Assembly (NCBI GenBank): GCA_028714075.1
Contig: JAQTMZ010000005.1
Coordinates: forward strand, 124,001-188,000
DNA length: 64,000 nucleotides
Origin: Gallionella sp.
Lineage (GTDB): Bacteria; Pseudomonadota; Gammaproteobacteria; Burkholderiales; Gallionellaceae
Direction of reading: 5' to 3'
Part shown: piece by piece, positions 1-64,000 of the stretch
Position numbering within the stretch: the stretch's first letter is position 1
Layout of the letters: each line of letters starts with the position of its first letter
Made by a program: the position numbers and the translations under genes
Notes under the pieces: generated by a model
What the model saw: only the letters and a program-made list of their open reading frames with translations
What the model was told of the DNA's origin: nothing
The model's database searches: none

Positions 1-75
1 CTGAATCAATCCGAAATCGCCGGGGTCGTCCTCTATCGTCAGAATTGAAACAAATTGTGGGCGGATTTCGCTCAT
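1..75 (-). CDS. Response regulator receiver protein, 5' part only
   Basis: The ATG at 73-75 overlaps the stop of the upstream receiver gene by four bases (ATGA), and the frame stays open to the window edge. The 25 visible residues start MSEIRPQFVSILTIEDDPGD. This has the hydrophobic beta-1 strand followed by the acidic pocket (E-D-D) that opens a CheY-like receiver domain. It would be the last visible gene of the signalling operon running leftwards, and the overlap suggests translational coupling. Everything beyond residue 25, including any output domain, lies outside the window, so only the receiver fold is inferred. Confidence 0.7.
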   Translation of the reverse strand, partial: MSEIRPQFVSILTIEDDPGDFGLIQ

Positions 76-536
76 GTATTTTTCTCATCAATGTGTGGCG
101 TGGTGACCGCTCCATGGGTTATCCAGCGCTCACCCAAAACGCGGATAGTTTCCGCGAGTTGATGAATATCCATTGGCTTTGTGAAGTAGTCAGCAGCACC
201 AAGAGCGAGAGAGGCGGCCGCATCGCCTTTGGCATGTGAGGTGGATAACATCACTACCGGAATATCACACAGAGACGGCTCCTGTTTAATTGCGGCAAGG
301 CATTCCAGTCCGCCCATATGCGGCATATTGAGATCGAGCAGGATTAAATCTGGCCGTGGTGCGTCCATGAAATGCGGGGCAAATTGACGCAGGAATGCCA
401 GCGCCTCATGGCCGTTAAAAACCTGGCGCAAATCAACTGATATCCGGTTTTCTCCCATTGCCCACTTAACGAGGTAGGCATCCGTCTTTTCGTCTTCGAC
501 CAGCAGAATGACGAAAGGCCGAGCTATAGTGTTCAT
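72..536 (-). CDS. Single-domain response regulator (Rcp1/CheY-like)
   Basis: This 154-aa protein is essentially one receiver domain. The acidic pocket is E14/D15, the likely phosphoacceptor is D68 in the LLDLNMP motif, and a conserved Lys lies in the FTKP motif near the end of the domain. There is no DNA-binding or enzymatic output. The longer beta4-alpha4 region resembles the Rcp1 type of receiver that partners bacteriophytochrome-style kinases. Its start abuts the stop of the large CHASE/PAS kinase upstream with no gap (stop at 537, start at 536), so the two are surely co-expressed and probably form a kinase-receiver pair. Its 3' end overlaps the next receiver by four bases, which suggests a phosphorelay or competing receivers. 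Confidence 0.85.
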   Translation of the reverse strand: MNTIARPFVILLVEDEKTDAYLVKWAMGENRISVDLRQVFNGHEALAFLRQFAPHFMDAPRPDLILLDLNMPHMGGLECLAAIKQEPSLCDIPVVMLSTSHAKGDAAASLALGAADYFTKPMDIHQLAETIRVLGERWITHGAVTTPHIDEKNT

Positions 537-3500
537 CTAATTATTCCCCCGTACTGGCAGCACGACACAAAACTTGCTGCCCAATCCTTCGCCTGCCGAT
601 TCTGCCCAGATACGCCCCTTGTGGTGTTCGGCAATCTTGCGGCACAGCGCCAGCCCGATGCCGGTGCCTTCATAGGCATCGTGAGAATGCAGGCGCTGAA
701 ATACCTGGAATAGTCGTTTGACTTGGCCGGGAATGATACCGATGCCATTATCGGCCACACACAGGCGCCATTCATTGTTGACTATCTCGCTGGTGACGGC
801 GATTTCCGTTATGCGTCCGGCAATGCGATACTTGACGGCGTTGCCGATCAGGTTCTGGATGAGCCGCTGTATCTCATCGTAACTGGCAAAAATACGCGGC
901 CAATTGCCGCTGATGCTCAGTTTAGCCTGTACTTCATCCAGTGCCGGCTGGATGAATTGCAGCGCCTCATCGAGTACTGCGCGGCTCTCGATCCACTCTA
1001 GCGGTTCACCCATCCTGCCCACCCGCGAGTATTCGAGTAAGGCCACAAGCATCTGGTCGATGCGTTTGGCACCTTCGATGGCGAAGTTGAAGTAGTCGCG
1101 CTTTTCGCCGTCCAGTTGCCCGCCCAAGTTCATCTCGATCAGTTGCAGGTAGCTTGAGATCATGCGCAACGGCTGGCGCATGTCGTGGGAAATGGCGTAG
1201 CTGAATTGTTCCAGTTCGGCATTGGAGCGCAGGAGTTCTTCTTCGAATTCTTTGCGGTCGGTGATGTCGGTTTTTACGGCGACATAATGGGTAACGATGC
1301 CTGCCGGGTTTTTGACGGGAGCTATGTGGACGTCTTCCCAATAAAACTCGCCATTTTTGCGTTTGTTGAGGAGTTCGCCATGCCATGATTGGCCGCTGGT
1401 CAATTTGCTCCACAGTTCCACATATGTTTCTTTGGGCGTTTTCCCCGATTGGAGGATGCGCGGGGTTTGTCCAATCGCTTCGGCGGCGCTATAGCCGGTG
1501 ACTTCGGTAAACTGGGGGTTGACATACTGGATGCAGGCGTTCGTGTCGGTGATGACCACCGAAGCGGGGCTTTGCTCGACCGCGATGGAAAGCTTGCGTA
1601 GTGCTTCCTCAGCCTGTTTGCGTTCGGTGATGTCGCGTGCCGCAGCGAACACGCCAAGAATGTTGCCATGGCTGTCACGATACACGCTGGCGTTATAGAG
1701 TACGTCGGTGATCTTGCCGGACGCATGGCTAATAGCCAAGGGGTAGTCGGTTACGAATCCTTGCGAGAATGCCTGCTGATAACCCTCGCGTGCTTTACCG
1801 GGGTCGGTGAAATAGTCTGCAAAGTCACTGCCAATCAGTTTGGTGCGATCCACACCGGTCACATTTTCCGTGGCGGTATTGGCATCGGTGATCTTGCCTT
1901 CTGCACTGATAGTCACCAGTGGATCAAGACTGGCTTCGATAAGGCTGCGGGAATATTGGGCTGCGGTTCGAACAATCTCTTCAGCTTTCTTGCGTTCGGT
2001 AATGTCCGTGGAAATCCCACACAGCCCGATGATTTTTCCGGCACCGTCATAAATCGGAGTTTTTATTTCCAGATAAACGCGCCGTTCCGGGCTGTCAGGC
2101 GATACGTCTATCTCCTCCATCGTTGTTTCGCCGCGTTCAAGAACGCGGTCATCCACGGCCTTCAATCTGGCCACCGTTTCCGGGGGGAAAAACCTTGCGT
2201 CGCCGCTGCCGGCCAATTCCTCGGCGGAACACTTGAATAGCTTCAAGGTGGATTGGTTGGCATAAAAATATTGGTGGTTTAGGTCCTTCATGTATACATA
2301 GGAAGAGGCAATGCTATCCAGCGCATCGGCAAAACGCTTTGCTTTAGCGGCGATTTCTATCAGCGCGGCTTCGGTTTGTTTGCGGCCGGTGATGTCGGTA
2401 TGTGCACCGATCATGCGCAAGGGCTTGCCATCCTCTGTGCGGCTGATCACCATGCCGCGATCAAACATCCATATGTAGTTGCCATCCTTGCAGCGAAAGC
2501 GGTATTCGCTGAGGTAAAGCGGGGTTTTGCCATCGAGGCAGCCCTGCAACGCGGCGAAGGTGGCTGCCTTGTCCTCCGGATGGATTCGCTTCTCAAATTC
2601 ATCCAGCCCGTTGCCAATCTCGTCTGCAGAATGGCCGATCATTTCCTTCCAGAATTTTGAGTAAAACACCGTGTTATCGGATATGTTCCAATCCCAGACG
2701 CCTGCACCGGCGCCTTCGAGGGCAAACTTCCAGCGGAATTCGCTTTCCTGGAGTTCCTTGGTTATCTCTTGCGCCCGGTTAAGCGCCCGCGCCCGGCCAG
2801 TTGCCAGTTGCCAGACCAGCAGTGACAGCAGCACACTCATCAGAATACCGGTCAGGCGTATTACACTGATCCGTCCGGTATCAATATTCGCCTCGAAGGC
2901 GGGCAGGGAGTGCAGATTGACAACCCAATTATGACCGAAGATTTCGATGTGCCGCGAGGATTGATATAACGGCGCGCCGGATTGGTCTTGGCCGGAAATG
3001 CTGTCATACATCAACATCTCCGGCGTCGCGTTTTTCCCATCGAAAATTTCGAAGTCGACATTGTCAATCTTTTCGCCGAGTATGCCGTGCATCAGGTCAT
3101 TCATGCGGAACGGCGCATAGACCCAGCCGATGATGTTGGCACGGCGGTCTGCCAAGGTCTCATGCGGCCTGCCGTTGCGATACACCGGTATATACATGAG
3201 GAAGCCTGACTGCACGTCCTGTTCGGTTTCCTGCACCAGCCTGACCTTGCTTGATATGGATGACTTGCCCGAATCGCGCGCCTGCTCCATGGCGGCACGG
3301 CGCACCGCTTCCGAATACATGTCATAGCCAAAGGCGCGCAGGTTGCGGTCGGCGAACGGCTCCAGAAAGATGATGGAGGTATAGAGGCTGCGCTCGCCCT
3401 CCGGGCGCAGCGTGTAGGCGGGAAAACCTTCTTTGCGGATAGCCTCGATGTGCCTGGTTTTTTCATGCGGCGGGATGACCAGCGAAAAACCGACACCCTG

Positions 3501-3794
3501 AATGCCCGGATAACTGCTTGCCAATTCCAGGTTGGTTACATAGTTGCGGAATTCGCCGCGCTCAACGCTCTTCGACGCAATAAACAGGCCTTTGGCGCCT
3601 CGCAGGACTTGCTCATAGGCTTTCAGCCGCTGCTCGATGCTCAATATGATTTCGCGGCTCTGATAAGCGAAATTATCCTGCTGAATCTGGTGCGCGGCGG
3701 TATAAGCTGCCTGTTGCAGAAAATAGGTTGCGACGAATCCCGCAGACAGCACCAGCAGCGGCAGTAGTAACTTATTGAGATGCAGACGAGTCAT
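537..3794 (-). CDS. CHASE-domain hybrid sensor histidine kinase with four PAS domains
   Basis: This 1085-aa membrane sensor kinase has an N-terminal membrane segment (about residues 8-26), a periplasmic CHASE-type domain (about 75-250) and a second membrane segment (about 308-330). Roughly four PAS/PAC modules follow (350-860), and the transmitter is at the C-terminus. The phosphoacceptor is H870 in the motif AISHDMRQPLR. The N box (NLIGNAVKY), G1 (DNGIGI) and G2 (GTGIGLAL) are all intact, so the kinase should be active. The transmitter style (SHD-x-RxPL) is the bacteriophytochrome/Rcp-partner type, which fits the stand-alone receiver directly downstream. The CHASE domain implies sensing of a small extracellular molecule; the ligand cannot be told from sequence. 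Confidence 0.88.
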   Translation of the reverse strand: MTRLHLNKLLLPLLVLSAGFVATYFLQQAAYTAAHQIQQDNFAYQSREIILSIEQRLKAYEQVLRGAKGLFIASKSVERGEFRNYVTNLELASSYPGIQGVGFSLVIPPHEKTRHIEAIRKEGFPAYTLRPEGERSLYTSIIFLEPFADRNLRAFGYDMYSEAVRRAAMEQARDSGKSSISSKVRLVQETEQDVQSGFLMYIPVYRNGRPHETLADRRANIIGWVYAPFRMNDLMHGILGEKIDNVDFEIFDGKNATPEMLMYDSISGQDQSGAPLYQSSRHIEIFGHNWVVNLHSLPAFEANIDTGRISVIRLTGILMSVLLSLLVWQLATGRARALNRAQEITKELQESEFRWKFALEGAGAGVWDWNISDNTVFYSKFWKEMIGHSADEIGNGLDEFEKRIHPEDKAATFAALQGCLDGKTPLYLSEYRFRCKDGNYIWMFDRGMVISRTEDGKPLRMIGAHTDITGRKQTEAALIEIAAKAKRFADALDSIASSYVYMKDLNHQYFYANQSTLKLFKCSAEELAGSGDARFFPPETVARLKAVDDRVLERGETTMEEIDVSPDSPERRVYLEIKTPIYDGAGKIIGLCGISTDITERKKAEEIVRTAAQYSRSLIEASLDPLVTISAEGKITDANTATENVTGVDRTKLIGSDFADYFTDPGKAREGYQQAFSQGFVTDYPLAISHASGKITDVLYNASVYRDSHGNILGVFAAARDITERKQAEEALRKLSIAVEQSPASVVITDTNACIQYVNPQFTEVTGYSAAEAIGQTPRILQSGKTPKETYVELWSKLTSGQSWHGELLNKRKNGEFYWEDVHIAPVKNPAGIVTHYVAVKTDITDRKEFEEELLRSNAELEQFSYAISHDMRQPLRMISSYLQLIEMNLGGQLDGEKRDYFNFAIEGAKRIDQMLVALLEYSRVGRMGEPLEWIESRAVLDEALQFIQPALDEVQAKLSISGNWPRIFASYDEIQRLIQNLIGNAVKYRIAGRITEIAVTSEIVNNEWRLCVADNGIGIIPGQVKRLFQVFQRLHSHDAYEGTGIGLALCRKIAEHHKGRIWAESAGEGLGSKFCVVLPVRGNN

Positions 3795-3915
3795 GGCGCA
3801 CCTTGCAGTATTTCACTGTTGCGAGACGGGATTATATATCTGTTGCCGTGAACGCTTCCGGAGCAAATACCCTGCCGGATTGTGCTGAACCGCCCAATGC
3901 GTCAGCGCATTGGTT

Positions 3916-6813
3916 TCACTTCAACGAACTGCATTTTCTCTTGTGCCACACCAGAAAATCTTCAATCGGCATCGGGTAGGCGATGAAATAGCCCTGGCCG
4001 ATTTCGCATCCCATATCGAGCAATGCATTAAAACACTTATCCGTCGCCACGCCTTCTGCCACGGTTTTCATATTGAATGCCTTGGACAGGGCGACGATGC
4101 CCTGGACAATGGCAAAATCTCCCTTGTCATCCAGCATGTCGCGGATGAAGGATTGATCTATCTTGAGGGTGTCCACCGGCAGGTTGCTCAAATAAGACAA
4201 CGAGGAATAGCCGGTGCCGAAATCGTCCAGGGCAAACCCTACGCCAAAATCCCGGCATGAATTGATGATCCGTGTCGCCGCCACAATGTCCTTCAGCGCG
4301 GCTGTTTCCAGTATTTCAATCTGCAGCCTGCCGGGGAGCAGGCCGTGGCAATGCAACAGTTTCTGCCGCAGCTTCTCGGTGAATTCCGGCGACTGCATAT
4401 GGAAGGCGGATATGTTGATGCTCAACTCCAGATCCAGACCGGCCTGCCGCCACTCCAGGAGTCGGCGGAGCGCCGTGGCGATGACCCATTCGCCCACTTC
4501 AATATCAAATTGCGTATCTTCAATCGCGGGCAGAAATTCTGCCGGGGAGAGCAAACCGCGCTCCGGATGTTGCCAGCGGATCAGCGCTTCCGCCCCGATG
4601 GGCCGCCCGGAACGCAACTCAACCTTGGGCTGGAAGAAAAGCTCGAACTCACCCTTCGCCAGACCCTCCTGGATGCGCTTGGTGAATTCGTGGCGGGTGC
4701 GGGTGCTCTGGTCGCGTTCGGTGTCATAAAGGTAGTAGCGGTTCCGGCCCGATTGCTTGGCGGTATACATGGCCTGGTCGGCATGGCGCAGCAGGATGTC
4801 CGGGTCTTCATCATCAAGCGGATAGAGCGCAACCCCGATGCTGGCGCTAAGCTTGAACAGCTTGTCATTGACGAAGATCGGTTGGGCAACCGCTTCGAGC
4901 AGCCGATACAAGCTTGTTGCGCACTCTTCCGGCGCTTCCAGCCCGGTCAACAGCACGACAAATTCATCTCCTCCCAGGCGGGCGACGGTGTCGCCTTCAC
5001 GCACGGCATTCTTGATGCGCGTAGATATTTCGATCAACACCATATCTCCCGCCTCATGCCCCATGCTGTCGTTGATGGCCTTGAACCCATCGAGGTCGAG
5101 GTAGCAGACGGCCAGCAGTTTTTTTTCCCGTTTAGAGAAGGCAATGGCTTGCTTCATGCGGTCGGCCAGCAGCACGCGGTTGGGGATACCGGTCAGCGCA
5201 TCGAAATGGGCGATGTGTTCCAGTTGCTTTTCATGCTGTTTGAGCAGGGTGATGTCGGCGAAGATGCCCACATAGTTGGTCACTTTGCCCTTGTTGTCCG
5301 TGATGGCCGAGACGGTGAGTGATTCAGGGTAAACCTCGCCATCTTTCCTGCGGTTCCAGATGTCGCCGCGCCAATGGCCGCTTGTGTTGATCGTCTGCCA
5401 CATCTCCGCATAAAAGTCCTGGTCGTGCAGGCCTGACTTCAGGATGCGCGGGGTCTTGCCGACCACTTCGTCGCGCGAATAACCGGTGATCCGGGTGAAG
5501 GCGTCGTTGACCTCGAGGATATTGTTATCCTTGTCCGTAATCGTGATGCCTTCCATGGTGTTCTCAAACACCTTTGCGGTCAGGATGAGTCTTTCCTCTA
5601 CCCTGCGGCGTTCGAGCGACATCCCGAGCTGCATGGCGATGGAATGAGTCAGAGCACGTTCTTCATCGAGGAACGGGTTTCTGATATCTTCATTCGTCTC
5701 GCCTTTGTAATATACCTCGACAGTCCCGGATTCATTTGCGGCGAGTGGAATATCTGCCGCAAGTTTCCATTCCGTCTCTATGAAGTTCGGAGACTCGAAC
5801 ACCTGATTGCCAAGACGGATGCGGGCGCAGGTGTGTTGCGGTTCAAGCCATGCATCGGGCATGCGCCGGACACATTTGTCGAGCAATTGCTCTATGCTCA
5901 AATCCTTAATCAGCGACATCGTGATAACGTCGTTAAGGCAGGACATTTCCTTGACGCGCTCGTTCATGTCGCGGGCGTAGCGCCTCAACGCTTCCTCTGC
6001 CTGGTTGCGTTCAGTGACGTCGCGGCTGATGCCCAGTATGCCGAAGATGTGCCCATCTGCGGATTTCAGCGGGACCTTCACCGAATCGAAATGGCGGATT
6101 TCACCCAGGACGTTACCTTGGTCAGAGGTGGAATGCACCACATTGCCTGCAAGTGCGGCCAAGTCGCCCTGCTCGAAGCCGTGTATGCCTTTCTCCGGGT
6201 TGCCCTTGACCAGCTCGGGATCCCAGCCGTTCTCGATGTCGGTTTTGCCATACAGCTCATCCGGCTTCTTACCCAGCGCGCGTGCGAAAATAGCATTGCA
6301 CAGGATGGTGCGCAGTTTGCGGTCTTTCACAAAAATGTAGTCGAGGGATGAGTTGATGACGTTCTCGAGCAATTCGGTTTTTTCTTGCAACTGCGCCTCG
6401 GTCAGCTTTCTGATCCTGACCCCATGCTCGACCGACAGCGCGCGTTGCACGGCGGGCGCGAGGCGCGCCAGCCGGTCTTTCAGCACATAGTCCTTGGCGC
6501 CGAGGCGCATCAGGTTGGCGGCATCCTTGTCGGGAAGCGCGCCGGTGACGAAAATCACCGGCGTTGCCGGATAATTGCGTCGCACCATTTCGAGCGCATC
6601 CACGCCGCTGAAACCCGGCAGGTTGTAGTCTGACAGGACGATGTCCGGGAGGAAATCGCTGAGCGCCAAGGCAAACGCCGCCTGTGTTTCCACGCGTTGC
6701 GAGATAAAATTCATACCGGCCCTGCGCAGCTCGAGCTCGACCAGCTCGGCGTCGGTCGGCGAGTCTTCCAGCAGCAGGATACGCAGTTCTTTTTGTGTGG
6801 TCGTTTGTGTCAT
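3916..6813 (-). CDS. Receiver-PAS-PAS-GGDEF-EAL cyclic-di-GMP protein
   Basis: This 965-aa cytoplasmic protein has an N-terminal receiver (phosphoacceptor D62 in the SDYNLPG motif), a PAS domain (about 145-270) and a linker that may be a degenerate GAF-like region (about 280-400). A second PAS (about 405-530), a GGDEF domain and an EAL domain follow. The diguanylate cyclase signature GGDEF is intact at 614-618, and the EAL signature is intact at 742-744 within AEALIRWQHP. No RxxD inhibitory site is obvious just before GGDEF. It could make or break c-di-GMP under control of the neighbouring kinases. It stands alone between two kinase clusters, with 121 bp and 154 bp gaps to its neighbours. Which activity dominates cannot be read from sequence. 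Confidence 0.88.
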   Translation of the reverse strand: MTQTTTQKELRILLLEDSPTDAELVELELRRAGMNFISQRVETQAAFALALSDFLPDIVLSDYNLPGFSGVDALEMVRRNYPATPVIFVTGALPDKDAANLMRLGAKDYVLKDRLARLAPAVQRALSVEHGVRIRKLTEAQLQEKTELLENVINSSLDYIFVKDRKLRTILCNAIFARALGKKPDELYGKTDIENGWDPELVKGNPEKGIHGFEQGDLAALAGNVVHSTSDQGNVLGEIRHFDSVKVPLKSADGHIFGILGISRDVTERNQAEEALRRYARDMNERVKEMSCLNDVITMSLIKDLSIEQLLDKCVRRMPDAWLEPQHTCARIRLGNQVFESPNFIETEWKLAADIPLAANESGTVEVYYKGETNEDIRNPFLDEERALTHSIAMQLGMSLERRRVEERLILTAKVFENTMEGITITDKDNNILEVNDAFTRITGYSRDEVVGKTPRILKSGLHDQDFYAEMWQTINTSGHWRGDIWNRRKDGEVYPESLTVSAITDNKGKVTNYVGIFADITLLKQHEKQLEHIAHFDALTGIPNRVLLADRMKQAIAFSKREKKLLAVCYLDLDGFKAINDSMGHEAGDMVLIEISTRIKNAVREGDTVARLGGDEFVVLLTGLEAPEECATSLYRLLEAVAQPIFVNDKLFKLSASIGVALYPLDDEDPDILLRHADQAMYTAKQSGRNRYYLYDTERDQSTRTRHEFTKRIQEGLAKGEFELFFQPKVELRSGRPIGAEALIRWQHPERGLLSPAEFLPAIEDTQFDIEVGEWVIATALRRLLEWRQAGLDLELSINISAFHMQSPEFTEKLRQKLLHCHGLLPGRLQIEILETAALKDIVAATRIINSCRDFGVGFALDDFGTGYSSLSYLSNLPVDTLKIDQSFIRDMLDDKGDFAIVQGIVALSKAFNMKTVAEGVATDKCFNALLDMGCEIGQGYFIAYPMPIEDFLVWHKRKCSSLK

Positions 6814-6967
6814 TTTCGAAAGATCAATAACCCGGTGCGAATTTAACCAGTCACTTGGCTGCAGTCTATTTGCAACCTAGTGGAATGGCTATGCAACGCC
6901 ATTCGCACCTACATGTATTCTTGCAGGTTTTGCCCAACTGCTCGCTGCGTAGCCGCTTGCCGCATAA

Positions 6968-7420
6968 TCAATGATGCACCGGCGGCTGATTTATCAGCAG
7001 CCAATATAGCCCAAGTTCCGCCACTACCTTGGAGAATGCATCAAACTCCACCGGCTTGCTGATGAAGCTGTTGACGCCGAGTTTATAACTCTCTATGACA
7101 TCCTGGTCTTCCTTGGACGAGGTCAGCACCACTACAGGTATCATTTTGGTGCGCTCATCGCCTTTGATCCGGCGCAGCACCTCCATCCCGTCCACTTTCG
7201 GCAGGCGCAGATCCAGCAGGATTACCTTGGGGCCGTTTTCCACATTGCGCCCGGAATAGCTTCCCGTGGCAAAGATAAAATCCAGCGCCTCCGCACCGTC
7301 CTTCACCCATACCAGCTTGTTGGCCAGATTGTTTTTTTTCAGCGCCCGGATCGCCAGCTCCGCATCGTTCGGGTTGTCTTCCACCAGCAGGATCTCCACC
7401 ATTTTCACCGCGTCATCCAT
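6968..7420 (-). CDS. Single-domain response regulator
   Basis: A 150-aa receiver-only protein. It begins [19 protein letters not shown] and has the phosphoacceptor Asp in a VILLDLRLP motif, a conserved T/S in VVVLTSS and the Lys in ISKPVEF. It has no output domain. The start at 7420 is supported by AGGAGATAAATC just upstream. It overlaps the stop of the GAF kinase by eight bases, so it is translationally coupled to that kinase and is its likely partner. It closely resembles the other Rcp1-like receivers in the window. Confidence 0.86.
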
Positions 7421-8777
7421 GATTTATCTCCTTGGTTGGTAATGCAAAATAAATTGTCGCGCCTTCGTTGATCTTGCCCTCTGCCCATACCCGCCCGCCG
7501 TGCCTGGTGATGATGCGCTTGACGCTGGCCAGCCCGATGCCGGAGCCTTCGAATTCGTCGGCCCGGTGCAAACGCTGGAATACGCCGAACAGCTTGTCCA
7601 CGTACTGCATATTGAAGCCAACACCGTTGTCTTTCACGTAGTAAACCAGTTCCGTCTCACCGGCTGTGCCTCCCACTTCGATCTGTGCCGGTGATTTTGG
7701 CCGGGTGAACTTGATGGCGTTGGAAATCAGGTTAAACCACACTTGGCGCAGCATGGACAGGTCGCCATGGGCGGGCGGCAGCGGCTTGATCTCGACGAAG
7801 AGGTCGCGTCCGGCGGTGGCCCATTGCAGATCATCTAGGGCGACGCGTGCCAGGTTCTCCATATCGACTTCCGATGTCGACACCTCTTGCCGCCCCGCGC
7901 GGGAATACACGAGAAGATCTTCAATCAGTTGCCCCATTTTCTGGGCGCTGCTGCACACGACATTGAGCAGCCGCTTGCCTTCATCATCCAATTTATCTGC
8001 ATGGTCATCCAGCAGGCTTCGGGAGAATCCGTCTATTGCGCGCAACGGTGCGCGCAGATCATGCGATACCGAATAGGAGAAGGCTTCCAGTTCCTTGTTG
8101 GCGGCCTCAATCTCGGCAACATGGCGGCCAAGTTCTTTATTAAGATTGTTGACCTCTGCCTCGCTCTTCGCGAGCTTGTCCAGAGTCCAGTTGTTGCTGA
8201 GAGAGAGGGCGGCGATATCGCCAAAGGCGGTGGCTATATGTGCATCCCTTTCGGTAAAGCCGCCGGGTTTGTTGGCTATACCCATCACCCCGACTGCCTT
8301 GCCCCCAATCAGCAGCGGGGCGAACAGCACGTTATCGAGACGCACATGGCCTTCTGGCATATATTTTATCCACGGGCTGGACATGAAACTGTTTTCATAC
8401 ACCGTTTTGGGCGCGCCATAGGCCTCTCCCCTGAGTCCCCTGACGGGCATGGGGAGGCTGGGATCAACCATGCAGGTGCGTCCCCCGGCATCCAGAAATA
8501 GCACCAGGTTTTCATCTCCGGCCTCATTCAATAGGGCGACATACCCGGCGGTGGCCCCGGTCAGATTTTTGCAGGAATCAAAAATTCTTCTGGCCGCCTG
8601 TGAGAAATCACGGTATTCGAGGATGGTGCGCGATGCTTCCAGCAGCGCCGAAAACTCAAGCTCCCGCTTTTGCGATTCCGCAAGGGCTTCCCTTAGCTTT
8701 GTTTCGTCATCTGTCTCTGCCGAGGTGTTATTCATCTCATCCTCCATGTTGGGTGATTCGATTGTGGAGCGTGTCAA
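7413..8777 (-). CDS. GAF-domain sensor histidine kinase
   Basis: A 454-aa soluble kinase with no membrane segment. A GAF domain (about 45-190) is followed by a coiled-coil linker (about 195-225), a HisKA domain with H239 in [11 protein letters not shown], and an HATPase domain with N box [10 protein letters not shown]1 DNGVGF and G2 GSGIGLAS. The start shown overlaps the upstream kinase stop by four bases (ATGA); an internal Met (MNNTS, residue 16) is an alternative start. It sits between a haem-type sensor kinase and a receiver, all overlapping, so the three probably form one signalling unit. The GAF ligand is unknown. Confidence 0.87.
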
Positions 8778-11700
8778 ACTGCGGGCTGGCTCTTCGGCAG
8801 CGCAAAATAAAATGTCGCTCCCTCGTTAACCTTGCCTTCTGCCCATACCCGTCCACCGTGCTTGGTGATGATGCGCTTGACGATGGCCAGCCCGATACCG
8901 GTACCTTCGAATTCATCCGCGCCATGCAGGCGCAGGAATACGCCGAACAGTTTTGCGGCATACTGCATGTCGAACCCGATGCCATTATCTTTGATATGGT
9001 AAACAGTTTCATGTTCATCCGCGTAACCACCCACCTCGATTCGGGCATTCGCGCGATGCTGCGTGAACTTGACTGCATTCGCCAGCAGGTTGAAAACGAC
9101 CTGATGCATCATCGCGGAATCCCCTTCGGCAGGCGGTATGTCGCGCATATCCAACTGTACGTCGCGCCCGGCCATTTCAGGCTTGAGTTCTTCCCATACG
9201 CCTGACACCATACTTTTCATGTCGATGACAGAACGCTTGATTTCATTGCGTCCGGCGCGGGAAAACGCCAGGATATCGTCTATTAGCTGCCCCATTTTTC
9301 TGGCATTGGCGCCTACCACATTCAACAGCCGTTTGCCTTCGTCATCCAGCCTTGCGGCATATTCTTCCTGCAGTATCCGCGAAAAACCGTCTATCGCACG
9401 CAACGGTGCACGCAAGTCATGGGAAATGGAGTAGCTGAAACTTTCCATGTCCTTGTTGGCCGCTTCCAGTTCAGCCGTCCGTTCAATCACACGAGATTCG
9501 AGACTTCGGTTAAGTTTATTGATTTCCTCTTCCATTTGCTTGCGCTCGGTGATGTCGCGGCTTATACCAAACATCCCGATGGTGTGGCCGGCGTCATCCC
9601 GCAACGGCAGTTTTGCCGTGTCTACATAGTGCAACTTTCCGTCGACGTAGATCTGGTCAACCGAGCGAATGGTCTTGCCGGCGATGGCATCGAAATCATC
9701 CTGTTCGTAACCTCTTATGCCTTTGGCCGGATCGCCCTTGACCAGCAACGGATCCCAGCCATTTTCGATGTCGGTTTTGCCGATGATATCCCCCACATGC
9801 TTGCCGACAATTTTGGCAAAAGTTTCGTTGCACAGGATCGTGCGCAACTCCATATCCTTGGCAAAAATATAATCCGCCGAGGAATCGATAATGTTGCGCA
9901 GGAGATTGGTTTTTTCCTGAAGCGCAATTGCCGTCCGCCTTAATTCGGTGATGTCCATGTTGATGCCGAGCATCCGCAATGGTTTGCCTTGTGCGTCGCG
10001 GAACACCTTTGCCACGGCCTTGATGTGGCGGATATCACCGTTTGGCCAGACCACGCGGAACTCCGTGTCGAAAGGCTTGATACCCGCGATCGCATCATTG
10101 ACTTCCTGGTCACCACGATGGAGGTCATCCGGGTGCAAGGCCTTCCGCCACGCCTCTTCGGTGCCGATGAAGTCTTCGCGGCGAATATGGTAGAGCGAGT
10201 ACATCGAGTCGTCCCATATCATCTCCTGGGTCACCAGATTCCAGTCCCAGACGCCGACACCGTTTTGGATCGTGGCCAGTGCCAGGCGCTCTTCCTTTTC
10301 CCGCAGTTCTTGCTCCGCCAGCTTGCGTTCAGTCAGGTCGTAGTTGATGCCGACCATGCGCAAGGGCCTGCCTTTGTCATCAAACAGGGTGTGCGAGGCC
10401 GCCTTGATATAGTGTATGGAGCCGTCTGGCCAGATCACCCTGAATTCGGGTGCATACTCGCGCTCGCCACGCAGCGCCGCCTGAATTTCCGCCTCGGTAT
10501 ACGCCTTGTCTTCAGGGTGCAGTGCTTTTGCCCAGGCTTCATAGGCGCCGCCAAAATCACCGCGTCTGAGGCCATAAAGCCGGTACATGGCATCATCCCA
10601 GAGCAGCTTGTTTTCTGCTACATCCCAGTCCCAGATGCCGATGCCACCGGTGCGCACCGCAAGGGCAAGACGCTCTTCGCTGATACGCAGATGTTCCTCG
10701 GCACGCTTGCGTTCGGTGATGTCCATGAAAGTCACGACGGCGCCTACTGTTTGGCCATCGATGATTTGCGGATAAGACCAGTATTCGGCCGGGAAACAGG
10801 TTCCGTCGGCACGCCACAGCACCTCATCGTCCACATGCGAGTTTGTTCCTGCCAGAAAGGCGTGGTAAATGCGGCAGTCCTTCACGGGGAAGGGGGTTCC
10901 ATCTGCATGCCGGTAGTGGATCAAATCATGCATGTTCTTGCCGATCAATTCGTCGACGTGCCGGTAACCCAACATGCGCAGGCAGGAGGGGTTGCAGAAC
11001 GTGCAGTTCCCGTGCATGTCTATGCCATAAATCGCTTCGGCGGCGGAATCCAGCAGCAGGCGCAATTGGTTCTCGCTTGCGCGTAATTCGTTTGCGGCTT
11101 TTCCTCGCTCGTCTGCCTGATGGCGGTCGCGCCGGTACGAAAACCCCAGCCCCGCCAGCCCGAGCAGCCAGATCGCGCCGTGAGACAGCGCCATATTAAT
11201 GTTGAGCTTTCGCTCATTAGCTAAATAAGGCTCCAGCGAAATGGCGACACTGATTCCCCCGCGGATATCGCCCACCTTGTAGCCTTGCTGCTCATGGCAC
11301 TTGAGGCATCCGCGATCAATGTGGAAGGGCCGCATCAACCGCAGATAATGCTGCCCATTGATTTGCTGTATTCCCAAATGTTCTTTCTCACCCTTCTCGA
11401 AATTGCGCAGGGCTTCGGTTTCCCAATCATCCGGGGCGTTTTTTGGGTTGAGCAGTTTGAGGCTGGTGATGTGGCTTTTGGTGCCGTAATCATCCGGAAA
11501 ATCGCTTTGCATCTCGCGCAGCACATAGGCGGGGTTCATTAAAGTAAGCGCCTTGCCGGTAGTGGTGACTACATCGCGGTCGGGCACCTTCAGATACGGG
11601 TTGGGCGGGGTATGTTCGGTGGGTGGAACATAAACGCCGCCATGGGAGCTGGCCCATTTGCGAAAGCTTATGTCCTTGTTGATATGGGCGATGGCGGCAG

Positions 11701-11845
11701 TTGTGACCGATCTCAGGGTGGACTGTCTTTCATTGGATATATCCCACACCAGCGACCCTACCACCAGCGCGCTCCAGATGACCGCGAGGATGCTATACCT
11801 TCGCTGCCAGTTCGTGATGAAACGATCAGTTTCGTTGGCTTGCAT
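8774..11845 (-). CDS. Tll0287-like (DUF3365) haem-sensor histidine kinase with multiple PAS domains
   Basis: This 1023-aa kinase has an N-terminal membrane segment (about 15-35) and a periplasmic domain of the Tll0287/DUF3365 type. That domain carries a c-type haem motif CLKCH (C180, C183, H184), and a second membrane segment lies near 218-235. About four PAS/PAC modules follow (250-760), then a coiled coil, HisKA with H809 ([11 protein letters not shown]) and HATPase (N box [10 protein letters not shown]2 GTGIGLAI). SD AAGAGG lies just before the start. A haem at this position suggests redox, oxygen or NO sensing, which would fit genes for oxygen-sensitive ferredoxin enzymes nearby; that link is inference. 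It overlaps the GAF kinase downstream by four bases. Confidence 0.88.
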
Positions 11846-12026
11846 ATAATCCTCTTGTGCCCTGAATGCCCCCGCAGCGCGGCCACCCGGAACAGGCCAT
11901 CGCCTGCTTGCTCGCGGATAAGCTAATGCTCAGCTACCGCTTAATTATCTTAATTTTCACGGTAGCTCTATTGTTGCTAAACGTGGCACTAATTGAAAAT
12001 AAAATTGCACCGAATCAATTGTTATT

Positions 12027-12445
12027 CTATCCCTTTGTGGGCAATGCAAAATAAATCGTCGCATCCCCGTTTATTTTGCCTTCCGTCCATACCCTCCCGC
12101 CGTGCTTGGTGATGATGCGTTTGACGATGGCCAGCCCGATGCCGGTACCTTTGAATTCATCCATGCCATGCAGGCGCAGGAATATGCCGAATAGTTTGTC
12201 CGCATTTGCCGCAGGGTGTGCAGGTACAGGCCAATTCCGGATAGAGCGAAAGCGGCGGCGGTGTTGGCTTTCATGCTGACCATCCCCGGCAGCAAGTGTT
12301 TGAGCACATCTATATTCAATGCCCAATCGAGCAGGACAAGTAGCTCCAAGACGACGGTAAAAATGGCAATGGTTTTTGCCCACCCAGGTTTTCTTTCTGC
12401 GAGCAATGGGCGGTTGGCGTCAAGTGTTTGCGAAATATCAGGCAT
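12027..12445 (-). pseudogene. Decayed histidine kinase: N-terminus joined out of frame to an HATPase C-terminus
   Basis: From the ATG at 12445 the frame encodes a short cytoplasmic head and two hydrophobic segments ([13 protein letters not shown] and a second near [10 protein letters not shown]). At about 12200 the homology jumps to another frame. That frame continues as the last ~60 residues of a kinase ATPase domain ([23 protein letters not shown]) and stops at 12027. The HATPase tail is very close to that of the Tll0287-type kinase next door. The simplest reading is an internal deletion that removed the dimerisation and most of the ATPase domain and shifted the frame. It should not give a working kinase. 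It lies just downstream of the carbon-fixation operon, on the same strand. Confidence 0.75.
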
Positions 12446-12528
12446 CAGGAATTCCCATCAATCGTCGCAACATTTTAACCTGCACGGCTTATTTTGAAAT
12501 GGTGTTCCTTTGCACGCAGCCGGTGCAT

Positions 12529-12594
12529 CGGTGTTTGCCTGATTGTGGTGTAGGGGGCGGGGAAGCCTTGCCGTCAGTGTTTGACTGACAGCAA
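12529..12594. repeat. Two-hairpin intergenic repeat, copy 1 (BIME-like)
   Basis: Shares about 75% identity over ~63 bp, in the same orientation, with 58572-58633. The core GGTGTAGGGGGCGG is flanked by two GGTGTTTG-containing half-units. The right half-unit forms an 11-bp stem (12568-12578 with 12584-12594, loop gtttg). It lies between the nuoF-like stop and the kinase pseudogene and may act as a transcription barrier. There is no T-tract after the stem. Confidence 0.6.
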
Positions 12595-12608
12595 AAGGGA
12601 TGAGGCTG

Positions 12609-13880
12609 TTAGCGCAACGCCTGCTTGAACTCGTCGGGAAAGTGGTGGAAGGCGCTGTCGAGCAGCAGCACGGCACCGTTGATGAGATGGCAGCGGCCGC
12701 TACCGGGCAGCATGGTGCAGAGGTTTTTCAGCGTGGCGAGATCGGCCGCAGTGCCGCATCCGGTGTCGATCCGGTCCAGCAGGCGGCTCATGTTCGCGGT
12801 GCCCACCTTGCACGAGTTGCATTGGCCGCACGAGGAATGGGCGAAGAAACGCTCGTATTCGGCCACCCGCTTGACGATGCCGGTGCCTTCCGAAATGACG
12901 ATCATCGCGCCGGTGCCCAGATTGGCGCCGCGCGCGCGCAGGGATTCGAAATCCATGGCCACGTCGAGATCGACAGGCGTCAGCAGCGTGCTGGAAGGCC
13001 CGCCGGTAAACACCGCCTTGAGCGGTTTGCCGGACAGCAGGCCGCCGCCGTGGACGAAGATGAGTTCCCGCAGCGGTGTACCCATCGGCAGCTCAAACAC
13101 GCCGGGGTGCAGCACATCACCGCTCAGGGAATACAGCTTGGTGCCGGTGCCCGCACCCTTGCCCAAGGCGCGAAACCAGGCGGCTCCATGTGCCACAATA
13201 TTGGGTACGTTGGCGATAGTTTCAACATTATTGATCAGAGTCGGGCAGCCATGCACACCCGCTTGCGCCGGGTAGGGCGGTTTGCCGCGCGGAAAGGGGA
13301 AGCGTCCCTCGACCCATTCCATGGATGCGGTTTCTTCGCCGCCGATGTAGTGTCCCGAACCGGGCAGGAGCTGGAGTTCCAGCGGCCTGCCGAGTGCGGT
13401 CGACGCCTGCGCCAGCAGATCCGAGGCCTGCCATTGTTCGATTGCCGCCTTCATTGCCGCCAGTGAGCGGGTCAAATCGGGATTGGTGTAGAACACGACG
13501 CGGTTGACACCGATCGCCAGCGCCGCTACTACTGCGCCTTCGATCACCTGATGCGGCGTTTCCTCGAGCAACAGGCGATCCTTGAAGGTGCCGGGCTCGT
13601 CTTCGTTGCCGTTCACGATCAGGTATTTATCCGGTTTCGCTGTTTCGGCGGCGACAAACTCCCACTTGCGCCATGCCGGGAAACCGCTGCCACCCAAGCC
13701 GCGCAAGTCGGCCTGACGTACCTCCTCCAGTACGGCTGCCGGGTTTTGCACGGCGCGTTCCAGCGCCACGCCGCCGCCGGAACTGCGCCAGCGCGCCATG
13801 TCGGCGCCGACGCGCCGATCCGGATGGAGCAGCACTTGGGGTGAGTCAAGCTGGGGCTTTTGAATGATCAGCGGTTCCAT
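12609..13880 (-). CDS. NuoF-like NADH-binding flavoprotein, putative NADH module of fumarate reductase
   Basis: This 423-aa protein is a NuoF/HoxF-like subunit. The glycine-rich GLGGSGFPAWRKW segment (about residues 59-71) binds FMN/NADH. GNEDEPGTFKDR (about 90-101) matches the NuoF substrate site. The C-terminal cluster ligands are in SSCGQCNSCKVGT plus a later Cys in GSGRCHL, giving one [4Fe-4S] centre. NuoE- and NuoG-type partners are absent. It overlaps the FrdA-like gene by 13 bp and ends a run frdB-frdA-nuoF, so I infer that it feeds electrons from NADH to fumarate reduction, as in the soluble NADH-dependent fumarate reductase known from Hydrogenobacter. It could instead work with another electron acceptor. 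No membrane segments are seen. Confidence 0.8.
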   Translation of the reverse strand: MEPLIIQKPQLDSPQVLLHPDRRVGADMARWRSSGGGVALERAVQNPAAVLEEVRQADLRGLGGSGFPAWRKWEFVAAETAKPDKYLIVNGNEDEPGTFKDRLLLEETPHQVIEGAVVAALAIGVNRVVFYTNPDLTRSLAAMKAAIEQWQASDLLAQASTALGRPLELQLLPGSGHYIGGEETASMEWVEGRFPFPRGKPPYPAQAGVHGCPTLINNVETIANVPNIVAHGAAWFRALGKGAGTGTKLYSLSGDVLHPGVFELPMGTPLRELIFVHGGGLLSGKPLKAVFTGGPSSTLLTPVDLDVAMDFESLRARGANLGTGAMIVISEGTGIVKRVAEYERFFAHSSCGQCNSCKVGTANMSRLLDRIDTGCGTAADLATLKNLCTMLPGSGRCHLINGAVLLLDSAFHHFPDEFKQALR

Positions 13881-15463
13881 ACGCCTCCCGCTGCATAATC
13901 CGGCAATATCTTCGGCGCCCGCTGCTTCATGGGCAGGCCGGCGAGGGTCAGGGCGCGGCGCAGATGGTTCACATGTTCGAGGGTAACTTTCTTGGGGCCG
14001 CGGTCATGAGTGGCGGTGGCCGCGATACCGGCCCGGCGTCCGAAGCTGATGATTTCGAGCAGGGCGTTGCCCATCAGGCGGTTGCGCCCGTGAATGCCTC
14101 CCGACACTTCACCCACCGCATACAGGCCGGGCACCGTGGTGGCGCCGTTGACGTCGATGACCGCACCGCCGTTCTGGTAGTGCAGCGTCGGGTGTACCAG
14201 CAGGGGTTCGATGCGCGGATCGATGCCTGCAACATGGGTGCGGGTCATCAGGCTGGTAAATTGCTGTTCCAGCAGGCCCGGTTGGGCGCGTTCCAGACGC
14301 GGGGTGTCGAGCCACACACCGGTGTGCTGGTCGTTAACGCGGACACCACGTCCTTCCTTGCATTCGCGCAGGATAGCGGCGCATACCACGTCGCGCGGCT
14401 GGAGTTCATCAATGAAACGCTGGCCGAGGCCATTCAGCAGCAGGGCGCCCGCCGCACGTACGCCCTCGGTCACCAGCTTGCCCGCCAGGTGGGACGGGTG
14501 CAGCATGCCCGTGGGGTGATACTGGAAGGAATCCAGTTCGCATAGGCGCGCGCCGATGCGGTACGCCAGCACCAGGCCATCGCCCGTTGCGCCGAGGTGA
14601 TTGGAGGTTGGAAAACCGTTCAGGTGCAGCCGCCCCAGTCCGCCGGTCGCAAGTATTACGGAGCGGGTGCGCACGATGCGCAACCTGCCATCCTGCAGTG
14701 AAGTGAGCACCGCACCGACGCATTTCTGGCCGAGTTCGTTGGACAGCAGTTCGACGGCGGGGCTTTGCTCCCACACTTCGATGCTGCGGTGCTGGATGAC
14801 GGCTTCGCGCAGCACGCGCATCATTTCCAGACCGGTATAGTCGCGGCAATGGACGAGGCGCGCGGTGCTCATGCCGCCCGCGCGCCGTGTATGCAGATCG
14901 CCGCTGGGCGTCTGGTCAAGCTGCATGCCCTGATTGATCAGCCAATGCAGCACCTCCGGGCCATCTCCGGCCAAGGCGGATACCAGTGTCGGGTCACCGA
15001 TATGGTGGCCTCCGCGCAGGGTGTCCTGGATATGTTGCTGAACCGAGTCGTTCGGCTCGATGGCGGCCTGGATGCCGCCCTCGGCCATGACCGTGTTGCT
15101 GTCACCGAGGCGCAGTTTGGTGGCCAGCAGCACGCGCGCGCCGCTTTCGGCTGCCGCCAGTGCGGCCGCGCAGCCCGCACCGCCGCCGCCGATCACCAGC
15201 ACGTCGATGTCGGTCACCGGGGTGCCGGCCAGATCGGCCTCGTCAATGAATGCTTCGGCTTGCAGGAGTTCGGCCAACTCACGCTGGCAACTGTCGCCCG
15301 CGTTGGCGCCTACTGCCAGCTTGACCACGCTGTCGCGCAAGTGATCCGGGTGGTAGGTGTTGAGCAGCGTGTCGATATCGGTCATGTCGGGCAGCGGACC
15401 GGGATCCGCATCGACACGATAGCGAGCCAGTGCTTCGGCCAGAGGAATACCCTTCTTGCTCAT
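13868..15463 (-). CDS. FrdA/SdhA-like fumarate reductase flavoprotein
   Basis: This 531-aa FAD protein has the Rossmann motif VIGGGGAGCAAAL (about residues 91-103). Active-site signatures of the succinate dehydrogenase/fumarate reductase family follow: FQYHPTGM, TEGVRAAGALLLN, RDVVCAAI, HYQNGGAVID and a HGRNRLMGNALLE segment. The FAD-attachment region has a His (RLVHCRDYTG region differs from the classic HTxGG), so covalent flavin is uncertain. About 90 extra residues precede the Rossmann fold. It sits between the iron-sulfur subunit and the NuoF-like gene, and no membrane anchor gene follows, so a soluble complex is likely. In this operon fumarate reduction is the expected direction; aspartate oxidase-like relatives are the main alternative. 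Confidence 0.8.
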   Translation of the reverse strand: MSKKGIPLAEALARYRVDADPGPLPDMTDIDTLLNTYHPDHLRDSVVKLAVGANAGDSCQRELAELLQAEAFIDEADLAGTPVTDIDVLVIGGGGAGCAAALAAAESGARVLLATKLRLGDSNTVMAEGGIQAAIEPNDSVQQHIQDTLRGGHHIGDPTLVSALAGDGPEVLHWLINQGMQLDQTPSGDLHTRRAGGMSTARLVHCRDYTGLEMMRVLREAVIQHRSIEVWEQSPAVELLSNELGQKCVGAVLTSLQDGRLRIVRTRSVILATGGLGRLHLNGFPTSNHLGATGDGLVLAYRIGARLCELDSFQYHPTGMLHPSHLAGKLVTEGVRAAGALLLNGLGQRFIDELQPRDVVCAAILRECKEGRGVRVNDQHTGVWLDTPRLERAQPGLLEQQFTSLMTRTHVAGIDPRIEPLLVHPTLHYQNGGAVIDVNGATTVPGLYAVGEVSGGIHGRNRLMGNALLEIISFGRRAGIAATATHDRGPKKVTLEHVNHLRRALTLAGLPMKQRAPKILPDYAAGGVWNR

Positions 15464-15469
15464 CCTGCG

Positions 15470-16141
15470 TTAACCCGCATTATTTTTCCTTCTGTCTGCA
15501 GGGGGGCATTCCATGCGCTCTTTGCGCAATTCCTCCAGGCGGTGGATCAGGTTGGGCGGACGCAGATGAAAATGCGCCGTTACGCGCCGGGAGAACAGGC
15601 CCACATGGGCAGGTGCAATCAGTTCGGGGCAGGCGGCGTCGCACAGTTCGCACATGACGCATTCGAAGAATGCCTCTCCCGCCTCGCGGAAGCGGCCTGC
15701 GGCAGCCAGTGCAACGCCGTTCTCGACGGTGATACCCTTGGGGCAGGCGTTGTCGCAACCGTGGCAATGGCGGCAGCGCGATGCCTCGGGAAAAATATCC
15801 TGAAAGCGCGCATGGATGTCCCAGCCGTCCTTGAAATCGCTGATCTCGTAATGATGCAGTGGCGCCGATGCCGGCGGCAGGAACACGACCTCGATGCCGC
15901 TTTCGACGAAGGTCTGGCAGGCGAGGCCTACCGTTACTTCCTTGCCACGGCGCAGCATGATACGGCACGAGCCGCACACCCCTTCAAGGCAGCCGACACT
16001 CGTCACCTTGGGTACGCCGCCGTGCCAGGCTGCCTCGACCAGAGACATGCCCGGATGCGCATTGACGGCAAGTCCGTTGATGGTCAGGGCAACGTCTGGC
16101 GGTTGCCCGCTTTCGGTTGCCGTGGCATTGCTTGTCGTCAT
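15470..16141 (-). CDS. FrdB/SdhB-like iron-sulfur subunit
   Basis: This 223-aa protein has an N-terminal [2Fe-2S] ferredoxin domain (C51, C56, C59, C75) followed by two cysteine groups, CRHCHGCDNACP (C123-C133) and CVMCELCDAACP (C161-C171). The ligand spacing allows two [4Fe-4S] clusters, as in TfrB/HdrC-like fumarate reductase subunits, rather than the 2Fe-4Fe-3Fe set of respiratory SdhB. It would wire electrons from the NuoF-like subunit to the flavin subunit. Its start overlaps the korB stop by four bases, tying fumarate reduction to 2-oxoglutarate synthase expression. It is followed after 6 bp by the flavoprotein gene. Confidence 0.82.
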   Translation of the reverse strand: MTTSNATATESGQPPDVALTINGLAVNAHPGMSLVEAAWHGGVPKVTSVGCLEGVCGSCRIMLRRGKEVTVGLACQTFVESGIEVVFLPPASAPLHHYEISDFKDGWDIHARFQDIFPEASRCRHCHGCDNACPKGITVENGVALAAAGRFREAGEAFFECVMCELCDAACPELIAPAHVGLFSRRVTAHFHLRPPNLIHRLEELRKERMECPPADRRKNNAG

Positions 16142-17037
16142 GGACGTGAGAGGTTGATGATTTTTCTCAGGTCATAGTCCTTGCTCCCGCCGACGCGCGT
16201 GACCAACTCGGCCATGCGCTCGTGGAGGGCGGGGCGCTCAGACTTGTACAGCAACCCGGTAGGGATGCGGCCTTCCTGTTTTGCCTTGTAGACCACTTGC
16301 ATCGCGGCATTCCGGTCGCTTATGTCGTGGGCAGGGTCGACCTGGTCGCAGGCGTTCCTGAAGGATACTGCGGTATCCAGCTCATTGAAAGACGGGCATT
16401 GGGAGAGCAGGTTGATGAATGAGAACCCATTGTGTTCCATACCTTCCTTGATGAGCTGCGCCCCCAGCTTGGCATTGCCGGCAAAGGCCTGGCCGACATA
16501 AGTGGCGCCATAGGTGAGCATGTACAGGATCGGATCCAGCGGCTCTTCCATGCCGCCATACGGGGTAACTGCGGCTTTCATTTCCTCGCGCGAGGTGGGC
16601 GAGCATTGCCCCTTGGTCAAACCGTAGACGTGGTTGTCCATCAGGATGTAGGTGATGTTGATGTTCTTGCGCGCCAAATGCGGCATATGCCCGCCGCCAA
16701 TGGAGAAGCCGTCACCGTCACCGCCGCTGACCACCACGGCGAGGTCGGGGCGCGCCAGATGGACGCCTGTCGCCACCGGGCCGGCACGGCCATGCAGGGT
16801 GTGCATCTTGTAGGAGTTGACGAAGTAGGGCAGGCGCGAGGAACAGCCGATTCCCGAAACGCTCACCAGATGGTTCGGGTCGACGCCGAGTTCGGAGAGC
16901 GCGCGCAGCAGCCCCGTCAGTACGCCGTAGTGACCGCAGCCGGCGCACCAGAATGCCGGCGTTTTTTCATCCTTGTATTCCTTGGGTTTGAAGTCAACCT
17001 TGTTGAAGTATTTGCTCGGTTGAAGGGGCGCGTTCAT
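16138..17037 (-). CDS. korB: 2-oxoglutarate:ferredoxin oxidoreductase, beta subunit
   Basis: Thiamine-diphosphate subunit of a two-subunit 2-oxoacid:ferredoxin oxidoreductase. I choose the start at 17037 (MNAPLQ) because it overlaps the korA stop by four bases; the frame is open 20 residues further. The 299-aa product has [4Fe-4S] ligands C31, C34, C65 and C214. The TPP/Mg site is GGDGDGFSIGGGH (about 105-117) with a downstream DNH, and YGLTKGQCSPTS is a family signature. It pairs with the gamma-alpha fusion upstream. In the reductive direction the enzyme carboxylates succinyl-CoA to 2-oxoglutarate using reduced ferredoxin. Substrate choice is inferred from the operon; KorB-type sequence alone cannot exclude other 2-oxoacids. 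Confidence 0.9.
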   Translation of the reverse strand: MNAPLQPSKYFNKVDFKPKEYKDEKTPAFWCAGCGHYGVLTGLLRALSELGVDPNHLVSVSGIGCSSRLPYFVNSYKMHTLHGRAGPVATGVHLARPDLAVVVSGGDGDGFSIGGGHMPHLARKNINITYILMDNHVYGLTKGQCSPTSREEMKAAVTPYGGMEEPLDPILYMLTYGATYVGQAFAGNAKLGAQLIKEGMEHNGFSFINLLSQCPSFNELDTAVSFRNACDQVDPAHDISDRNAAMQVVYKAKQEGRIPTGLLYKSERPALHERMAELVTRVGGSKDYDLRKIINLSRP

Positions 17038-18764
17038 GCCAATATCTCCTTGACTTTGTTTACTATCATCTCGGGCGTGAAGGGCATCCCGCCACAAATG
17101 GTGTAGGACTCCGGGCGCAACGAGGTTTCCGCGCGCACGAAATGAGCCAACTGGCCCAGGAAGTTAACTTCGGGCAACAACAGCCGCTTGCAAGATGCGC
17201 CAAAGTCTTCGAATTGTTGTGCCGGCAATGGGTTCAGCAGCTTGGGATAGAAGCCCTTGACGTTGTAGCCTTCGGCACGCAGGCGTTGCAGTGCTTCGCG
17301 CACCACGCCGATGGTGCTGCCCCAGGCGATGATGCCCATATCCGCCATGCCTGCGCCTTGCGCGGCATCCACTTCAGTCGGGGCGACATCGTTGACCACC
17401 CCCTTGAGTTTGCGGAAACGCTTGCCCTGCATGGCTTCATGGTTGGCCGACGCGTAGCTGGGCAGGCCGCTCTCGCTGTGTTCAAGGCCGGTGGCGATGT
17501 GCATCCCGCCGGGTGTACCCGGATCGACCATCGGTGAAATGCCGTCTTCAGTCAGTTTGTAGCGCTGGTATTCGCCTTCGCCGTTCCAGCGTGTGCGCTC
17601 CACCAGTTTATAGCTGTCCGGGTTCGGGTAGGGCACACTCTGGGTCGAGAACGCCAAGGAGCCGTCGGAAAGCAGCAGCACGGGGCATTGATATTTCTCA
17701 GCCAGGTTGAACGCCACCACGGTCAGGTCGATGCAATCCTGGACGTTTTCTACCGACAGCACGATGCGCCCGGCATCGCCATGGCCGCCGTGTATCGCCA
17801 TGAACAGGTCGGACTGTTCATGCTTGGTCGGCAAGCCGGTGGAGGGGCCGCCGCGCTGGACGTCAACGATCACGCAAGGCAGTTCGGCCATGAACGCCAT
17901 GCCCAGCATTTCGCCCATCAGCGCCAGTCCGGGGCCTGAAGTGGAGGTCATCGCCTTCTTGCCAGCATAGGAAGCGCCGAGAACCTGGGAGATGGAGGCG
18001 ATCTCGTCCTCCGCCTGGATCAGGGTGCCGCCGCGTTTGGGCAGGTGCTTGGCGACATAGATCGCGACTTCGGTTGCCGGGGTGATCGGGTAGGCGGAAA
18101 AGAAATCCAATTTAGCAATTATCGCACCGAGACCGATGGCATTATTGCCGGACATCACGATGACATCCTGTTTGGACTTGGGTACCCCGATTGCCCATGG
18201 ATCGGTCTTTTTCAGTGCGGCCGCCAGTTCGCGACCGCGCTCCAATGCGGCCAGGTTGCCCTTGACCACATCCTCGCCCTTGCGCGCAAACTTGGTGGTG
18301 AGCACTTCGCGCAGGGACTCGATGGGGATGTTGAATAGTACCGACAGCGCACCCATCGCCACCATGTTCTTGGCGCGCGAGTTGTTCATCTCCTTGGCTG
18401 TCTGGGTCATCGGGATGGGGTAAGCGTGTACGCCGGGCGGAATGTCCGGCGTGAAGTCGCTCGGGCTATCGTAAACGATGGCCGTGCCCGGCTTGAGAAA
18501 GGCGCGGTTATTGTTGTAGGCTTCGCCGTTGAAGGCGCACAGGACATCGAAAATGTCGCCCTGGTTGTGCAGCTTCTCGGTGCTGGCGCGCACTTGATAC
18601 ATCGCGTAGCCACCCTTGATTTCGGCGGGGAAAGTCTTGAAAGTGTAGACGTCGAGACCGGCGCGTGCGCAGGCTAGAGTAATGAAATCACCTACCGAGA
18701 TAACACCTTCGCCACCTTCGCCACCGATTCGAATGATCAGATCGTTCTTGGTTATACCTTGCAT
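17034..18764 (-). CDS. korA: 2-oxoglutarate:ferredoxin oxidoreductase, fused gamma-alpha subunit
   Basis: This 576-aa protein begins with the gamma domain (about 1-190, RIGGEGGEGVISVGD), followed by the alpha domain (about 200-576) that carries the YPITPATE signature and the STSGPGLALMGE segment. The fused gamma-alpha layout is the standard two-subunit KorA form. SD AAAGGAC precedes the ATG. A possible extended -10 promoter lies about 80 nt upstream (18846-18854), so korA-korB-frdB-frdA-nuoF may be a sub-operon as well as the tail of a longer transcript. In the carbon-fixation context it catalyses succinyl-CoA + CO2 + 2 reduced ferredoxin to 2-oxoglutarate. Such enzymes are oxygen-sensitive as a family. 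Confidence 0.9.
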   Translation of the reverse strand: MQGITKNDLIIRIGGEGGEGVISVGDFITLACARAGLDVYTFKTFPAEIKGGYAMYQVRASTEKLHNQGDIFDVLCAFNGEAYNNNRAFLKPGTAIVYDSPSDFTPDIPPGVHAYPIPMTQTAKEMNNSRAKNMVAMGALSVLFNIPIESLREVLTTKFARKGEDVVKGNLAALERGRELAAALKKTDPWAIGVPKSKQDVIVMSGNNAIGLGAIIAKLDFFSAYPITPATEVAIYVAKHLPKRGGTLIQAEDEIASISQVLGASYAGKKAMTSTSGPGLALMGEMLGMAFMAELPCVIVDVQRGGPSTGLPTKHEQSDLFMAIHGGHGDAGRIVLSVENVQDCIDLTVVAFNLAEKYQCPVLLLSDGSLAFSTQSVPYPNPDSYKLVERTRWNGEGEYQRYKLTEDGISPMVDPGTPGGMHIATGLEHSESGLPSYASANHEAMQGKRFRKLKGVVNDVAPTEVDAAQGAGMADMGIIAWGSTIGVVREALQRLRAEGYNVKGFYPKLLNPLPAQQFEDFGASCKRLLLPEVNFLGQLAHFVRAETSLRPESYTICGGMPFTPEMIVNKVKEILA

Positions 18765-19095
18765 CTACTTGTCCTTTTTTAACACAGTATCTTAGGGGAA
18801 CCCATCGTCCGCAGAATGATTCCTGACAGTCACAGGAGTGAAATAATTATACCAAATAAAGTTGCTGGAGCCGTGTAAATTTTGTGGGGCAGGGGAGAGC
18901 CAAGCCGCTATTTTGGAGGGTTAATGTCCATTTGAAACAGCGTTATTTTCATGCTTCCGCACCAAGGGTGAGCGTGTCAATTTGACTCACAGACTGCCGA
19001 GCAGCAAATTGCCTGCAACCCTCGGGTGCGAAAATCCATTGATAACATCTTGCCATCATTGCGCTTGAAAATGCTTCCACTCATCCGCCTGCTTT
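18765..19095 (-). promoter_or_regulatory. korA-icd intergenic region with possible extended -10 promoter (18846-18854)
   Basis: A 331-bp gap without a gene. On the minus strand it holds TGGTATAAT (18846-18854), an extended -10 match, with no clear -35. The start of transcription would fall near 18839 and give a leader of about 75 nt before korA. No strong terminator is visible after icd. The rest of the gap shows nothing I can name. Confidence 0.4.
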
Positions 19096-21327
<2,232 letters not shown>

Positions 21328-21355
21328 TCATCCTCTTCCAATTAAGTGATCTCAG

Positions 21356-21409
21356 GAGCGCCGACGTCCTCGTCGGCATCTACAGTCAATGCCGACGAGG
21401 GGCACTCCC
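21356..21409. repeat. Palindromic intergenic repeat between icd and acn
   Basis: A perfect 11-bp stem (21368-21378 with 21390-21400, CCTCGTCGGCA and its complement) with an 11-nt loop. The arms extend imperfectly to GGAG(C/T)GCC on the left and its complement on the right. It has REP-like symmetry and lies 15 bp downstream of acn; it could attenuate transcription between acn and icd. Confidence 0.6.
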
Positions 21410-21423
21410 AATCAATCCGTGGT

Positions 21424-23373
21424 TTAAGCAGCCTTCATCTGGCTGGCGAACAACGAAAGCGCTCCGCCTGCGCGGATCATCGGAATATCTTCCTTCCCTT
21501 GCGCAAGCTTGAGAGGCATATCGCCGACACCCTCGACCACCAGTTTGAGCTGGCCGCTTTCCAGGCCGGAAGTGTCGAGAGACACTTTGGCGCCCTGCTG
21601 GATGCGCTCCAGATCGGCCGGGTTTTCGAAGGTCAGTCCGAGAATGCCGAAATTGGCGAGGTTGGCCAGATGGATGCGTTCGAAGCCCTTGGCTATGATG
21701 GCGCGAATCCCCAGGATGCGCGGGCACAGCCCGGCGTGTTCGCGCGAGCTGCCCATGCCGTAGCCGTCACCGGCGACGATGAAGCCGTGACCGCCCGCAT
21801 CGCGCACTGCTGCCGCGCGTGCGCTGAAGGTCTTGTCCACCTGGACAAAGGTCGCCTGCTTCGCGTATTCGTCCGCATTGGAACGCAGCGACAGATACTT
21901 GCCGGCCGGCTGGATATGGTCGGTCGTGATCTCGTTGCCGAGCTTGAGCATGACTTCGCCCGCCAGCTTCGCGGGCAATGGATCCAGCGTCGGCAGCGGC
22001 GCGATATCGGGGCCGTAGCGCATCACCACCTTGGCGGCTTCCGCTGGCGGCAGCGGCTTGACATAGGCGTCCATATCCACGACCGGCGGAACCAGCTTGA
22101 TGACGAGATCCGGATTGTCAGCGAGCAAATCGCGCGGGTCGGTCAGCACACCCGTCACGGCGCTGGCGGCGGCAGTTACCGGGCTGACCAGATGCACGGC
22201 GGCGGTTTCGGTGCCGGAACGGCCTTCGAAGTTGCGGTTGGCGGTGGACAGCATCACGCCATTGCTGGGTGGCGAAAAGCCCTGGCCGATGCACGCGCTG
22301 CAGGCGTTTTCCATCACGCGCACACCGGCGGCGTAGAAGATTTCCAGATAGCCTGCCGCCGCCAGTTGGCGGGCAATAGCTTGTGAGCCGGGAGCGATCG
22401 CGGTATCGACCTTGACTTTCTTGCCGCGCAGCAGCTCGCCGACGCGTGCCAGGTTTTCGTAATTGGAGTTGGTGCAGCTGCCGATGAACACCGCGTCGAT
22501 CGGCATCCCGGCATGTTTGGACACCGGCTCCATGCCCTTCAGACGCGGATACAGCGCGATGGTCGGTTGCAGGTCGGACAGGTTGATCTCGACGGTGCGC
22601 GAATAAGATGCGCCCGCATCGGCGGCCAGCGGCTTGAAGTCGCCCGCACGCTTGCGGCCTTCGAGATAGGCCTTGGTGATGTCATCCGACGGGAAGATCG
22701 AGAAGGCGACGCCGGCCTCGGTGCCCATGTTGCAGATGGTGGCGCGGTCGGTGACATTCAGGCTCTTCAGGCCGGGGCCGGTGTATTCCAGGCAGATGTC
22801 CTTGTTGCCCTTGATGCCGATGACCTTGAGCACGTTCAGGATCACGTCCTTGGCCAGCACGCCCGGATGCAGCGCGCCGGTGAGGTTCACCTGCACTACG
22901 TTCGGCATCGAAATCTTGTAGGAAGTGCCCGCCATCGCGAAGCTCACGTCCGTGCCGCCCGCGCCCAGCGCCAGCATGCCCATGCCGCCGGCGTTGGTGG
23001 TGTGCGAGTCGGAACCGATCACCGATTTGCCGGGAGCCGCGAAGTCCTCGAGGAACACGCTGTGGCAGATGCCGAGGCCGCCGCGCGAGAACCAGCAGCC
23101 GTATTTCTTGCTGAAAGTCTCAAGGTAGCGATGGTCGTCGCCGTCGATGTAGCCGACTTGCAGGGTCTTGTGATCCACCACGATGACCGAGGTGGTCTTC
23201 ACGCGATCCACGCCCATCTTCTCGAACGCCAGCGCGGCGGCGGTGCCTGTGGCGTCCTGGTACAGGGTGTGGGTGAACTGGATTTCCAGCGGTTGTCCCG
23301 GTTCGGGGAGCTGCTTCAATCCCCCGGCCGCATTGGCCAGCAGGATTTTCTGTGCGACGTTGAATGCTGTCAT
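21424..23373 (-). CDS. Aconitate hydratase, short Aquifex-type
   Basis: A 649-aa aconitase with the three cluster cysteines C300 (FIGSCTNSN), C358 and C361 (NACSACIGQG), the GSDSHTTNAGG signature (120-130) and a C-terminal swivel domain with GYGMGSSREHAGL. It is shorter than AcnA (~890) and AcnB (~860) and resembles the compact aconitases of Aquificales and related autotrophs. It interconverts citrate and isocitrate. SD GAGGATCTC precedes the ATG. It lies 99 bp upstream of icd and 184 bp after the ATP-citrate lyase large gene, giving the citrate-isocitrate-2-oxoglutarate order. The [4Fe-4S] cluster is expected to be oxygen-labile. Confidence 0.9.
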   Translation of the reverse strand: MTAFNVAQKILLANAAGGLKQLPEPGQPLEIQFTHTLYQDATGTAAALAFEKMGVDRVKTTSVIVVDHKTLQVGYIDGDDHRYLETFSKKYGCWFSRGGLGICHSVFLEDFAAPGKSVIGSDSHTTNAGGMGMLALGAGGTDVSFAMAGTSYKISMPNVVQVNLTGALHPGVLAKDVILNVLKVIGIKGNKDICLEYTGPGLKSLNVTDRATICNMGTEAGVAFSIFPSDDITKAYLEGRKRAGDFKPLAADAGASYSRTVEINLSDLQPTIALYPRLKGMEPVSKHAGMPIDAVFIGSCTNSNYENLARVGELLRGKKVKVDTAIAPGSQAIARQLAAAGYLEIFYAAGVRVMENACSACIGQGFSPPSNGVMLSTANRNFEGRSGTETAAVHLVSPVTAAASAVTGVLTDPRDLLADNPDLVIKLVPPVVDMDAYVKPLPPAEAAKVVMRYGPDIAPLPTLDPLPAKLAGEVMLKLGNEITTDHIQPAGKYLSLRSNADEYAKQATFVQVDKTFSARAAAVRDAGGHGFIVAGDGYGMGSSREHAGLCPRILGIRAIIAKGFERIHLANLANFGILGLTFENPADLERIQQGAKVSLDTSGLESGQLKLVVEGVGDMPLKLAQGKEDIPMIRAGGALSLFASQMKAA

Positions 23374-23412
23374 GAGATCCTCGTTAAATTATTTAATAAA
23401 AATGCGAGTTAA

Positions 23413-23464
23413 GGGGCAAGCTCAAATTGATTTACAAATTACATCAACAATCCGAGCCTGCCCC
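23413..23464. repeat. Inverted repeat between aclA-like and acn
   Basis: Arms 23413-23423 (GGGGCAAGCTC) and 23454-23464 pair over 11 bp with one mismatch across a 30-nt AT-rich loop. It lies in the 184-bp gap after the citrate lyase gene. It could be a processing or partial termination site; there is no T-tract. Confidence 0.35.
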
Positions 23465-23557
23465 ATTTGCTATTAGCTATTCCATGAATCAACTCTATTA
23501 CCGTTCGTGCCTTTGGCTTAGCGGATCAGGTTTTCATGGGTTTCGCAAAAAATCCTG

Positions 23558-26260
23558 TCAAGAAACGTGGCTGCACTGCGAAGCCGGAGTGCGGGTATCC
23601 ATGTTGCGTCCGCGATTGATGTGGTCGTCGATCTCGCCCGCGCATCCGGCCATGCGGCCGAACAGGAAGGCGGTGAACGCCGCCATTTCCATCAGGTTTT
23701 CGCTGAACTGGCCATTGCGGTAGCGCGGCCACAACAGCTTCAGCAGTGCGGCGGCGATCACGGCGTCGATGTTCACGCAGAACACGTTGCTGGTCACGCC
23801 GTTGTCGTACAGCGACTGCACCAGCGTCTTGTAGAAGTCGTGGAACACGTTCTTCTCGCCGCGTTCGGCAAAGAACTCGGAGATGTAAGTCTCGCGCGGA
23901 TCCTTGTTGACCGGCAGGCCCTTAAATACCGGGTGGTTCACGCCGGGGATGTTGCGCACGCCGGTGCCCAGCGCCTTGCTTTGCTTCTTCTCCTTGTTGA
24001 AGGCGATGGCGAAGTCGGTGGTGATTTTCTTCAGGTCGATGTCTTTGCCGGCATTGCCCGCATCGGCCAGCGAAGTGTCCTTGAAATTCTCGATCAGGAA
24101 CTGGATACCTTCGTAGCCGTTGCCGCCGTGGGCGAAGCCGGTGTGGGTCAGGAAGCCGATCATGCCCTTGTTGATCTGCACGCGCTCCGGCGATTCCGGG
24201 CCGTCGGCCGATACCGCGCCCTTGCAGCCTTGCGACGAGATGGTGCCGACACCGTTGGAGATGATCAGCCCCAGAATGACTTGCAGCGGCAGCAGGCTGG
24301 CCGCTGTGGGACGCTCGCCCAACAGCGCGATGTAGGCCAGTTGCGTGACGGTCCAGGAATCGAGGATTTCCTGGTTGTCCACGCCGCAGAAGCTGCCGGC
24401 TGCGTGGTGTTTGGCTTCGGTGGAAGCGCCGATGATCATGCCGAACAGCTTGGTGTACCAAGGCAGGTTGCGCACGGTCAGCTTGGAGATGCGCTTGCGC
24501 ATCAGCGGCTCCCATGCCACGGTGGTGGTCAGTGCGGCCAGCACGGCATCTGCCTTGGGATGGCCTTTGAGCGAGCGCAGATACTTCACGAACACGGATT
24601 TCGCACCGCGCTTGTCGAAGGCCTTGAGCATGGCTTCGGCCTTGGCGTCGGCCTTGTCACTGACCAGAGTCGCGAGTTGCTCGGCGGTGGCTGCGGCCGG
24701 ATTGACCTTGGCTGCTTCATCGTCGCCCTTCAACAGGCCGGAGTGCGCGAAGATTTCCGTCAGGGAGTCGGCGGCAGCGCGCGCGGCATCCGCACGCTTA
24801 GGCCCGAGCAAGGCGACGGCTGCGCTGATCGCGGTGTTGGGCGCATTGCCCGCTTCGCGCGCGGCTTCGGCAGCGGCCAGCATGGGATCATTGTGCAGGT
24901 TGACGTGCGCGGCCACCGCGAGGTTGTACAGCGCGTTGTCGTTCGCGTCGTTGAGCTCGCGCACCAGCGCCAGGCACAGGTTGGATTCCAGCGGCTGCTT
25001 GGAACAGTCGAGGATCGAGATGTTGTTGACCTTGGTGACTTGCGTCTTCGGATCCATCACCGAGCTGCCCGAGCAATCCTTCATCGACTGGCGCGGGAAA
25101 ATCGCGCCGACGTTCTTCAGCAGTTCGGCGATCTGCAAATCGTACGGCGCCATGGCCTTGACCACCGGGATGTCGAGCGCAGCGGGCAGCTTCAGGCCCT
25201 GATTGTCGCCGAACCACGGCTTTAGTTCCAAGTTGCCTTCCGGCGGAAAGTCTTTCTCTACGCCGTTCAGTTTCATCACCGCAGTCAGCGCCTGCGGAAT
25301 GTGGGCGATGTTGGTGACCACCGCACCTTTTTTCGAGCATACCGGATTTTCAGGCGTAAACAGGTCGCTTACGCCGAACTTGTCCATGAACCATTTTTCC
25401 TTGGCGCGTGCGTCATCGCCTGATCCGGCGATGGCGCCGGCGTGGCCCACGGCGCGTGTCAGAGTGGCTTTCCAGCGGCCCACCACGCAGGCGACCACCG
25501 GCTTGTCAAACACAACGTCGTGTTCGTAGTAACCGCCCGGCTCGGAGTACATTACCGCCGCCTTGGTGCGTGCGTCGTTGGACATGGCGTAGGCGAATTC
25601 AGGCGCCGCGTAATTGATGTAGATATCCTTGCCGCTGGAGATCAGCGTCGTGGTGCCCCAGCCGCCGATGGACAGGTAGTTGGCGATGGTGGTGGTGAAG
25701 TTGCCGGAGTTGGAGAAGATGGCGATCGAGCCTTTGCGCAGGGTCTCGCCAGGGTTGTCGCCGCCCAGCGCCCCACCGATGCGTACCTGATTCCAGGAGT
25801 CGGCTACGCCCAGGCAGTTGCCGCCGAAAATGTCCACGCCGCGCTGCTGGCCGAGCGCGCGGATTTCGCGCGAATCATGCACCGAAATTTTTTCGGTGAT
25901 GATGACGACTTTTTCGACATCGGGATTGATGCGAATCAGTTCGGCGACGCCGTCGCGCACGGCGGAAGGCGGCAGGTAGACCACGCCGACGTTGAACTTG
26001 TGACCGGCTTCCATGCCTTCGCGCACGTTGTTGTACACGGGAATGTTGCCTGCGGGTGTCTCGACGACTTGCCCACGGCGACCGGGGGAAGTACCGAACA
26101 CGATGTTGCCACCGGAATAGGCGTGGCTGACCGGAGTCACGGTACGGGATTCGTTGCCGGTGATGTTCAGCACGCAGATGCGATCCTCGCGGGTCGCGAT
26201 ATCGGCCAGCGAGCGGATGCCGACGTAGTATTTAAAGTCTTGGATACCAGGCTTTCTCAT
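23558..26260 (-). CDS. aclA: ATP-citrate lyase large subunit (CoA-ligase plus citrate-synthase-like domains), unusually long
   Basis: This 900-aa protein joins two enzymes. The N-terminal ~320 residues are a succinyl-CoA synthetase alpha-like CoA ligase with the phosphohistidine H273 in VGHAGAIAG. The C-terminal ~270 residues are citrate-synthase-like with three candidate catalytic residues: H711 (FAHGGNG), H776 (GVNHPVF) and D832 (NIDAV). Between them lies a ~300-residue Ala-rich, mostly helical region. Classical bacterial AclA is about 600 aa, so this subunit is much larger and may belong to the divergent ATP-citrate lyase group reported from Magnetococcus- or Leptospirillum-like autotrophs (from memory, not checked). 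With AclB it would cleave citrate to acetyl-CoA and oxaloacetate using ATP. SD AAAGGGA supports the start. Alternative: separate citryl-CoA synthetase and lyase activities in one chain. Confidence 0.82.
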   Translation of the reverse strand: MRKPGIQDFKYYVGIRSLADIATREDRICVLNITGNESRTVTPVSHAYSGGNIVFGTSPGRRGQVVETPAGNIPVYNNVREGMEAGHKFNVGVVYLPPSAVRDGVAELIRINPDVEKVVIITEKISVHDSREIRALGQQRGVDIFGGNCLGVADSWNQVRIGGALGGDNPGETLRKGSIAIFSNSGNFTTTIANYLSIGGWGTTTLISSGKDIYINYAAPEFAYAMSNDARTKAAVMYSEPGGYYEHDVVFDKPVVACVVGRWKATLTRAVGHAGAIAGSGDDARAKEKWFMDKFGVSDLFTPENPVCSKKGAVVTNIAHIPQALTAVMKLNGVEKDFPPEGNLELKPWFGDNQGLKLPAALDIPVVKAMAPYDLQIAELLKNVGAIFPRQSMKDCSGSSVMDPKTQVTKVNNISILDCSKQPLESNLCLALVRELNDANDNALYNLAVAAHVNLHNDPMLAAAEAAREAGNAPNTAISAAVALLGPKRADAARAAADSLTEIFAHSGLLKGDDEAAKVNPAAATAEQLATLVSDKADAKAEAMLKAFDKRGAKSVFVKYLRSLKGHPKADAVLAALTTTVAWEPLMRKRISKLTVRNLPWYTKLFGMIIGASTEAKHHAAGSFCGVDNQEILDSWTVTQLAYIALLGERPTAASLLPLQVILGLIISNGVGTISSQGCKGAVSADGPESPERVQINKGMIGFLTHTGFAHGGNGYEGIQFLIENFKDTSLADAGNAGKDIDLKKITTDFAIAFNKEKKQSKALGTGVRNIPGVNHPVFKGLPVNKDPRETYISEFFAERGEKNVFHDFYKTLVQSLYDNGVTSNVFCVNIDAVIAAALLKLLWPRYRNGQFSENLMEMAAFTAFLFGRMAGCAGEIDDHINRGRNMDTRTPASQCSHVS

Positions 26261-26290
26261 TGCTTTCCCTTTGCTAATTTTTCAATTTCG

Positions 26291-26370
26291 TAGGGTGGGC
26301 ACGTTTTTGTGCCCACGCGGTAAACATTGATTGCGGAGTAACGCGCGGACACAAAAACGTGCCCACCCTA
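26291..26370. repeat. Inverted repeat (GTGGGCAC family) between aclB and aclA
   Basis: Two 29-bp arms (26291-26319 and 26342-26370) pair with two mismatches around a 22-nt loop. Each arm also holds its own small hairpin (GTGGGCAC...GTGCCCAC). This fills most of the 113-bp aclB-aclA gap. A related element is at 53759-53810. Confidence 0.7.
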
Positions 26371-26373
26371 ACA

Positions 26374-27654
26374 TCACGCGTCGGCTGGCAAACCCAGCAG
26401 CTTCGCCACTTCGGCGCGGCCGCCGCTCTTCATCCAGCGATCCGCTTCCTGCGCGTAGTTCACCACATCGGTCATCGCGGAATCGAAGCCGAATATCTTG
26501 TAAGGAATGCGCAACGAGTCGAGCACATCCTTGAACGCGCCCATGCCGCGTATCACCTGCGGGCCGCCGCGACCGATCACCACATACAGCGGGGTGGCGC
26601 CGCGCTCGCTGAAATAATCGCGTAGCGCATCCGCCATCGCGCGGAACGTGACGAAGATGTCGGTGTTGTTGGCCTTGCCGCCGATGATGAACAGCACATT
26701 GGTCTGCTTGAGGTAATATTTAAGAGAAATGCGCATCACGTCGTACATCTTCTCGTAGGGCGGATTGCCGCCGAAGTCGGAGGAGATGATGGCGTCGTTG
26801 CCCAGCACTTCGGTGACCAGCGAGTTTGCGCCGCCGCCGAAGGTAGGCGCGAGGATGGTGCCCTTCTCGTTGATCACGTAAACGTCGCTCTGCCCCTGGT
26901 AGGTGCGCAGTTCGTTGATCTCCTGCTCGAAGTCATTGGCTTCGGTGACGAACAGGTCGTCGGGCAGGGTCAGGCGGTTCACACGCGGATCGTCACGGTC
27001 GAAACCGCATTTGAAGTCACAGGCCACCGGAACCAGCGAGCCGGACTTGCTCGGCATCATACGGATCGGGTTAAGTTCCAGCGTGGACATGCCGTAGTGG
27101 TGATACAGATCCCACAGCTTGGGCAGATGCTGCACCAGCGGGGAGATGATTTCCTTGGGAGCGCCGAGGTCGGTCAGCGCATTGGACACGATGAAGGACT
27201 TGAGGCCGGTCAGCGGGTCGAACGGCACTTCGATGATCTGGGTCTTGTCCAGTTCTTCGATGTCCATGCCGCCGTGATGCGTCAGCGTCATGACCGGCGC
27301 ACGGTAGCGGGTAGAGTCGGTGATCGAGAAGTAAATTTCATGCTGGGCCGGTACCGCACCCTCGAAGGTGACGCCGCGCGATTTGTAGACAACATTGCCG
27401 ACCTTGTATTCGGCAAAATACAGGCGCTCTTTCTCGGCCAGTGCCGATTTTAGATCGGTAGCACGCCCGATAAGGCCGGACTTGCCCTTCTTGCCGATGC
27501 CGCCCCTGAAGATGGGTTTGACGAAGACCGAGCCGCAACGCTCGATCATGCTGTGAATCTCGTGTTCGCTGGCTTCCGGCCCGAGCACTTCGGAGGCCGG
27601 AAAATCGACGATCTTGAGCAGCCCTGCTCCATGGAGCATTCCACTGATATTCAT
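26374..27654 (-). CDS. aclB: ATP-citrate lyase beta (ATP-grasp) subunit
   Basis: This 426-aa protein is a succinyl-CoA synthetase beta-like ATP-grasp subunit. VFVKPIFRGGIGKKGKSG (about residues 44-61) is the nucleotide loop. LELNPIRM and the DFKCGFD segment resemble the metal-binding strand of the family, and a flavodoxin-like CoA-ligase C-terminal domain carries FGGGANSL and VIGRGGPQV. It matches AclB-type lengths (~400). It is first in the carbon-fixation operon, with a promoter ~300 nt upstream and SD AAGAGG. With the following large subunit it forms the citrate-cleaving enzyme, the marker of the reductive TCA cycle. Ordinary succinyl-CoA synthetase is less likely because the partner gene carries the citrate-synthase domain. 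Confidence 0.85.
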   Translation of the reverse strand: MNISGMLHGAGLLKIVDFPASEVLGPEASEHEIHSMIERCGSVFVKPIFRGGIGKKGKSGLIGRATDLKSALAEKERLYFAEYKVGNVVYKSRGVTFEGAVPAQHEIYFSITDSTRYRAPVMTLTHHGGMDIEELDKTQIIEVPFDPLTGLKSFIVSNALTDLGAPKEIISPLVQHLPKLWDLYHHYGMSTLELNPIRMMPSKSGSLVPVACDFKCGFDRDDPRVNRLTLPDDLFVTEANDFEQEINELRTYQGQSDVYVINEKGTILAPTFGGGANSLVTEVLGNDAIISSDFGGNPPYEKMYDVMRISLKYYLKQTNVLFIIGGKANNTDIFVTFRAMADALRDYFSERGATPLYVVIGRGGPQVIRGMGAFKDVLDSLRIPYKIFGFDSAMTDVVNYAQEADRWMKSGGRAEVAKLLGLPADA

Positions 27655-28278
27655 AACTTCATTACCTCTTAATTATCAAATTCTGTGTAGTTAGTCGTTT
27701 CAGGGCTTGCCCATGATTCGGATGGTGATCAGGCTCTGCTCCGCCACGCTGGGTTTCGCGCCAACCTTTGAAGTTGACAAATTCCTCGTTAAATTCCTGT
27801 TTTCGCGACCGCCGTAATGAACACCTTTATCTTGCTCCCGCATCAGAACCCCCAGCCGCACTGCGACCAGGGCCAACATCTTGAGCTAGGGGAGGATGTC
27901 TTGAGTGAAGTGAGCCAGTCGGCTCCGACACTTCGATGTTTCTATGTGCGGCGGATTATAAAGAAGTTTGTGAAAGATTGACAAGAGGGGAGCAAAATAA
28001 AAATGCTGGGAATTCAGCGCTCGCTCAAGCGCTTCATTCAATTGTCCTGCAAAGTGCATTATCTGTCTTCAATCGGTGGTTAGATTGTTGTTAAAATGTT
28101 CTTTCGGTTTTGTGTGTCATGTCGTTCAGAATGGCTGGGGCTTGGAGAGGGGAAACGCGGAAAGCTTAACAGTTCTAATTGCCCCCGTTATCAGTCATTC
28201 GCCAATATCCGCAATGTGCAGACACTCGCGGGCATTGCAAATTTCTAATAATAATGTGGTTATTTGATTCGCCGTGCT
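27655..28278. other. 624-bp intergenic region upstream of the acl operon
   Basis: No convincing gene. It carries the minus-strand promoter at 27955-27984 and therefore a leader of about 290 nt before aclB. I see no classical riboswitch fold that I can name. The distal part (28000-28278) is AT-rich and lies behind the stop of the receiver-PAS gene. Confidence 0.5.
27955..27984 (-). promoter_or_regulatory. Predicted sigma70 promoter of the acl/reductive TCA operon
   Basis: On the minus strand TTGTCA (27979-27984) is followed by an 18-bp spacer and a perfect TATAAT (27955-27960). Transcription would begin near 27948, leaving about 290 nt of untranslated leader before aclB. Confidence 0.65.
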
Positions 28279-29658
28279 TCAAAGTGGCATGGCTTGTCCG
28301 GCATGCTTGCTGCCGCTGATGTCGAACATCATGGAGCGGCTCATCACGAAGCGACCGGTGGCATCCTTGACTGCGGTAGCATTCAACAGCACGGATAGGC
28401 TCGTACCGTCTTCGCGCGCAATTTCGAGCTGGAGGTCACGCAGCTGGCCGCCATCCTTGAATTGTTGGTAGCTTTCAATGAAGGTCTTGCCGCTCGCGGG
28501 CGTGAGCAGATCGGCGAATCGCATTTTGCCCACGACTTCTTCGCGTGTGCGATCAAGCCACTTGAGTCCGGTGTCGTTGATCTGGATGAACACACCATCC
28601 GGATCGAGCAAATAGTAACTGCAAGGGGCGTTGTGGTAGAGGTCTGCGAGCTGTTCTGCGTATTTCTTGAGTGCTATCCCGGCCTGTGTGCATGCGTCAA
28701 GCTTGTTGGCAAGATTGGTATTGGCCGACTCGAGTATCGCGGCTTGTTTCTCGAACTGCATTGTGCGATTGGCCACCAGTTCTTCGAGCCGTTGGCGATG
28801 CACATGCAGCTCTTCTTCGATATCCTTGTCCTGGGTAATATCGACCAGAACACCCTGCATGAACAGCGGCTCGCCCGATGCGTGGCGCACCAGACTCGCC
28901 TCGTTCAAGAACCAGCGCACCTTGCCGGCACGGGTGAACAGCCGGTATTCGCAGCGTAGCGGCTCGCCGCTCTCATAGCCGCGCGCGATCTCCGCGCGTA
29001 CGCGCGCCCGGTCTTCCGGGTGAACCTGCTTGAGCAACCCTTCCGGGTCGGCCAGCCATTCCTCGGGTGGAAAACCGAGCTGCTGGATCTGCGGGCTGAT
29101 ATATAGCAGCTTGCCTGGCTCATCCAGAGCCGTGGTATAGGTGATTGCAGGAATCTGCTCCACCAGGAAACGATATTTTGCTTCCGCCTGGACCAGATTT
29201 TCTTCTACCTGTTTTTTTTCCAGCAGCGTCCGCCGCTCGCGCAGCACGCGCTGAATGACCGCGGGCAGCAGTTCCAGATATTGGCGGTTCGCATCCTTGA
29301 CCAGATAATCCTGCGCACCGCGTTTCATGGCCTCGACCGCAACCGATGCGTTGTCGGCGCCGGTCAGCATCATGACCGGCACCGGGATTTCGCCCAGATC
29401 GTTTCTCAGCTCGGCCAGAAACTCCAGCCCATTCAGGTCCGGCAAGTGGTAGTCGAGCAGCACGCAGTCCGGCTTTTGCGCATGGGCAAGCCGCAGCCCC
29501 TCGCGGCCGGTTTCGGCTTCGGACAGCACGAATTCATAGTCCTGGTTCTGCGCCAGCGCGCGGCGGCAGGCCATGCGATCCACCAGGTCGTCCTCGACGA
29601 CGAGTACGCGTATCTGTGGTTTCGCCGTTGGGGGTCTGGCCGTCGAGGGTTTGCTCAT
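28279..29658 (-). CDS. Receiver-PAS-PAS protein without catalytic output
   Basis: A 459-aa product with the start taken at 29658 (MSKPST), because that ATG overlaps the upstream receiver stop by four bases; a start eight codons earlier is also open. It has an N-terminal receiver (acidic VVEDD, phosphoacceptor in VLLDYHLPDLNG, Lys in LVKDA), PAS/PAC (about 165-290), a coiled-coil and a second PAS (about 345-450). No kinase, GGDEF, EAL or DNA-binding domain follows, so it may act through protein contacts or as a sensor-scaffold. It is the third gene of a kinase-receiver-receiver/PAS operon just upstream of the acl promoter region. Confidence 0.85.
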   Translation of the reverse strand: MSKPSTARPPTAKPQIRVLVVEDDLVDRMACRRALAQNQDYEFVLSEAETGREGLRLAHAQKPDCVLLDYHLPDLNGLEFLAELRNDLGEIPVPVMMLTGADNASVAVEAMKRGAQDYLVKDANRQYLELLPAVIQRVLRERRTLLEKKQVEENLVQAEAKYRFLVEQIPAITYTTALDEPGKLLYISPQIQQLGFPPEEWLADPEGLLKQVHPEDRARVRAEIARGYESGEPLRCEYRLFTRAGKVRWFLNEASLVRHASGEPLFMQGVLVDITQDKDIEEELHVHRQRLEELVANRTMQFEKQAAILESANTNLANKLDACTQAGIALKKYAEQLADLYHNAPCSYYLLDPDGVFIQINDTGLKWLDRTREEVVGKMRFADLLTPASGKTFIESYQQFKDGGQLRDLQLEIAREDGTSLSVLLNATAVKDATGRFVMSRSMMFDISGSKHAGQAMPL

Positions 29659-30071
29659 TGCGGCAACTCGCTGATGGTCCAATAGGCATCGATGGTGCGC
29701 ATGACCTCGACGAACTGTTGGTAATCCACCGGCTTGGCCATATAGCCGGCCACCCCCAGGTCGAAGCTGTTTACTTTGTCCTGCTGCTCTTCGGACGTGG
29801 TCAGTACCACCACCGGGATGCGCCTAAGCCGGGCATCTTGCTTCACCACCTGCAAAAACTCGATGCCGTTCATGATCGGCATGTTGAGGTCGAGCAGGAT
29901 TATGCAAGGCTTCACACTTTTGGAGTCACGCAGATATTTCAGGGCTTCCTCGCCATTTTCCCGATTCACCACCGGGTTGGTGACGTGGATCTCCTTCAGG
30001 GCGCGCTTGACCGTCATGACGTCCACTTGATCGTCTTCTACCAGGAGGATAGGCGTGTTGGTGATTTTCAT
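29655..30071 (-). CDS. Single-domain response regulator
   Basis: A 138-aa receiver (LLVEDDQVD acidic pocket, phosphoacceptor in IILLDLNMP, VLTTS and MAKPVDY motifs) with no output domain. It lies 18 bp after the CHASE3 kinase and overlaps the receiver-PAS gene by four bases. It is the probable phosphate acceptor of that kinase. Its size and motifs match the other Rcp1-like receivers of the window. Confidence 0.87.
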   Translation of the reverse strand: MKITNTPILLVEDDQVDVMTVKRALKEIHVTNPVVNRENGEEALKYLRDSKSVKPCIILLDLNMPIMNGIEFLQVVKQDARLRRIPVVVLTTSEEQQDKVNSFDLGVAGYMAKPVDYQQFVEVMRTIDAYWTISELPQ

Positions 30072-30089
30072 GCTTTATATTCCTTGTGG

Positions 30090-31451
30090 TTAAGAGGGAA
30101 TTGCAGCCATTTGCGGCAGGGTGAAGAAAAATGTGCTTCCCCGACCGAGCGTGGATTCGAGCCAGATGCGCCCGCCGTACATTTCCACGATTTTCTTTAC
30201 CAGCGCCAAGCCGACACCGGTGCTTTCCACGCGGTCACGCGGGGCGAGGGTCTGGAACAACTGGAAGATTTTCTCAAAATGCTGTTGGTCAATGCCCGGG
30301 CCGTTGTCGGCGATGCTGAATTTCCATTGCCGCCCCTCGGCAACGCAGGCGATGCGAATTTCGCCGTCAGGTTTATCCATGTATTTGATGGCGTTGGAGA
30401 GCAGATTCTGGAACACCTGCTGGATGCGGGTCGGCTCTGTCATGATGGTCGGCAAGGAATTCCCGATGCTGATCGTAATATTTTTTGGCGGAGCAAGCAG
30501 GTCGATCACCTCACGCACCAGTTGGTTGATATCTACCGCGACGATCGTTTCTTTCACCCGGCCCACCCGCGAATACTGCAAAATGCCGTCGATCAGCCCG
30601 TCCATGCGGCGCACCCGGCCGATCAACAGGCGCATGTGCTCCTTGCCTTCGTCGTCGAATTTGTCCGCATAATCCGTGGAAATCCAGTCCGCCAACGAGC
30701 CGATGGCGCGCAACGGAGCCTTGAGGTCATGGGACACCACATAACCGAAATTCCTGAGTTCCTCGTTGGCGCTCTCCAGCTCGTGCACCAGGAGCGCCCG
30801 CTGTTCCTCGGCCTGTTTGCGCTCGGCCATTTCGCGAACGATGAACAGAAACAGCACACCGAAAAAAATGGCTACAGAAACCAGAGCCACAATGAATACG
30901 GTTAGTATGCGGTCGGCATTCGCACTGGAAATATCGGCCAACTGCTGCAGACGGATAGTTTCTTCTTTCTGCAACTGCTCCACCGTTTCATGGATGGCAT
31001 CCATTTCCCGCTCACCGCTACCGGCCATCAGTTTGAGGCGTGCCTGCTCGAAGCCCTGATCGCGCCGCACCTTCAATATCCCATCCAGCAGCGCGAGGCG
31101 CGCGTCGATACGCTCATCCAGCCTGCGCAGCAATGCCTGCTGGCCGGAATTACCGGCAGTGGCATCGTGAACCTTGTCGAGCAGGAAACGTATGCGGTCG
31201 ATGTAGGCGCGCCGCGGGGCGAGATGGCGTTCATCGCCATCGATCAGATAGATGCGCTGCCGGGTTTCCGCCTGGTTCGTCAGGGAGAAGATTTCTTCCA
31301 GATCGGTAATGATTTCTTGGCTGCGCGTGGCCTGGGTGGAGGCGTGCATGAAGTTTACGGTCGACAGATAGGCAAGCCAACCGATGGCGGCAATAATAGC
31401 CAGCGCCACGGAAAAACCGGTAAGAGCCTTATGTTCGATGGACCATTTCAT
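30090..31451 (-). CDS. CHASE3-like sensor histidine kinase
   Basis: A 453-aa kinase with a membrane segment at about 10-30, a mostly helical periplasmic region of CHASE3 type (about 35-180) and a second membrane segment at about 185-210. A coiled coil, HisKA with H241 (VVSHDLKAPLR) and HATPase with NLLSNAIKY, DNGPGI and STGVGLAL follow. It heads a three-gene operon with two receivers. The helical periplasmic domain usually responds to membrane or small-molecule signals; the stimulus is unknown. The transmitter is of the same type as the kinases at 537-11845, so the two blocks probably arose by paralogy. Confidence 0.88.
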   Translation of the reverse strand: MKWSIEHKALTGFSVALAIIAAIGWLAYLSTVNFMHASTQATRSQEIITDLEEIFSLTNQAETRQRIYLIDGDERHLAPRRAYIDRIRFLLDKVHDATAGNSGQQALLRRLDERIDARLALLDGILKVRRDQGFEQARLKLMAGSGEREMDAIHETVEQLQKEETIRLQQLADISSANADRILTVFIVALVSVAIFFGVLFLFIVREMAERKQAEEQRALLVHELESANEELRNFGYVVSHDLKAPLRAIGSLADWISTDYADKFDDEGKEHMRLLIGRVRRMDGLIDGILQYSRVGRVKETIVAVDINQLVREVIDLLAPPKNITISIGNSLPTIMTEPTRIQQVFQNLLSNAIKYMDKPDGEIRIACVAEGRQWKFSIADNGPGIDQQHFEKIFQLFQTLAPRDRVESTGVGLALVKKIVEMYGGRIWLESTLGRGSTFFFTLPQMAAIPS

Positions 31452-31666
31452 TGGCTGGTTTCACTGCTGTCCGGTAGATTTTAATTACAATTGACCCACG
31501 CCCATTAATGATGCTGATTTTGACATGATTGCCGACCCCGCCGGTTTGGAATCGCTCTACGCCATAAGTTATATCGTAACCGATTTAATTTGATACGTTG
31601 TCATAATTGGGCGAAATCAGGCGGATGCAATAATCGCCCACGCCAACTAAAATGGATCGCAACCGT

Positions 31667-32197
31667 TCAGTAGGGCTTCCTGCCAATCCAGTTTCCGGCT
31701 GGCTGATATTGGCACGCCCATACTTGCTCACGGGTGTCTTCGCACACTGCCACCGCACAGCCGACTGTCGTGGTGGTGCGCCATACCACCTGCGTGTAGT
31801 GGCCGCACATTTTGCCCGGCGTGCATTGATTGCTGGTGTAGTCGTAATCCGCCTTTTCGCTGCCCCAGCTATCCACTACTTGCTCGGGCGATACCTTCTG
31901 CAATTCCTTGCGGCCATCAGACCATGCCAGCGCGCTCGCCCAATAAAGGTTTTCACCATACTGCCCATCCGGTTTGCTATGGCGCATCCGGCAATGGTTG
32001 GTACGTTTCAGGTTATCTGCCCAGGCCTGCGCCGCTGCCGCGAGGGCTGGCGAGTAACCCAGTTTCTCCATTATTCCCGCTTTGGCGCGCCACTTATTGT
32101 GTGCGGCGACAAAGGCTGCGGCGTCGATTTCTACGGCATGTACAGATATAGACACCAGTGCAGCGGCGCAGTGAATGGCAACGATTACAGGTTTCAT
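31667..32197 (-). CDS. Secreted CAP/SCP-domain (PR-1-like) protein
   Basis: A 176-aa protein with a signal peptide (first ~22 residues, ending near SVHA) and one CAP domain. The conserved residues are visible: NKWR near the start, HCRMRHS, YGENLYW, the CGHYTQVVWR signature and a C-terminal ACQYQPAGNW. Four or more cysteines could form disulfides in the periplasm. The bacterial function is unknown; CAP proteins bind lipids or act on extracellular partners. It stands alone, with REP-like repeats just upstream. Confidence 0.85.
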   Translation of the reverse strand: MKPVIVAIHCAAALVSISVHAVEIDAAAFVAAHNKWRAKAGIMEKLGYSPALAAAAQAWADNLKRTNHCRMRHSKPDGQYGENLYWASALAWSDGRKELQKVSPEQVVDSWGSEKADYDYTSNQCTPGKMCGHYTQVVWRTTTTVGCAVAVCEDTREQVWACQYQPAGNWIGRKPY

Positions 32198-32273
32198 GGG
32201 TTAATAATTTTGATGGAAAATTGAAGCGATGGGGTAATGCAAATTCTATTCCAAATATCAAAAGATTTGGTAG

Positions 32274-32293
32274 GGGCGTGATTTATCGCGCCC
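32274..32293. repeat. Short palindrome, GGGCGCGAT family, copy 1
   Basis: Nine-bp arms 32274-32282 and 32285-32293 pair with one mismatch around TT. It matches the stem at 50855-50884. It lies upstream of the CAP gene. Confidence 0.5.
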
Positions 32294-32323
32294 TGATTTA
32301 TTCTAAGAAAACAGTTGAGGGGG

Positions 32324-32369
32324 GCGAATTCATTCGCACGAACAGCAGATTATGTACGAATGAATTCGC
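32324..32369. repeat. Inverted repeat (GCGAATTCATTCG)
   Basis: Perfect 13-bp arms at 32324-32336 and 32357-32369 with a 20-nt loop, in the gap between the antiporter stop and the CAP gene. REP-like; it could end transcription of the antiporter gene. Confidence 0.6.
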
Positions 32370-32423
32370 ATCTACGGTTTCCGGGTTTATTGGAAAAAAT
32401 GGCTGACGTAAAAAGCATAGCGA

Positions 32424-33662
32424 CTATTCTTCCACCAGCAACCCCAGTCTCTTCGCCAGCCACTTGGTGGTGGTCGCCTGGATCAGGATAGTCATCAGTA
32501 TCGCGATGAAAGTCACCGAGGCGATGATCTGCGCGCCCGGGGCTTTCATGCCGACCAGCATGCCGGCCAGCGCGCCAGGAATCACGCCGGTTTCGCGCGT
32601 CCAGCACATGAACAGCATCTCCTTGAAGCTCCATTTGGCGCGCCGGTCGGGCAGGGCGCACAGGAACACCGTCACCGGGCGCGCGACCAGCATGAATATC
32701 ACCACCACCGCTGTGCCGCCGAGCAGGTACTGGTTCATCAGGGCGAAATCCACCTGCGTACCGAGCAGGATGAAAATGAACATGCGCATGATCAGAGAGG
32801 TGGTCATGATGAAATCTTCCAAGATTCTTTCATCGTTATGGATACGCTTGAAGCCGAGCGATTCCTGGTTGCCTATCATGATGCCGAACACGAACACCGC
32901 CATGAAGCCGCTGGAATGCAGCCCGTCCGCGCCCATATAGGCGCCGATTACCGCCATCAGCGAGACCACCGGTGCGTATTCGGTGAGGAAGCCGAATTTT
33001 TGATGCGCGATGAGAAAGGCCGCCGTATAGCCCAGTATTCCGCCAATCATAATACCCAGCAGCGATTGCTTGAGCAGGTCGAGAACCGCATCGCCCGCCG
33101 AGAATTCGCCCGCGCCCATCGCCACGCCCAGCACCGTAAAGGTGACGATGGCACCCATCGCGTCGTTGAAGGCGGATTCGCTCATCACCGTCTGCGCGAC
33201 ACGCTCCTTGATTTTGATCTGCTTGAACACCGGCACCAGCGTCGCCGGGTCGGTGGAAGCGAGTACGGCGCCGAGCAGCAGCGCGACGATGACGGGTACG
33301 CCGAGGAAATAATAGGCCGCCGCGCCGGTGATCGCGCCGGTGATCAGCACGCCGATGGTGGCGATCACCACGATGGTGATCCATACTTCTTTTAGAACCT
33401 TGAGCTTGATCGAAGCGCCGCCGTCGAACAGGATGTAACTGGAACCGAAAATCAGGATCAACTGGTTGACCGCGGAATCGGCCTTGATGTTCACTAGCCC
33501 CAGCATGCTCGGGCCGAGCAGCATACCTATCAGCAAAAAAACCACCACGTCGGGTATTCGCGCCAGCCGCGCGATCAGGCCGGAGAAGGTTCCCACGGCG
33601 AGGATGATGCCGAACATCAGCAGTATGTGTTTGGCCAGTTCAAGTGAGGCTGAGGGTTCCAT
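32424..33662 (-). CDS. Cation:proton antiporter (CPA1/NhaP type)
   Basis: A 412-aa inner-membrane protein with about twelve hydrophobic segments. The family motifs are VLASTDPATLVPVF (about residues 135-148) and SESAFNDAMGAI (about 160-171), where the Asn-Asp pair is the expected ion-binding site. It exchanges Na+ or K+ for H+. It ends without the long cytoplasmic tail of NhaP proteins. A second antiporter of the same family is on the other strand at 35644-36972. Ion specificity is unknown. Confidence 0.87.
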   Translation of the reverse strand: MEPSASLELAKHILLMFGIILAVGTFSGLIARLARIPDVVVFLLIGMLLGPSMLGLVNIKADSAVNQLILIFGSSYILFDGGASIKLKVLKEVWITIVVIATIGVLITGAITGAAAYYFLGVPVIVALLLGAVLASTDPATLVPVFKQIKIKERVAQTVMSESAFNDAMGAIVTFTVLGVAMGAGEFSAGDAVLDLLKQSLLGIMIGGILGYTAAFLIAHQKFGFLTEYAPVVSLMAVIGAYMGADGLHSSGFMAVFVFGIMIGNQESLGFKRIHNDERILEDFIMTTSLIMRMFIFILLGTQVDFALMNQYLLGGTAVVVIFMLVARPVTVFLCALPDRRAKWSFKEMLFMCWTRETGVIPGALAGMLVGMKAPGAQIIASVTFIAILMTILIQATTTKWLAKRLGLLVEE

Positions 33663-33822
33663 TATGCTCTTTCAATGTAAGCGCCAATTTAACTACACAT
33701 TTCATCAAACATTCGAAAATGGCAGTACAAGTCTAAGCAGGTGGAGCTGCTGCATTTAAGAATGCAAAATTCTCTCATGACATGCAGTTTCGCGCCAATA
33801 GCGGAGATTCAGCAGATTCTAT

Positions 33823-35151
33823 TCACTTCCCTTCAACTGCCGATTGAAGCGGGACAATGCGCGCAACCAACACTTTGTCTACGCGATTCTTGTCCATATC
33901 CATCACTTCAAAGCGGCAGCCTGCCATCTCGAAGTGGTCGGTCACCGCAGGGATGCGCCCCACCACATACATGACGAATCCGCCCAAGGTATTGAAAGCG
34001 TTTTCTTGCTCACCCGGCAAATCATCATCGATCTCCAACACGGATTTCAGGCGTTCGATGGGTACGCTGCCGTCGATTAGCCACGACCCGTCTTCGCGCA
34101 TGACAATATCCTGCTCCTCTTGAATGTCGGACGATGGCAGTTCCCCGACAATAGAGGTCAGTACGTCGGTGAGCGTGACCAGTCCCTGCAGTTCGCCGTA
34201 CTCATCCACAATCAGCGCGCATTGCTGATGTGCCTTGCGGAAGTTTTCCAGCAGGTGCGTGGTGGTCACACCTTCCGGCACATATAGCGGCGGACGCAGG
34301 GACTGCTCAATTTCAAGTGGCTTGCCCGCCAGTGCATCCTTGAGAAGATCCGGCGTGCGCAGTATCCCCACGATATGATCCAGTCCATTGCGGCAAACCA
34401 CTAACCGGGTATACGGGCTTCCGGCAATGCGATTGCGAACCTCCGCTTCAGGCGCATCCAGGTCGAGTACATAAATATCAGTCCGGTGCGTCATGATCGC
34501 GCCGATGCGCTGCTCGTCAAGCCGCAGCACGTTGGATACGATGGCCTGCTCGCTCTCATGGAATACGCCCGCCTCGGAACCCTGTTCCATCAGCACCTTG
34601 ATCTCATCATCGGTTACAGGCGGTTCTTCCTTGCTGCCTGCACCCATTATGCGCAGCAGGAAACTGGAGGACGCCGAAAGCAACCAAACCAGTGGTCGTG
34701 CTACGCGCGCCAGCATGTCCATCGGGGGAGCGATCAATGAAGCTGTTTTTTCTGGTGCCAATAGCCCAAGTTGCTTGGGAACCAATTCCCCGACAACAAC
34801 GGAAAAATAGGTTAGACCCGCAACAACTAGCGTCAATGCGATGCCTCTGGCGTAAGGCTCGACCAGTGAAAAACTGGCGAGCCATGCGGTCATGGGGTCG
34901 GCAAGAGCGGTTTCGCCGATGGCTCCGCTCAAGATGCCGACGGTTGTAATGCCAACCTGCACTGTAGAAAGAAAGGTAGAGGGCTCGCTGTGAAGTGCCA
35001 GTGCCGACTGTGCTCCGGGGCTATCGTCATCGGCTAGCTTTTGCAGGCGCGCCTTGCGGGAAGAGACTACGGCGATTTCAGACATCGCCAAAATACCATT
35101 AAGCAGAATCAAAAACAGAAGTAATACTATATCCACTACAGAGTCGCCCAT
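33823..35151 (-). CDS. CNNM/CorC family (haemolysin-C-like) membrane protein
   Basis: A 442-aa protein with an N-terminal CNNM/DUF21 membrane domain of four hydrophobic segments (about 1-200), then a CBS pair (about 215-340, including MTHRTDIYVLD and LVTLTDVLTSIVGE), then the CorC/HlyC C-terminal domain (about 355-435, with TLGGFVMYVVGRIP). Members transport or regulate Mg2+/Na+ or Co2+. The historic haemolysin label is probably misleading. It is divergent from the antiporter at 35644, with a 492-bp gap. Confidence 0.86.
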   Translation of the reverse strand: MGDSVVDIVLLLFLILLNGILAMSEIAVVSSRKARLQKLADDDSPGAQSALALHSEPSTFLSTVQVGITTVGILSGAIGETALADPMTAWLASFSLVEPYARGIALTLVVAGLTYFSVVVGELVPKQLGLLAPEKTASLIAPPMDMLARVARPLVWLLSASSSFLLRIMGAGSKEEPPVTDDEIKVLMEQGSEAGVFHESEQAIVSNVLRLDEQRIGAIMTHRTDIYVLDLDAPEAEVRNRIAGSPYTRLVVCRNGLDHIVGILRTPDLLKDALAGKPLEIEQSLRPPLYVPEGVTTTHLLENFRKAHQQCALIVDEYGELQGLVTLTDVLTSIVGELPSSDIQEEQDIVMREDGSWLIDGSVPIERLKSVLEIDDDLPGEQENAFNTLGGFVMYVVGRIPAVTDHFEMAGCRFEVMDMDKNRVDKVLVARIVPLQSAVEGK

Positions 35152-35643
35152 CGCCGTCAGGCGTGCGAACCAGGATTGAAAGAGCGCAATTCTAACATTT
35201 TAATAATGTCATTTTTAGCTCATCGCCCCTAGATGGATAGTGGCTGAACGCCGCCTTTGGGTCAGTTGCGCTACTTCACGAACAACCGCAATGCGACCCA
35301 CTGACGAATTGAAGCGCCAATGACAGTTTTTTGGCTGTGATTATCAGGGGAAAAGGGTTGTGCCAGAAGTGGAAGTTCAGGAAGATTGTTGATGGTCTGT
35401 TCCTCGGTCATTTCGATCACCCATGGTAATTTAGAAAAGAATATTTTGGTCGTTTATCCAGGCGCATTCCCATCAGTTTCTCGATAATTTATCCATTGTG
35501 GTATTATCGTCTCGGGTGTTTATGCAGAAAGTAAATGGTGCAGAAATAAAATAGATAAGCACTCACCCATGTCCATAATCAATTATTAACTTCACGCGAT
35601 TTTTCAGTATATCGCTTGCCGATAGCCCAAGAATATCTAAATC
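35152..35643. other. 492-bp divergent intergenic region
   Basis: No gene is supported. On the plus strand TGGTATTAT at 35500-35508 is a possible extended -10 element for the antiporter gene, 135 nt upstream of its ATG. No repeat or clear operator was found in the remainder. Confidence 0.35.
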
Positions 35644-36972
35644 ATGAACTACGCAAAAATTTTGGTCCTGTTTGTTTTCGCTTTCCTGTTGAACCGTGCC
35701 GCTCCCGAGATTCTTGAGCGCCTGACCCTGCTCGGGGGTACAGAGGCGGCCATCGCAATTTCGTTGTGGTGCCTGGGGCTGTTTCTGGTGTTTGGCTGGG
35801 CGTGCAGCAAATTGTCCGAGGGAACCGTTTTCCCCAATTTTACCCTGCAACTGCTGGTGGGCATTGTCCTGCATGACGCGCTGGCGCCTATTGCCTCATC
35901 GATCATGCTTGCGGTAGTGGTCTGCACCGCACTAGCGGCCATCATTTTGAAAGGCGGCGGCGATGAAGTTGACCGGCGCGATTTTGTGAAGATTGCCTTC
36001 CCCACCGTGATGATAGCGCTGGTGGGTTATCTGATCACCTTCTTCGTCATGTTCCCGATCCTGATGGCGTTGGGGCTGGATGGCAAAACCGCCGCTTTGC
36101 TGGCGGCCATCCTCGGCTCCACCGATCCGGCGGCGCTGATCCCGACGCTGAAGCGGATTGTCTTCAAGGACGAGTACAAGCGCCTCGCCAGCATTTCGGT
36201 CGCGGAAAGCGCCCTCAACGACGCGGTTGGCGCGATCTTTGTGGCTGCCATTGCAGCCATGATCCTGGCCGGAATTTCGGTGGATTCCATGGGCAGCCTG
36301 GTCTCGGGGCTTTCCAGCGCGGAGAACCTGCTGCATCTTGGGAAGCAATTCCTGTTTGGCGCCATGGCCGGCGTGATCGGCTGGGGCGCGATGTACGGTT
36401 ATGAAATTTACAAGTCGCGGGATAACGAGCGCGACGTCGGCGAGACCGCCTACGATTTCGCGATCGTGCTGGCCGTCCCGCTGGTGACCTTCCTGCTGGC
36501 GCAAGCCATTCATGGCAACGGCTTCCTGGCGGCTTTTGTTGCGGGGCTGCTCGCCAACTACAACCACGGCAAGGAATACTTCCACAAGACGCTGCACACC
36601 ATGGAGATCAAGATCGAGAGCATTGCCAAGCCGACGATCTTCATGATGGTCGGCCCGTTTGTCGCGCTGGGCGACCTGTGGAACACCGCGCTCCTGGGTC
36701 TGCTGGTGTCGCTCGTCTTTATCCTCGTCGCCCGGCCCGTGGCAGTCATGTTGTCCCTGTTGCCGACTGACCTCAGCATGAAAGACAAGCTCTTCATGAG
36801 TATCGTGCGGGAGACTGGCGTGATTCCGGTGGTGCTGGCGGTGATCACCGTTGCCCAGTTTCCGGAATTGACGCTGCTGATGCCGCTGACAGCCTGGGTG
36901 GTCATCTGGACCCTGACTCTGCTGCCCGCAATCACACCCTGGTGGTCAAGGAAGCTCGGCATCGTGCAATAG
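35644..36972 (+). CDS. Cation:proton antiporter (CPA family)
   Basis: A 442-aa integral membrane protein with around twelve hydrophobic segments, the ILGSTDPAALIPTL motif (about residues 156-169) and VAESALNDAVGAIF (about 187-200). These hold the paired Asn-Asp site of Na+(K+)/H+ antiporters. It is related to the minus-strand antiporter at 32424-33662 but has longer termini. The only neighbours are the divergent CorC gene and a palindromic repeat downstream. It may balance H+ against Na+ in a cell with an Rnf pump; that is inference. Confidence 0.87.
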   Translation: MNYAKILVLFVFAFLLNRAAPEILERLTLLGGTEAAIAISLWCLGLFLVFGWACSKLSEGTVFPNFTLQLLVGIVLHDALAPIASSIMLAVVVCTALAAIILKGGGDEVDRRDFVKIAFPTVMIALVGYLITFFVMFPILMALGLDGKTAALLAAILGSTDPAALIPTLKRIVFKDEYKRLASISVAESALNDAVGAIFVAAIAAMILAGISVDSMGSLVSGLSSAENLLHLGKQFLFGAMAGVIGWGAMYGYEIYKSRDNERDVGETAYDFAIVLAVPLVTFLLAQAIHGNGFLAAFVAGLLANYNHGKEYFHKTLHTMEIKIESIAKPTIFMMVGPFVALGDLWNTALLGLLVSLVFILVARPVAVMLSLLPTDLSMKDKLFMSIVRETGVIPVVLAVITVAQFPELTLLMPLTAWVVIWTLTLLPAITPWWSRKLGIVQ

Positions 36973-37025
36973 GAGCCAAGTGTTGTGCATGTTGTTTGGG
37001 CTTATACCAACGGTTAGAGTAGCAT

Positions 37026-37073
37026 TGTAGGTCTGGTTTTAACCCGACATGTCGGGCTGAAACCCGACCTACA
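37026..37073. repeat. REP-like palindrome between antiporter and CDF gene
   Basis: Nested palindrome: outer arms TGTAGGTC and its complement, inner perfect CCCGACATGTCGGG (37043-37056), 48 bp in all. It lies between converging genes, so a bidirectional termination role is possible. Confidence 0.6.
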
Positions 37074-37096
37074 AAAGTTCATGGGACGCTATCGTA

Positions 37097-37717
37097 TCAG
37101 GCAGCTGGCAGCCTCAACTCAACAATTGCCCCCATGAGGACTTTTGCCGCTGACTTCAGGAACAGCAGCGCAAGTGCCAGCCCAACCAAAATATCCGGCC
37201 ATCCGGAGTGAGTGAGTAAAACGCCGCCTGCTGCCACAAAAACCGCGATATTGGCAGCAATGTCATTGCGCGAACATTCCCAAACAGAACTCATATTGAT
37301 GTCTTCCTCGCGGTGTTTCCAAAGCAGGGTGAGGCAAGTGCCGTTTGCCAATAGCGCCAGCAGGCTCACAATACCCATCGTTTCATAGAGCGGAACGACA
37401 GGAGCAGCGATACGGTAAATCACCTGATAGAGAACAAAGAGGCTGGCCAGCAGGATCAACGCGCCTTTGAACAATGCCACCTTGGCTTTTGAACGTGGCC
37501 CGCGAGAAACGGCATAGAGGCTCAGGCCATAGGTCAAGGCATCGCCCAGATTATCGAGGGAATCTGACAGCAACGCAGTCGAGCCTGCCATCATGCCCGC
37601 AATCAACTCGACCACGAACATTACAGCATTGATGCCGAGCACGATTTTAAGTGTTGCGCTTTGCCGTTCTCTCAATGCATCAAGTGCACAGGCTTTATTT
37701 TCGCAGCAATCTGCCAT
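37097..37717 (-). CDS. Cation diffusion facilitator, transmembrane-only form
   Basis: A 206-aa membrane protein with about six hydrophobic segments. It resembles the CDF family (Zn2+/Co2+/Cd2+ efflux) but lacks the cytoplasmic metal-binding C-terminal domain. The first metal site aligns as D-N-L-G-D (the usual HxxxD has Asp in first place). The second aligns as C-S-R-N-D, with Cys where His is usual. An N-terminal CCENKAC segment adds three cysteines and could bind metal. Specificity is open, and the cysteine ligands suggest a soft metal. It stands alone next to the accessory island. Confidence 0.85.
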   Translation of the reverse strand: MADCCENKACALDALRERQSATLKIVLGINAVMFVVELIAGMMAGSTALLSDSLDNLGDALTYGLSLYAVSRGPRSKAKVALFKGALILLASLFVLYQVIYRIAAPVVPLYETMGIVSLLALLANGTCLTLLWKHREEDINMSSVWECSRNDIAANIAVFVAAGGVLLTHSGWPDILVGLALALLFLKSAAKVLMGAIVELRLPAA

Positions 37718-37848
37718 ATAAGATGCGCAGGAATGTAATTGGATAATATTAACAGCATATTTTTCATATCCCGTAAAAAACTCGGGCCTCCGAAGATGCC
37801 CTACACCAGACAGTCGAAACCATCACTGGAAATAGTTAGCTACCCTGT

Positions 37849-38040
37849 TTAATCCTCTGCCGCGTCCCCACCTTTGGCCTTGCGCGGTACGGTCTTCGGG
37901 TCGCAGGTAATGGGGCGGTAGATTTCGACACGGTCGCCATTGCCGCCAATGCCGTTGCAACTTTCCCCCGGCTCGTTTAGAGTTCGCCCCACTTGCGCAA
38001 CCGCCGCAATAAACTGCGCCTCAATGTAAGGCGTGGGCAC
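37849..38040 (-). pseudogene. rnfH 3' fragment fused to an unrelated 5' stretch
   Basis: The last ~29 residues (NGDRVEIYRPITCDPKTVPR and on) match the C-terminus of RnfH at 43432-43716, and the DNA match is 78 of 84 bases. The first ~33 residues have no resemblance to RnfH, and the ubiquitin-like N-terminal half is missing. The frame is open, but half a beta-grasp fold is unlikely to work. I read it as the left-hand remnant of a duplication that accompanied insertion of the island between 37.94 and 43.44 kb. Confidence 0.65.
37855..37938. repeat. 84-bp direct repeat, left copy (rnfH 3' end)
   Basis: Same orientation and equal length as 43441-43524, with six mismatches in 84. The pair encloses about 5.5 kb of accessory genes, the arrangement expected of attL/attR-like borders or a target duplication. 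No integrase gene is seen inside. Confidence 0.75.
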
Positions 38041-38314
38041 GGCGGATCATCAGTACAGGAGGCTGGCGTAAGAAGCTTCCCCATTCTTTGATTCCATCTC
38101 CTCACGGCGGAGGGGCAGGGCGGGGGAGATTTCTCGTGGGGAATCACGTCCCACAGCGAGTTTGTTATTAAGGAAATAACGTGACTGCAAGCCTCTCTGC
38201 TTTTTCTTCGCGCCGCTTCGGCGCGTGGCCTGATTGTTTAGCTCACTCAAAAAACAATGCAAATCTGGGCACATTAATCTTTTGAACTGTTAATTTTGAT
38301 CTAGGCAACTACCA

Positions 38315-41300
38315 ATGTCAGTACTGATTTTGCACTTGAGCGACTTGCATATTGAGGCGGATACCGATCCGATTGTTCAGCGCTTCAAGGCGATATCAAG
38401 CGTACTGAATCCGCATTTATTTAATGCCTCTGCGGTCTACATCGTTGTGTCGGGAGACATCGCCCAAGATGGGCTCAAGGCTCAATACGATATTGCTTTA
38501 CGATTTTTCAATGCTGTAGCCAAGGAAATAAAATCCCAAAAAAATGGTTTGTCTGTGGAGTTTGTTATTACTCCCGGTAATCATGACTGTGATTTCACAA
38601 CTGATCAATCAGTTCGCAACTCAATATTGAAAGATATTCCAAATCACGTCGGTAGCATGCCGCCGGGTTTGATTGACGTGACAACAAACGTCCAAGAAAA
38701 CTATTTCAATTTTAGGAATTCTTTGGTTTCACAGAACACTATTATTCAGGATGATCGCCTTTGGAGCGTACAAGAGTTTTCCGCTGAGGGAAAAAGCATT
38801 TGGTTTGACAGTTTAAATGCATCTTGGATGTCGTCAAAATCGGAAAAGCCAGGGGTAGTGTTTTTTCCGTTTGAGAATTACTCGGACTTTAAACCAAGCG
38901 ATGCAGATCTGAGAATTGCCGTAATTCATCATCCGTTGAACTGGTTTAACCAAGTCAACTATCAGGCATTCAGGAGCTTCTTGCAATCTCTTGAAGATAT
39001 CGTGATTAGTGGACATGAGCATGCTGGGAATGCAGGTGTTCGATCAGAAGCGAGGGGTGGAGAGTGCGCCTACATTGAGGGTTGCGCCCTGCAGGGAAAA
39101 GACCGTCAAACTTCGGAATTTAACCTTGTCGAATTGAATCTGGACGCGGAGCAGTTTTCGTGCGAACAATTTCAACTCAAGGGTGACCGATACGATAGCA
39201 ATGGCCCAGAGCCGTGGCTGCCAATGCGATCTCTACCCACTCGTGTAAAACCAGAGCTGCAACTGACAGAGACATTTGAAAAGGTACTAAACGATCCAGG
39301 TGCCACCCTTCACCATCCTGATAAGAAGAACCTCTGTTTGGAGGACTTTTACGTCTTTCCAGATTTGGATGCCTTCGATGGAAAAACTAGGGTAAGGAAA
39401 ATAGCTTCCATCGCAAAAAAGAAGAGTGCCAAGGCTTTGGCCTTGATAGACACACTGGAGCCCAGTATTATTCTTGAGGGCGATGAGAACTCCGGGAAAA
39501 CACGCTTGCTTTACCGGTTGTTCCATTCCTATCACTCTCAAAACTTGTTACCTGTCTACATTGATGGGCGACGAATCAAAAGCTCCATTCCCGAGGATCT
39601 GCGCAAGATGCTGATGAAAGCAATTGTTGAGCAATACGGCGAAAGCAATTTAGCACCATTCGAGCAAGCCAATGTAGCAAGAAAAATTATCTTAATTGAC
39701 GATTTTGATAAGACACCTTTACAAAGTCAGTATAAGAATCGGCTACATAAATTTATAGATGAGGAGTTTCGTATACGAATACTGACGGTTGGCGAAAATT
39801 TCGAGTTTGGCGAGCTCATTGCGGCTGATCAGCTATCGCATCTTGCGATGTATACGCATTACAAAATCTTGCCGTTTGGTTACGAGCGTCGCGGCGAGTT
39901 GGTGAAGAAATGGAATCGAATTGGATTAACGGAAGTGACAACAAATGATCAGTGGCTTCTAGCTTGCTCTACGGCAGAAAAACTCATTGAGGGTGCTCGT
40001 TTGCAACATGTAGCGACGACAGTTCCCATCATGGTTCTTTCTTTGCTTCAGATTAGCTCCTCTGGCGTTACGAAGGAGATGCACAACTCTTCGTTTGCAC
40101 ATTACTTCTATTTTTTGATAGTAGGTGCGCTCGAAAGTGCGGGTGTGAAACCAGACGGGCTCCCTAAGTATCTCGGCTTCGCGACTCATTTAAGCTGGTT
40201 TATCAAGTTGAACGGCAACGACTTAGAAATTACGGAAGAACAGTTCAAAAAGTTTTGTCGCGATTACTCGACCCAATGGACAAGTTCTGATCCAATAGAA
40301 ATGCTCGACACCCTGTGCCGTGCCCGCATCCTTGACAAGCCCAACGATGCAATTTGCTTCACCTATAAGTACTCGTATTACTATTTCTTAGGAAGATACG
40401 CCAATATCTTTATTGAGACTGAAGAAGTTAAAACCTACCTCGCCTACTGTATGCAAAACCTTTATGTTCGAGAATGCGCCAACACGCTTCTATTTCTCGC
40501 GCATCATTCAGACAAGAGTTTTGTTTTAGACGGTGTTATTGCTGCACTCTCAAATCATTTTCCTGATGCAGCACCCGCTACATTTTCAAAAGAAGATGTG
40601 GCAAAGGTAACTTCATTGATGGCGAATGCCCCGGCGGTTATATATCAACAGATGAATCCGGTTGCACATAGAGACGACGTAAATAAATTCAAAGATGCGA
40701 ATGATTCTGATGACGATGGTTTGCTTCCTGCGCCAAAACCAACAGGTGAGCGGAGGGATCTGATTGAGGAAATAACTAGTTTGTCAAAAACTATGGAAAT
40801 AGCCGGCGTGTTATTAACCAACCATTTTTCCAACTTTACAAGGGAAAGGAAAAACTCCGCTATCAGTATTATTTTTGAAAGTGGCTTAAAGTTGATACGA
40901 GACTTCTACAATTTTATTGAGTTTGACCCAGATCGAATAATAAAAGAAATCACAATGCGATCTCAGTCAAGGAAAAGTGGGCTAACGGCTACCCAAGCTG
41001 AAGCCGAGGCTCGGCATGCTATAGCTTGGATAATAAAAATCGTTTCTGTAGGTTGGATTGAGAAGGCTGGCACTCATGTAACCTCTGTTGATCTGCGTGA
41101 CAATGTAACAGAAGTGATTGCAGCGGCTCCGAGTCTTGCACTGCGCTTAATCGAAATCAGTCAACGATTGGAAGGTCCCGGACGTCTACCACAAGCTTTG
41201 ATAAAGGCAATCATAAAGACGGAGCACGACAACCCTTGTGTGATGTCAGTCATGCAGTTGCTGGTATTGAAGCGACTCTATATGTATGACACTGACCATG

Positions 41301-41395
41301 ACGATAAGGATTGGGCAATTTCGACTTTTAAGCTTGGTGCTGAAGGCAATCGAATAGAGTTAACGCGAACCCCTCATATTGAACATCGAACGTAA
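38315..41395 (+). CDS. Metallophosphoesterase-STAND NTPase fusion, candidate defence protein
   Basis: This 1026-aa protein starts with a calcineurin-like phosphoesterase domain (about 1-245). All metal motifs are present: D10-x-H12, G47-D48, G88-N89-H90-D91, H205-H206 and G233-H-E-H236. A P-loop NTPase of STAND/NACHT style follows, with Walker A GDENSGKT (389-396) and Walker B KIILIDDFDK (457-466). The remaining ~500 residues are helical and unassigned, a plausible sensor region. An effector-NTPase-sensor layout is typical of anti-phage Avs-like proteins, where target binding drives oligomerisation and effector activation. The phosphoesterase would be the nuclease or phosphatase effector. The gene is AT-richer than its neighbours, a single-gene unit on the opposite strand to the flanking Rnf and toxin genes, which suggests transfer. 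Function is inference. Confidence 0.8.
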   Translation: MSVLILHLSDLHIEADTDPIVQRFKAISSVLNPHLFNASAVYIVVSGDIAQDGLKAQYDIALRFFNAVAKEIKSQKNGLSVEFVITPGNHDCDFTTDQSVRNSILKDIPNHVGSMPPGLIDVTTNVQENYFNFRNSLVSQNTIIQDDRLWSVQEFSAEGKSIWFDSLNASWMSSKSEKPGVVFFPFENYSDFKPSDADLRIAVIHHPLNWFNQVNYQAFRSFLQSLEDIVISGHEHAGNAGVRSEARGGECAYIEGCALQGKDRQTSEFNLVELNLDAEQFSCEQFQLKGDRYDSNGPEPWLPMRSLPTRVKPELQLTETFEKVLNDPGATLHHPDKKNLCLEDFYVFPDLDAFDGKTRVRKIASIAKKKSAKALALIDTLEPSIILEGDENSGKTRLLYRLFHSYHSQNLLPVYIDGRRIKSSIPEDLRKMLMKAIVEQYGESNLAPFEQANVARKIILIDDFDKTPLQSQYKNRLHKFIDEEFRIRILTVGENFEFGELIAADQLSHLAMYTHYKILPFGYERRGELVKKWNRIGLTEVTTNDQWLLACSTAEKLIEGARLQHVATTVPIMVLSLLQISSSGVTKEMHNSSFAHYFYFLIVGALESAGVKPDGLPKYLGFATHLSWFIKLNGNDLEITEEQFKKFCRDYSTQWTSSDPIEMLDTLCRARILDKPNDAICFTYKYSYYYFLGRYANIFIETEEVKTYLAYCMQNLYVRECANTLLFLAHHSDKSFVLDGVIAALSNHFPDAAPATFSKEDVAKVTSLMANAPAVIYQQMNPVAHRDDVNKFKDANDSDDDGLLPAPKPTGERRDLIEEITSLSKTMEIAGVLLTNHFSNFTRERKNSAISIIFESGLKLIRDFYNFIEFDPDRIIKEITMRSQSRKSGLTATQAEAEARHAIAWIIKIVSVGWIEKAGTHVTSVDLRDNVTEVIAAAPSLALRLIEISQRLEGPGRLPQALIKAIIKTEHDNPCVMSVMQLLVLKRLYMYDTDHDDKDWAISTFKLGAEGNRIELTRTPHIEHRT

Positions 41396-41486
41396 GTTGC
41401 GAATTATTGAACAACCGGGGGCAGGCAACGAAAAATAAATTTAGCCCCGAATGTTAACGGGGTCAGCATCGAAATACTTTTCATGA

Positions 41487-41513
41487 AAAAAGCCCGGCAT
41501 CGCCGGGCTTTTT
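41487..41513. terminator. Bidirectional rho-independent terminator, copy 1
   Basis: A-tract, 7-bp GCCCGGC stem, ATC loop, complementary stem, then T-tract; the A and T runs extend the stem to 12 bp. It lies between the converging STAND gene and mqsRA. The wider 58 bp (41482-41539) is nearly identical to 43351-43408. Confidence 0.9.
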
Positions 41514-41613
41514 CTTTGCAAGAGTGGTATCAAAAGGGCTAGGTTCGCATTATTTGCATTAACACATTGCTCTGGCGACTCAGCCAAAGAGAGCGGTTTA
41601 AATCCGCAGTCCT

Positions 41614-42009
41614 TCAGCGAATCTCCTCTACCAATTCCGGGTGTTTGTCTAAAATGCGAAACAGATTCACGACCGCCGCAACCGGTTTGGACTTGCCATG
41701 CTCGTAGCGCGAGAATGCATTAACACCGCCCCCGGCAATCGCGGCGGCTTCCTTTTGCGACAGTTTGAGTTTTTTGCGGATGCGCGCCAGTTCCGCAGAT
41801 TCCTGTTTGTCTATGGTTGCGCGAAATTGCTCCACTGCCGCCGCGTAACGCTTTCCTTCGCCTTTGGCAAATTCGCATTCGCCACACACGGGGCAATGCC
41901 AACCGTCCACTGCGGCGATGGTGATTTCCTTGCCACGGTATTCGACGACCTTGTCTTTTTTGCCGCGCACCATGTCCGCCTTTTCGCAATTCAAGCACAG
42001 GTGTTTCAT
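41614..42009 (-). CDS. mqsA: MqsA-type antitoxin and transcriptional repressor
   Basis: The start is taken at 42009 (MKHLCLNCEK), just after the mqsR stop with a one-base gap and SD GGAG; the frame is open ten codons further. The 131-aa product has an N-terminal zinc-binding domain (CLNC... and CPVC pairs) and a C-terminal HTH domain with the KLSQKEAAAIAGGGVNAFSR signature. It ends DKHPELVEEIR, as in MqsA of E. coli. It should neutralise MqsR and repress the operon through its HTH domain; the matching palindrome lies upstream of mqsR. The toxin-first order is usual for mqsRA. Confidence 0.9.
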   Translation of the reverse strand: MKHLCLNCEKADMVRGKKDKVVEYRGKEITIAAVDGWHCPVCGECEFAKGEGKRYAAAVEQFRATIDKQESAELARIRKKLKLSQKEAAAIAGGGVNAFSRYEHGKSKPVAAVVNLFRILDKHPELVEEIR

Positions 42010-42010
42010 C

Positions 42011-42316
42011 TCATTTCTCCTTAAATTGAATAACGACAATCCCGTTTTCGCGCAACGTCAGCTTGATGTAAACCTGCAAGCCGGATTTCAGGTCGGCGTG
42101 ATAAACATCTTGCCAAATACGGTGATCGGCATGAGTGGTCATACTTTTGTAAAAATTCTTTTGCCGAAGGCCAAGCACTACGGAAACCGCGCGCTCTGAA
42201 GTAAGCCCCAAATCCAATGCGCCATCCAAAGCCGTCTGAGTAAAAGCATCAGCCCCATTCGCTGCAACGACTGCCAGCACATCGGCCAACAGGTAATTGG
42301 GCTTCATTTTCTCCAT
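42011..42316 (-). CDS. mqsR: MqsR-type mRNA interferase toxin
   Basis: A 101-aa RelE-fold toxin. The family signature FYKSMTTHADHRIWQDVY and the ending VIQFKEK match E. coli MqsR, a GCU-specific, ribosome-independent mRNA endonuclease. Family catalytic positions (Lys, Tyr in the signature) are present. The Met at residue 4 is an alternative start (42307). It is co-expressed with mqsA, and a 15-bp operator palindrome begins 11 bp before the start codon. Confidence 0.9.
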   Translation of the reverse strand: MEKMKPNYLLADVLAVVAANGADAFTQTALDGALDLGLTSERAVSVVLGLRQKNFYKSMTTHADHRIWQDVYHADLKSGLQVYIKLTLRENGIVVIQFKEK

Positions 42317-42326
42317 AGGTTGATGC

Positions 42327-42341
42327 TAACCCAATAGGTTA
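42327..42341. promoter_or_regulatory. Predicted MqsA operator
   Basis: TAACCCAATAGGTTA is a 5-5-5 palindrome of the AACCT-N3-AGGTT kind bound by MqsA in E. coli. On the minus strand it lies inside a weak promoter (TTGAAT, 17-bp spacer, TAGCAT), so binding would block mqsRA transcription. A further half-site AGGTT is at 42317-42321. Confidence 0.65.
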
Positions 42342-42441
42342 ATTTATTCAAGGGCGCGCTGGCTGAATATCGGAGTCTAGCTTCGTAGCATCACACTCTC
42401 GAGAACAGACATCAGGGAGCGTCAACGTGGTCAGCTTCATA

Positions 42442-42927
42442 TTATTTTTTTCTGAACCGCTTACCCGCATGCTTCGCTTCCGCCAATAGCATTACCCAGT
42501 CATCAGGCGGATTGCCGCTTTTCAGCATGCGCTGGAAAACCTGGTAGGCATCGGTATCGCTGCCGTATGCACGCTTGGTGCTTTCGTCGTTGACCCAGGC
42601 GTAAACGATAATCTTACTCTCCTGGTGGTAGCGGAAAAATAAACGGTATTGCTGGAAAAATTTGGCACGGAACCAGTGTTTGCGGTCATCTCCCAGCGTT
42701 GCTCCCTGGCGATACTCCGGTCGCGCCGGATTTTGCGGGATGACTTCAAATGCCAGCTTGTTGATGGCGGCCAAGCGTTTTGTTGCGTTCTTGTTGATAT
42801 ATCCGCTTGGGTCTTTCTGCTGCAACGCGGCGACTTGGGCAGTCAGGGCTTCGAGGGTGTCGAGAAAAAGCGGGTGGGCAAAAATCGTCCAGCCATTGAT
42901 GATCAAGGCGGGCGATGGCAAACTCAT
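42442..42927 (-). CDS. yhaV: YhaV-family ribonuclease toxin
   Basis: A 161-aa RelE-superfamily toxin. The visible motifs AKFFQQYRLFFRYH, IIVYAWVNDE and a C-terminal basic tail (KHAGKRFRKK) match YhaV (E. coli 154 aa). It cleaves mRNA when unbound. Its start overlaps the prlF stop by four bases (ATGA), so toxin synthesis follows antitoxin. It lies between the duplicated terminators, next to mqsRA. Confidence 0.87.
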   Translation of the reverse strand: MSLPSPALIINGWTIFAHPLFLDTLEALTAQVAALQQKDPSGYINKNATKRLAAINKLAFEVIPQNPARPEYRQGATLGDDRKHWFRAKFFQQYRLFFRYHQESKIIVYAWVNDESTKRAYGSDTDAYQVFQRMLKSGNPPDDWVMLLAEAKHAGKRFRKK

Positions 42928-43253
42928 TCGTCTTCAGCCGCCAAAGGCGCATCAAGGTCAATCTTGGCATTTTTTACCAGAGACTTGATGCGCTTGCGCA
43001 ACCCGGCATCGATACCTTTCAAGTGTTCGGGATGGGCAGCCATGTCGCGAGCCAGGAAATCCAGGAATTTCCCCAACACTGGATCATCCTCGATTTCGCT
43101 GGATGCGCGCGCCAACATCACACCACCGTCCGGTTGGATGAGATAGCGAATTTTGTCGCGCTTGCCCAGCTTGAGTGTATGGCGCACCGCGTTTGGAACT
43201 GTGGTTTGGTAGCGGTCGGTCAACGTGGATTCGAGTTTGAGCGTGCGTGCCAT
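42924..43253 (-). CDS. prlF: PrlF-family AbrB-type antitoxin
   Basis: The start is taken at 43253 (MARTLKLES), giving 109 aa, the usual PrlF (SohA) length; the frame is open 31 codons further but that part would run through the promoter. It has an N-terminal swapped-hairpin AbrB fold (YQTTVPNAVRHTL, RDKIRYLIQPDGGVML) and a helical C-terminal tail for toxin binding (EDDPVLGKFLDFL). It should bind YhaV and repress its own operon at the palindrome 43287-43310. Confidence 0.88.
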   Translation of the reverse strand: MARTLKLESTLTDRYQTTVPNAVRHTLKLGKRDKIRYLIQPDGGVMLARASSEIEDDPVLGKFLDFLARDMAAHPEHLKGIDAGLRKRIKSLVKNAKIDLDAPLAAEDE

Positions 43254-43286
43254 GGCGGGTTTTCTCTGGTGACGTATTGAATGCTC

Positions 43287-43315
43287 ATGGTAATGCGAAT
43301 GCATTACCATGTCAA
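43287..43315 (-). promoter_or_regulatory. prlF promoter with internal operator palindrome
   Basis: On the minus strand TTGACA (43310-43315), 17-bp spacer, TACCAT (43287-43292). A perfect 10-bp palindrome (43287-43296 and 43301-43310, gap GAAT) covers the whole spacer and touches both boxes, as expected for PrlF-YhaV autorepression. Confidence 0.7.
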
Positions 43316-43355
43316 ATAGAGCTGATCTCAAATTAACGGGTAGCATCTTCCATGC

Positions 43356-43382
43356 AAAAAGCCCGGCATCGCCGGGCTTTTT
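43356..43382. terminator. Rho-independent terminator of the rnf operon, copy 2
   Basis: The same 12-bp A/T-extended GCCCGGC hairpin as at 41487-41513. It lies 49 bp downstream of the rnfH stop and upstream of the prlF promoter, so it insulates the toxin module from rnf. Confidence 0.9.
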
Positions 43383-43431
43383 CTTTGCAAGAGCAGTATC
43401 AAAGGGGCGGCATCATGCCGCCACATTCCAA

Positions 43432-43716
43432 TTATTCCGCCTCTGCCGCGTCCCCGGCTTTGGCCTTGCGCGGCACGGTTTTCGGGTCGCAGGTGATCGG
43501 GCGGTAGATTTCGACACGGTCGCCGTTATTGAGCACGGCATCCAGCTTGCCGACCTTGCCGTATATGCCGACCTTGTTTTTCTCAAGGTCGATCTCCGGA
43601 AATTGCTTGAGGATGCCCGAGCGGTTGATGGCGTCTTGGATGGTGGCGCCATCGGGCAGTTCGACGTCGAACCAGGCTTGGCGCTGGGGCAGAGCGTAGG
43701 CGATTCCGATTTTCAT
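43432..43716 (-). CDS. rnfH: RnfH family ubiquitin-like protein
   Basis: A 94-aa small beta-grasp protein. Signatures are IGIAYALPQRQAWFDVELP, AINRSGILKQFPEIDL, the KVGIYGK strand and the C-terminal VEIYRPITCDPKTVPRKAK. It is last in the rnf operon, 9 bp after rnfE. Its biochemical role is unclear; it is found with rnf or ratA genes. The 3' end (43441-43524) is duplicated at 37855-37938, which makes it the likely insertion point of the neighbouring island. Confidence 0.88.
   Translation of the reverse strand: MKIGIAYALPQRQAWFDVELPDGATIQDAINRSGILKQFPEIDLEKNKVGIYGKVGKLDAVLNNGDRVEIYRPITCDPKTVPRKAKAGDAAEAE
43441..43524. repeat. 84-bp direct repeat, right copy
   Basis: Lies inside the functional rnfH 3' end, with 78 of 84 bases identical to the left copy at 37855-37938. 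Confidence 0.75.
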
Positions 43717-43725
43717 GCTCGTTCC

Positions 43726-44400
43726 TTATGGGGCGCAGTGTGCGGCAATGGCCGGAACAGCCTTATTGGACCGTTCGTCTATCATGCGTTTGACCACCAG
43801 CATCAGGCCGGTGACCAGGAATGCGCCGGGCGGCAGGATCATCATCAATATGCCGGTGTCTTCCGGCAGCACGCGCATTTCCAGAAACTTGAAGGCGGGG
43901 CCGAGCAGCAGCGATGCGTCGGAGAACAGGGTGCCGGAGCCGCTGATTTCGCGCACCGCGCCGATGGCAGTGAGCGCAAGGGTGAAGCCGACGCCCATGA
44001 AGAAACCGTCGGCTAACGATGGCAATGCCGATTGTTTCGAGGCGAACATTTCGATGCGGGCAAACGGTAGACAATTAACGACGATCAGGGGAATGAACAG
44101 GCCCAGCACCTTGTACAGTTCGTGCATCCACGCGTTCATGCACATGTCCACTATCGTGACCGTGGTCGCGATGATCAGCACGAAGACGGGGATGCGCACT
44201 TCCTGGGAGAAGTGGTTGCGGAAGATGGACACCAGCATGGCAGAGGCGGTCATTACCGCCGCGGTCGCCAGCCCCATGCCCAGGCCGTTGGTGGCGCTGT
44301 TGGTCATGGCCATGGCCGGGCATAGACCCAGCATCATGCTGAGCACGCCGTTGTTCGTCCATAATCCCTCGCGGGCAATAGTGCGGTAATCAGTCGTCAT
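43726..44400 (-). CDS. rnfE: Rnf complex membrane subunit E
   Basis: A 224-aa membrane protein of the RnfA/RnfE (NqrD/NqrE) family with about six hydrophobic segments. NNGVLSMMLGLCPAMAMTN and the LGLFIPLIVVNC stretch are family signatures, and each holds a conserved Cys thought to ligate an intramembrane iron-sulfur centre with RnfA. It is part of the ion-pumping ferredoxin:NAD+ oxidoreductase, encoded between rnfG and rnfH. Confidence 0.93.
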   Translation of the reverse strand: MTTDYRTIAREGLWTNNGVLSMMLGLCPAMAMTNSATNGLGMGLATAAVMTASAMLVSIFRNHFSQEVRIPVFVLIIATTVTIVDMCMNAWMHELYKVLGLFIPLIVVNCLPFARIEMFASKQSALPSLADGFFMGVGFTLALTAIGAVREISGSGTLFSDASLLLGPAFKFLEMRVLPEDTGILMMILPPGAFLVTGLMLVVKRMIDERSNKAVPAIAAHCAP

Positions 44401-44411
44401 TTGGTGTCTCC

Positions 44412-45062
44412 TTACTTTGGCGCTTTGCCAGTTTCAGCGTCTACTGTTTGCGTCTTGCCGGCCTTGAATTCCATTAGTTTTGTTTTGTTGGCGTCGAAGA
44501 ATTGTAGCCCTTCGCGGATGGCCTTTACCACGGCGCGCGGCGTGATGGTCGCACCGGCGAACTGGTCGAACTGGCCGCCGTCCTTCTTCACTTTCCATTT
44601 GTCGAGCGGCGGATTGCCGATGCTCAAGCCGGTGAAACGCAATATCCAGTCGCCTTTTTTCACTTCGATCTTGTCGCCCAGGCCGGGGGTTTCCTTGTGG
44701 GACAAAACGCGCGCGCCGAGTATTTTGCCTTCGGGGTCCACGCCCAGCATGACCTTGATTGCGCCGGAATAGCCCGAGCCTGAAGTCTCGAAAGCCACAC
44801 CGGTCACCTTGCCTTCCTTGGTGGAGACATAGGCCACAACTTCGTTGCCCTGATCGGTTTTCAAGGTGAGGGTGTCCGTGGCGAGGTTGTTGTCATGGAT
44901 GCTGTCCGGGATCACTTGCTTGAGCGAATTCTGCCGGTCTTCCACCGCGCGCAACGCGATGTCGTTCTTGGTGAAATTATTGGTCAGGACAAGCAACATT
45001 CCGAAGCCCAGACAGAAGGCTCCGAGGATCAAGCCGTGGATCAGTGTGCGTTGCGAGCTCAT
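44412..45062 (-). CDS. rnfG: Rnf complex FMN-binding subunit G
   Basis: A 216-aa protein with one N-terminal membrane anchor (about 8-28) and a periplasmic FMN-binding domain. The FMN-linkage Thr is in FAGATITPRAVVKA, near residues 168-180, and fits the covalent attachment made by ApbE, whose gene is in the same operon. It takes part in electron transfer through the membrane arm. It overlaps rnfD by four bases. Confidence 0.92.
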   Translation of the reverse strand: MSSQRTLIHGLILGAFCLGFGMLLVLTNNFTKNDIALRAVEDRQNSLKQVIPDSIHDNNLATDTLTLKTDQGNEVVAYVSTKEGKVTGVAFETSGSGYSGAIKVMLGVDPEGKILGARVLSHKETPGLGDKIEVKKGDWILRFTGLSIGNPPLDKWKVKKDGGQFDQFAGATITPRAVVKAIREGLQFFDANKTKLMEFKAGKTQTVDAETGKAPK

Positions 45063-46135
45063 GGTTTTTTCTCCAGCGGCAACGGTTCGCCTTTGCGGCT
45101 GCGTCCAAAAGCGCGCGGACGGGTGTATTGGTCGATGATCGGGGCCAGCGAATTCATCAGCAGCACCGCGAAGGCTACGCCTTCCGGGTAACCGGCGAAG
45201 TTACGGATGCTCCAGGTGAGCAGGCCGACGCCAATGCCAAACACGATCTGCCCCAGCTTGGATACCGGCGAGGTCACGTAATCGGTGGCGATGAAGAATG
45301 CACCCAAAAAAGTGGCACCAGACAGCAAATGGAAGGTGCCGGAGGTGAAGCGGGCGGGGTCGATGGCATGGAACAGCGCCGCAATCAGGAATAGCGAACC
45401 CATCATGCTTACCGGGATGTGCCAGGAGATGATGCGCTTGAACATCAGGAATAGGCCGCCAGCCAGGATCAACAGCGCCGAGGTCTCGCCGAGGCTGCCG
45501 GCACGTTTGCCCAGCGCCATGTCCATCAGGTCGGGCAGTTGCCCCATCGATTGCGTCACTGCAATGCCGCGCGACAGCTCGGTCTTGATGTAGCCCAGCG
45601 CCGAAGCTGCGCTCATCGTATCGGGCATATGGCCGCCGAAGGTGATGGCGAAGGCTTCGAAAAGGCCGGGTGAACCAGCCGAAAACAGCGGATGCGGCGC
45701 GACCCAGATGGTCATCGACACGGGAAAAGATATCAGCATGACGGTACGCCCGACCATCGCCGGGTTGAATACATTTTGGCCGATACCGCCGAAAGCGTGT
45801 TTGGCCAGAGCAACGGCGAAGACCGCCGCCAGTACGCCTACCCACCAGGGTGCCCAGGGCGGCAGGCTCATCGCCAGCAGCCAGCCGGTGAGTATCGCGG
45901 AGCAGTCGGCCAGTGTCGCCTTCACCGGCTTGCCAGCCAGAGCCAGGCAGCCCGCCTCGATTGCCACGCAGGCGGAGATCGTGATAGCAAACAACAGGAT
46001 CGCCGGCCAGCCGAACAGGTAGAGGTTGAAGGCGGTGGCTGGCGCCAGCGCCAGCAGCACCAGAAACATGGTCTTCTGGACGGTGTTATAACCGTGGGCA
46101 AACGGCCCGCTCTTTTTTATGCTTGTGGCGCTCAT
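45059..46135 (-). CDS. rnfD: Rnf complex membrane subunit D
   Basis: A 358-aa membrane subunit with around nine or ten hydrophobic segments. The FMN-attachment Thr lies in LLSGATFLGAFFIATDY, as in NqrB/RnfD. It overlaps rnfC (upstream) and rnfG (downstream) by four bases each. It forms the ion channel of the Rnf pump. Whether H+ or Na+ is moved cannot be read safely from sequence. Confidence 0.93.
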   Translation of the reverse strand: MSATSIKKSGPFAHGYNTVQKTMFLVLLALAPATAFNLYLFGWPAILLFAITISACVAIEAGCLALAGKPVKATLADCSAILTGWLLAMSLPPWAPWWVGVLAAVFAVALAKHAFGGIGQNVFNPAMVGRTVMLISFPVSMTIWVAPHPLFSAGSPGLFEAFAITFGGHMPDTMSAASALGYIKTELSRGIAVTQSMGQLPDLMDMALGKRAGSLGETSALLILAGGLFLMFKRIISWHIPVSMMGSLFLIAALFHAIDPARFTSGTFHLLSGATFLGAFFIATDYVTSPVSKLGQIVFGIGVGLLTWSIRNFAGYPEGVAFAVLLMNSLAPIIDQYTRPRAFGRSRKGEPLPLEKKP

Positions 46136-47628
46136 GTGTTGGCCTTTTCTTCGGTTGCAGCTTTTGCCTCCCCGCCAGTGCTTGGCGGGGCAGCGTCTGA
46201 AGCCGGTTTGCGCGCGGCAAGGGCTGCGCGCTTGGCCTCTGCGGCCTTCTCAATGCGGATGATGCGTACTTCAGCCAATGACTTGATGCGTTCGTTTTTG
46301 CGGCTTTCGCGCTCCAGATCGTTCAGTACTCCCTTGGCGTAGTTGAAGTAATGCACCAGAGGGATGTGGGACGGGCATACCCATGAGCAACTGCCGCATG
46401 AGAAACAGTCCATCACGCCCAACTTGGCGGCGACATCCAGATTATCCTTGCGGATGAAAGCCGCCATGTCCAGCGGCGACAGGCCGCATGGGCAGACGGT
46501 GACGCAATTGCCGCAACGGATGCAGGCGCTGGTCGGACGGTCGTTGATTTCTTCGGCGGTGAGCGCCAGGATGCCGGAAGTACCCTTGACCACCGGCGCA
46601 TCCAAGCTGGCCAGCGGCTGGCCCATCATCGGCCCGCCGTTGACTATACTCTCGGGACGAGCCGAGAATCCACCGCAGAATTCGATCAGGTCGGCGATAC
46701 GCGCGCCGATGGGGGTCATAACATTGTTGGGTTCGCGTATCGCGCCGCCGCTCACCGTCACCACCCGTGCGACCAGTGGGCGGCCAAAGCGGACGGCGTG
46801 ATGTACGGCGCGGGCGGTGGCGACATTATGCACCACCACGCCAAGGTCGGCGGTGAGCTTGCGCGCCGGTGTCTCGCGGCCGGTGATTGCCTGCACCAGA
46901 TGGCGCTCGGAACCCATCGGGTATTGCACCGGCACGCCAACTACTTCGACATCAGGGAACGCTGAGGCCGCCTTGGTCATGATGCTAATCGCTTGCGGCT
47001 TATTCTGCTCGATGGCGATGACGACCCTTGCGGTGCCCAGCGCATGCGCCATGATGCGCGCACCGTCGATTATTTCGTCGGGGTACTCGCGCATCACCCG
47101 GTCATCACAGGTAAGGTACGGTTCGCACTCCGCGCCGTTGAGCAGCAATATTTCGAGTTTTTTCTGGGTGCCCAGATTCAGCTTAACTGCCGAGGGGAAG
47201 GCAGCGCCGCCCATGCCGACGATACCCGATTGCGCGACGCGTTCGTGAATCGCGTGCGGGTCGGCGGTAAAAGGATCGGTAATCGGTTCGGGCAGGTCGC
47301 CCCATTCGTCCTTGCCATCGGGTTCGAGAATGATGGTGGTCTGCGGCAAGCCGGAAGGGTGGGGCGCGGTCACATCGGTCACCGCCTTGATGCGGCCCGA
47401 TGTGGCAGCGTGCTGGGGAGAGGATACCGCGCCGCCGCTACGAGCAATCATCTGACCTTTTTTGACTAGGTCGCCTTCGTTTACCAGAACTTCGGCAGGC
47501 GCGCCGATGTGCTGTTGCAGCGGAATGTACAGCGCTACGGGCATCGGCAGGGCGACGATGGCCTTCTCACTGGCCAGCTCCTTGCGGTATTCGGGATGTA
47601 TGCCGCCGAGAATCGGGAAGAGTTTCAT
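46132..47628 (-). CDS. rnfC: Rnf complex NADH-binding subunit C
   Basis: The start is taken at 47628 (MKLFPILGG); a TTG start six codons earlier is possible. The ~498-aa product has an N-terminal RnfC barrel domain, a NuoF-like NADH/FMN domain (GMGGAAFPSAVKL; NGAECEPYLTCDDR) and two [4Fe-4S] motifs, CIRCGNCVTVCPCG and CFSCGSCSWVCPSH (about 375-425). It lacks the long repetitive C-terminal tail of E. coli RsxC and instead ends in a short Ala/Lys-rich tail. It passes electrons between NADH and RnfB. Confidence 0.93.
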   Translation of the reverse strand: MKLFPILGGIHPEYRKELASEKAIVALPMPVALYIPLQQHIGAPAEVLVNEGDLVKKGQMIARSGGAVSSPQHAATSGRIKAVTDVTAPHPSGLPQTTIILEPDGKDEWGDLPEPITDPFTADPHAIHERVAQSGIVGMGGAAFPSAVKLNLGTQKKLEILLLNGAECEPYLTCDDRVMREYPDEIIDGARIMAHALGTARVVIAIEQNKPQAISIMTKAASAFPDVEVVGVPVQYPMGSERHLVQAITGRETPARKLTADLGVVVHNVATARAVHHAVRFGRPLVARVVTVSGGAIREPNNVMTPIGARIADLIEFCGGFSARPESIVNGGPMMGQPLASLDAPVVKGTSGILALTAEEINDRPTSACIRCGNCVTVCPCGLSPLDMAAFIRKDNLDVAAKLGVMDCFSCGSCSWVCPSHIPLVHYFNYAKGVLNDLERESRKNERIKSLAEVRIIRIEKAAEAKRAALAARKPASDAAPPSTGGEAKAATEEKANT

Positions 47629-47725
47629 CTTTTTATATTCTTTCAATCAAACTGATGCCAACACTGTTGATTTTTCATCGTCCCCATGGTCTCCGGGAGC
47701 GATGAATGAAGTCCGCCCTGCAATG

Positions 47726-48298
47726 CTAATGTGCATGCGCCACCTCTTGCTTGGGCTGTGTCTGCTCGATTTCCGGCTTGGACCAGTGCCAGTTGCGCAA
47801 CGTAACCTGCACCGGCACCATCACGATGGCATCGGTGGGGCAGACAGGGACGCATTTGGCGCAGCCGTGGCAGGCATCGACGATGATCGTATGCATCAAT
47901 TTGTTGGCGCCCATGATGGCATCCGTCGAACACTCCCTGATGCAGCGCGTGCAACCGATGCAAAGATCTTCGATAATAAAAGCGTGTTCCGGCACCCGCT
48001 CCTCGTGCCCGGAGAGGTCGGCGGTGACGCCCAGCTTATTGGCCAGAGCTTCAATCAACACCTTGCCGCCGGGCGCGCACAGGGTTACTTCAGCCTCACC
48101 CTTCGCCAGCGCCGCCGCATACTGTCCGCAGCCGACATAGCCGCACTGTCCGCATTGTGAACCGGGCAGCATGGCTTTCAGCTCCTCTTCCAGAGGGTCT
48201 TCCTTTACAGCGAATTGGCGTGCAGCCGCGCCAAGTATGGTGCCCAGCGTGAGGCCGATTAACGTGAGACTGCCGATAGCGATCAACATGCCGTACAT
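47726..48298 (-). CDS. rnfB: Rnf complex ferredoxin-like subunit B
   Basis: A 190-aa protein with an N-terminal membrane anchor (about 5-25), a four-cysteine cluster domain (SQCGQCGYVGCGQYA, with a later Cys in TLCAPGG) and two ferredoxin [4Fe-4S] motifs (CIGCTRCIRECSTDAI, CHGCAKCVPVCPTDAI). It is the entry or exit point for ferredoxin electrons. It lies 2 bp after rnfA and 97 bp before rnfC, the largest gap within the cluster. Confidence 0.93.
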   Translation of the reverse strand: MYGMLIAIGSLTLIGLTLGTILGAAARQFAVKEDPLEEELKAMLPGSQCGQCGYVGCGQYAAALAKGEAEVTLCAPGGKVLIEALANKLGVTADLSGHEERVPEHAFIIEDLCIGCTRCIRECSTDAIMGANKLMHTIIVDACHGCAKCVPVCPTDAIVMVPVQVTLRNWHWSKPEIEQTQPKQEVAHAH

Positions 48299-48300
48299 AC

Positions 48301-48882
48301 TCAGCTCGCCCCCATGCCTGAAAAACCCATGAATGCCAGCGCCAACAGGCTGACTACGATAAAAGCAATCGGCGGTCCGGCGAACAAACGCGGAACATCG
48401 GCCAGTGCCAACCGCTCGCGCAGGCCGGCGAAAATGACCAAAACCAGACTGAATCCTATGGCAGAACCGAGGGCAAACAGGATGCTGGCAATGAAGCTCA
48501 TCTTGTCGGCGACCAGCAATAACGCGATGCCCAGCACGGCACAGTTGGTGGTGATCAGCGGCAGGTAAATACCCAGCAGCTTGAATAGCTCCGGCGATAC
48601 TTTTTTAACCACCATTTCGGTGAACTGAACGGTGGAGGCAATGATCAGGATGAATGTGATCGTGCGCAGATAACCCAGTTCGAAGGGTGCCAGTAAAAGC
48701 GTGTTGACCGTCCAGCCAGCTATGGCTGCAACCGTCATCACGAAGGTGGTTGCCATGCCCATGCCCACGGCGGCATCCAGGCGCGTGGTGACGCCCATCG
48801 TCGGGCACAGGCCGAGGAAGCGGCCCAGGATGACGTTATTGACCAGCGCCGCAGTGAACATCAAAAGTACATATTCTTTCAT
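48301..48882 (-). CDS. rnfA: Rnf complex membrane subunit A
   Basis: A 193-aa membrane protein with six hydrophobic segments. NNVILGRFLGLCPTMGVT and LGIYLPLITTNCAVLG carry the conserved cysteines that pair with those of RnfE. Its usual length is 193. It is followed directly by rnfB. Confidence 0.94.
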   Translation of the reverse strand: MKEYVLLMFTAALVNNVILGRFLGLCPTMGVTTRLDAAVGMGMATTFVMTVAAIAGWTVNTLLLAPFELGYLRTITFILIIASTVQFTEMVVKKVSPELFKLLGIYLPLITTNCAVLGIALLLVADKMSFIASILFALGSAIGFSLVLVIFAGLRERLALADVPRLFAGPPIAFIVVSLLALAFMGFSGMGAS

Positions 48883-48901
48883 TATGTTTTTTCCTGCCTA
48901 T

Positions 48902-49408
48902 TCAAGAACTGCATGTTTCGCCCGGTCTGGCGCGACGCAGAAACAGCGGGGCGAGATCGCCTCTGCTATGTAAACGCCCAGCCTCAAGGCGCGAAATTCC
49001 CAGCCCGATTGCAAGGCCAACAACCGTCGCTGCCATGGTGATTAAGTCGCTGCCGAACTGCCATTGCGCCAGCGATGCGGCAAGCACCAGGGTAGCGAGC
49101 GGAATGGCGTAGGCGGTGATCGAGGCCTTGAGCAGCACATTTTCGCGAATACCGAACACGACGCGGTCGCCCACGGCAAGATTGGCATTGTTGTCGATCC
49201 GGAAACGGCGGTTTCCCAGTCGGCTGGCAGTAGTGCCGATGCCCTTGGAGCCGCATGCGGTCGCCGAGGCGCAACTGCCGCAACTGGAGCCTTGCTCGGG
49301 TACCAGCCAGACTGTTTTGCCGTCTATCTTCACTACACTAGCTATGCCCTCGACCATGGCGGGAGCGCTGAAATCTGTAGTGCTATCCGCATAATTGTCC
49401 ATGCTCAT
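48902..49408 (-). CDS. RseC/SoxR-reducing-system family protein
   Basis: A 168-aa protein with an N-terminal Cys-rich OB-like domain (SSCGSCASATACGSKGIG, four Cys) and two membrane segments (about 95-115 and 120-138). RseC-type proteins are linked to Rsx/Rnf and SoxR reduction. Here it overlaps apbE by four bases and lies 19 bp before rnfA, so it is part of the operon and may insert or repair clusters of the complex. Confidence 0.85.
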   Translation of the reverse strand: MSMDNYADSTTDFSAPAMVEGIASVVKIDGKTVWLVPEQGSSCGSCASATACGSKGIGTTASRLGNRRFRIDNNANLAVGDRVVFGIRENVLLKASITAYAIPLATLVLAASLAQWQFGSDLITMAATVVGLAIGLGISRLEAGRLHSRGDLAPLFLRRARPGETCSS

Positions 49409-50403
49409 GCGTCCACGGTGGAGACTACGCCGTCGGGTGTGACATAGATCGCTTTCAGGCCTCCGGCTGCCTTGAGTATGGCGTGCCTGCGTTCGACCGG
49501 CGCCATCAGCATCGCGGTGGAAAGTCCGTCGGCAATACTGCCGGTATCTGCCACTACCGAGACTCCCAGCATTGCGGGCGCGGTGCGTCCGGTGCGGGTG
49601 TCGATCAGGTGGGTGAAGGTGCCGGCCGAATCAAACAGGGTGCCGTACCCGCCCGAGGTGGATACGCATTTGTCCATCACTTCCAGCGTGGTGACCGCGC
49701 TGCCGGGATTGGCCGGATTGGCGATGGCGATGCGCCATGCGGAGCCGTCGGGTTTGGCCGACAGTGCGCGCGGCTCGCCCATATCCACCAGCATGCGGTC
49801 GAAACCGTGGGCGCGCAGCACATCGGCGACACGGTCGGTGATATAGCCCTGCGCACCGCTGTTTAACGTCAACCCCATGCCGGGGCGGGCGAAGGATATC
49901 CGTTTGTTTCCGGCATCCACTTCGACTGCGCGCCAGTTTACCAGCGCAAGCGCGGCAGCAAGATCGCGCTGCGACGGCCCGGCAGGGTCGGGGTTGCTTG
50001 CGGTGAAGTGGCGGAAATAAGTCTGCCACAGCGGCTGAATGGTCGGGTCATAGACGCCATCGCTGATTTTGGCCAGCGACAGGGCGCGCGTGAGCATGGC
50101 GATGAAATCGTCCGGCGCGTTTTCGAGCACACCCTCGCGATTGAGCAATGAGATGGAACTGTCTGCGCGGTAAACGCTGAAAATCGCCTCAAGGCGCTTC
50201 AGTTCAGCCAAGCCGGCCGCGATAGCGGCATGTGCCTGAGCCTCGTCGGTATGGTAAAGCTGGATGGAGGCGGGCGCACCCAGCGCGGTACCATCCCAGC
50301 GCACCGGTTTGGCCTGAGCGCGACCGGTCTTCAGCAACAGCGGCAGGCTGGCGGCAACGGCCACGAAAGTGATAAAGCGACGGCGCGATATAACGGTAGG
50401 CAT
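49405..50403 (-). CDS. apbE: FMN transferase (flavinyltransferase), Tat-exported
   Basis: The start is taken at 50403 (MPTVISRRRFITF); a TTG five codons earlier is open. The ~332-aa product has a twin-arginine signal (SRRRFIT followed by a hydrophobic run ending GRAQA) and an ApbE domain with LNSGAQGYITDRVAD, MLVDMGE and a THLIDTRTGR metal site. It attaches FMN to Thr of RnfD and RnfG outside the membrane. It is the first gene of the rnf operon, an order seen in other proteobacteria. Confidence 0.92.
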   Translation of the reverse strand: MPTVISRRRFITFVAVAASLPLLLKTGRAQAKPVRWDGTALGAPASIQLYHTDEAQAHAAIAAGLAELKRLEAIFSVYRADSSISLLNREGVLENAPDDFIAMLTRALSLAKISDGVYDPTIQPLWQTYFRHFTASNPDPAGPSQRDLAAALALVNWRAVEVDAGNKRISFARPGMGLTLNSGAQGYITDRVADVLRAHGFDRMLVDMGEPRALSAKPDGSAWRIAIANPANPGSAVTTLEVMDKCVSTSGGYGTLFDSAGTFTHLIDTRTGRTAPAMLGVSVVADTGSIADGLSTAMLMAPVERRHAILKAAGGLKAIYVTPDGVVSTVDA

Positions 50404-50924
50404 AAAGTACGACCCCAATCAATTAAGTAATCCCCTGCTTGCGCGGGGCGGTTGAACTATTGCACCGCATTGTTCATCCGCTTGCGTTAAACACACAGGC
50501 AAATTCCATAAGGTGATGGGCGGGTATCCCTGCACCGTACGAAACCGACCGAACTGAATTTGTGCGTTACGCTGATCCCGTTTGGGACAGACAATACGAT
50601 GCATAAAGCGTTCAACCAAATTTATCATTGGATTATATTGCAGTGCGCAAACTTAGGGAAGCTCCTGCCGCAGATTTGCAGCATTGTCCCCATTTGCCGA
50701 ATGGCTATACCAGGGCAAAAAAGCGACCATCTGAAGAGAGTCTCCATAATTTGAAAATGCTAAGCCGCGCAATGGCTGCGCACAAGCGGGGTTTCATTTT
50801 AGAACTGCAAGTTCACCGGGAAAGCAGTTGCATCCTGATCTATTCAGGTATCGGAATAAGGGCGCGATAAATCGCACCCTTATTGCACTATATGACAGGA
50901 AAATAAACTGGTGTTGCAGGCTGA
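50404..50924. other. 521-bp intergenic region between ppdK and apbE
   Basis: No supported gene. It presumably holds the apbE-rnf promoter on the minus strand, which I could not place. Near the ppdK end it carries the palindrome at 50855-50884. Confidence 0.4.
50855..50884. repeat. Palindrome downstream of ppdK, GGGCGCGAT family copy 2
   Basis: Fourteen-bp arms (50855-50868, 50871-50884) pair with one G-T mismatch and a 2-nt centre. Its core equals the stem at 32274-32293. It lies 40 bp after the ppdK stop and may act as a terminator, without a clear T-tract. Confidence 0.6.
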
Positions 50925-53720
50925 TCAGTTTGGTTCCCGATATTGATCTTCCTGCAATTTGGCTTGCGCTGCCGCAAGGCGGGCGATTGGCACGCGCGGG
51001 CCGGAGCAGGAGACGTAGTTGAGTTTGATGTGATGGCAAAAATGGATGGAGCCGGGATGTCCGCCGTGTTCGCCGCAGATGCCGATTTTCAAATCCGGGT
51101 TGGTCTCGCGGCCGCGTTGCACCGCCATTTTCATCAATTGCCCCACGCCCTTGATGTCCAGCACTTCGAACGGGTTGTCTTCCAGAATGCCGCTCTCGGT
51201 GTAGGAGGGAAGGAATTTATTCTCCGCATCCTCGCGGCTGAAGGAGAAGGTGGCCTGGGTCAGGTCGTTGGTGCCGAAGGAGAAGAACTCGGCAGTTTCC
51301 GCCATGCGCCCGGAGCGCAAGCAGCCGCGCACCACTTCCAGCATGGAGCCAAACTTGAATTGCACATCGATGCCGTGGGTCGCTTTCACTTCCTGGCGGA
51401 TGCGCTGGACATAACTGTGGATGCGCTTGAGCTCTTCCACCGTGGCCACTTGCGGCACCATGATCTCGGGATAGATTTCAACGCCTTCTTTGGCGCACAG
51501 GGCGGCGGCTTCGAGAATCGCCCGTATCTGCATCGAGTAGATTTCCGGATAGGTGATGCCCAGTCTGACGCCGCGATGGCCCAGCATCGGATTGACTTCG
51601 GCCAGGGCGCGCACCTTCTTCAGGATTTTTTCCTTTTTGTGGATCACGTCTTCCTCGAGGTGAGATTCCTTGAAGGTGTTCAGGCCACCCATCAGTTTCG
51701 TCAAACCATCGGCGTATTGCTGGTAAAGTTTGGGGTTGAGCAGCTTGATGGTGTCCGGCAGTTCCTCCAGGCCCTTGATGGTGTCGCTCAAATGATGCAG
51801 ATGGGCGATTTCCAGCTCGAGCTGTGCGGCGGTAGGCAAAAATTCGTGCATCGGCGGGTCGAGCAGGCGCACGGTAACCGGCAGCCCTTTCATCGCCTTG
51901 AAGATGCCCTTGAAGTCGGCACGCTGGATCGGCAACAGGCGATCCAGCGCGGATTGGCGGTCTTCCTGCGTTTCGGCCAGAATCATTTCCTGCACGATAG
52001 GCAACCGGTCAGTGCTGTTGAACATGCGCTCGGTGCGGCACAGGCCGATACCCATCGCGCCAAATTCTCTTGCGCGCAAGGCGTCATCCGGCGTGTCGGC
52101 ATTCGCCATCACTTTCAGTTTTGCTATTTCATCCGCCCAGGACAACAGGGTATTCATTTCTTCGGAAAATTCGGCCTCCACCGTCGGCACTTCACCGGCG
52201 TAAACATGGCCGGTGCCGCCGTCGATGGTAATGACATCGCCTTCCTGCAACGTGGTTTCGCCGATCCGGGCGTTGCGCAGATGGTCGTTGATCACGATCT
52301 GGTCGCAACCCGAGACGCAAGGTTTGCCCATGCCGCGCGCAACCACGGCAGCATGTGATGTCTTGCCGCCGCGACTGGTCAGAATACCCTGCGCCTGGAA
52401 AAAGCCGTGAATGTCTTCCGGCTTGGTTTCCTCGCGCACCAGAATGATTTTTTCACCGGCGCGACCGCGCGCTTCGGCAGTGTCGGCATCGAACACGATC
52501 TTTCCGGAGGCCGCTCCGGGCGAGGCTGGCAGCCCCTGCGCCAATGATTTGCCATGAAAATTCGGCGCCAATTGTGGAACCAATAGCTGTTCCAGTATCG
52601 CCGGTTCAATGCGCAGCAGGGCGCGTTCCTTGGAAATCAAACCCTCGTTAAACATTTCCACCGAAGTGCGCACCATGCCGCGGGCGTTCATTTTTCCGTT
52701 GCGTGTTTGCAGGCAATACAGGATGCCCTTTTCGATGGTGAACTCAAAATCCTGCACTTCATGGTAATGCGACTCCAGCCGGTTGTGCAGTGTTATCAAC
52801 TGACGGTAAATTTCCGGCATTTCCTGTTCCATTTCGGCGATCGCCTTGGGTGTGCGAATCCCCGCCACCACATCCTCGCCCTGCGCGTTGACCAGATATT
52901 CGCCGTAAATGACGTTCTCGCCGGTGCCGGGGTTGCGCGTGAAGCCCACGCCGGTGCCGGAGTCATTGCCCATATTGCCGAACACCATGGTGCAGATATT
53001 GACTGCCGTGCCGTTGGCTTGATCTTTGGTGATCTTGAACTGCTTGCGGTAATCCACCGCGCGTTTGCCCATCCATGAGCCGAACACTGCGCCTACTGCG
53101 ATCTCCAATTGTTCATAGGGGTCTTGCGGGAAGGGTTTGCCGCAGTGGCGTTCCACGATGGCAAGAAATTCGCCCGACAATTCCTTGAGATGCTCGACGC
53201 TCAAATCTACGTCCAGAGGCGCGCCATATTTGCGCTTGATCGCGGCCATGCGTTCATCGAAATGTTCGTCGCTGATGTTGAGCGCAATCTTGCCGAATAG
53301 CTGGATGAAGCGGCGATAAGCGTCATAGGCAAAGCGCGCATTGCCGGTTTGTTTGATCAGCCCTTGCAGCGAGGTTTCGTTGAGGCCGAGGTTGAGGATG
53401 GTGTCCATCATGCCCGGCATCGACATCGACGAGCCGGAACGCACCGAAATGAGCAGCGGGTTCGTGCCGCTGCCAAAACCCTTTTTGGTTTTCTTTTCGA
53501 GCTCCAGCATGTTGGCCTTGATATCCGCCATCAAGCCATCCGGCAATTTATTTTTTTCCAGGTAGGCCGTGCACGCATCGGTGGTGATGGTGAAACCGGG
53601 GGGGACATTCAATCCGATCTGCGTCATTTCGCACAGGTTCGCGCCCTTGCCGCCCAGCAGCATCTTGTTCTTGCCATCCCCCTGTTCAAACGTGTAAATG
53701 TATTTTTTGCTGTTAGTCAT
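50925..53720 (-). CDS. ppdK: Pyruvate, phosphate dikinase
   Basis: A 931-aa enzyme with an N-terminal ATP-grasp domain, a swivelling His domain with the phosphohistidine H456 in GGKTSHAAVVARGMG, and a C-terminal PEP-binding barrel with IGICGEHGGHPGS holding the acid Cys. The length is slightly above the usual 870-900. It makes PEP from pyruvate, ATP and phosphate, the step after pyruvate synthase in reductive TCA autotrophs. SD AGGGGAA precedes the ATG. It lies 121 bp after nifJ on the same strand, so prk-nifJ-ppdK may be one unit. Confidence 0.94.
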   Translation of the reverse strand: MTNSKKYIYTFEQGDGKNKMLLGGKGANLCEMTQIGLNVPPGFTITTDACTAYLEKNKLPDGLMADIKANMLELEKKTKKGFGSGTNPLLISVRSGSSMSMPGMMDTILNLGLNETSLQGLIKQTGNARFAYDAYRRFIQLFGKIALNISDEHFDERMAAIKRKYGAPLDVDLSVEHLKELSGEFLAIVERHCGKPFPQDPYEQLEIAVGAVFGSWMGKRAVDYRKQFKITKDQANGTAVNICTMVFGNMGNDSGTGVGFTRNPGTGENVIYGEYLVNAQGEDVVAGIRTPKAIAEMEQEMPEIYRQLITLHNRLESHYHEVQDFEFTIEKGILYCLQTRNGKMNARGMVRTSVEMFNEGLISKERALLRIEPAILEQLLVPQLAPNFHGKSLAQGLPASPGAASGKIVFDADTAEARGRAGEKIILVREETKPEDIHGFFQAQGILTSRGGKTSHAAVVARGMGKPCVSGCDQIVINDHLRNARIGETTLQEGDVITIDGGTGHVYAGEVPTVEAEFSEEMNTLLSWADEIAKLKVMANADTPDDALRAREFGAMGIGLCRTERMFNSTDRLPIVQEMILAETQEDRQSALDRLLPIQRADFKGIFKAMKGLPVTVRLLDPPMHEFLPTAAQLELEIAHLHHLSDTIKGLEELPDTIKLLNPKLYQQYADGLTKLMGGLNTFKESHLEEDVIHKKEKILKKVRALAEVNPMLGHRGVRLGITYPEIYSMQIRAILEAAALCAKEGVEIYPEIMVPQVATVEELKRIHSYVQRIRQEVKATHGIDVQFKFGSMLEVVRGCLRSGRMAETAEFFSFGTNDLTQATFSFSREDAENKFLPSYTESGILEDNPFEVLDIKGVGQLMKMAVQRGRETNPDLKIGICGEHGGHPGSIHFCHHIKLNYVSCSGPRVPIARLAAAQAKLQEDQYREPN

Positions 53721-53758
53721 GACATTCCCCTATTTCAAATTTCGATTTGGCCGCGCAG

Positions 53759-53810
53759 GGTGGGCGCGTGTGCCCACCTTTTTCCCTCGTGGGCAATGAA
53801 ATCTGCCCAC
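53759..53810. repeat. Two-hairpin repeat between nifJ and ppdK (GTGGGCAC family)
   Basis: Two small hairpins (53759-53765 with 53772-53778; 53789-53795 with 53804-53810), both built from GTGGGC/GCCCAC. Related to the repeat between aclB and aclA at 26291-26370. Confidence 0.55.
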
Positions 53811-53841
53811 CCCCTACACGTCTTTGCCCCGCCCTACATAA

Positions 53842-57423
<3,582 letters not shown>

Positions 57424-57470
57424 TGTAAAGCTCCTTCAGTCAGTATTGTTGTATCCGGTTTGCCCAAAGA

Positions 57471-58382
57471 TCAGATCGTCTGGGAAAAAATTTTCTTGTC
57501 TTTATTCTCGATCATGTCGTTCAAGATCGGGGTCAGGATGAGCTCCATCGCAAGGCTCATTTTGCCGCCAGGCACCACCAGTGTGTTGGCGCGCGACATA
57601 AAGGAATCGTGGATCATATCGAGGTAGTAAGGGAAGTCCACGCCTTTGGGTTTACTGAAACGTATTACCACGAAGCTCTCGTCCAGCGTGGGAATGTCAC
57701 GCGAGATGAACGGATTGGAGGTGTCCACCGTCGCCACGCGCTGAAAATTGATATGGGTGCGCGAAAATTGCGGCGTAATGAATTTAACGTAGTCCGGCAT
57801 GCGGCGCAAAATGGTATCTACCGTCGCTTCGGCGGAATAACCGCGTTCCGCTTTGTCGCGATGAATTTTCTGAATCCATTCCAGATTGACCACCGGCACC
57901 ACGCCGATGCCTAAATCTACATACCTGCCTGCGTCAATATCGCCATCCGTTGCCAGGCCGTGCAGGCCTTCGTAAAACAGCAGATCGGAATTCGTTTCGA
58001 TATTTTCCCATGGAGTGAATTCACCCGGTTTTAAGTCGGGCAGATCAAAGTGTTTTTTGTGCAGTTCTGCTTCTTCATCGCTATGCACATAGTAGCGGCG
58101 TTTGCACATGCCGGTTTCGCTATATTGCCTGAAGGTTTCTTCGATCTTGTCGAAGTGGTTCGCTTCCGGGCCGAAGTGGCTGAATGAATAGTTGCCCGCC
58201 TTGGCTGCTTCGGCTACCGCAGCGCGGAATTCCATACGATTCAGGCTGTGCAGGCTGTCGCCTTCAATGATGGCAGCCGCAATCTTTTCACGGCGGAAAA
58301 TATTTTCAAAGGCGCGCTTGACGGTGGAAGTGCCAGCACCGGATGAGCCGGTAACTGCGATGACTGGATGCTTGCGCGACAT
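57471..58382 (-). CDS. prk: Phosphoribulokinase
   Basis: The start is taken at 58382 (MSRKHPVIAV), with SD AAGGGA; seven codons further are open. The 303-aa protein has a P-loop (TGSSGAGTST, ~11-20) and the class I bacterial PRK signatures EGDSLHSLNR, FSHFGPEANH and LLFYEGLHG. It phosphorylates ribulose 5-phosphate, the Calvin-cycle step that supplies RuBisCO. No RuBisCO gene is in the window. It lies directly upstream of nifJ on the same strand, an unusual neighbour. Uridine kinase-like relatives are less likely given the length and signatures. Confidence 0.92.
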   Translation of the reverse strand: MSRKHPVIAVTGSSGAGTSTVKRAFENIFRREKIAAAIIEGDSLHSLNRMEFRAAVAEAAKAGNYSFSHFGPEANHFDKIEETFRQYSETGMCKRRYYVHSDEEAELHKKHFDLPDLKPGEFTPWENIETNSDLLFYEGLHGLATDGDIDAGRYVDLGIGVVPVVNLEWIQKIHRDKAERGYSAEATVDTILRRMPDYVKFITPQFSRTHINFQRVATVDTSNPFISRDIPTLDESFVVIRFSKPKGVDFPYYLDMIHDSFMSRANTLVVPGGKMSLAMELILTPILNDMIENKDKKIFSQTI

Positions 58383-58571
58383 GGTGTTGTTCCCTTGAAG
58401 CAATATGGATGAAATTTTTGATAAGCGGCAATTCTATAACAAAGGCTTCTGTATAACTACTGCGATCCTGAAAATATTACGCTAAAAAATCCCAAACTTG
58501 CCTCATAATCCAAGCTGTTAACCCGCAAAATTTGTGCGGGAATAATGCTCCCTTTCACACGGGCACGGTGT

Positions 58572-58633
58572 CGGTGTTTGTCTGATTGTGGTGTAGGGGG
58601 CGGAGAATTTTGCTGTCGGTGTTTGTCCGATAG
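58572..58633. repeat. Two-hairpin intergenic repeat, copy 2 (BIME-like)
   Basis: Second copy of the element at 12529-12594. Two GTCGGTGTTTGTC(T/C)GAT half-units flank the core GTGGTGTAGGGGGCGG. Each half-unit can form a short hairpin (TCGG/CCGA). Confidence 0.6.
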
Positions 58634-58792
58634 GAGCGGAAGCACGATGGGGGAGTGGCTGGTATCCTGTTGAATTCGCCATTTAGTGAAAATGGGATTG
58701 GAAATTTCAGTTACCCGCGGCAAATCCAGGGAAAACTATCTTGTTTATTTATCTCCTTGGTTAAAGCGCATAGGGCTTTAACAGAATTTCCA

Positions 58793-58822
58793 TTGAGTGC
58801 AGCGGGGCGATACCGTTATAAT
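58793..58822 (+). promoter_or_regulatory. Predicted sigma70 promoter of pycA-pycB
   Basis: TTGAGT (58793-58798), 18-bp spacer, perfect TATAAT (58817-58822). Transcription would start near 58829, leaving an ~85-nt leader before the GTG start at 58915. Confidence 0.65.
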
Positions 58823-58914
58823 GCTTCCATTGAAGCTTCAAGCAGCAATTCGCAGAATAAACATGCAACCCGGCTGTCGTTCAGTCGGGCAGCCAACCGG
58901 ATTCAGGATAATTC

Positions 58915-60333
58915 GTGATTAAAAAAATACTTGTCGCCAATCGTGGCGAAATTGCCGTCCGTATCGTGCGCGCCTGCTCTGAAATGGGCATCAAGTCGGT
59001 CGCCATCTACACCGATGCCGACCGCCATGCGCTGCATGTCAAAAAAGCGGACGAGGCTTATCATATCGGTTCTGAGCCGGTTGCCGGCTACCTTAACGCG
59101 CACAACATCGTCAATATAGCGGTCACTTCGGGGTGCGATGCACTGCACCCGGGCTATGGTTTTCTGGCGGAGAATCCCGAGCTGGCGGAAATTTGCGCGC
59201 GCCGCGATATCAAATTCATCGGCCCGAATTCCGATGTCATCCGCCAGATGGGCGATAAAGTCTTGGCGCGCAACGCCATGATAGCCGCCGGCATTCCCTG
59301 CGTGCCGGGCAGCGACGGTAACCTCTCCGATGTCGAAGAGGCGCTCGTGGTGGCAAACAAGATCGGCTATCCCGTGATGCTCAAGGCCACCAATGGCGGC
59401 GGCGGGCGCGGCATCCGCCGCTGCGACAGCGACAAAGATCTTCTCGGCAACTACGAGCGCGTGATCTCGGAAGCCAGCAAGGCATTCGGCCAGCCGGAAG
59501 TCTTTCTGGAAAAATGCGTGGTCAACCCGCGGCATATCGAGGTGCAGGTGCTGGGCGACAGCCACGGCAATGTGATTCACCTGTTCGAGCGCGACTGTTC
59601 CATCCAGCGCCGCAACCAGAAACTGATCGAAATTGCGCCCTCGCCACAGATCACCCAGGCACAACGCGAATACATCGGCAATCTGGGGGTCAAGGCCGCA
59701 CGGGCCGTGGGTTATGAAAACGCGGGTACCATCGAATTCCTGCTCGACCAGGACAACCATTTCTATTTCATGGAAATGAACACCCGCATCCAGGTCGAAC
59801 ATACCGTGACGGAAACCATTACCGGCATCGACATCGTGCAGGAGCAGATCCGCATCGCCGACGGCCTCGAGCTGCAGTACAAACAGGAAGATGTCAAATT
59901 TCGCGGCTACGCCATTGAATTTCGCATCAATGCGGAAGACCCCAAGAATGGCTTTCTGCCTAGCTTTGGTAAGATCACCCGTTACTACGCGCCGGGCGGC
60001 CCCGGTGTGCGTATCGACGCCGCCATGTACAGCGACTATGAAATACCCCCTTACTTCGACTCCATGTGCGCCAAGCTCACCGTTTGGGCGCTTACATGGG
60101 AGGGTGTTATCGAGCGCGGCCGCCGGGCACTGAGCGACATGGTGATCTACGGCGTCAAGACAACCATGCCGTATTATCAGGAAATATTAAAGCACCCCGA
60201 CTTCAGGAATGCGGATTTCAACACCGGGTTTGTGGAGTCGCATCCGGAGTTGATCGATTACACTACAAAAATTCCGCCGGAACTGAGGGCCGCAGTTATA
60301 TCGGCTGTCATAGCGGCACATGAAGGCATTTAA
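58915..60333 (+). CDS. pycA: Pyruvate carboxylase subunit A (biotin carboxylase)
   Basis: A 472-aa biotin carboxylase starting with GTG after AGGAT. The family signatures are KILVANRGEIAVRI, the ATP-grasp loop KATNGGGGRGIRRC, FLEKCVVNPRHIEVQVLGD, ERDCSIQRRNQKLIE and the EMNTRIQVEHTVTE active-site motif. It carboxylates biotin with bicarbonate and ATP. It precedes the carboxyltransferase/biotinyl gene by 42 bp, which identifies the pair as a two-subunit pyruvate carboxylase rather than acetyl-CoA carboxylase. It supplies oxaloacetate, the entry metabolite for the reductive TCA cycle. Confidence 0.92.
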   Translation: MIKKILVANRGEIAVRIVRACSEMGIKSVAIYTDADRHALHVKKADEAYHIGSEPVAGYLNAHNIVNIAVTSGCDALHPGYGFLAENPELAEICARRDIKFIGPNSDVIRQMGDKVLARNAMIAAGIPCVPGSDGNLSDVEEALVVANKIGYPVMLKATNGGGGRGIRRCDSDKDLLGNYERVISEASKAFGQPEVFLEKCVVNPRHIEVQVLGDSHGNVIHLFERDCSIQRRNQKLIEIAPSPQITQAQREYIGNLGVKAARAVGYENAGTIEFLLDQDNHFYFMEMNTRIQVEHTVTETITGIDIVQEQIRIADGLELQYKQEDVKFRGYAIEFRINAEDPKNGFLPSFGKITRYYAPGGPGVRIDAAMYSDYEIPPYFDSMCAKLTVWALTWEGVIERGRRALSDMVIYGVKTTMPYYQEILKHPDFRNADFNTGFVESHPELIDYTTKIPPELRAAVISAVIAAHEGI

Positions 60334-60375
60334 TGGGAAACTTTAATTTCAATCTATATTTTTTAAGTTAACAAC

Positions 60376-62211
60376 ATGGCAAAAACTTTAATTTCCGAAC
60401 TGGTTCTGCGTGATGGCCATCAATCCACGATCGCGACGCGCATGCGTACCGAAGATATGCTGCCCATCTGCCACAAGCTGGACAGCATCGGCTTCTGGTC
60501 GGTGGAGGCATGGGGAGGCGCAACCTTCGATGCCTGCGTGCGTTTTCTGAAGGAAGACCCGTGGGAGCGTCTCAAAAAATTACGCAAGGCATTGCCGAAC
60601 AGCCGCATCCAGATGCTGTTGCGCGGCCAGAATCTGCTGGGCTATCGCCACTATTCTGACGATGTGGTGCGCGCATTTGTCGGCAAGTCTGCGGACAACG
60701 GTATCGACGTGTTCCGCGTTTTCGATGCGATGAACGACCTGCGCAATCTGCGTGTCTCCGTCGATGCGGTGAAAAAATCCGGCAAACATGCCGAAGGCTG
60801 TATCAGCTACACCACCAGCCCGGTGCATGGCGTTCCCCAGTTCGTCGAACTGGCGCGCGAACTGGAAGCGATGGGCTGCGACACCGTCTGCATCAAGGAC
60901 ATGGCCGGACTGCTGACGCCTTACGCAACCACCGAGCTGGTCGAGGCGATACGCGCGGCCGTCAAACTGCCGATCCATTTGCACAGCCATTCCACTTCCG
61001 GCTTGTCTTCGATGAGTTTCCTCAAGGCCGTGGAAGCGGGCGCCACCATACTGGATACCTGCAATTCTTCGTTCGGCGAAGGTGCCAGCCATTCCTCGAC
61101 CGAGAGCATCGTTGCCGCGCTGAAGGGCACTCCATACGATACCGGTCTCGACCTGGCGGCAATACAGGAATTGACCGCCTATTTCTACGAAGTGCGCCAG
61201 AAGTACTGGCAGTTCGAGAGCGCCTACACCGGCGTGGACACGCGCGTGCTGGTAAACCAGGTGCCGGGCGGCATGATTTCCAACATGTCCAACCAGCTCA
61301 AGGAATCGGGTGCGCTGAACCGCATAAACGAAGTGCTGGCCGAAATTCCGCGCGTGCGCGAAGACCTGGGCTACCCGCCGCTGGTTACGCCGACCTCGCA
61401 AATTGTCGGCACTCAGGCTGTTTTGAATGTGCTGACTGGCGCACGCTACAAATCGGTCACCAACGAGGTCAAGAACTACCTGCTCGGGCATTACGGCAAG
61501 GCGCCGGGCAAGGTCAACGAACAGGTCAAAAACCTCGCGGTCGGCAATGCGGAAGTCGTGACTTGCCGTCCGGCGGATCTGCTCGAAGATGAGATGGGCA
61601 GACTCAAGATCGAGTGCGAAAACCTGGCCAAGAGCGAGGAAGATGTCCTCACTTATGCGATGTTCCCGGATCTGGCAAAAACTTTCCTGCAGGAACGTAA
61701 CGCCGGCACGCTCAAGCCCGATCCATTGCTATCCAAGGAGGCCGCCACCACTTCCTCGGAACGCTACGCACCCAACGAATTCAAGGTGACGCTGCACGGC
61801 GAGACCTTCCACATCAAGCTCACCGGCAGCGGGCATCACGGGGAAGCGCAGCGCCCGTTCTACGTTTCTGTCGATGGCATTTCAGAGGAGGTCATGGTCG
61901 AAACCCTGAATGAAATCGAGGTTTCCGGCGGAAAAGGCAACGGCAAGAAAAAAGCCGCTGCTCCGGCATCGGGCACCGACCGCCCGCGCCCGTCCCATCA
62001 GGGCTGCATTGCGACCGCCATGCCCGGCACCATCGTCGCCGTTAAGGTCAAGGCCGGAGACAAAGTCGAAGCGGGGGATGGTGTGCTGGTCATCGAAGCC
62101 ATGAAGATGGAAAATGAAATTCAGGCGCCGATGAGCGGCATTGTAATCAGCGTCCATGTCAAGAAAGGCGATAGTGTAGCGCCGGACGAAACCCTGGTTG
62201 AAATCCAGTAA
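60376..62211 (+). CDS. pycB: Pyruvate carboxylase subunit B (carboxyltransferase plus biotinyl domain)
   Basis: A 611-aa protein with an N-terminal HMGL-like TIM barrel (LRDGHQS, FRVFDAMND, the metal His pair in PIHLHSHSTSG), a conserved PYC/OADA domain (about 300-470) and a C-terminal biotinyl domain with K577 in EAMKMENE. An Ala/Pro-rich linker near 530-540 precedes the biotinyl domain. It transfers the carboxyl from biotin to pyruvate. Oxaloacetate decarboxylase alpha is the close relative, but the adjacent biotin carboxylase and the lack of membrane beta/gamma subunits favour pyruvate carboxylase. Confidence 0.92.
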   Translation: MAKTLISELVLRDGHQSTIATRMRTEDMLPICHKLDSIGFWSVEAWGGATFDACVRFLKEDPWERLKKLRKALPNSRIQMLLRGQNLLGYRHYSDDVVRAFVGKSADNGIDVFRVFDAMNDLRNLRVSVDAVKKSGKHAEGCISYTTSPVHGVPQFVELARELEAMGCDTVCIKDMAGLLTPYATTELVEAIRAAVKLPIHLHSHSTSGLSSMSFLKAVEAGATILDTCNSSFGEGASHSSTESIVAALKGTPYDTGLDLAAIQELTAYFYEVRQKYWQFESAYTGVDTRVLVNQVPGGMISNMSNQLKESGALNRINEVLAEIPRVREDLGYPPLVTPTSQIVGTQAVLNVLTGARYKSVTNEVKNYLLGHYGKAPGKVNEQVKNLAVGNAEVVTCRPADLLEDEMGRLKIECENLAKSEEDVLTYAMFPDLAKTFLQERNAGTLKPDPLLSKEAATTSSERYAPNEFKVTLHGETFHIKLTGSGHHGEAQRPFYVSVDGISEEVMVETLNEIEVSGGKGNGKKKAAAPASGTDRPRPSHQGCIATAMPGTIVAVKVKAGDKVEAGDGVLVIEAMKMENEIQAPMSGIVISVHVKKGDSVAPDETLVEIQ

Positions 62212-62404
62212 AAAATCCAGATTTCATCCCAACTGCTGCGTTGCGGAAAAAATTTCTTGCTTGCATATACCCCATATGCGGCGCTACGAAATTTCCCCCA
62301 CGCCTTGCATTTGGGCGAACTCTGAATTTTTAGGAGTATCCTTGATCCAGATAAACCTAGAGGCGCAGGAGATGCAGTGCATGAATCTAAAAACTATAAT
62401 TCGG

Positions 62405-62465
62405 GTCACAGAGATAAAGTGGGCGGCACTAGTTTTTTCTCTGTGAACTCTGTGTTCTCTGTGGC
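62405..62465. repeat. CTCTGTG tandem repeat and inverted repeat
   Basis: Three tandem 9-mers (CTCTGTGNN) at 62439-62465. The first pairs perfectly over 9 bp with TCACAGAGA at 62406-62414, forming a hairpin with a 23-nt loop. It lies 16 bp before the CitE-like gene, in a 269-bp gap that otherwise shows nothing clear. Confidence 0.5.
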
Positions 62466-62480
62466 TGACTGGTTTTTAAA

Positions 62481-63485
62481 ATGAAAAACTTCCTCCACCC
62501 CTCCGACGTACTCTACGCGGGCAGCCGGCCGTTCCCCATGCTTTCCGCTTGCGAACATTTTGCGGGCAGCGAAAAGCTGCTGAAAAAGGCGCTTCAGATT
62601 CAGGCCGAATTATCGGTCAATGAGCGCTCCGTCTTCGACATCACCGCCGACTGCGAGGATGGCGCATCCGCGGGTAAGGAGCGGGAGCATGCGGGCATGA
62701 TTGCCGGGATGATCCTGTCCGGCGAAAATCGCTTCGGCCGCATCGGTGTGCGTATCCATGATGTCAGGCATCCGGTCTGGCGCGATGAACTGGAGATCAT
62801 CATCAGCCGGGCAGGGCAGCGCGTGGCTTACATCGTGTTGCCCAAGCCGGAAAATGCCAAGGATGTTGCGGCGCAGATCAGCGCGCTCGATGAACTGAGG
62901 GGCCGCCACGGCATCGCCCGTGAAATTCCCGTCCATGTGCTGATCGAGACCCCCGGCGCGCTGCACGAGGTGTGGGAAATCGCCTGCCTGCCCCATATCG
63001 AGACCCTCGACTTCGGTCTGATGGATTTCGTGTCCGAACATCACGGCGCCATTCCCGCCAGCGCGATGCGCTCACCCGGCCAGTTCGATCATGCGCTGGT
63101 CGCGCGCGCCAAGTGTGAAATCGCCGCCGCCGCACTGGGCAATGGCATTGTGCCCAGCCACAACATCACCACCGAAATACGCGACACGGCCGTGGTGCGG
63201 GATGACGCCCGCCGCGCCCGGCTGGAGTTCGGTTTCCTGCGCATGTGGAGCATCCACCCGAGCCAGATTCAGCCCATCATCGAAGCCATGCGCCCGGATT
63301 TTGCGGAGGTCAGCGAGGCCGCTATCCTGTTGATCGCCGCGCAGGACGCCGCTTGGGGGCCGATCCAGCATGAAGGCAAACTGCATGACCGCGCCTCCTA
63401 CCGCTATTACTGGGAACTGCTGCAGCGCGCGCAATCGACGGGAATGGATATCCCCGGAGAGGCGCATCAGCGTTTCTTTGCCTAA
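62481..63485 (+). CDS. CitE-like CoA ester lyase (HpcH/HpaI family)
   Basis: A 334-aa TIM-barrel lyase. The CitE/malyl-CoA lyase residues are visible: DITADCEDGA (metal and CoA region), GVRIHD, VLPKPENA, VLIETPGALHEV (catalytic Glu) and WSIHPSQIQPI. Possible substrates are malyl-CoA, citramalyl-CoA or citryl-CoA. It follows pyruvate carboxylase, but a 269-bp gap separates them. In a reductive TCA context a citryl-CoA lyase role is tempting but unproven, since AclA already has a citrate-synthase domain. Confidence 0.83.
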   Translation: MKNFLHPSDVLYAGSRPFPMLSACEHFAGSEKLLKKALQIQAELSVNERSVFDITADCEDGASAGKEREHAGMIAGMILSGENRFGRIGVRIHDVRHPVWRDELEIIISRAGQRVAYIVLPKPENAKDVAAQISALDELRGRHGIAREIPVHVLIETPGALHEVWEIACLPHIETLDFGLMDFVSEHHGAIPASAMRSPGQFDHALVARAKCEIAAAALGNGIVPSHNITTEIRDTAVVRDDARRARLEFGFLRMWSIHPSQIQPIIEAMRPDFAEVSEAAILLIAAQDAAWGPIQHEGKLHDRASYRYYWELLQRAQSTGMDIPGEAHQRFFA

Positions 63486-63590
63486 AGTTTTGCCGTTATT
63501 TGCCGATGACTGTTCCTACCTGGTGGGTATTTGGGATTGCAGGACCCGATACTTGAAATAAAACACCATCGGATCAGAGGAGCAGCGATC

Positions 63591-63719
63591 ATGAGCACAG
63601 AATTCAGGATTGACGGGCATCTATATCGTTCCTACCCCACACGGTTCTTTCGGGATGGCATAGAGATCACACCGCTGGAATTTTTCGAGGCCATCAAGAA
63701 GCTTCACCCGAGAACGTAA
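63591..63719 (+). CDS. Small hypothetical protein, 42 aa
   Basis: The start at 63591 (MSTEFRIDGH) is chosen because of the strong SD AGAGGAG ten bases upstream; the frame is open 20 codons further. The 42-residue product is polar, with no membrane segment or signal (TRFFRDGIEITPLEFFEAIK is its core). I do not recognise it. Confidence 0.55.
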   Translation: MSTEFRIDGHLYRSYPTRFFRDGIEITPLEFFEAIKKLHPRT

Positions 63720-63757
63720 GCGCGATATGCCGACAGGATTTCCGGTTGCAAAGTTGC

Positions 63758-63785
63758 TGTTGGCAAAGACATGGCTTTGCCAACA
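63758..63785. repeat. Perfect inverted repeat
   Basis: 11-bp arms TGTTGGCAAAG (63758-63768) and its complement (63775-63785), loop ACATGG. It lies 39 bp after the 42-aa gene; no T-tract follows. Confidence 0.5.
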
Positions 63786-63843
63786 ACCGGATATTCGGCC
63801 AGAATAATGCCGCTCATGAAGCCGGCAAACTTGCGCATATTTT

Positions 63844-64000
63844 ATGGCTAAACAACCAAGCAAACAGTCAAACCCGGAACCAGACGAACCCCAGCCCTTC
63901 AATTCCAGGGCGTGGTATGGAGTCATGGGTTTTTGTATCATAGGTCTCGGTATCCTTGGGTATGTTTCCAGGGATGCTTCCGTTCGCTTCTATGTCATGT
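63844..64000 (+). CDS. Putative small membrane protein, 5' part only
   Basis: From the ATG at 63844 a frame is open to the window end (52 codons). A polar Pro/Gln-rich head (MAKQPSKQSNPEPDEPQPF) is followed by a hydrophobic stretch with GVMGFCIIGLGILGYV, which looks like one membrane segment. The Shine-Dalgarno is poor. I do not recognise the family, and its full length is unknown. Confidence 0.4.
   Translation, partial: MAKQPSKQSNPEPDEPQPFNSRAWYGVMGFCIIGLGILGYVSRDASVRFYVM

What the first reader, a model, noticed from the sequence alone, without database searches (positions are those of the whole stretch)
12609..27654. Near-complete reductive TCA cycle in one same-strand block
Seen: aclB, large aclA-like, aconitase, monomeric IDH, korA, korB, FrdB-, FrdA- and NuoF-like genes in a row on one strand, with several 4-bp overlaps. 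The order follows the pathway from citrate cleavage to fumarate reduction. Known: the reductive TCA cycle is marked by ATP-citrate lyase and ferredoxin-dependent 2-oxoglutarate synthase, and is rare in betaproteobacteria. Inference: the block is a transferable carbon-fixation operon.
Basis: partly seen in the sequence, partly recalled or inferred. Interest (0 to 1): 0.85.

Follow-up and report, generated by a model that had tools for sequence, protein, structure and literature searches.

The report
Second carbon-fixation pathway in iron-oxidizing bacteria
A freshwater iron-oxidizing bacterium of the Gallionella family, a group described as fixing CO2 by the Calvin cycle, also carries what looks like a complete second pathway, the reverse Krebs cycle, and so do close relatives kept in laboratory cultures, so the idea can be tested.

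Summary
The block is real and its coordinates are right: aclB-aclA-acn-idh-korA-korB-frdB-frdA-nuoF, one strand, window 27654-12609. [quoted passage not shown] its likely catalytic residues are invariant in 35 of 35 aligned proteins. KorAB is closest to PDB 6n2n (recalled as the Magnetococcus OGOR). FrdBA-NuoF looks like a soluble NADH:fumarate reductase (inferred). The host is Gallionellaceae. AclA occurs in 33 of 158 family genomes; 32 of 33 have an OGOR against 5 of 125 others. Assemblies of three named Ferrigenium species carry all modules. AclA and OGDH trees conflict, which fits horizontal movement, but acl, kor-frd-nuoF and pfor-rnf are separable modules, not one transferred operon. The Gallionellaceae papers I looked into name only RuBisCO. 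The genome also encodes an oxidative TCA cycle, so the direction is unproven. New variant of a known kind (dual CBB + rTCA), in a lineage where I found no report of it.

The parts
26374..27654 (-). aclB, ATP citrate lyase subunit (ATP-grasp + citrate-binding), 426 aa
   Evidence: Pfam Citrate_bind 61 bits, ATP-grasp_2 49 bits; best PDB citryl-CoA synthetase large subunit 6hxq_B 123 bits, then 6hxi 79 bits
23558..26260 (-). aclA, 900 aa; SucD/citryl-CoA-synthetase-like N-part, citryl-CoA-lyase/citrate-synthase-like C-part
   Evidence: H273, H711, H776, D832 invariant in 35 of 35; tree
21424..23373 (-). acn, aconitase, 649 aa
   Evidence: NF005558 687 bits
19096..21324 (-). idh, monomeric NADP isocitrate dehydrogenase, 742 aa
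   Evidence: TIGR00178 1342 bits
17034..18764 (-). korA, 2-oxoacid (2-oxoglutarate):ferredoxin oxidoreductase, fused gamma-alpha subunit, 576 aa
   Evidence: TIGR03710 627 bits; PDB 6n2n_A 886 bits over 570 residues; tree
16138..17037 (-). korB, beta subunit, 299 aa; starts in a 4-bp ATGA overlap with korA
   Evidence: TIGR02177 278 bits; PDB 6n2n_B 406 bits; overlap
15470..16141 (-). frdB-like iron-sulfur subunit, a 2Fe-2S and two CxxCxxCxxxCP motifs, 223 aa
   Evidence: weak: best PDB SdhB 28 bits; motifs read from the translation
13868..15463 (-). frdA-like flavoprotein, 531 aa, inferred soluble fumarate reductase
   Evidence: TfrA model 348 bits and nadB 316 bits, both below cut-off; active-site motifs aligned with SdhA and NadB
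12609..13880 (-). nuoF-like NADH/FMN/4Fe-4S subunit, 423 aa
   Evidence: TIGR01959 399 bits, below cut-off 558.65; PDB hits
43726..48882 (-). rnfABCDGE: rnfE 43726-44400, rnfG 44412-45062, rnfD 45059-46135, rnfC 46132-47646, rnfB 47726-48298, rnfA 48301-48882
   Evidence: seen in five of six relatives mapped
49405..50418 (-). apbE-like, FAD:protein FMN transferase, upstream of the rnf genes
   Evidence: NF007774 76 bits, below cut-off; seen in four of six relatives mapped
50925..53720 (-). ppdk, pyruvate phosphate dikinase, 931 aa
   Evidence: TIGR01828 1309 bits; six of six
53842..57423 (-). pfor, NifJ-type pyruvate:ferredoxin oxidoreductase, 1193 aa
   Evidence: TIGR02176 1761 bits; six of six
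57471..58403 (-). prk, phosphoribulokinase (Calvin cycle), 47 bp upstream of pfor
   Evidence: NF011997 479 bits; gap; beside pfor in two of six relatives mapped
58915..60333 (+). pycA, biotin carboxylase subunit
   Evidence: Pfam Biotin_carb_N/C, CPSase_L_D2; six of six
60376..62211 (+). pycB, pyruvate carboxylase subunit B (oadA-like)
   Evidence: NF006761 900 bits; six of six
62481..63485 (+). HpcH/HpaI (CitE-like) lyase beside pycB
   Evidence: PF03328 38 bits; six of six

Best explanation
The window carries most of a reductive TCA cycle and its electron supply in a Gallionellaceae bacterium that also has RuBisCO. AclBA splits citrate (ATP + CoA) to acetyl-CoA and oxaloacetate. MDH and fumarase (elsewhere in the genome) make fumarate. 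FrdBA-NuoF reduces it to succinate with NADH, without quinol. A SucCD-like pair makes succinyl-CoA. KorAB carboxylates it with reduced ferredoxin, IDH carboxylates again, and aconitase returns citrate. PFOR, PPDK and pyruvate carboxylase turn acetyl-CoA into pyruvate, PEP and oxaloacetate. Rnf makes reduced ferredoxin from NADH using membrane potential; NADH comes from Fe(II) by reverse electron flow. I expect it to run in the reductive direction at low O2 and to share carbon fixation with the Calvin cycle. Shown: gene content, families, conserved residues, co-occurrence, linkage, purifying selection. Inferred: reaction direction, NADH as donor of the fumarate reductase, Rnf as ferredoxin source, iron oxidation by this host, regulation.
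For: Gene identities. Remaining steps in the genome: a Ligase_CoA pair on contig C8, taken as SucCD; fumarase; MDH and transhydrogenase beta on the same contig; RuBisCO. KorAB closest to 6n2n, which I recall as the Magnetococcus marinus OGOR. AclA residues invariant in 35 of 35, read against weak PDB alignments. AclA co-occurs with OGOR (32 of 33 against 5 of 125, Fisher p 5e-27), FrdA (31 of 33 against 5 of 125) and PFOR (25 of 33 against 13 of 125) (p-values ignore shared ancestry). kor-frd-nuoF and pfor-ppdk-pyc share a contig in six of six relatives mapped, chosen for holding them. frdB-frdA-nuoF stays together with no kor or acl in the 20 kb read of G109 (L163), which argues that NuoF serves FrdBA. 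dN/dS 0.03-0.24.
Against: The same contig carries sdhAB, gltA and odhAB, so an oxidative TCA cycle is also encoded. Eight of 33 AclA-positive genomes lack a PFOR hit, five of these (G080, G135, G139, G149, G155) at 95% completeness or more. G018 has kor-frd-nuoF without AclA or PFOR. Thirteen AclA-negative genomes have PFOR. No expression, enzyme or isotope data were seen. The AclA C-part match to citrate synthase and citryl-CoA lyase structures is weak (best E 0.06), and FrdA and NuoF score below their family cut-offs.
Confidence: 0.66

Rival explanations
1. The genes serve biosynthesis and mixotrophy, not an autotrophic cycle: KorAB makes 2-oxoglutarate or replaces OGDH at low O2, FrdBA-NuoF disposes of electrons or runs as a succinate:NAD reductase, and AclBA supplies acetyl-CoA from citrate. 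CO2 is fixed by the Calvin cycle alone.
For: RuBisCO in 141 of 158 family genomes, including 28 of 33 AclA-positive ones; oxidative TCA genes on the same contig; kor-frd-nuoF without acl in G018 and frd-nuoF alone in the stretch read of G109; the same KorA type sits beside sucCD, with no frdB hit in the roughly 600 bases read after korB, in four of four other Pseudomonadota loci looked at (of 29 fetched).
Against: AclA together with OGOR, FrdA and PFOR in 25 of 33 genomes; linkage to PFOR, PPDK and pyruvate carboxylase; OGDH already present in the host; five AclA-positive genomes, two of them 97-99% complete, have no RuBisCO hit.
Confidence: 0.24
2. KorAB, FrdBA and NuoF form one complex in which NADH oxidation by fumarate pays for the reductive carboxylation of succinyl-CoA, that is, flavin-based electron bifurcation between two steps of one cycle.
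For: Five genes with overlaps or gaps of 6 bp or less; korM and frdM co-occur in 25 of 26 genomes against 0 of 132; the best PDB hit of NuoF is a NiFe hydrogenase subunit B, and the list includes an electron-bifurcating HydB; the alternative Kor module of the family carries HdrA- and VhuD-like genes, known from bifurcating complexes (recalled).
Against: NuoF is 423 aa, without the extra length of the 584-630 aa HydB-type hits; no NuoE-like subunit among the nine genes; frdB-frdA-nuoF occurs without kor in the stretch read of G109.
Confidence: 0.06
3. Mis-binned or decaying genes: the block is a contaminant contig or a silent remnant.
For: The host genome is a 27-contig assembly and many relatives are fragmented; one relative has aclA in two frames (L055).
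Against: The same contig carries OGDH that groups with other family members; AclA in 33 of 158 family genomes, with records of many different isolates in the scan; dN/dS 0.03-0.24.
Confidence: 0.02

Closest known systems
CBB + rTCA gene clusters of tubeworm symbionts and Thioflavicoccus mobilis (Rubin-Blum et al. 2019, PMC6315080; parts 1 and 2 of 3 read)
   Same: Type II aclAB with acn and idh, OGOR, a tfrAB-like putative fumarate reductase, Rnf and RuBisCO in one genome; that paper also infers horizontal acquisition.
   Different: The window has a two-subunit OGOR joined to frdBA-nuoF, PFOR-PPDK-PRK-pyc in the same window, and a Gallionellaceae host. Their korABCD with flx-hdr resembles the alternative module of other Gallionellaceae; none of that module's hdrA, mvhD, orf343, hydB and hydG genes matches the window. 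Their sequences were not compared directly.
2-oxoacid:ferredoxin oxidoreductase PDB 6n2n, 6n2o (Magnetococcus marinus OGOR: organism and name recalled; the record says only pyruvate flavodoxin/ferredoxin oxidoreductase)
   Same: KorA matches over 570 residues at 886 bits, KorB over 289 residues at 406 bits.
   Different: Linked to frdBA-nuoF; Gallionellaceae KorA forms its own clade against 29 other Pseudomonadota sequences (bootstrap not settled).
Soluble NADH-dependent fumarate reductase of Hydrogenobacter thermophilus (recalled; the original paper was not seen)
   Same: Soluble Frd-type subunits with an NADH-linked reaction in an rTCA autotroph.
   Different: As recalled, five subunits there; here three genes with a NuoF-like protein. 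No sequence comparison was made.
Citryl-CoA synthetase and citryl-CoA lyase (PDB 6hxq, 6hxp; source Hydrogenobacter recalled)
   Same: Best PDB matches of AclB and of the AclA N-part; weak match of the C-part.
   Different: Here the lyase-like part is fused to the synthetase-like part in one 900-aa AclA.

Membership tests
ACL-type reductive TCA cycle | ATP citrate lyase genes | tested here: met
   aclBA
ACL-type reductive TCA cycle | Ferredoxin-dependent 2-oxoglutarate synthase | tested here: met
   KorAB family models and 6n2n match; substrate by homology only
ACL-type reductive TCA cycle | Fumarate reductase | tested here: inconclusive
   FrdA family and active-site motifs fit, but scores lie below the TfrA and NadB cut-offs; activity unknown
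ACL-type reductive TCA cycle | Pyruvate synthase and the remaining reversible enzymes in the same genome | tested here: met
   PFOR, PPDK, Pyc; MDH; fumarase; Ligase_CoA pair taken as SucCD
ACL-type reductive TCA cycle | Net flux in the reductive direction during autotrophy | not testable with these tools
   needs labelling or enzyme assays
Type II ATP citrate lyase | Groups with type II sequences | tested here: inconclusive
   groups with Magnetococcales, Nitrospina and gammaproteobacterial AclA (42 rows); the type II label of those rows is recalled and from PMC6315080/PMC3522073 for gammaproteobacteria; no type I sequence was in the tree
Type II ATP citrate lyase | Phospho-His loop and citrate-synthase-like triad | tested here: met
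   GHAGA H273 and H711, H776, D832 invariant in 35 of 35; H711 and H776 placed by weak PDB alignments, H273 and D832 by recalled motifs
Dual CBB + rTCA bacteria | RuBisCO and phosphoribulokinase in the same genome | tested here: met
   (form II from the model and length, label recalled)
Rubin-Blum korABCD-flx-hdr rTCA cluster | Four-subunit OGOR with flx-hdr in the cluster | tested here: not met
   window has two-subunit korAB and no match to hdrA, mvhD, hydB or hydG of L059; own-genome POR_N hits are only korA and PFOR; the genome was not searched for hdrA
Electron-bifurcating NuoF-type (HydB) family | Extra iron-sulfur domains beyond the NuoF core plus a NuoE-like partner (recalled) | tested here: not met
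   423-aa core only; no NuoE-like protein among the nine genes
Soluble five-subunit NADH:fumarate reductase of Hydrogenobacter | Subunit make-up and sequence | not tested
   no sequence of that enzyme was compared
Single transferable operon | Same nine genes contiguous in relatives | tested here: not met
   contiguous in one of six relatives mapped

The most novel reading that the evidence does not exclude
Gallionellaceae hold a modular, horizontally moving reductive TCA island with two interchangeable ferredoxin-side modules (KorAB with FrdBA-NuoF, or KorABC with HdrA/VhuD/HydB/HydG-like proteins), and in the window's type KorAB-FrdBA-NuoF acts as one unit in which NADH-driven fumarate reduction helps to pay for reductive carboxylation. 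Some RuBisCO-free members would live by this cycle alone.
Probability: 0.06. Interest if true: 0.9.

Novelty: new variant of a known kind. Interest (0 to 1): 0.66.

Why it matters
Neutrophilic iron oxidizers live on very little energy and are described as Calvin-cycle autotrophs (Hoover et al. 2023, passages of PMC10734462: RuBisCO in 94 of 103 genomes; the words TCA and citrate have no occurrence in its main text). A second, cheaper but oxygen-sensitive pathway would change energy budgets, growth-yield estimates and carbon-isotope readings of iron mats. Two near-complete AclA-positive genomes without a RuBisCO hit (G022, G056) might be rTCA-only relatives. Strain KS of F. straubiae is now isolated (PMC12622760, passages), and the F. 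straubiae KS03 assembly carries all modules, so the question why a cell keeps two CO2-fixation cycles becomes testable in a free-living pure culture, if the isolate genome agrees.

Tried and rejected
AclA or AclB as ordinary succinyl-CoA synthetase: rejected, since AclB carries the citrate-binding domain and both score far below the SucCD cut-offs; the genome's Ligase_CoA pair is on another contig. FrdA as L-aspartate oxidase: not excluded by score (316 bits against a 452.75 cut-off); disfavoured because it travels with FrdB and NuoF. A membrane quinol:fumarate reductase: disfavoured, since no anchor subunit is among the nine genes. A predicted structure of AclA: not possible. Promoter and terminator scan: 5 and 15 sites against 4.6 and 17.3 in shuffles, so no evidence; one promoter-like site (11 of 12) lies about 300 bp upstream of aclB and a terminator-like site about 230 bp beyond nuoF. 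Rfam and tRNA scans: nothing. RuBisCO absence linked to AclA: 5 of 33 against 12 of 125, p 0.35, not significant.

Literature: ten searches; searches returned nothing; some searches listed 25 of 81, 40 of 525 and 20 of 158 papers. Fourteen papers were opened, all for passages except PMC6315080 (parts 1 and 2 of 3). No passage seen reports rTCA genes in Gallionellaceae. Peura et al. 2018 (PMC6094481, passages) report a Ferrovales-related betaproteobacterial MAG with all genes of both pathways. PMC12507030 holds the words citrate lyase and Gallionellaceae apart. The library lacks most subscription papers, including Huang et al. 2022 on Ferrigenium, so a prior report cannot be excluded.

Rows and choices. 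The 26 KorA genomes of the window's type were counted at 78% identity or more, two of them (G009, G156) on partial matches; the 24 of the other type include fragments (G039, G023); five further genomes with 30-32% KorA matches (G062, G067, G069, G130, G150) were counted as neither. G109 and G110 (FrdA 61%) were left out of the frdM count. Set membership was copied by me. In one search, 20 of the 33 AclA-positive genomes were used, 42 rows (window plus 41 of the 58 loci), with two long branches (L026, L056), six genomes chosen because their contigs hold the modules, so 'six of six' is not a random sample. In one search four of the 29 non-family KorA loci were read.
Full report
Observation. They are AclB (426 aa), AclA (900 aa), aconitase, monomeric IDH, KorA (576 aa), KorB, an FrdB-like iron-sulfur protein, an FrdA-like flavoprotein and a NuoF-like protein. 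From aclB to korA the gaps are 113, 184, 99 and 331 bp; korA to nuoF overlap or nearly touch, with two ATGA overlaps. dN/dS against five or six relatives is 0.03-0.24 for each gene. G+C is 0.606 in the block, 0.573 in the second block and 0.534 in the rest of the window.

What the enzymes are. AclB carries the Pfam citrate-binding domain; its best solved relative is the large subunit of citryl-CoA synthetase (123 bits), then 6hxi 'citrate lyase, subunit 1' (79 bits; recalled as Chlorobium) and human ACLY (62-65 bits). The AclA N-part matches the small subunit of citryl-CoA synthetase. Its C-part is weakly like citryl-CoA lyase and citrate synthase (E 1e-5, best E 0.06). Those weak alignments pair H711 with the His of an AHGG motif and H776 with the His of the citrate synthase GHRVYK motif; D832 is assigned from a recalled motif. 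These three and the GHAGA His, H273, are invariant in 35 of 35 AclA proteins. A 42-row tree puts the 18 Gallionellaceae AclA in one group (100/100), next to Rhodocyclaceae-like sequences and then Nitrospina, Magnetococcales and gammaproteobacteria. The family label of the 18 rests on matching coordinates. No type I ACL was in that tree, and 'type II' is a label from PMC6315080, PMC3522073 and recall.

KorA and KorB match PDB 6n2n at 886 and 406 bits; that this is the Magnetococcus marinus OGOR is recalled. FrdA aligns with SdhA and NadB through the HPTG, TEG.R, PRD, HY..GG and NR..GN motifs; where SdhA has AHTVMAEGG it has SNTVMAEGG, so FAD is probably not covalent (recalled role of that His). 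FrdB has a 2Fe-2S motif and two CxxCxxCxxxCP motifs. NuoF keeps the core seen in complex I and in NAD-linked hydrogenases. I infer a soluble NADH:fumarate reductase. That frdB-frdA-nuoF also stands without kor or acl in the 20 kb read of G109 (L163) supports NuoF as the partner of FrdBA.

The second block. Searching the genome for POR_N found a second hit inside the window. It is a NifJ-type PFOR (53842-57423), flanked by PPDK and phosphoribulokinase, with a complete rnfABCDGE set and an apbE-like gene on the same strand, and pyruvate carboxylase A and B plus a CitE-like lyase on the other. The rest of the cycle is in the genome: MDH and transhydrogenase beta 21-24 kb beyond the window on the same contig, fumarase and a Ligase_CoA pair on contig C8 that I take as SucCD. 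RuBisCO is present (form II by model and length). sdhAB, gltA and odhAB are present too, so an oxidative cycle is encoded.

Who carries it. A scan of GTDB contigs with AclA gave 58 loci, many titled Gallionella, Sideroxydans or Candidatus Ferrigenium. In the window's family, AclA is found in 33 of 158 species genomes (22 of 94 high-quality ones), KorA of the window's type in 26, window-type FrdA in 25, PFOR in 38, RuBisCO in 141 and OGDH E1 in 143. AclA co-occurs with an OGOR in 32 of 33 genomes against 5 of 125 without AclA (p 5e-27), with FrdA in 31 of 33 against 5 of 125, with PFOR in 25 of 33 against 13 of 125. These p-values ignore shared ancestry. Of the 33, 11 have only the window's KorA type, 11 only the other type, 10 both, and 1 (G035, 79% complete) none. 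Five of 33 lack a RuBisCO hit, two of them 97-99% complete (G022, G056); the association is not significant (p 0.35).

Two interchangeable modules. In L059, and by gene order in many other Gallionellaceae loci, the genes upstream of aclB are korABC, an HdrA-like protein, a VhuD-like protein, an unnamed 343-aa protein and HydB/HydG-like proteins, close to what Rubin-Blum et al. describe for tubeworm symbionts. The window has no match to the five electron-transfer genes of that module and carries korAB-frdBA-nuoF instead. Mapping six relatives, chosen because their contigs hold the modules, showed pfor-ppdk-pyc and korAB-frdBA-nuoF in all six and aclBA in five; in the sixth, F. straubiae KS03, aclA lies about 230 kb away on the same contig. 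Rnf was seen in five of six, not in the stretch read of GD18. kor-frd-nuoF follows idh directly only in STC_117 and the window. prk lies beside pfor in the window, STC_117 and GD18. Assemblies of the three named Candidatus Ferrigenium species (straubiae KS03, bremense BP06, altingense AG11) have AclA, KorA, FrdA, PFOR, Rnf and RuBisCO. G018, whose contig length equals that of AP019536 in a table of PMC12622760 (probably F. kumadai An22, recalled), has korAB-frdBA-nuoF but no AclA or PFOR hit.

Movement. In 20 genomes, AclA identity between genera averages 87% while OGDH averages 73% (correlation of the two 0.32); five of six members of genus g14 form a clade among g1 sequences in the AclA tree, and all six stand apart in the OGDH tree; G071 is grouped with G015 and G079 by OGDH (support 1.0), yet its AclA is 85% identical to the window's against 97-98% for the other two. 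Slow evolution could explain high identity, not the conflict in topology. I read this as horizontal movement of the acl genes within the family; mis-binning in single assemblies is not excluded. KorA of 20 Gallionellaceae forms one clade against 29 other Pseudomonadota (100/100, but the bootstrap had not settled), and in four of those 29 loci read the same KorA type sits beside sucCD.

Mechanism and rivals. The most likely reading is a working reductive TCA cycle, used at low O2 beside the Calvin cycle, with ferredoxin reduced by Rnf. The main rival is a biosynthetic or mixotrophic role without autotrophic flux. A bolder one is coupling of fumarate reduction to OGOR by bifurcation; the short NuoF and the kor-free frd-nuoF cluster speak against it.

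Literature. Ten searches of the held library brought up no passage that reports rTCA genes in Gallionellaceae (three lists were capped). Passages of the 103-genome pangenome paper (PMC10734462) name RuBisCO only; passages of PMC10734482, PMC11784278 and PMC12607638 name RuBisCO, rbcL or carbon fixation, and those of PMC12622760 carbon fixation, with no hit for TCA. PMC9802188 has no Gallionell- hit; PMC9516098 assigns aclB to Nitrospira and says Betaproteobacteria lacked it in that sample; PMC6094481 reports a Ferrovales-related MAG with both pathways. Most subscription papers are not in the library, so 'unreported' holds only for what was searched.

Verdict.

Noticed in passing
window 57471-58403 and 53842-57423: Phosphoribulokinase (Calvin cycle) lies 47 bp upstream of PFOR (rTCA) on the same strand; prk also lies beside pfor in STC_117 and GD18. 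The two pathways may be co-regulated.
   Followed up: partly
G022 and G056 (genome search handles): AclA-positive family genomes, 99% and 97% complete, with no RuBisCO hit; possibly rTCA-only. G056 also lacks an OGDH E1 hit.
   Followed up: partly
L163 (G109) 10888-14353: frdB-frdA-nuoF cluster at 55-60% identity with no kor or acl in the 20 kb read, in another genus of the family.
   Followed up: partly
L162 (G018) 12143-18213: korAB-frdBA-nuoF in a single-contig genome without AclA or PFOR hits; length fits AP019536.
   Followed up: partly
window 72-11845 and 28279-31451: Both flanks of the block hold sensor kinases and response regulators with PAS, CHASE, GGDEF/EAL domains; one kinase (8774-11845) has a CxxCH motif that could bind heme.
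   Followed up: no
window 38315-41395: 1026-aa metallophosphatase + STAND NTPase protein in a stretch of low G+C (about 0.45), perhaps a defence gene.
   Followed up: no
window 42442-42927: YhaV-type toxin of a toxin-antitoxin pair.
   Followed up: no
window 32424-36972: Two Na+/H+ exchangers and a CNNM/CorC-like protein between the two carbon blocks; a possible link with an ion-pumping Rnf.
   Followed up: no
window 62481-63485: CitE-like HpcH/HpaI lyase beside pycB in six of six relatives mapped; substrate unknown.
   Followed up: partly
G079:C11:9157-11844: A second AclA at 62% identity in one genome with 5% contamination; may be a contaminant.
   Followed up: no
L055 9911-12656: aclA read as two frames in one assembly; sequencing error or a broken copy.
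   Followed up: no
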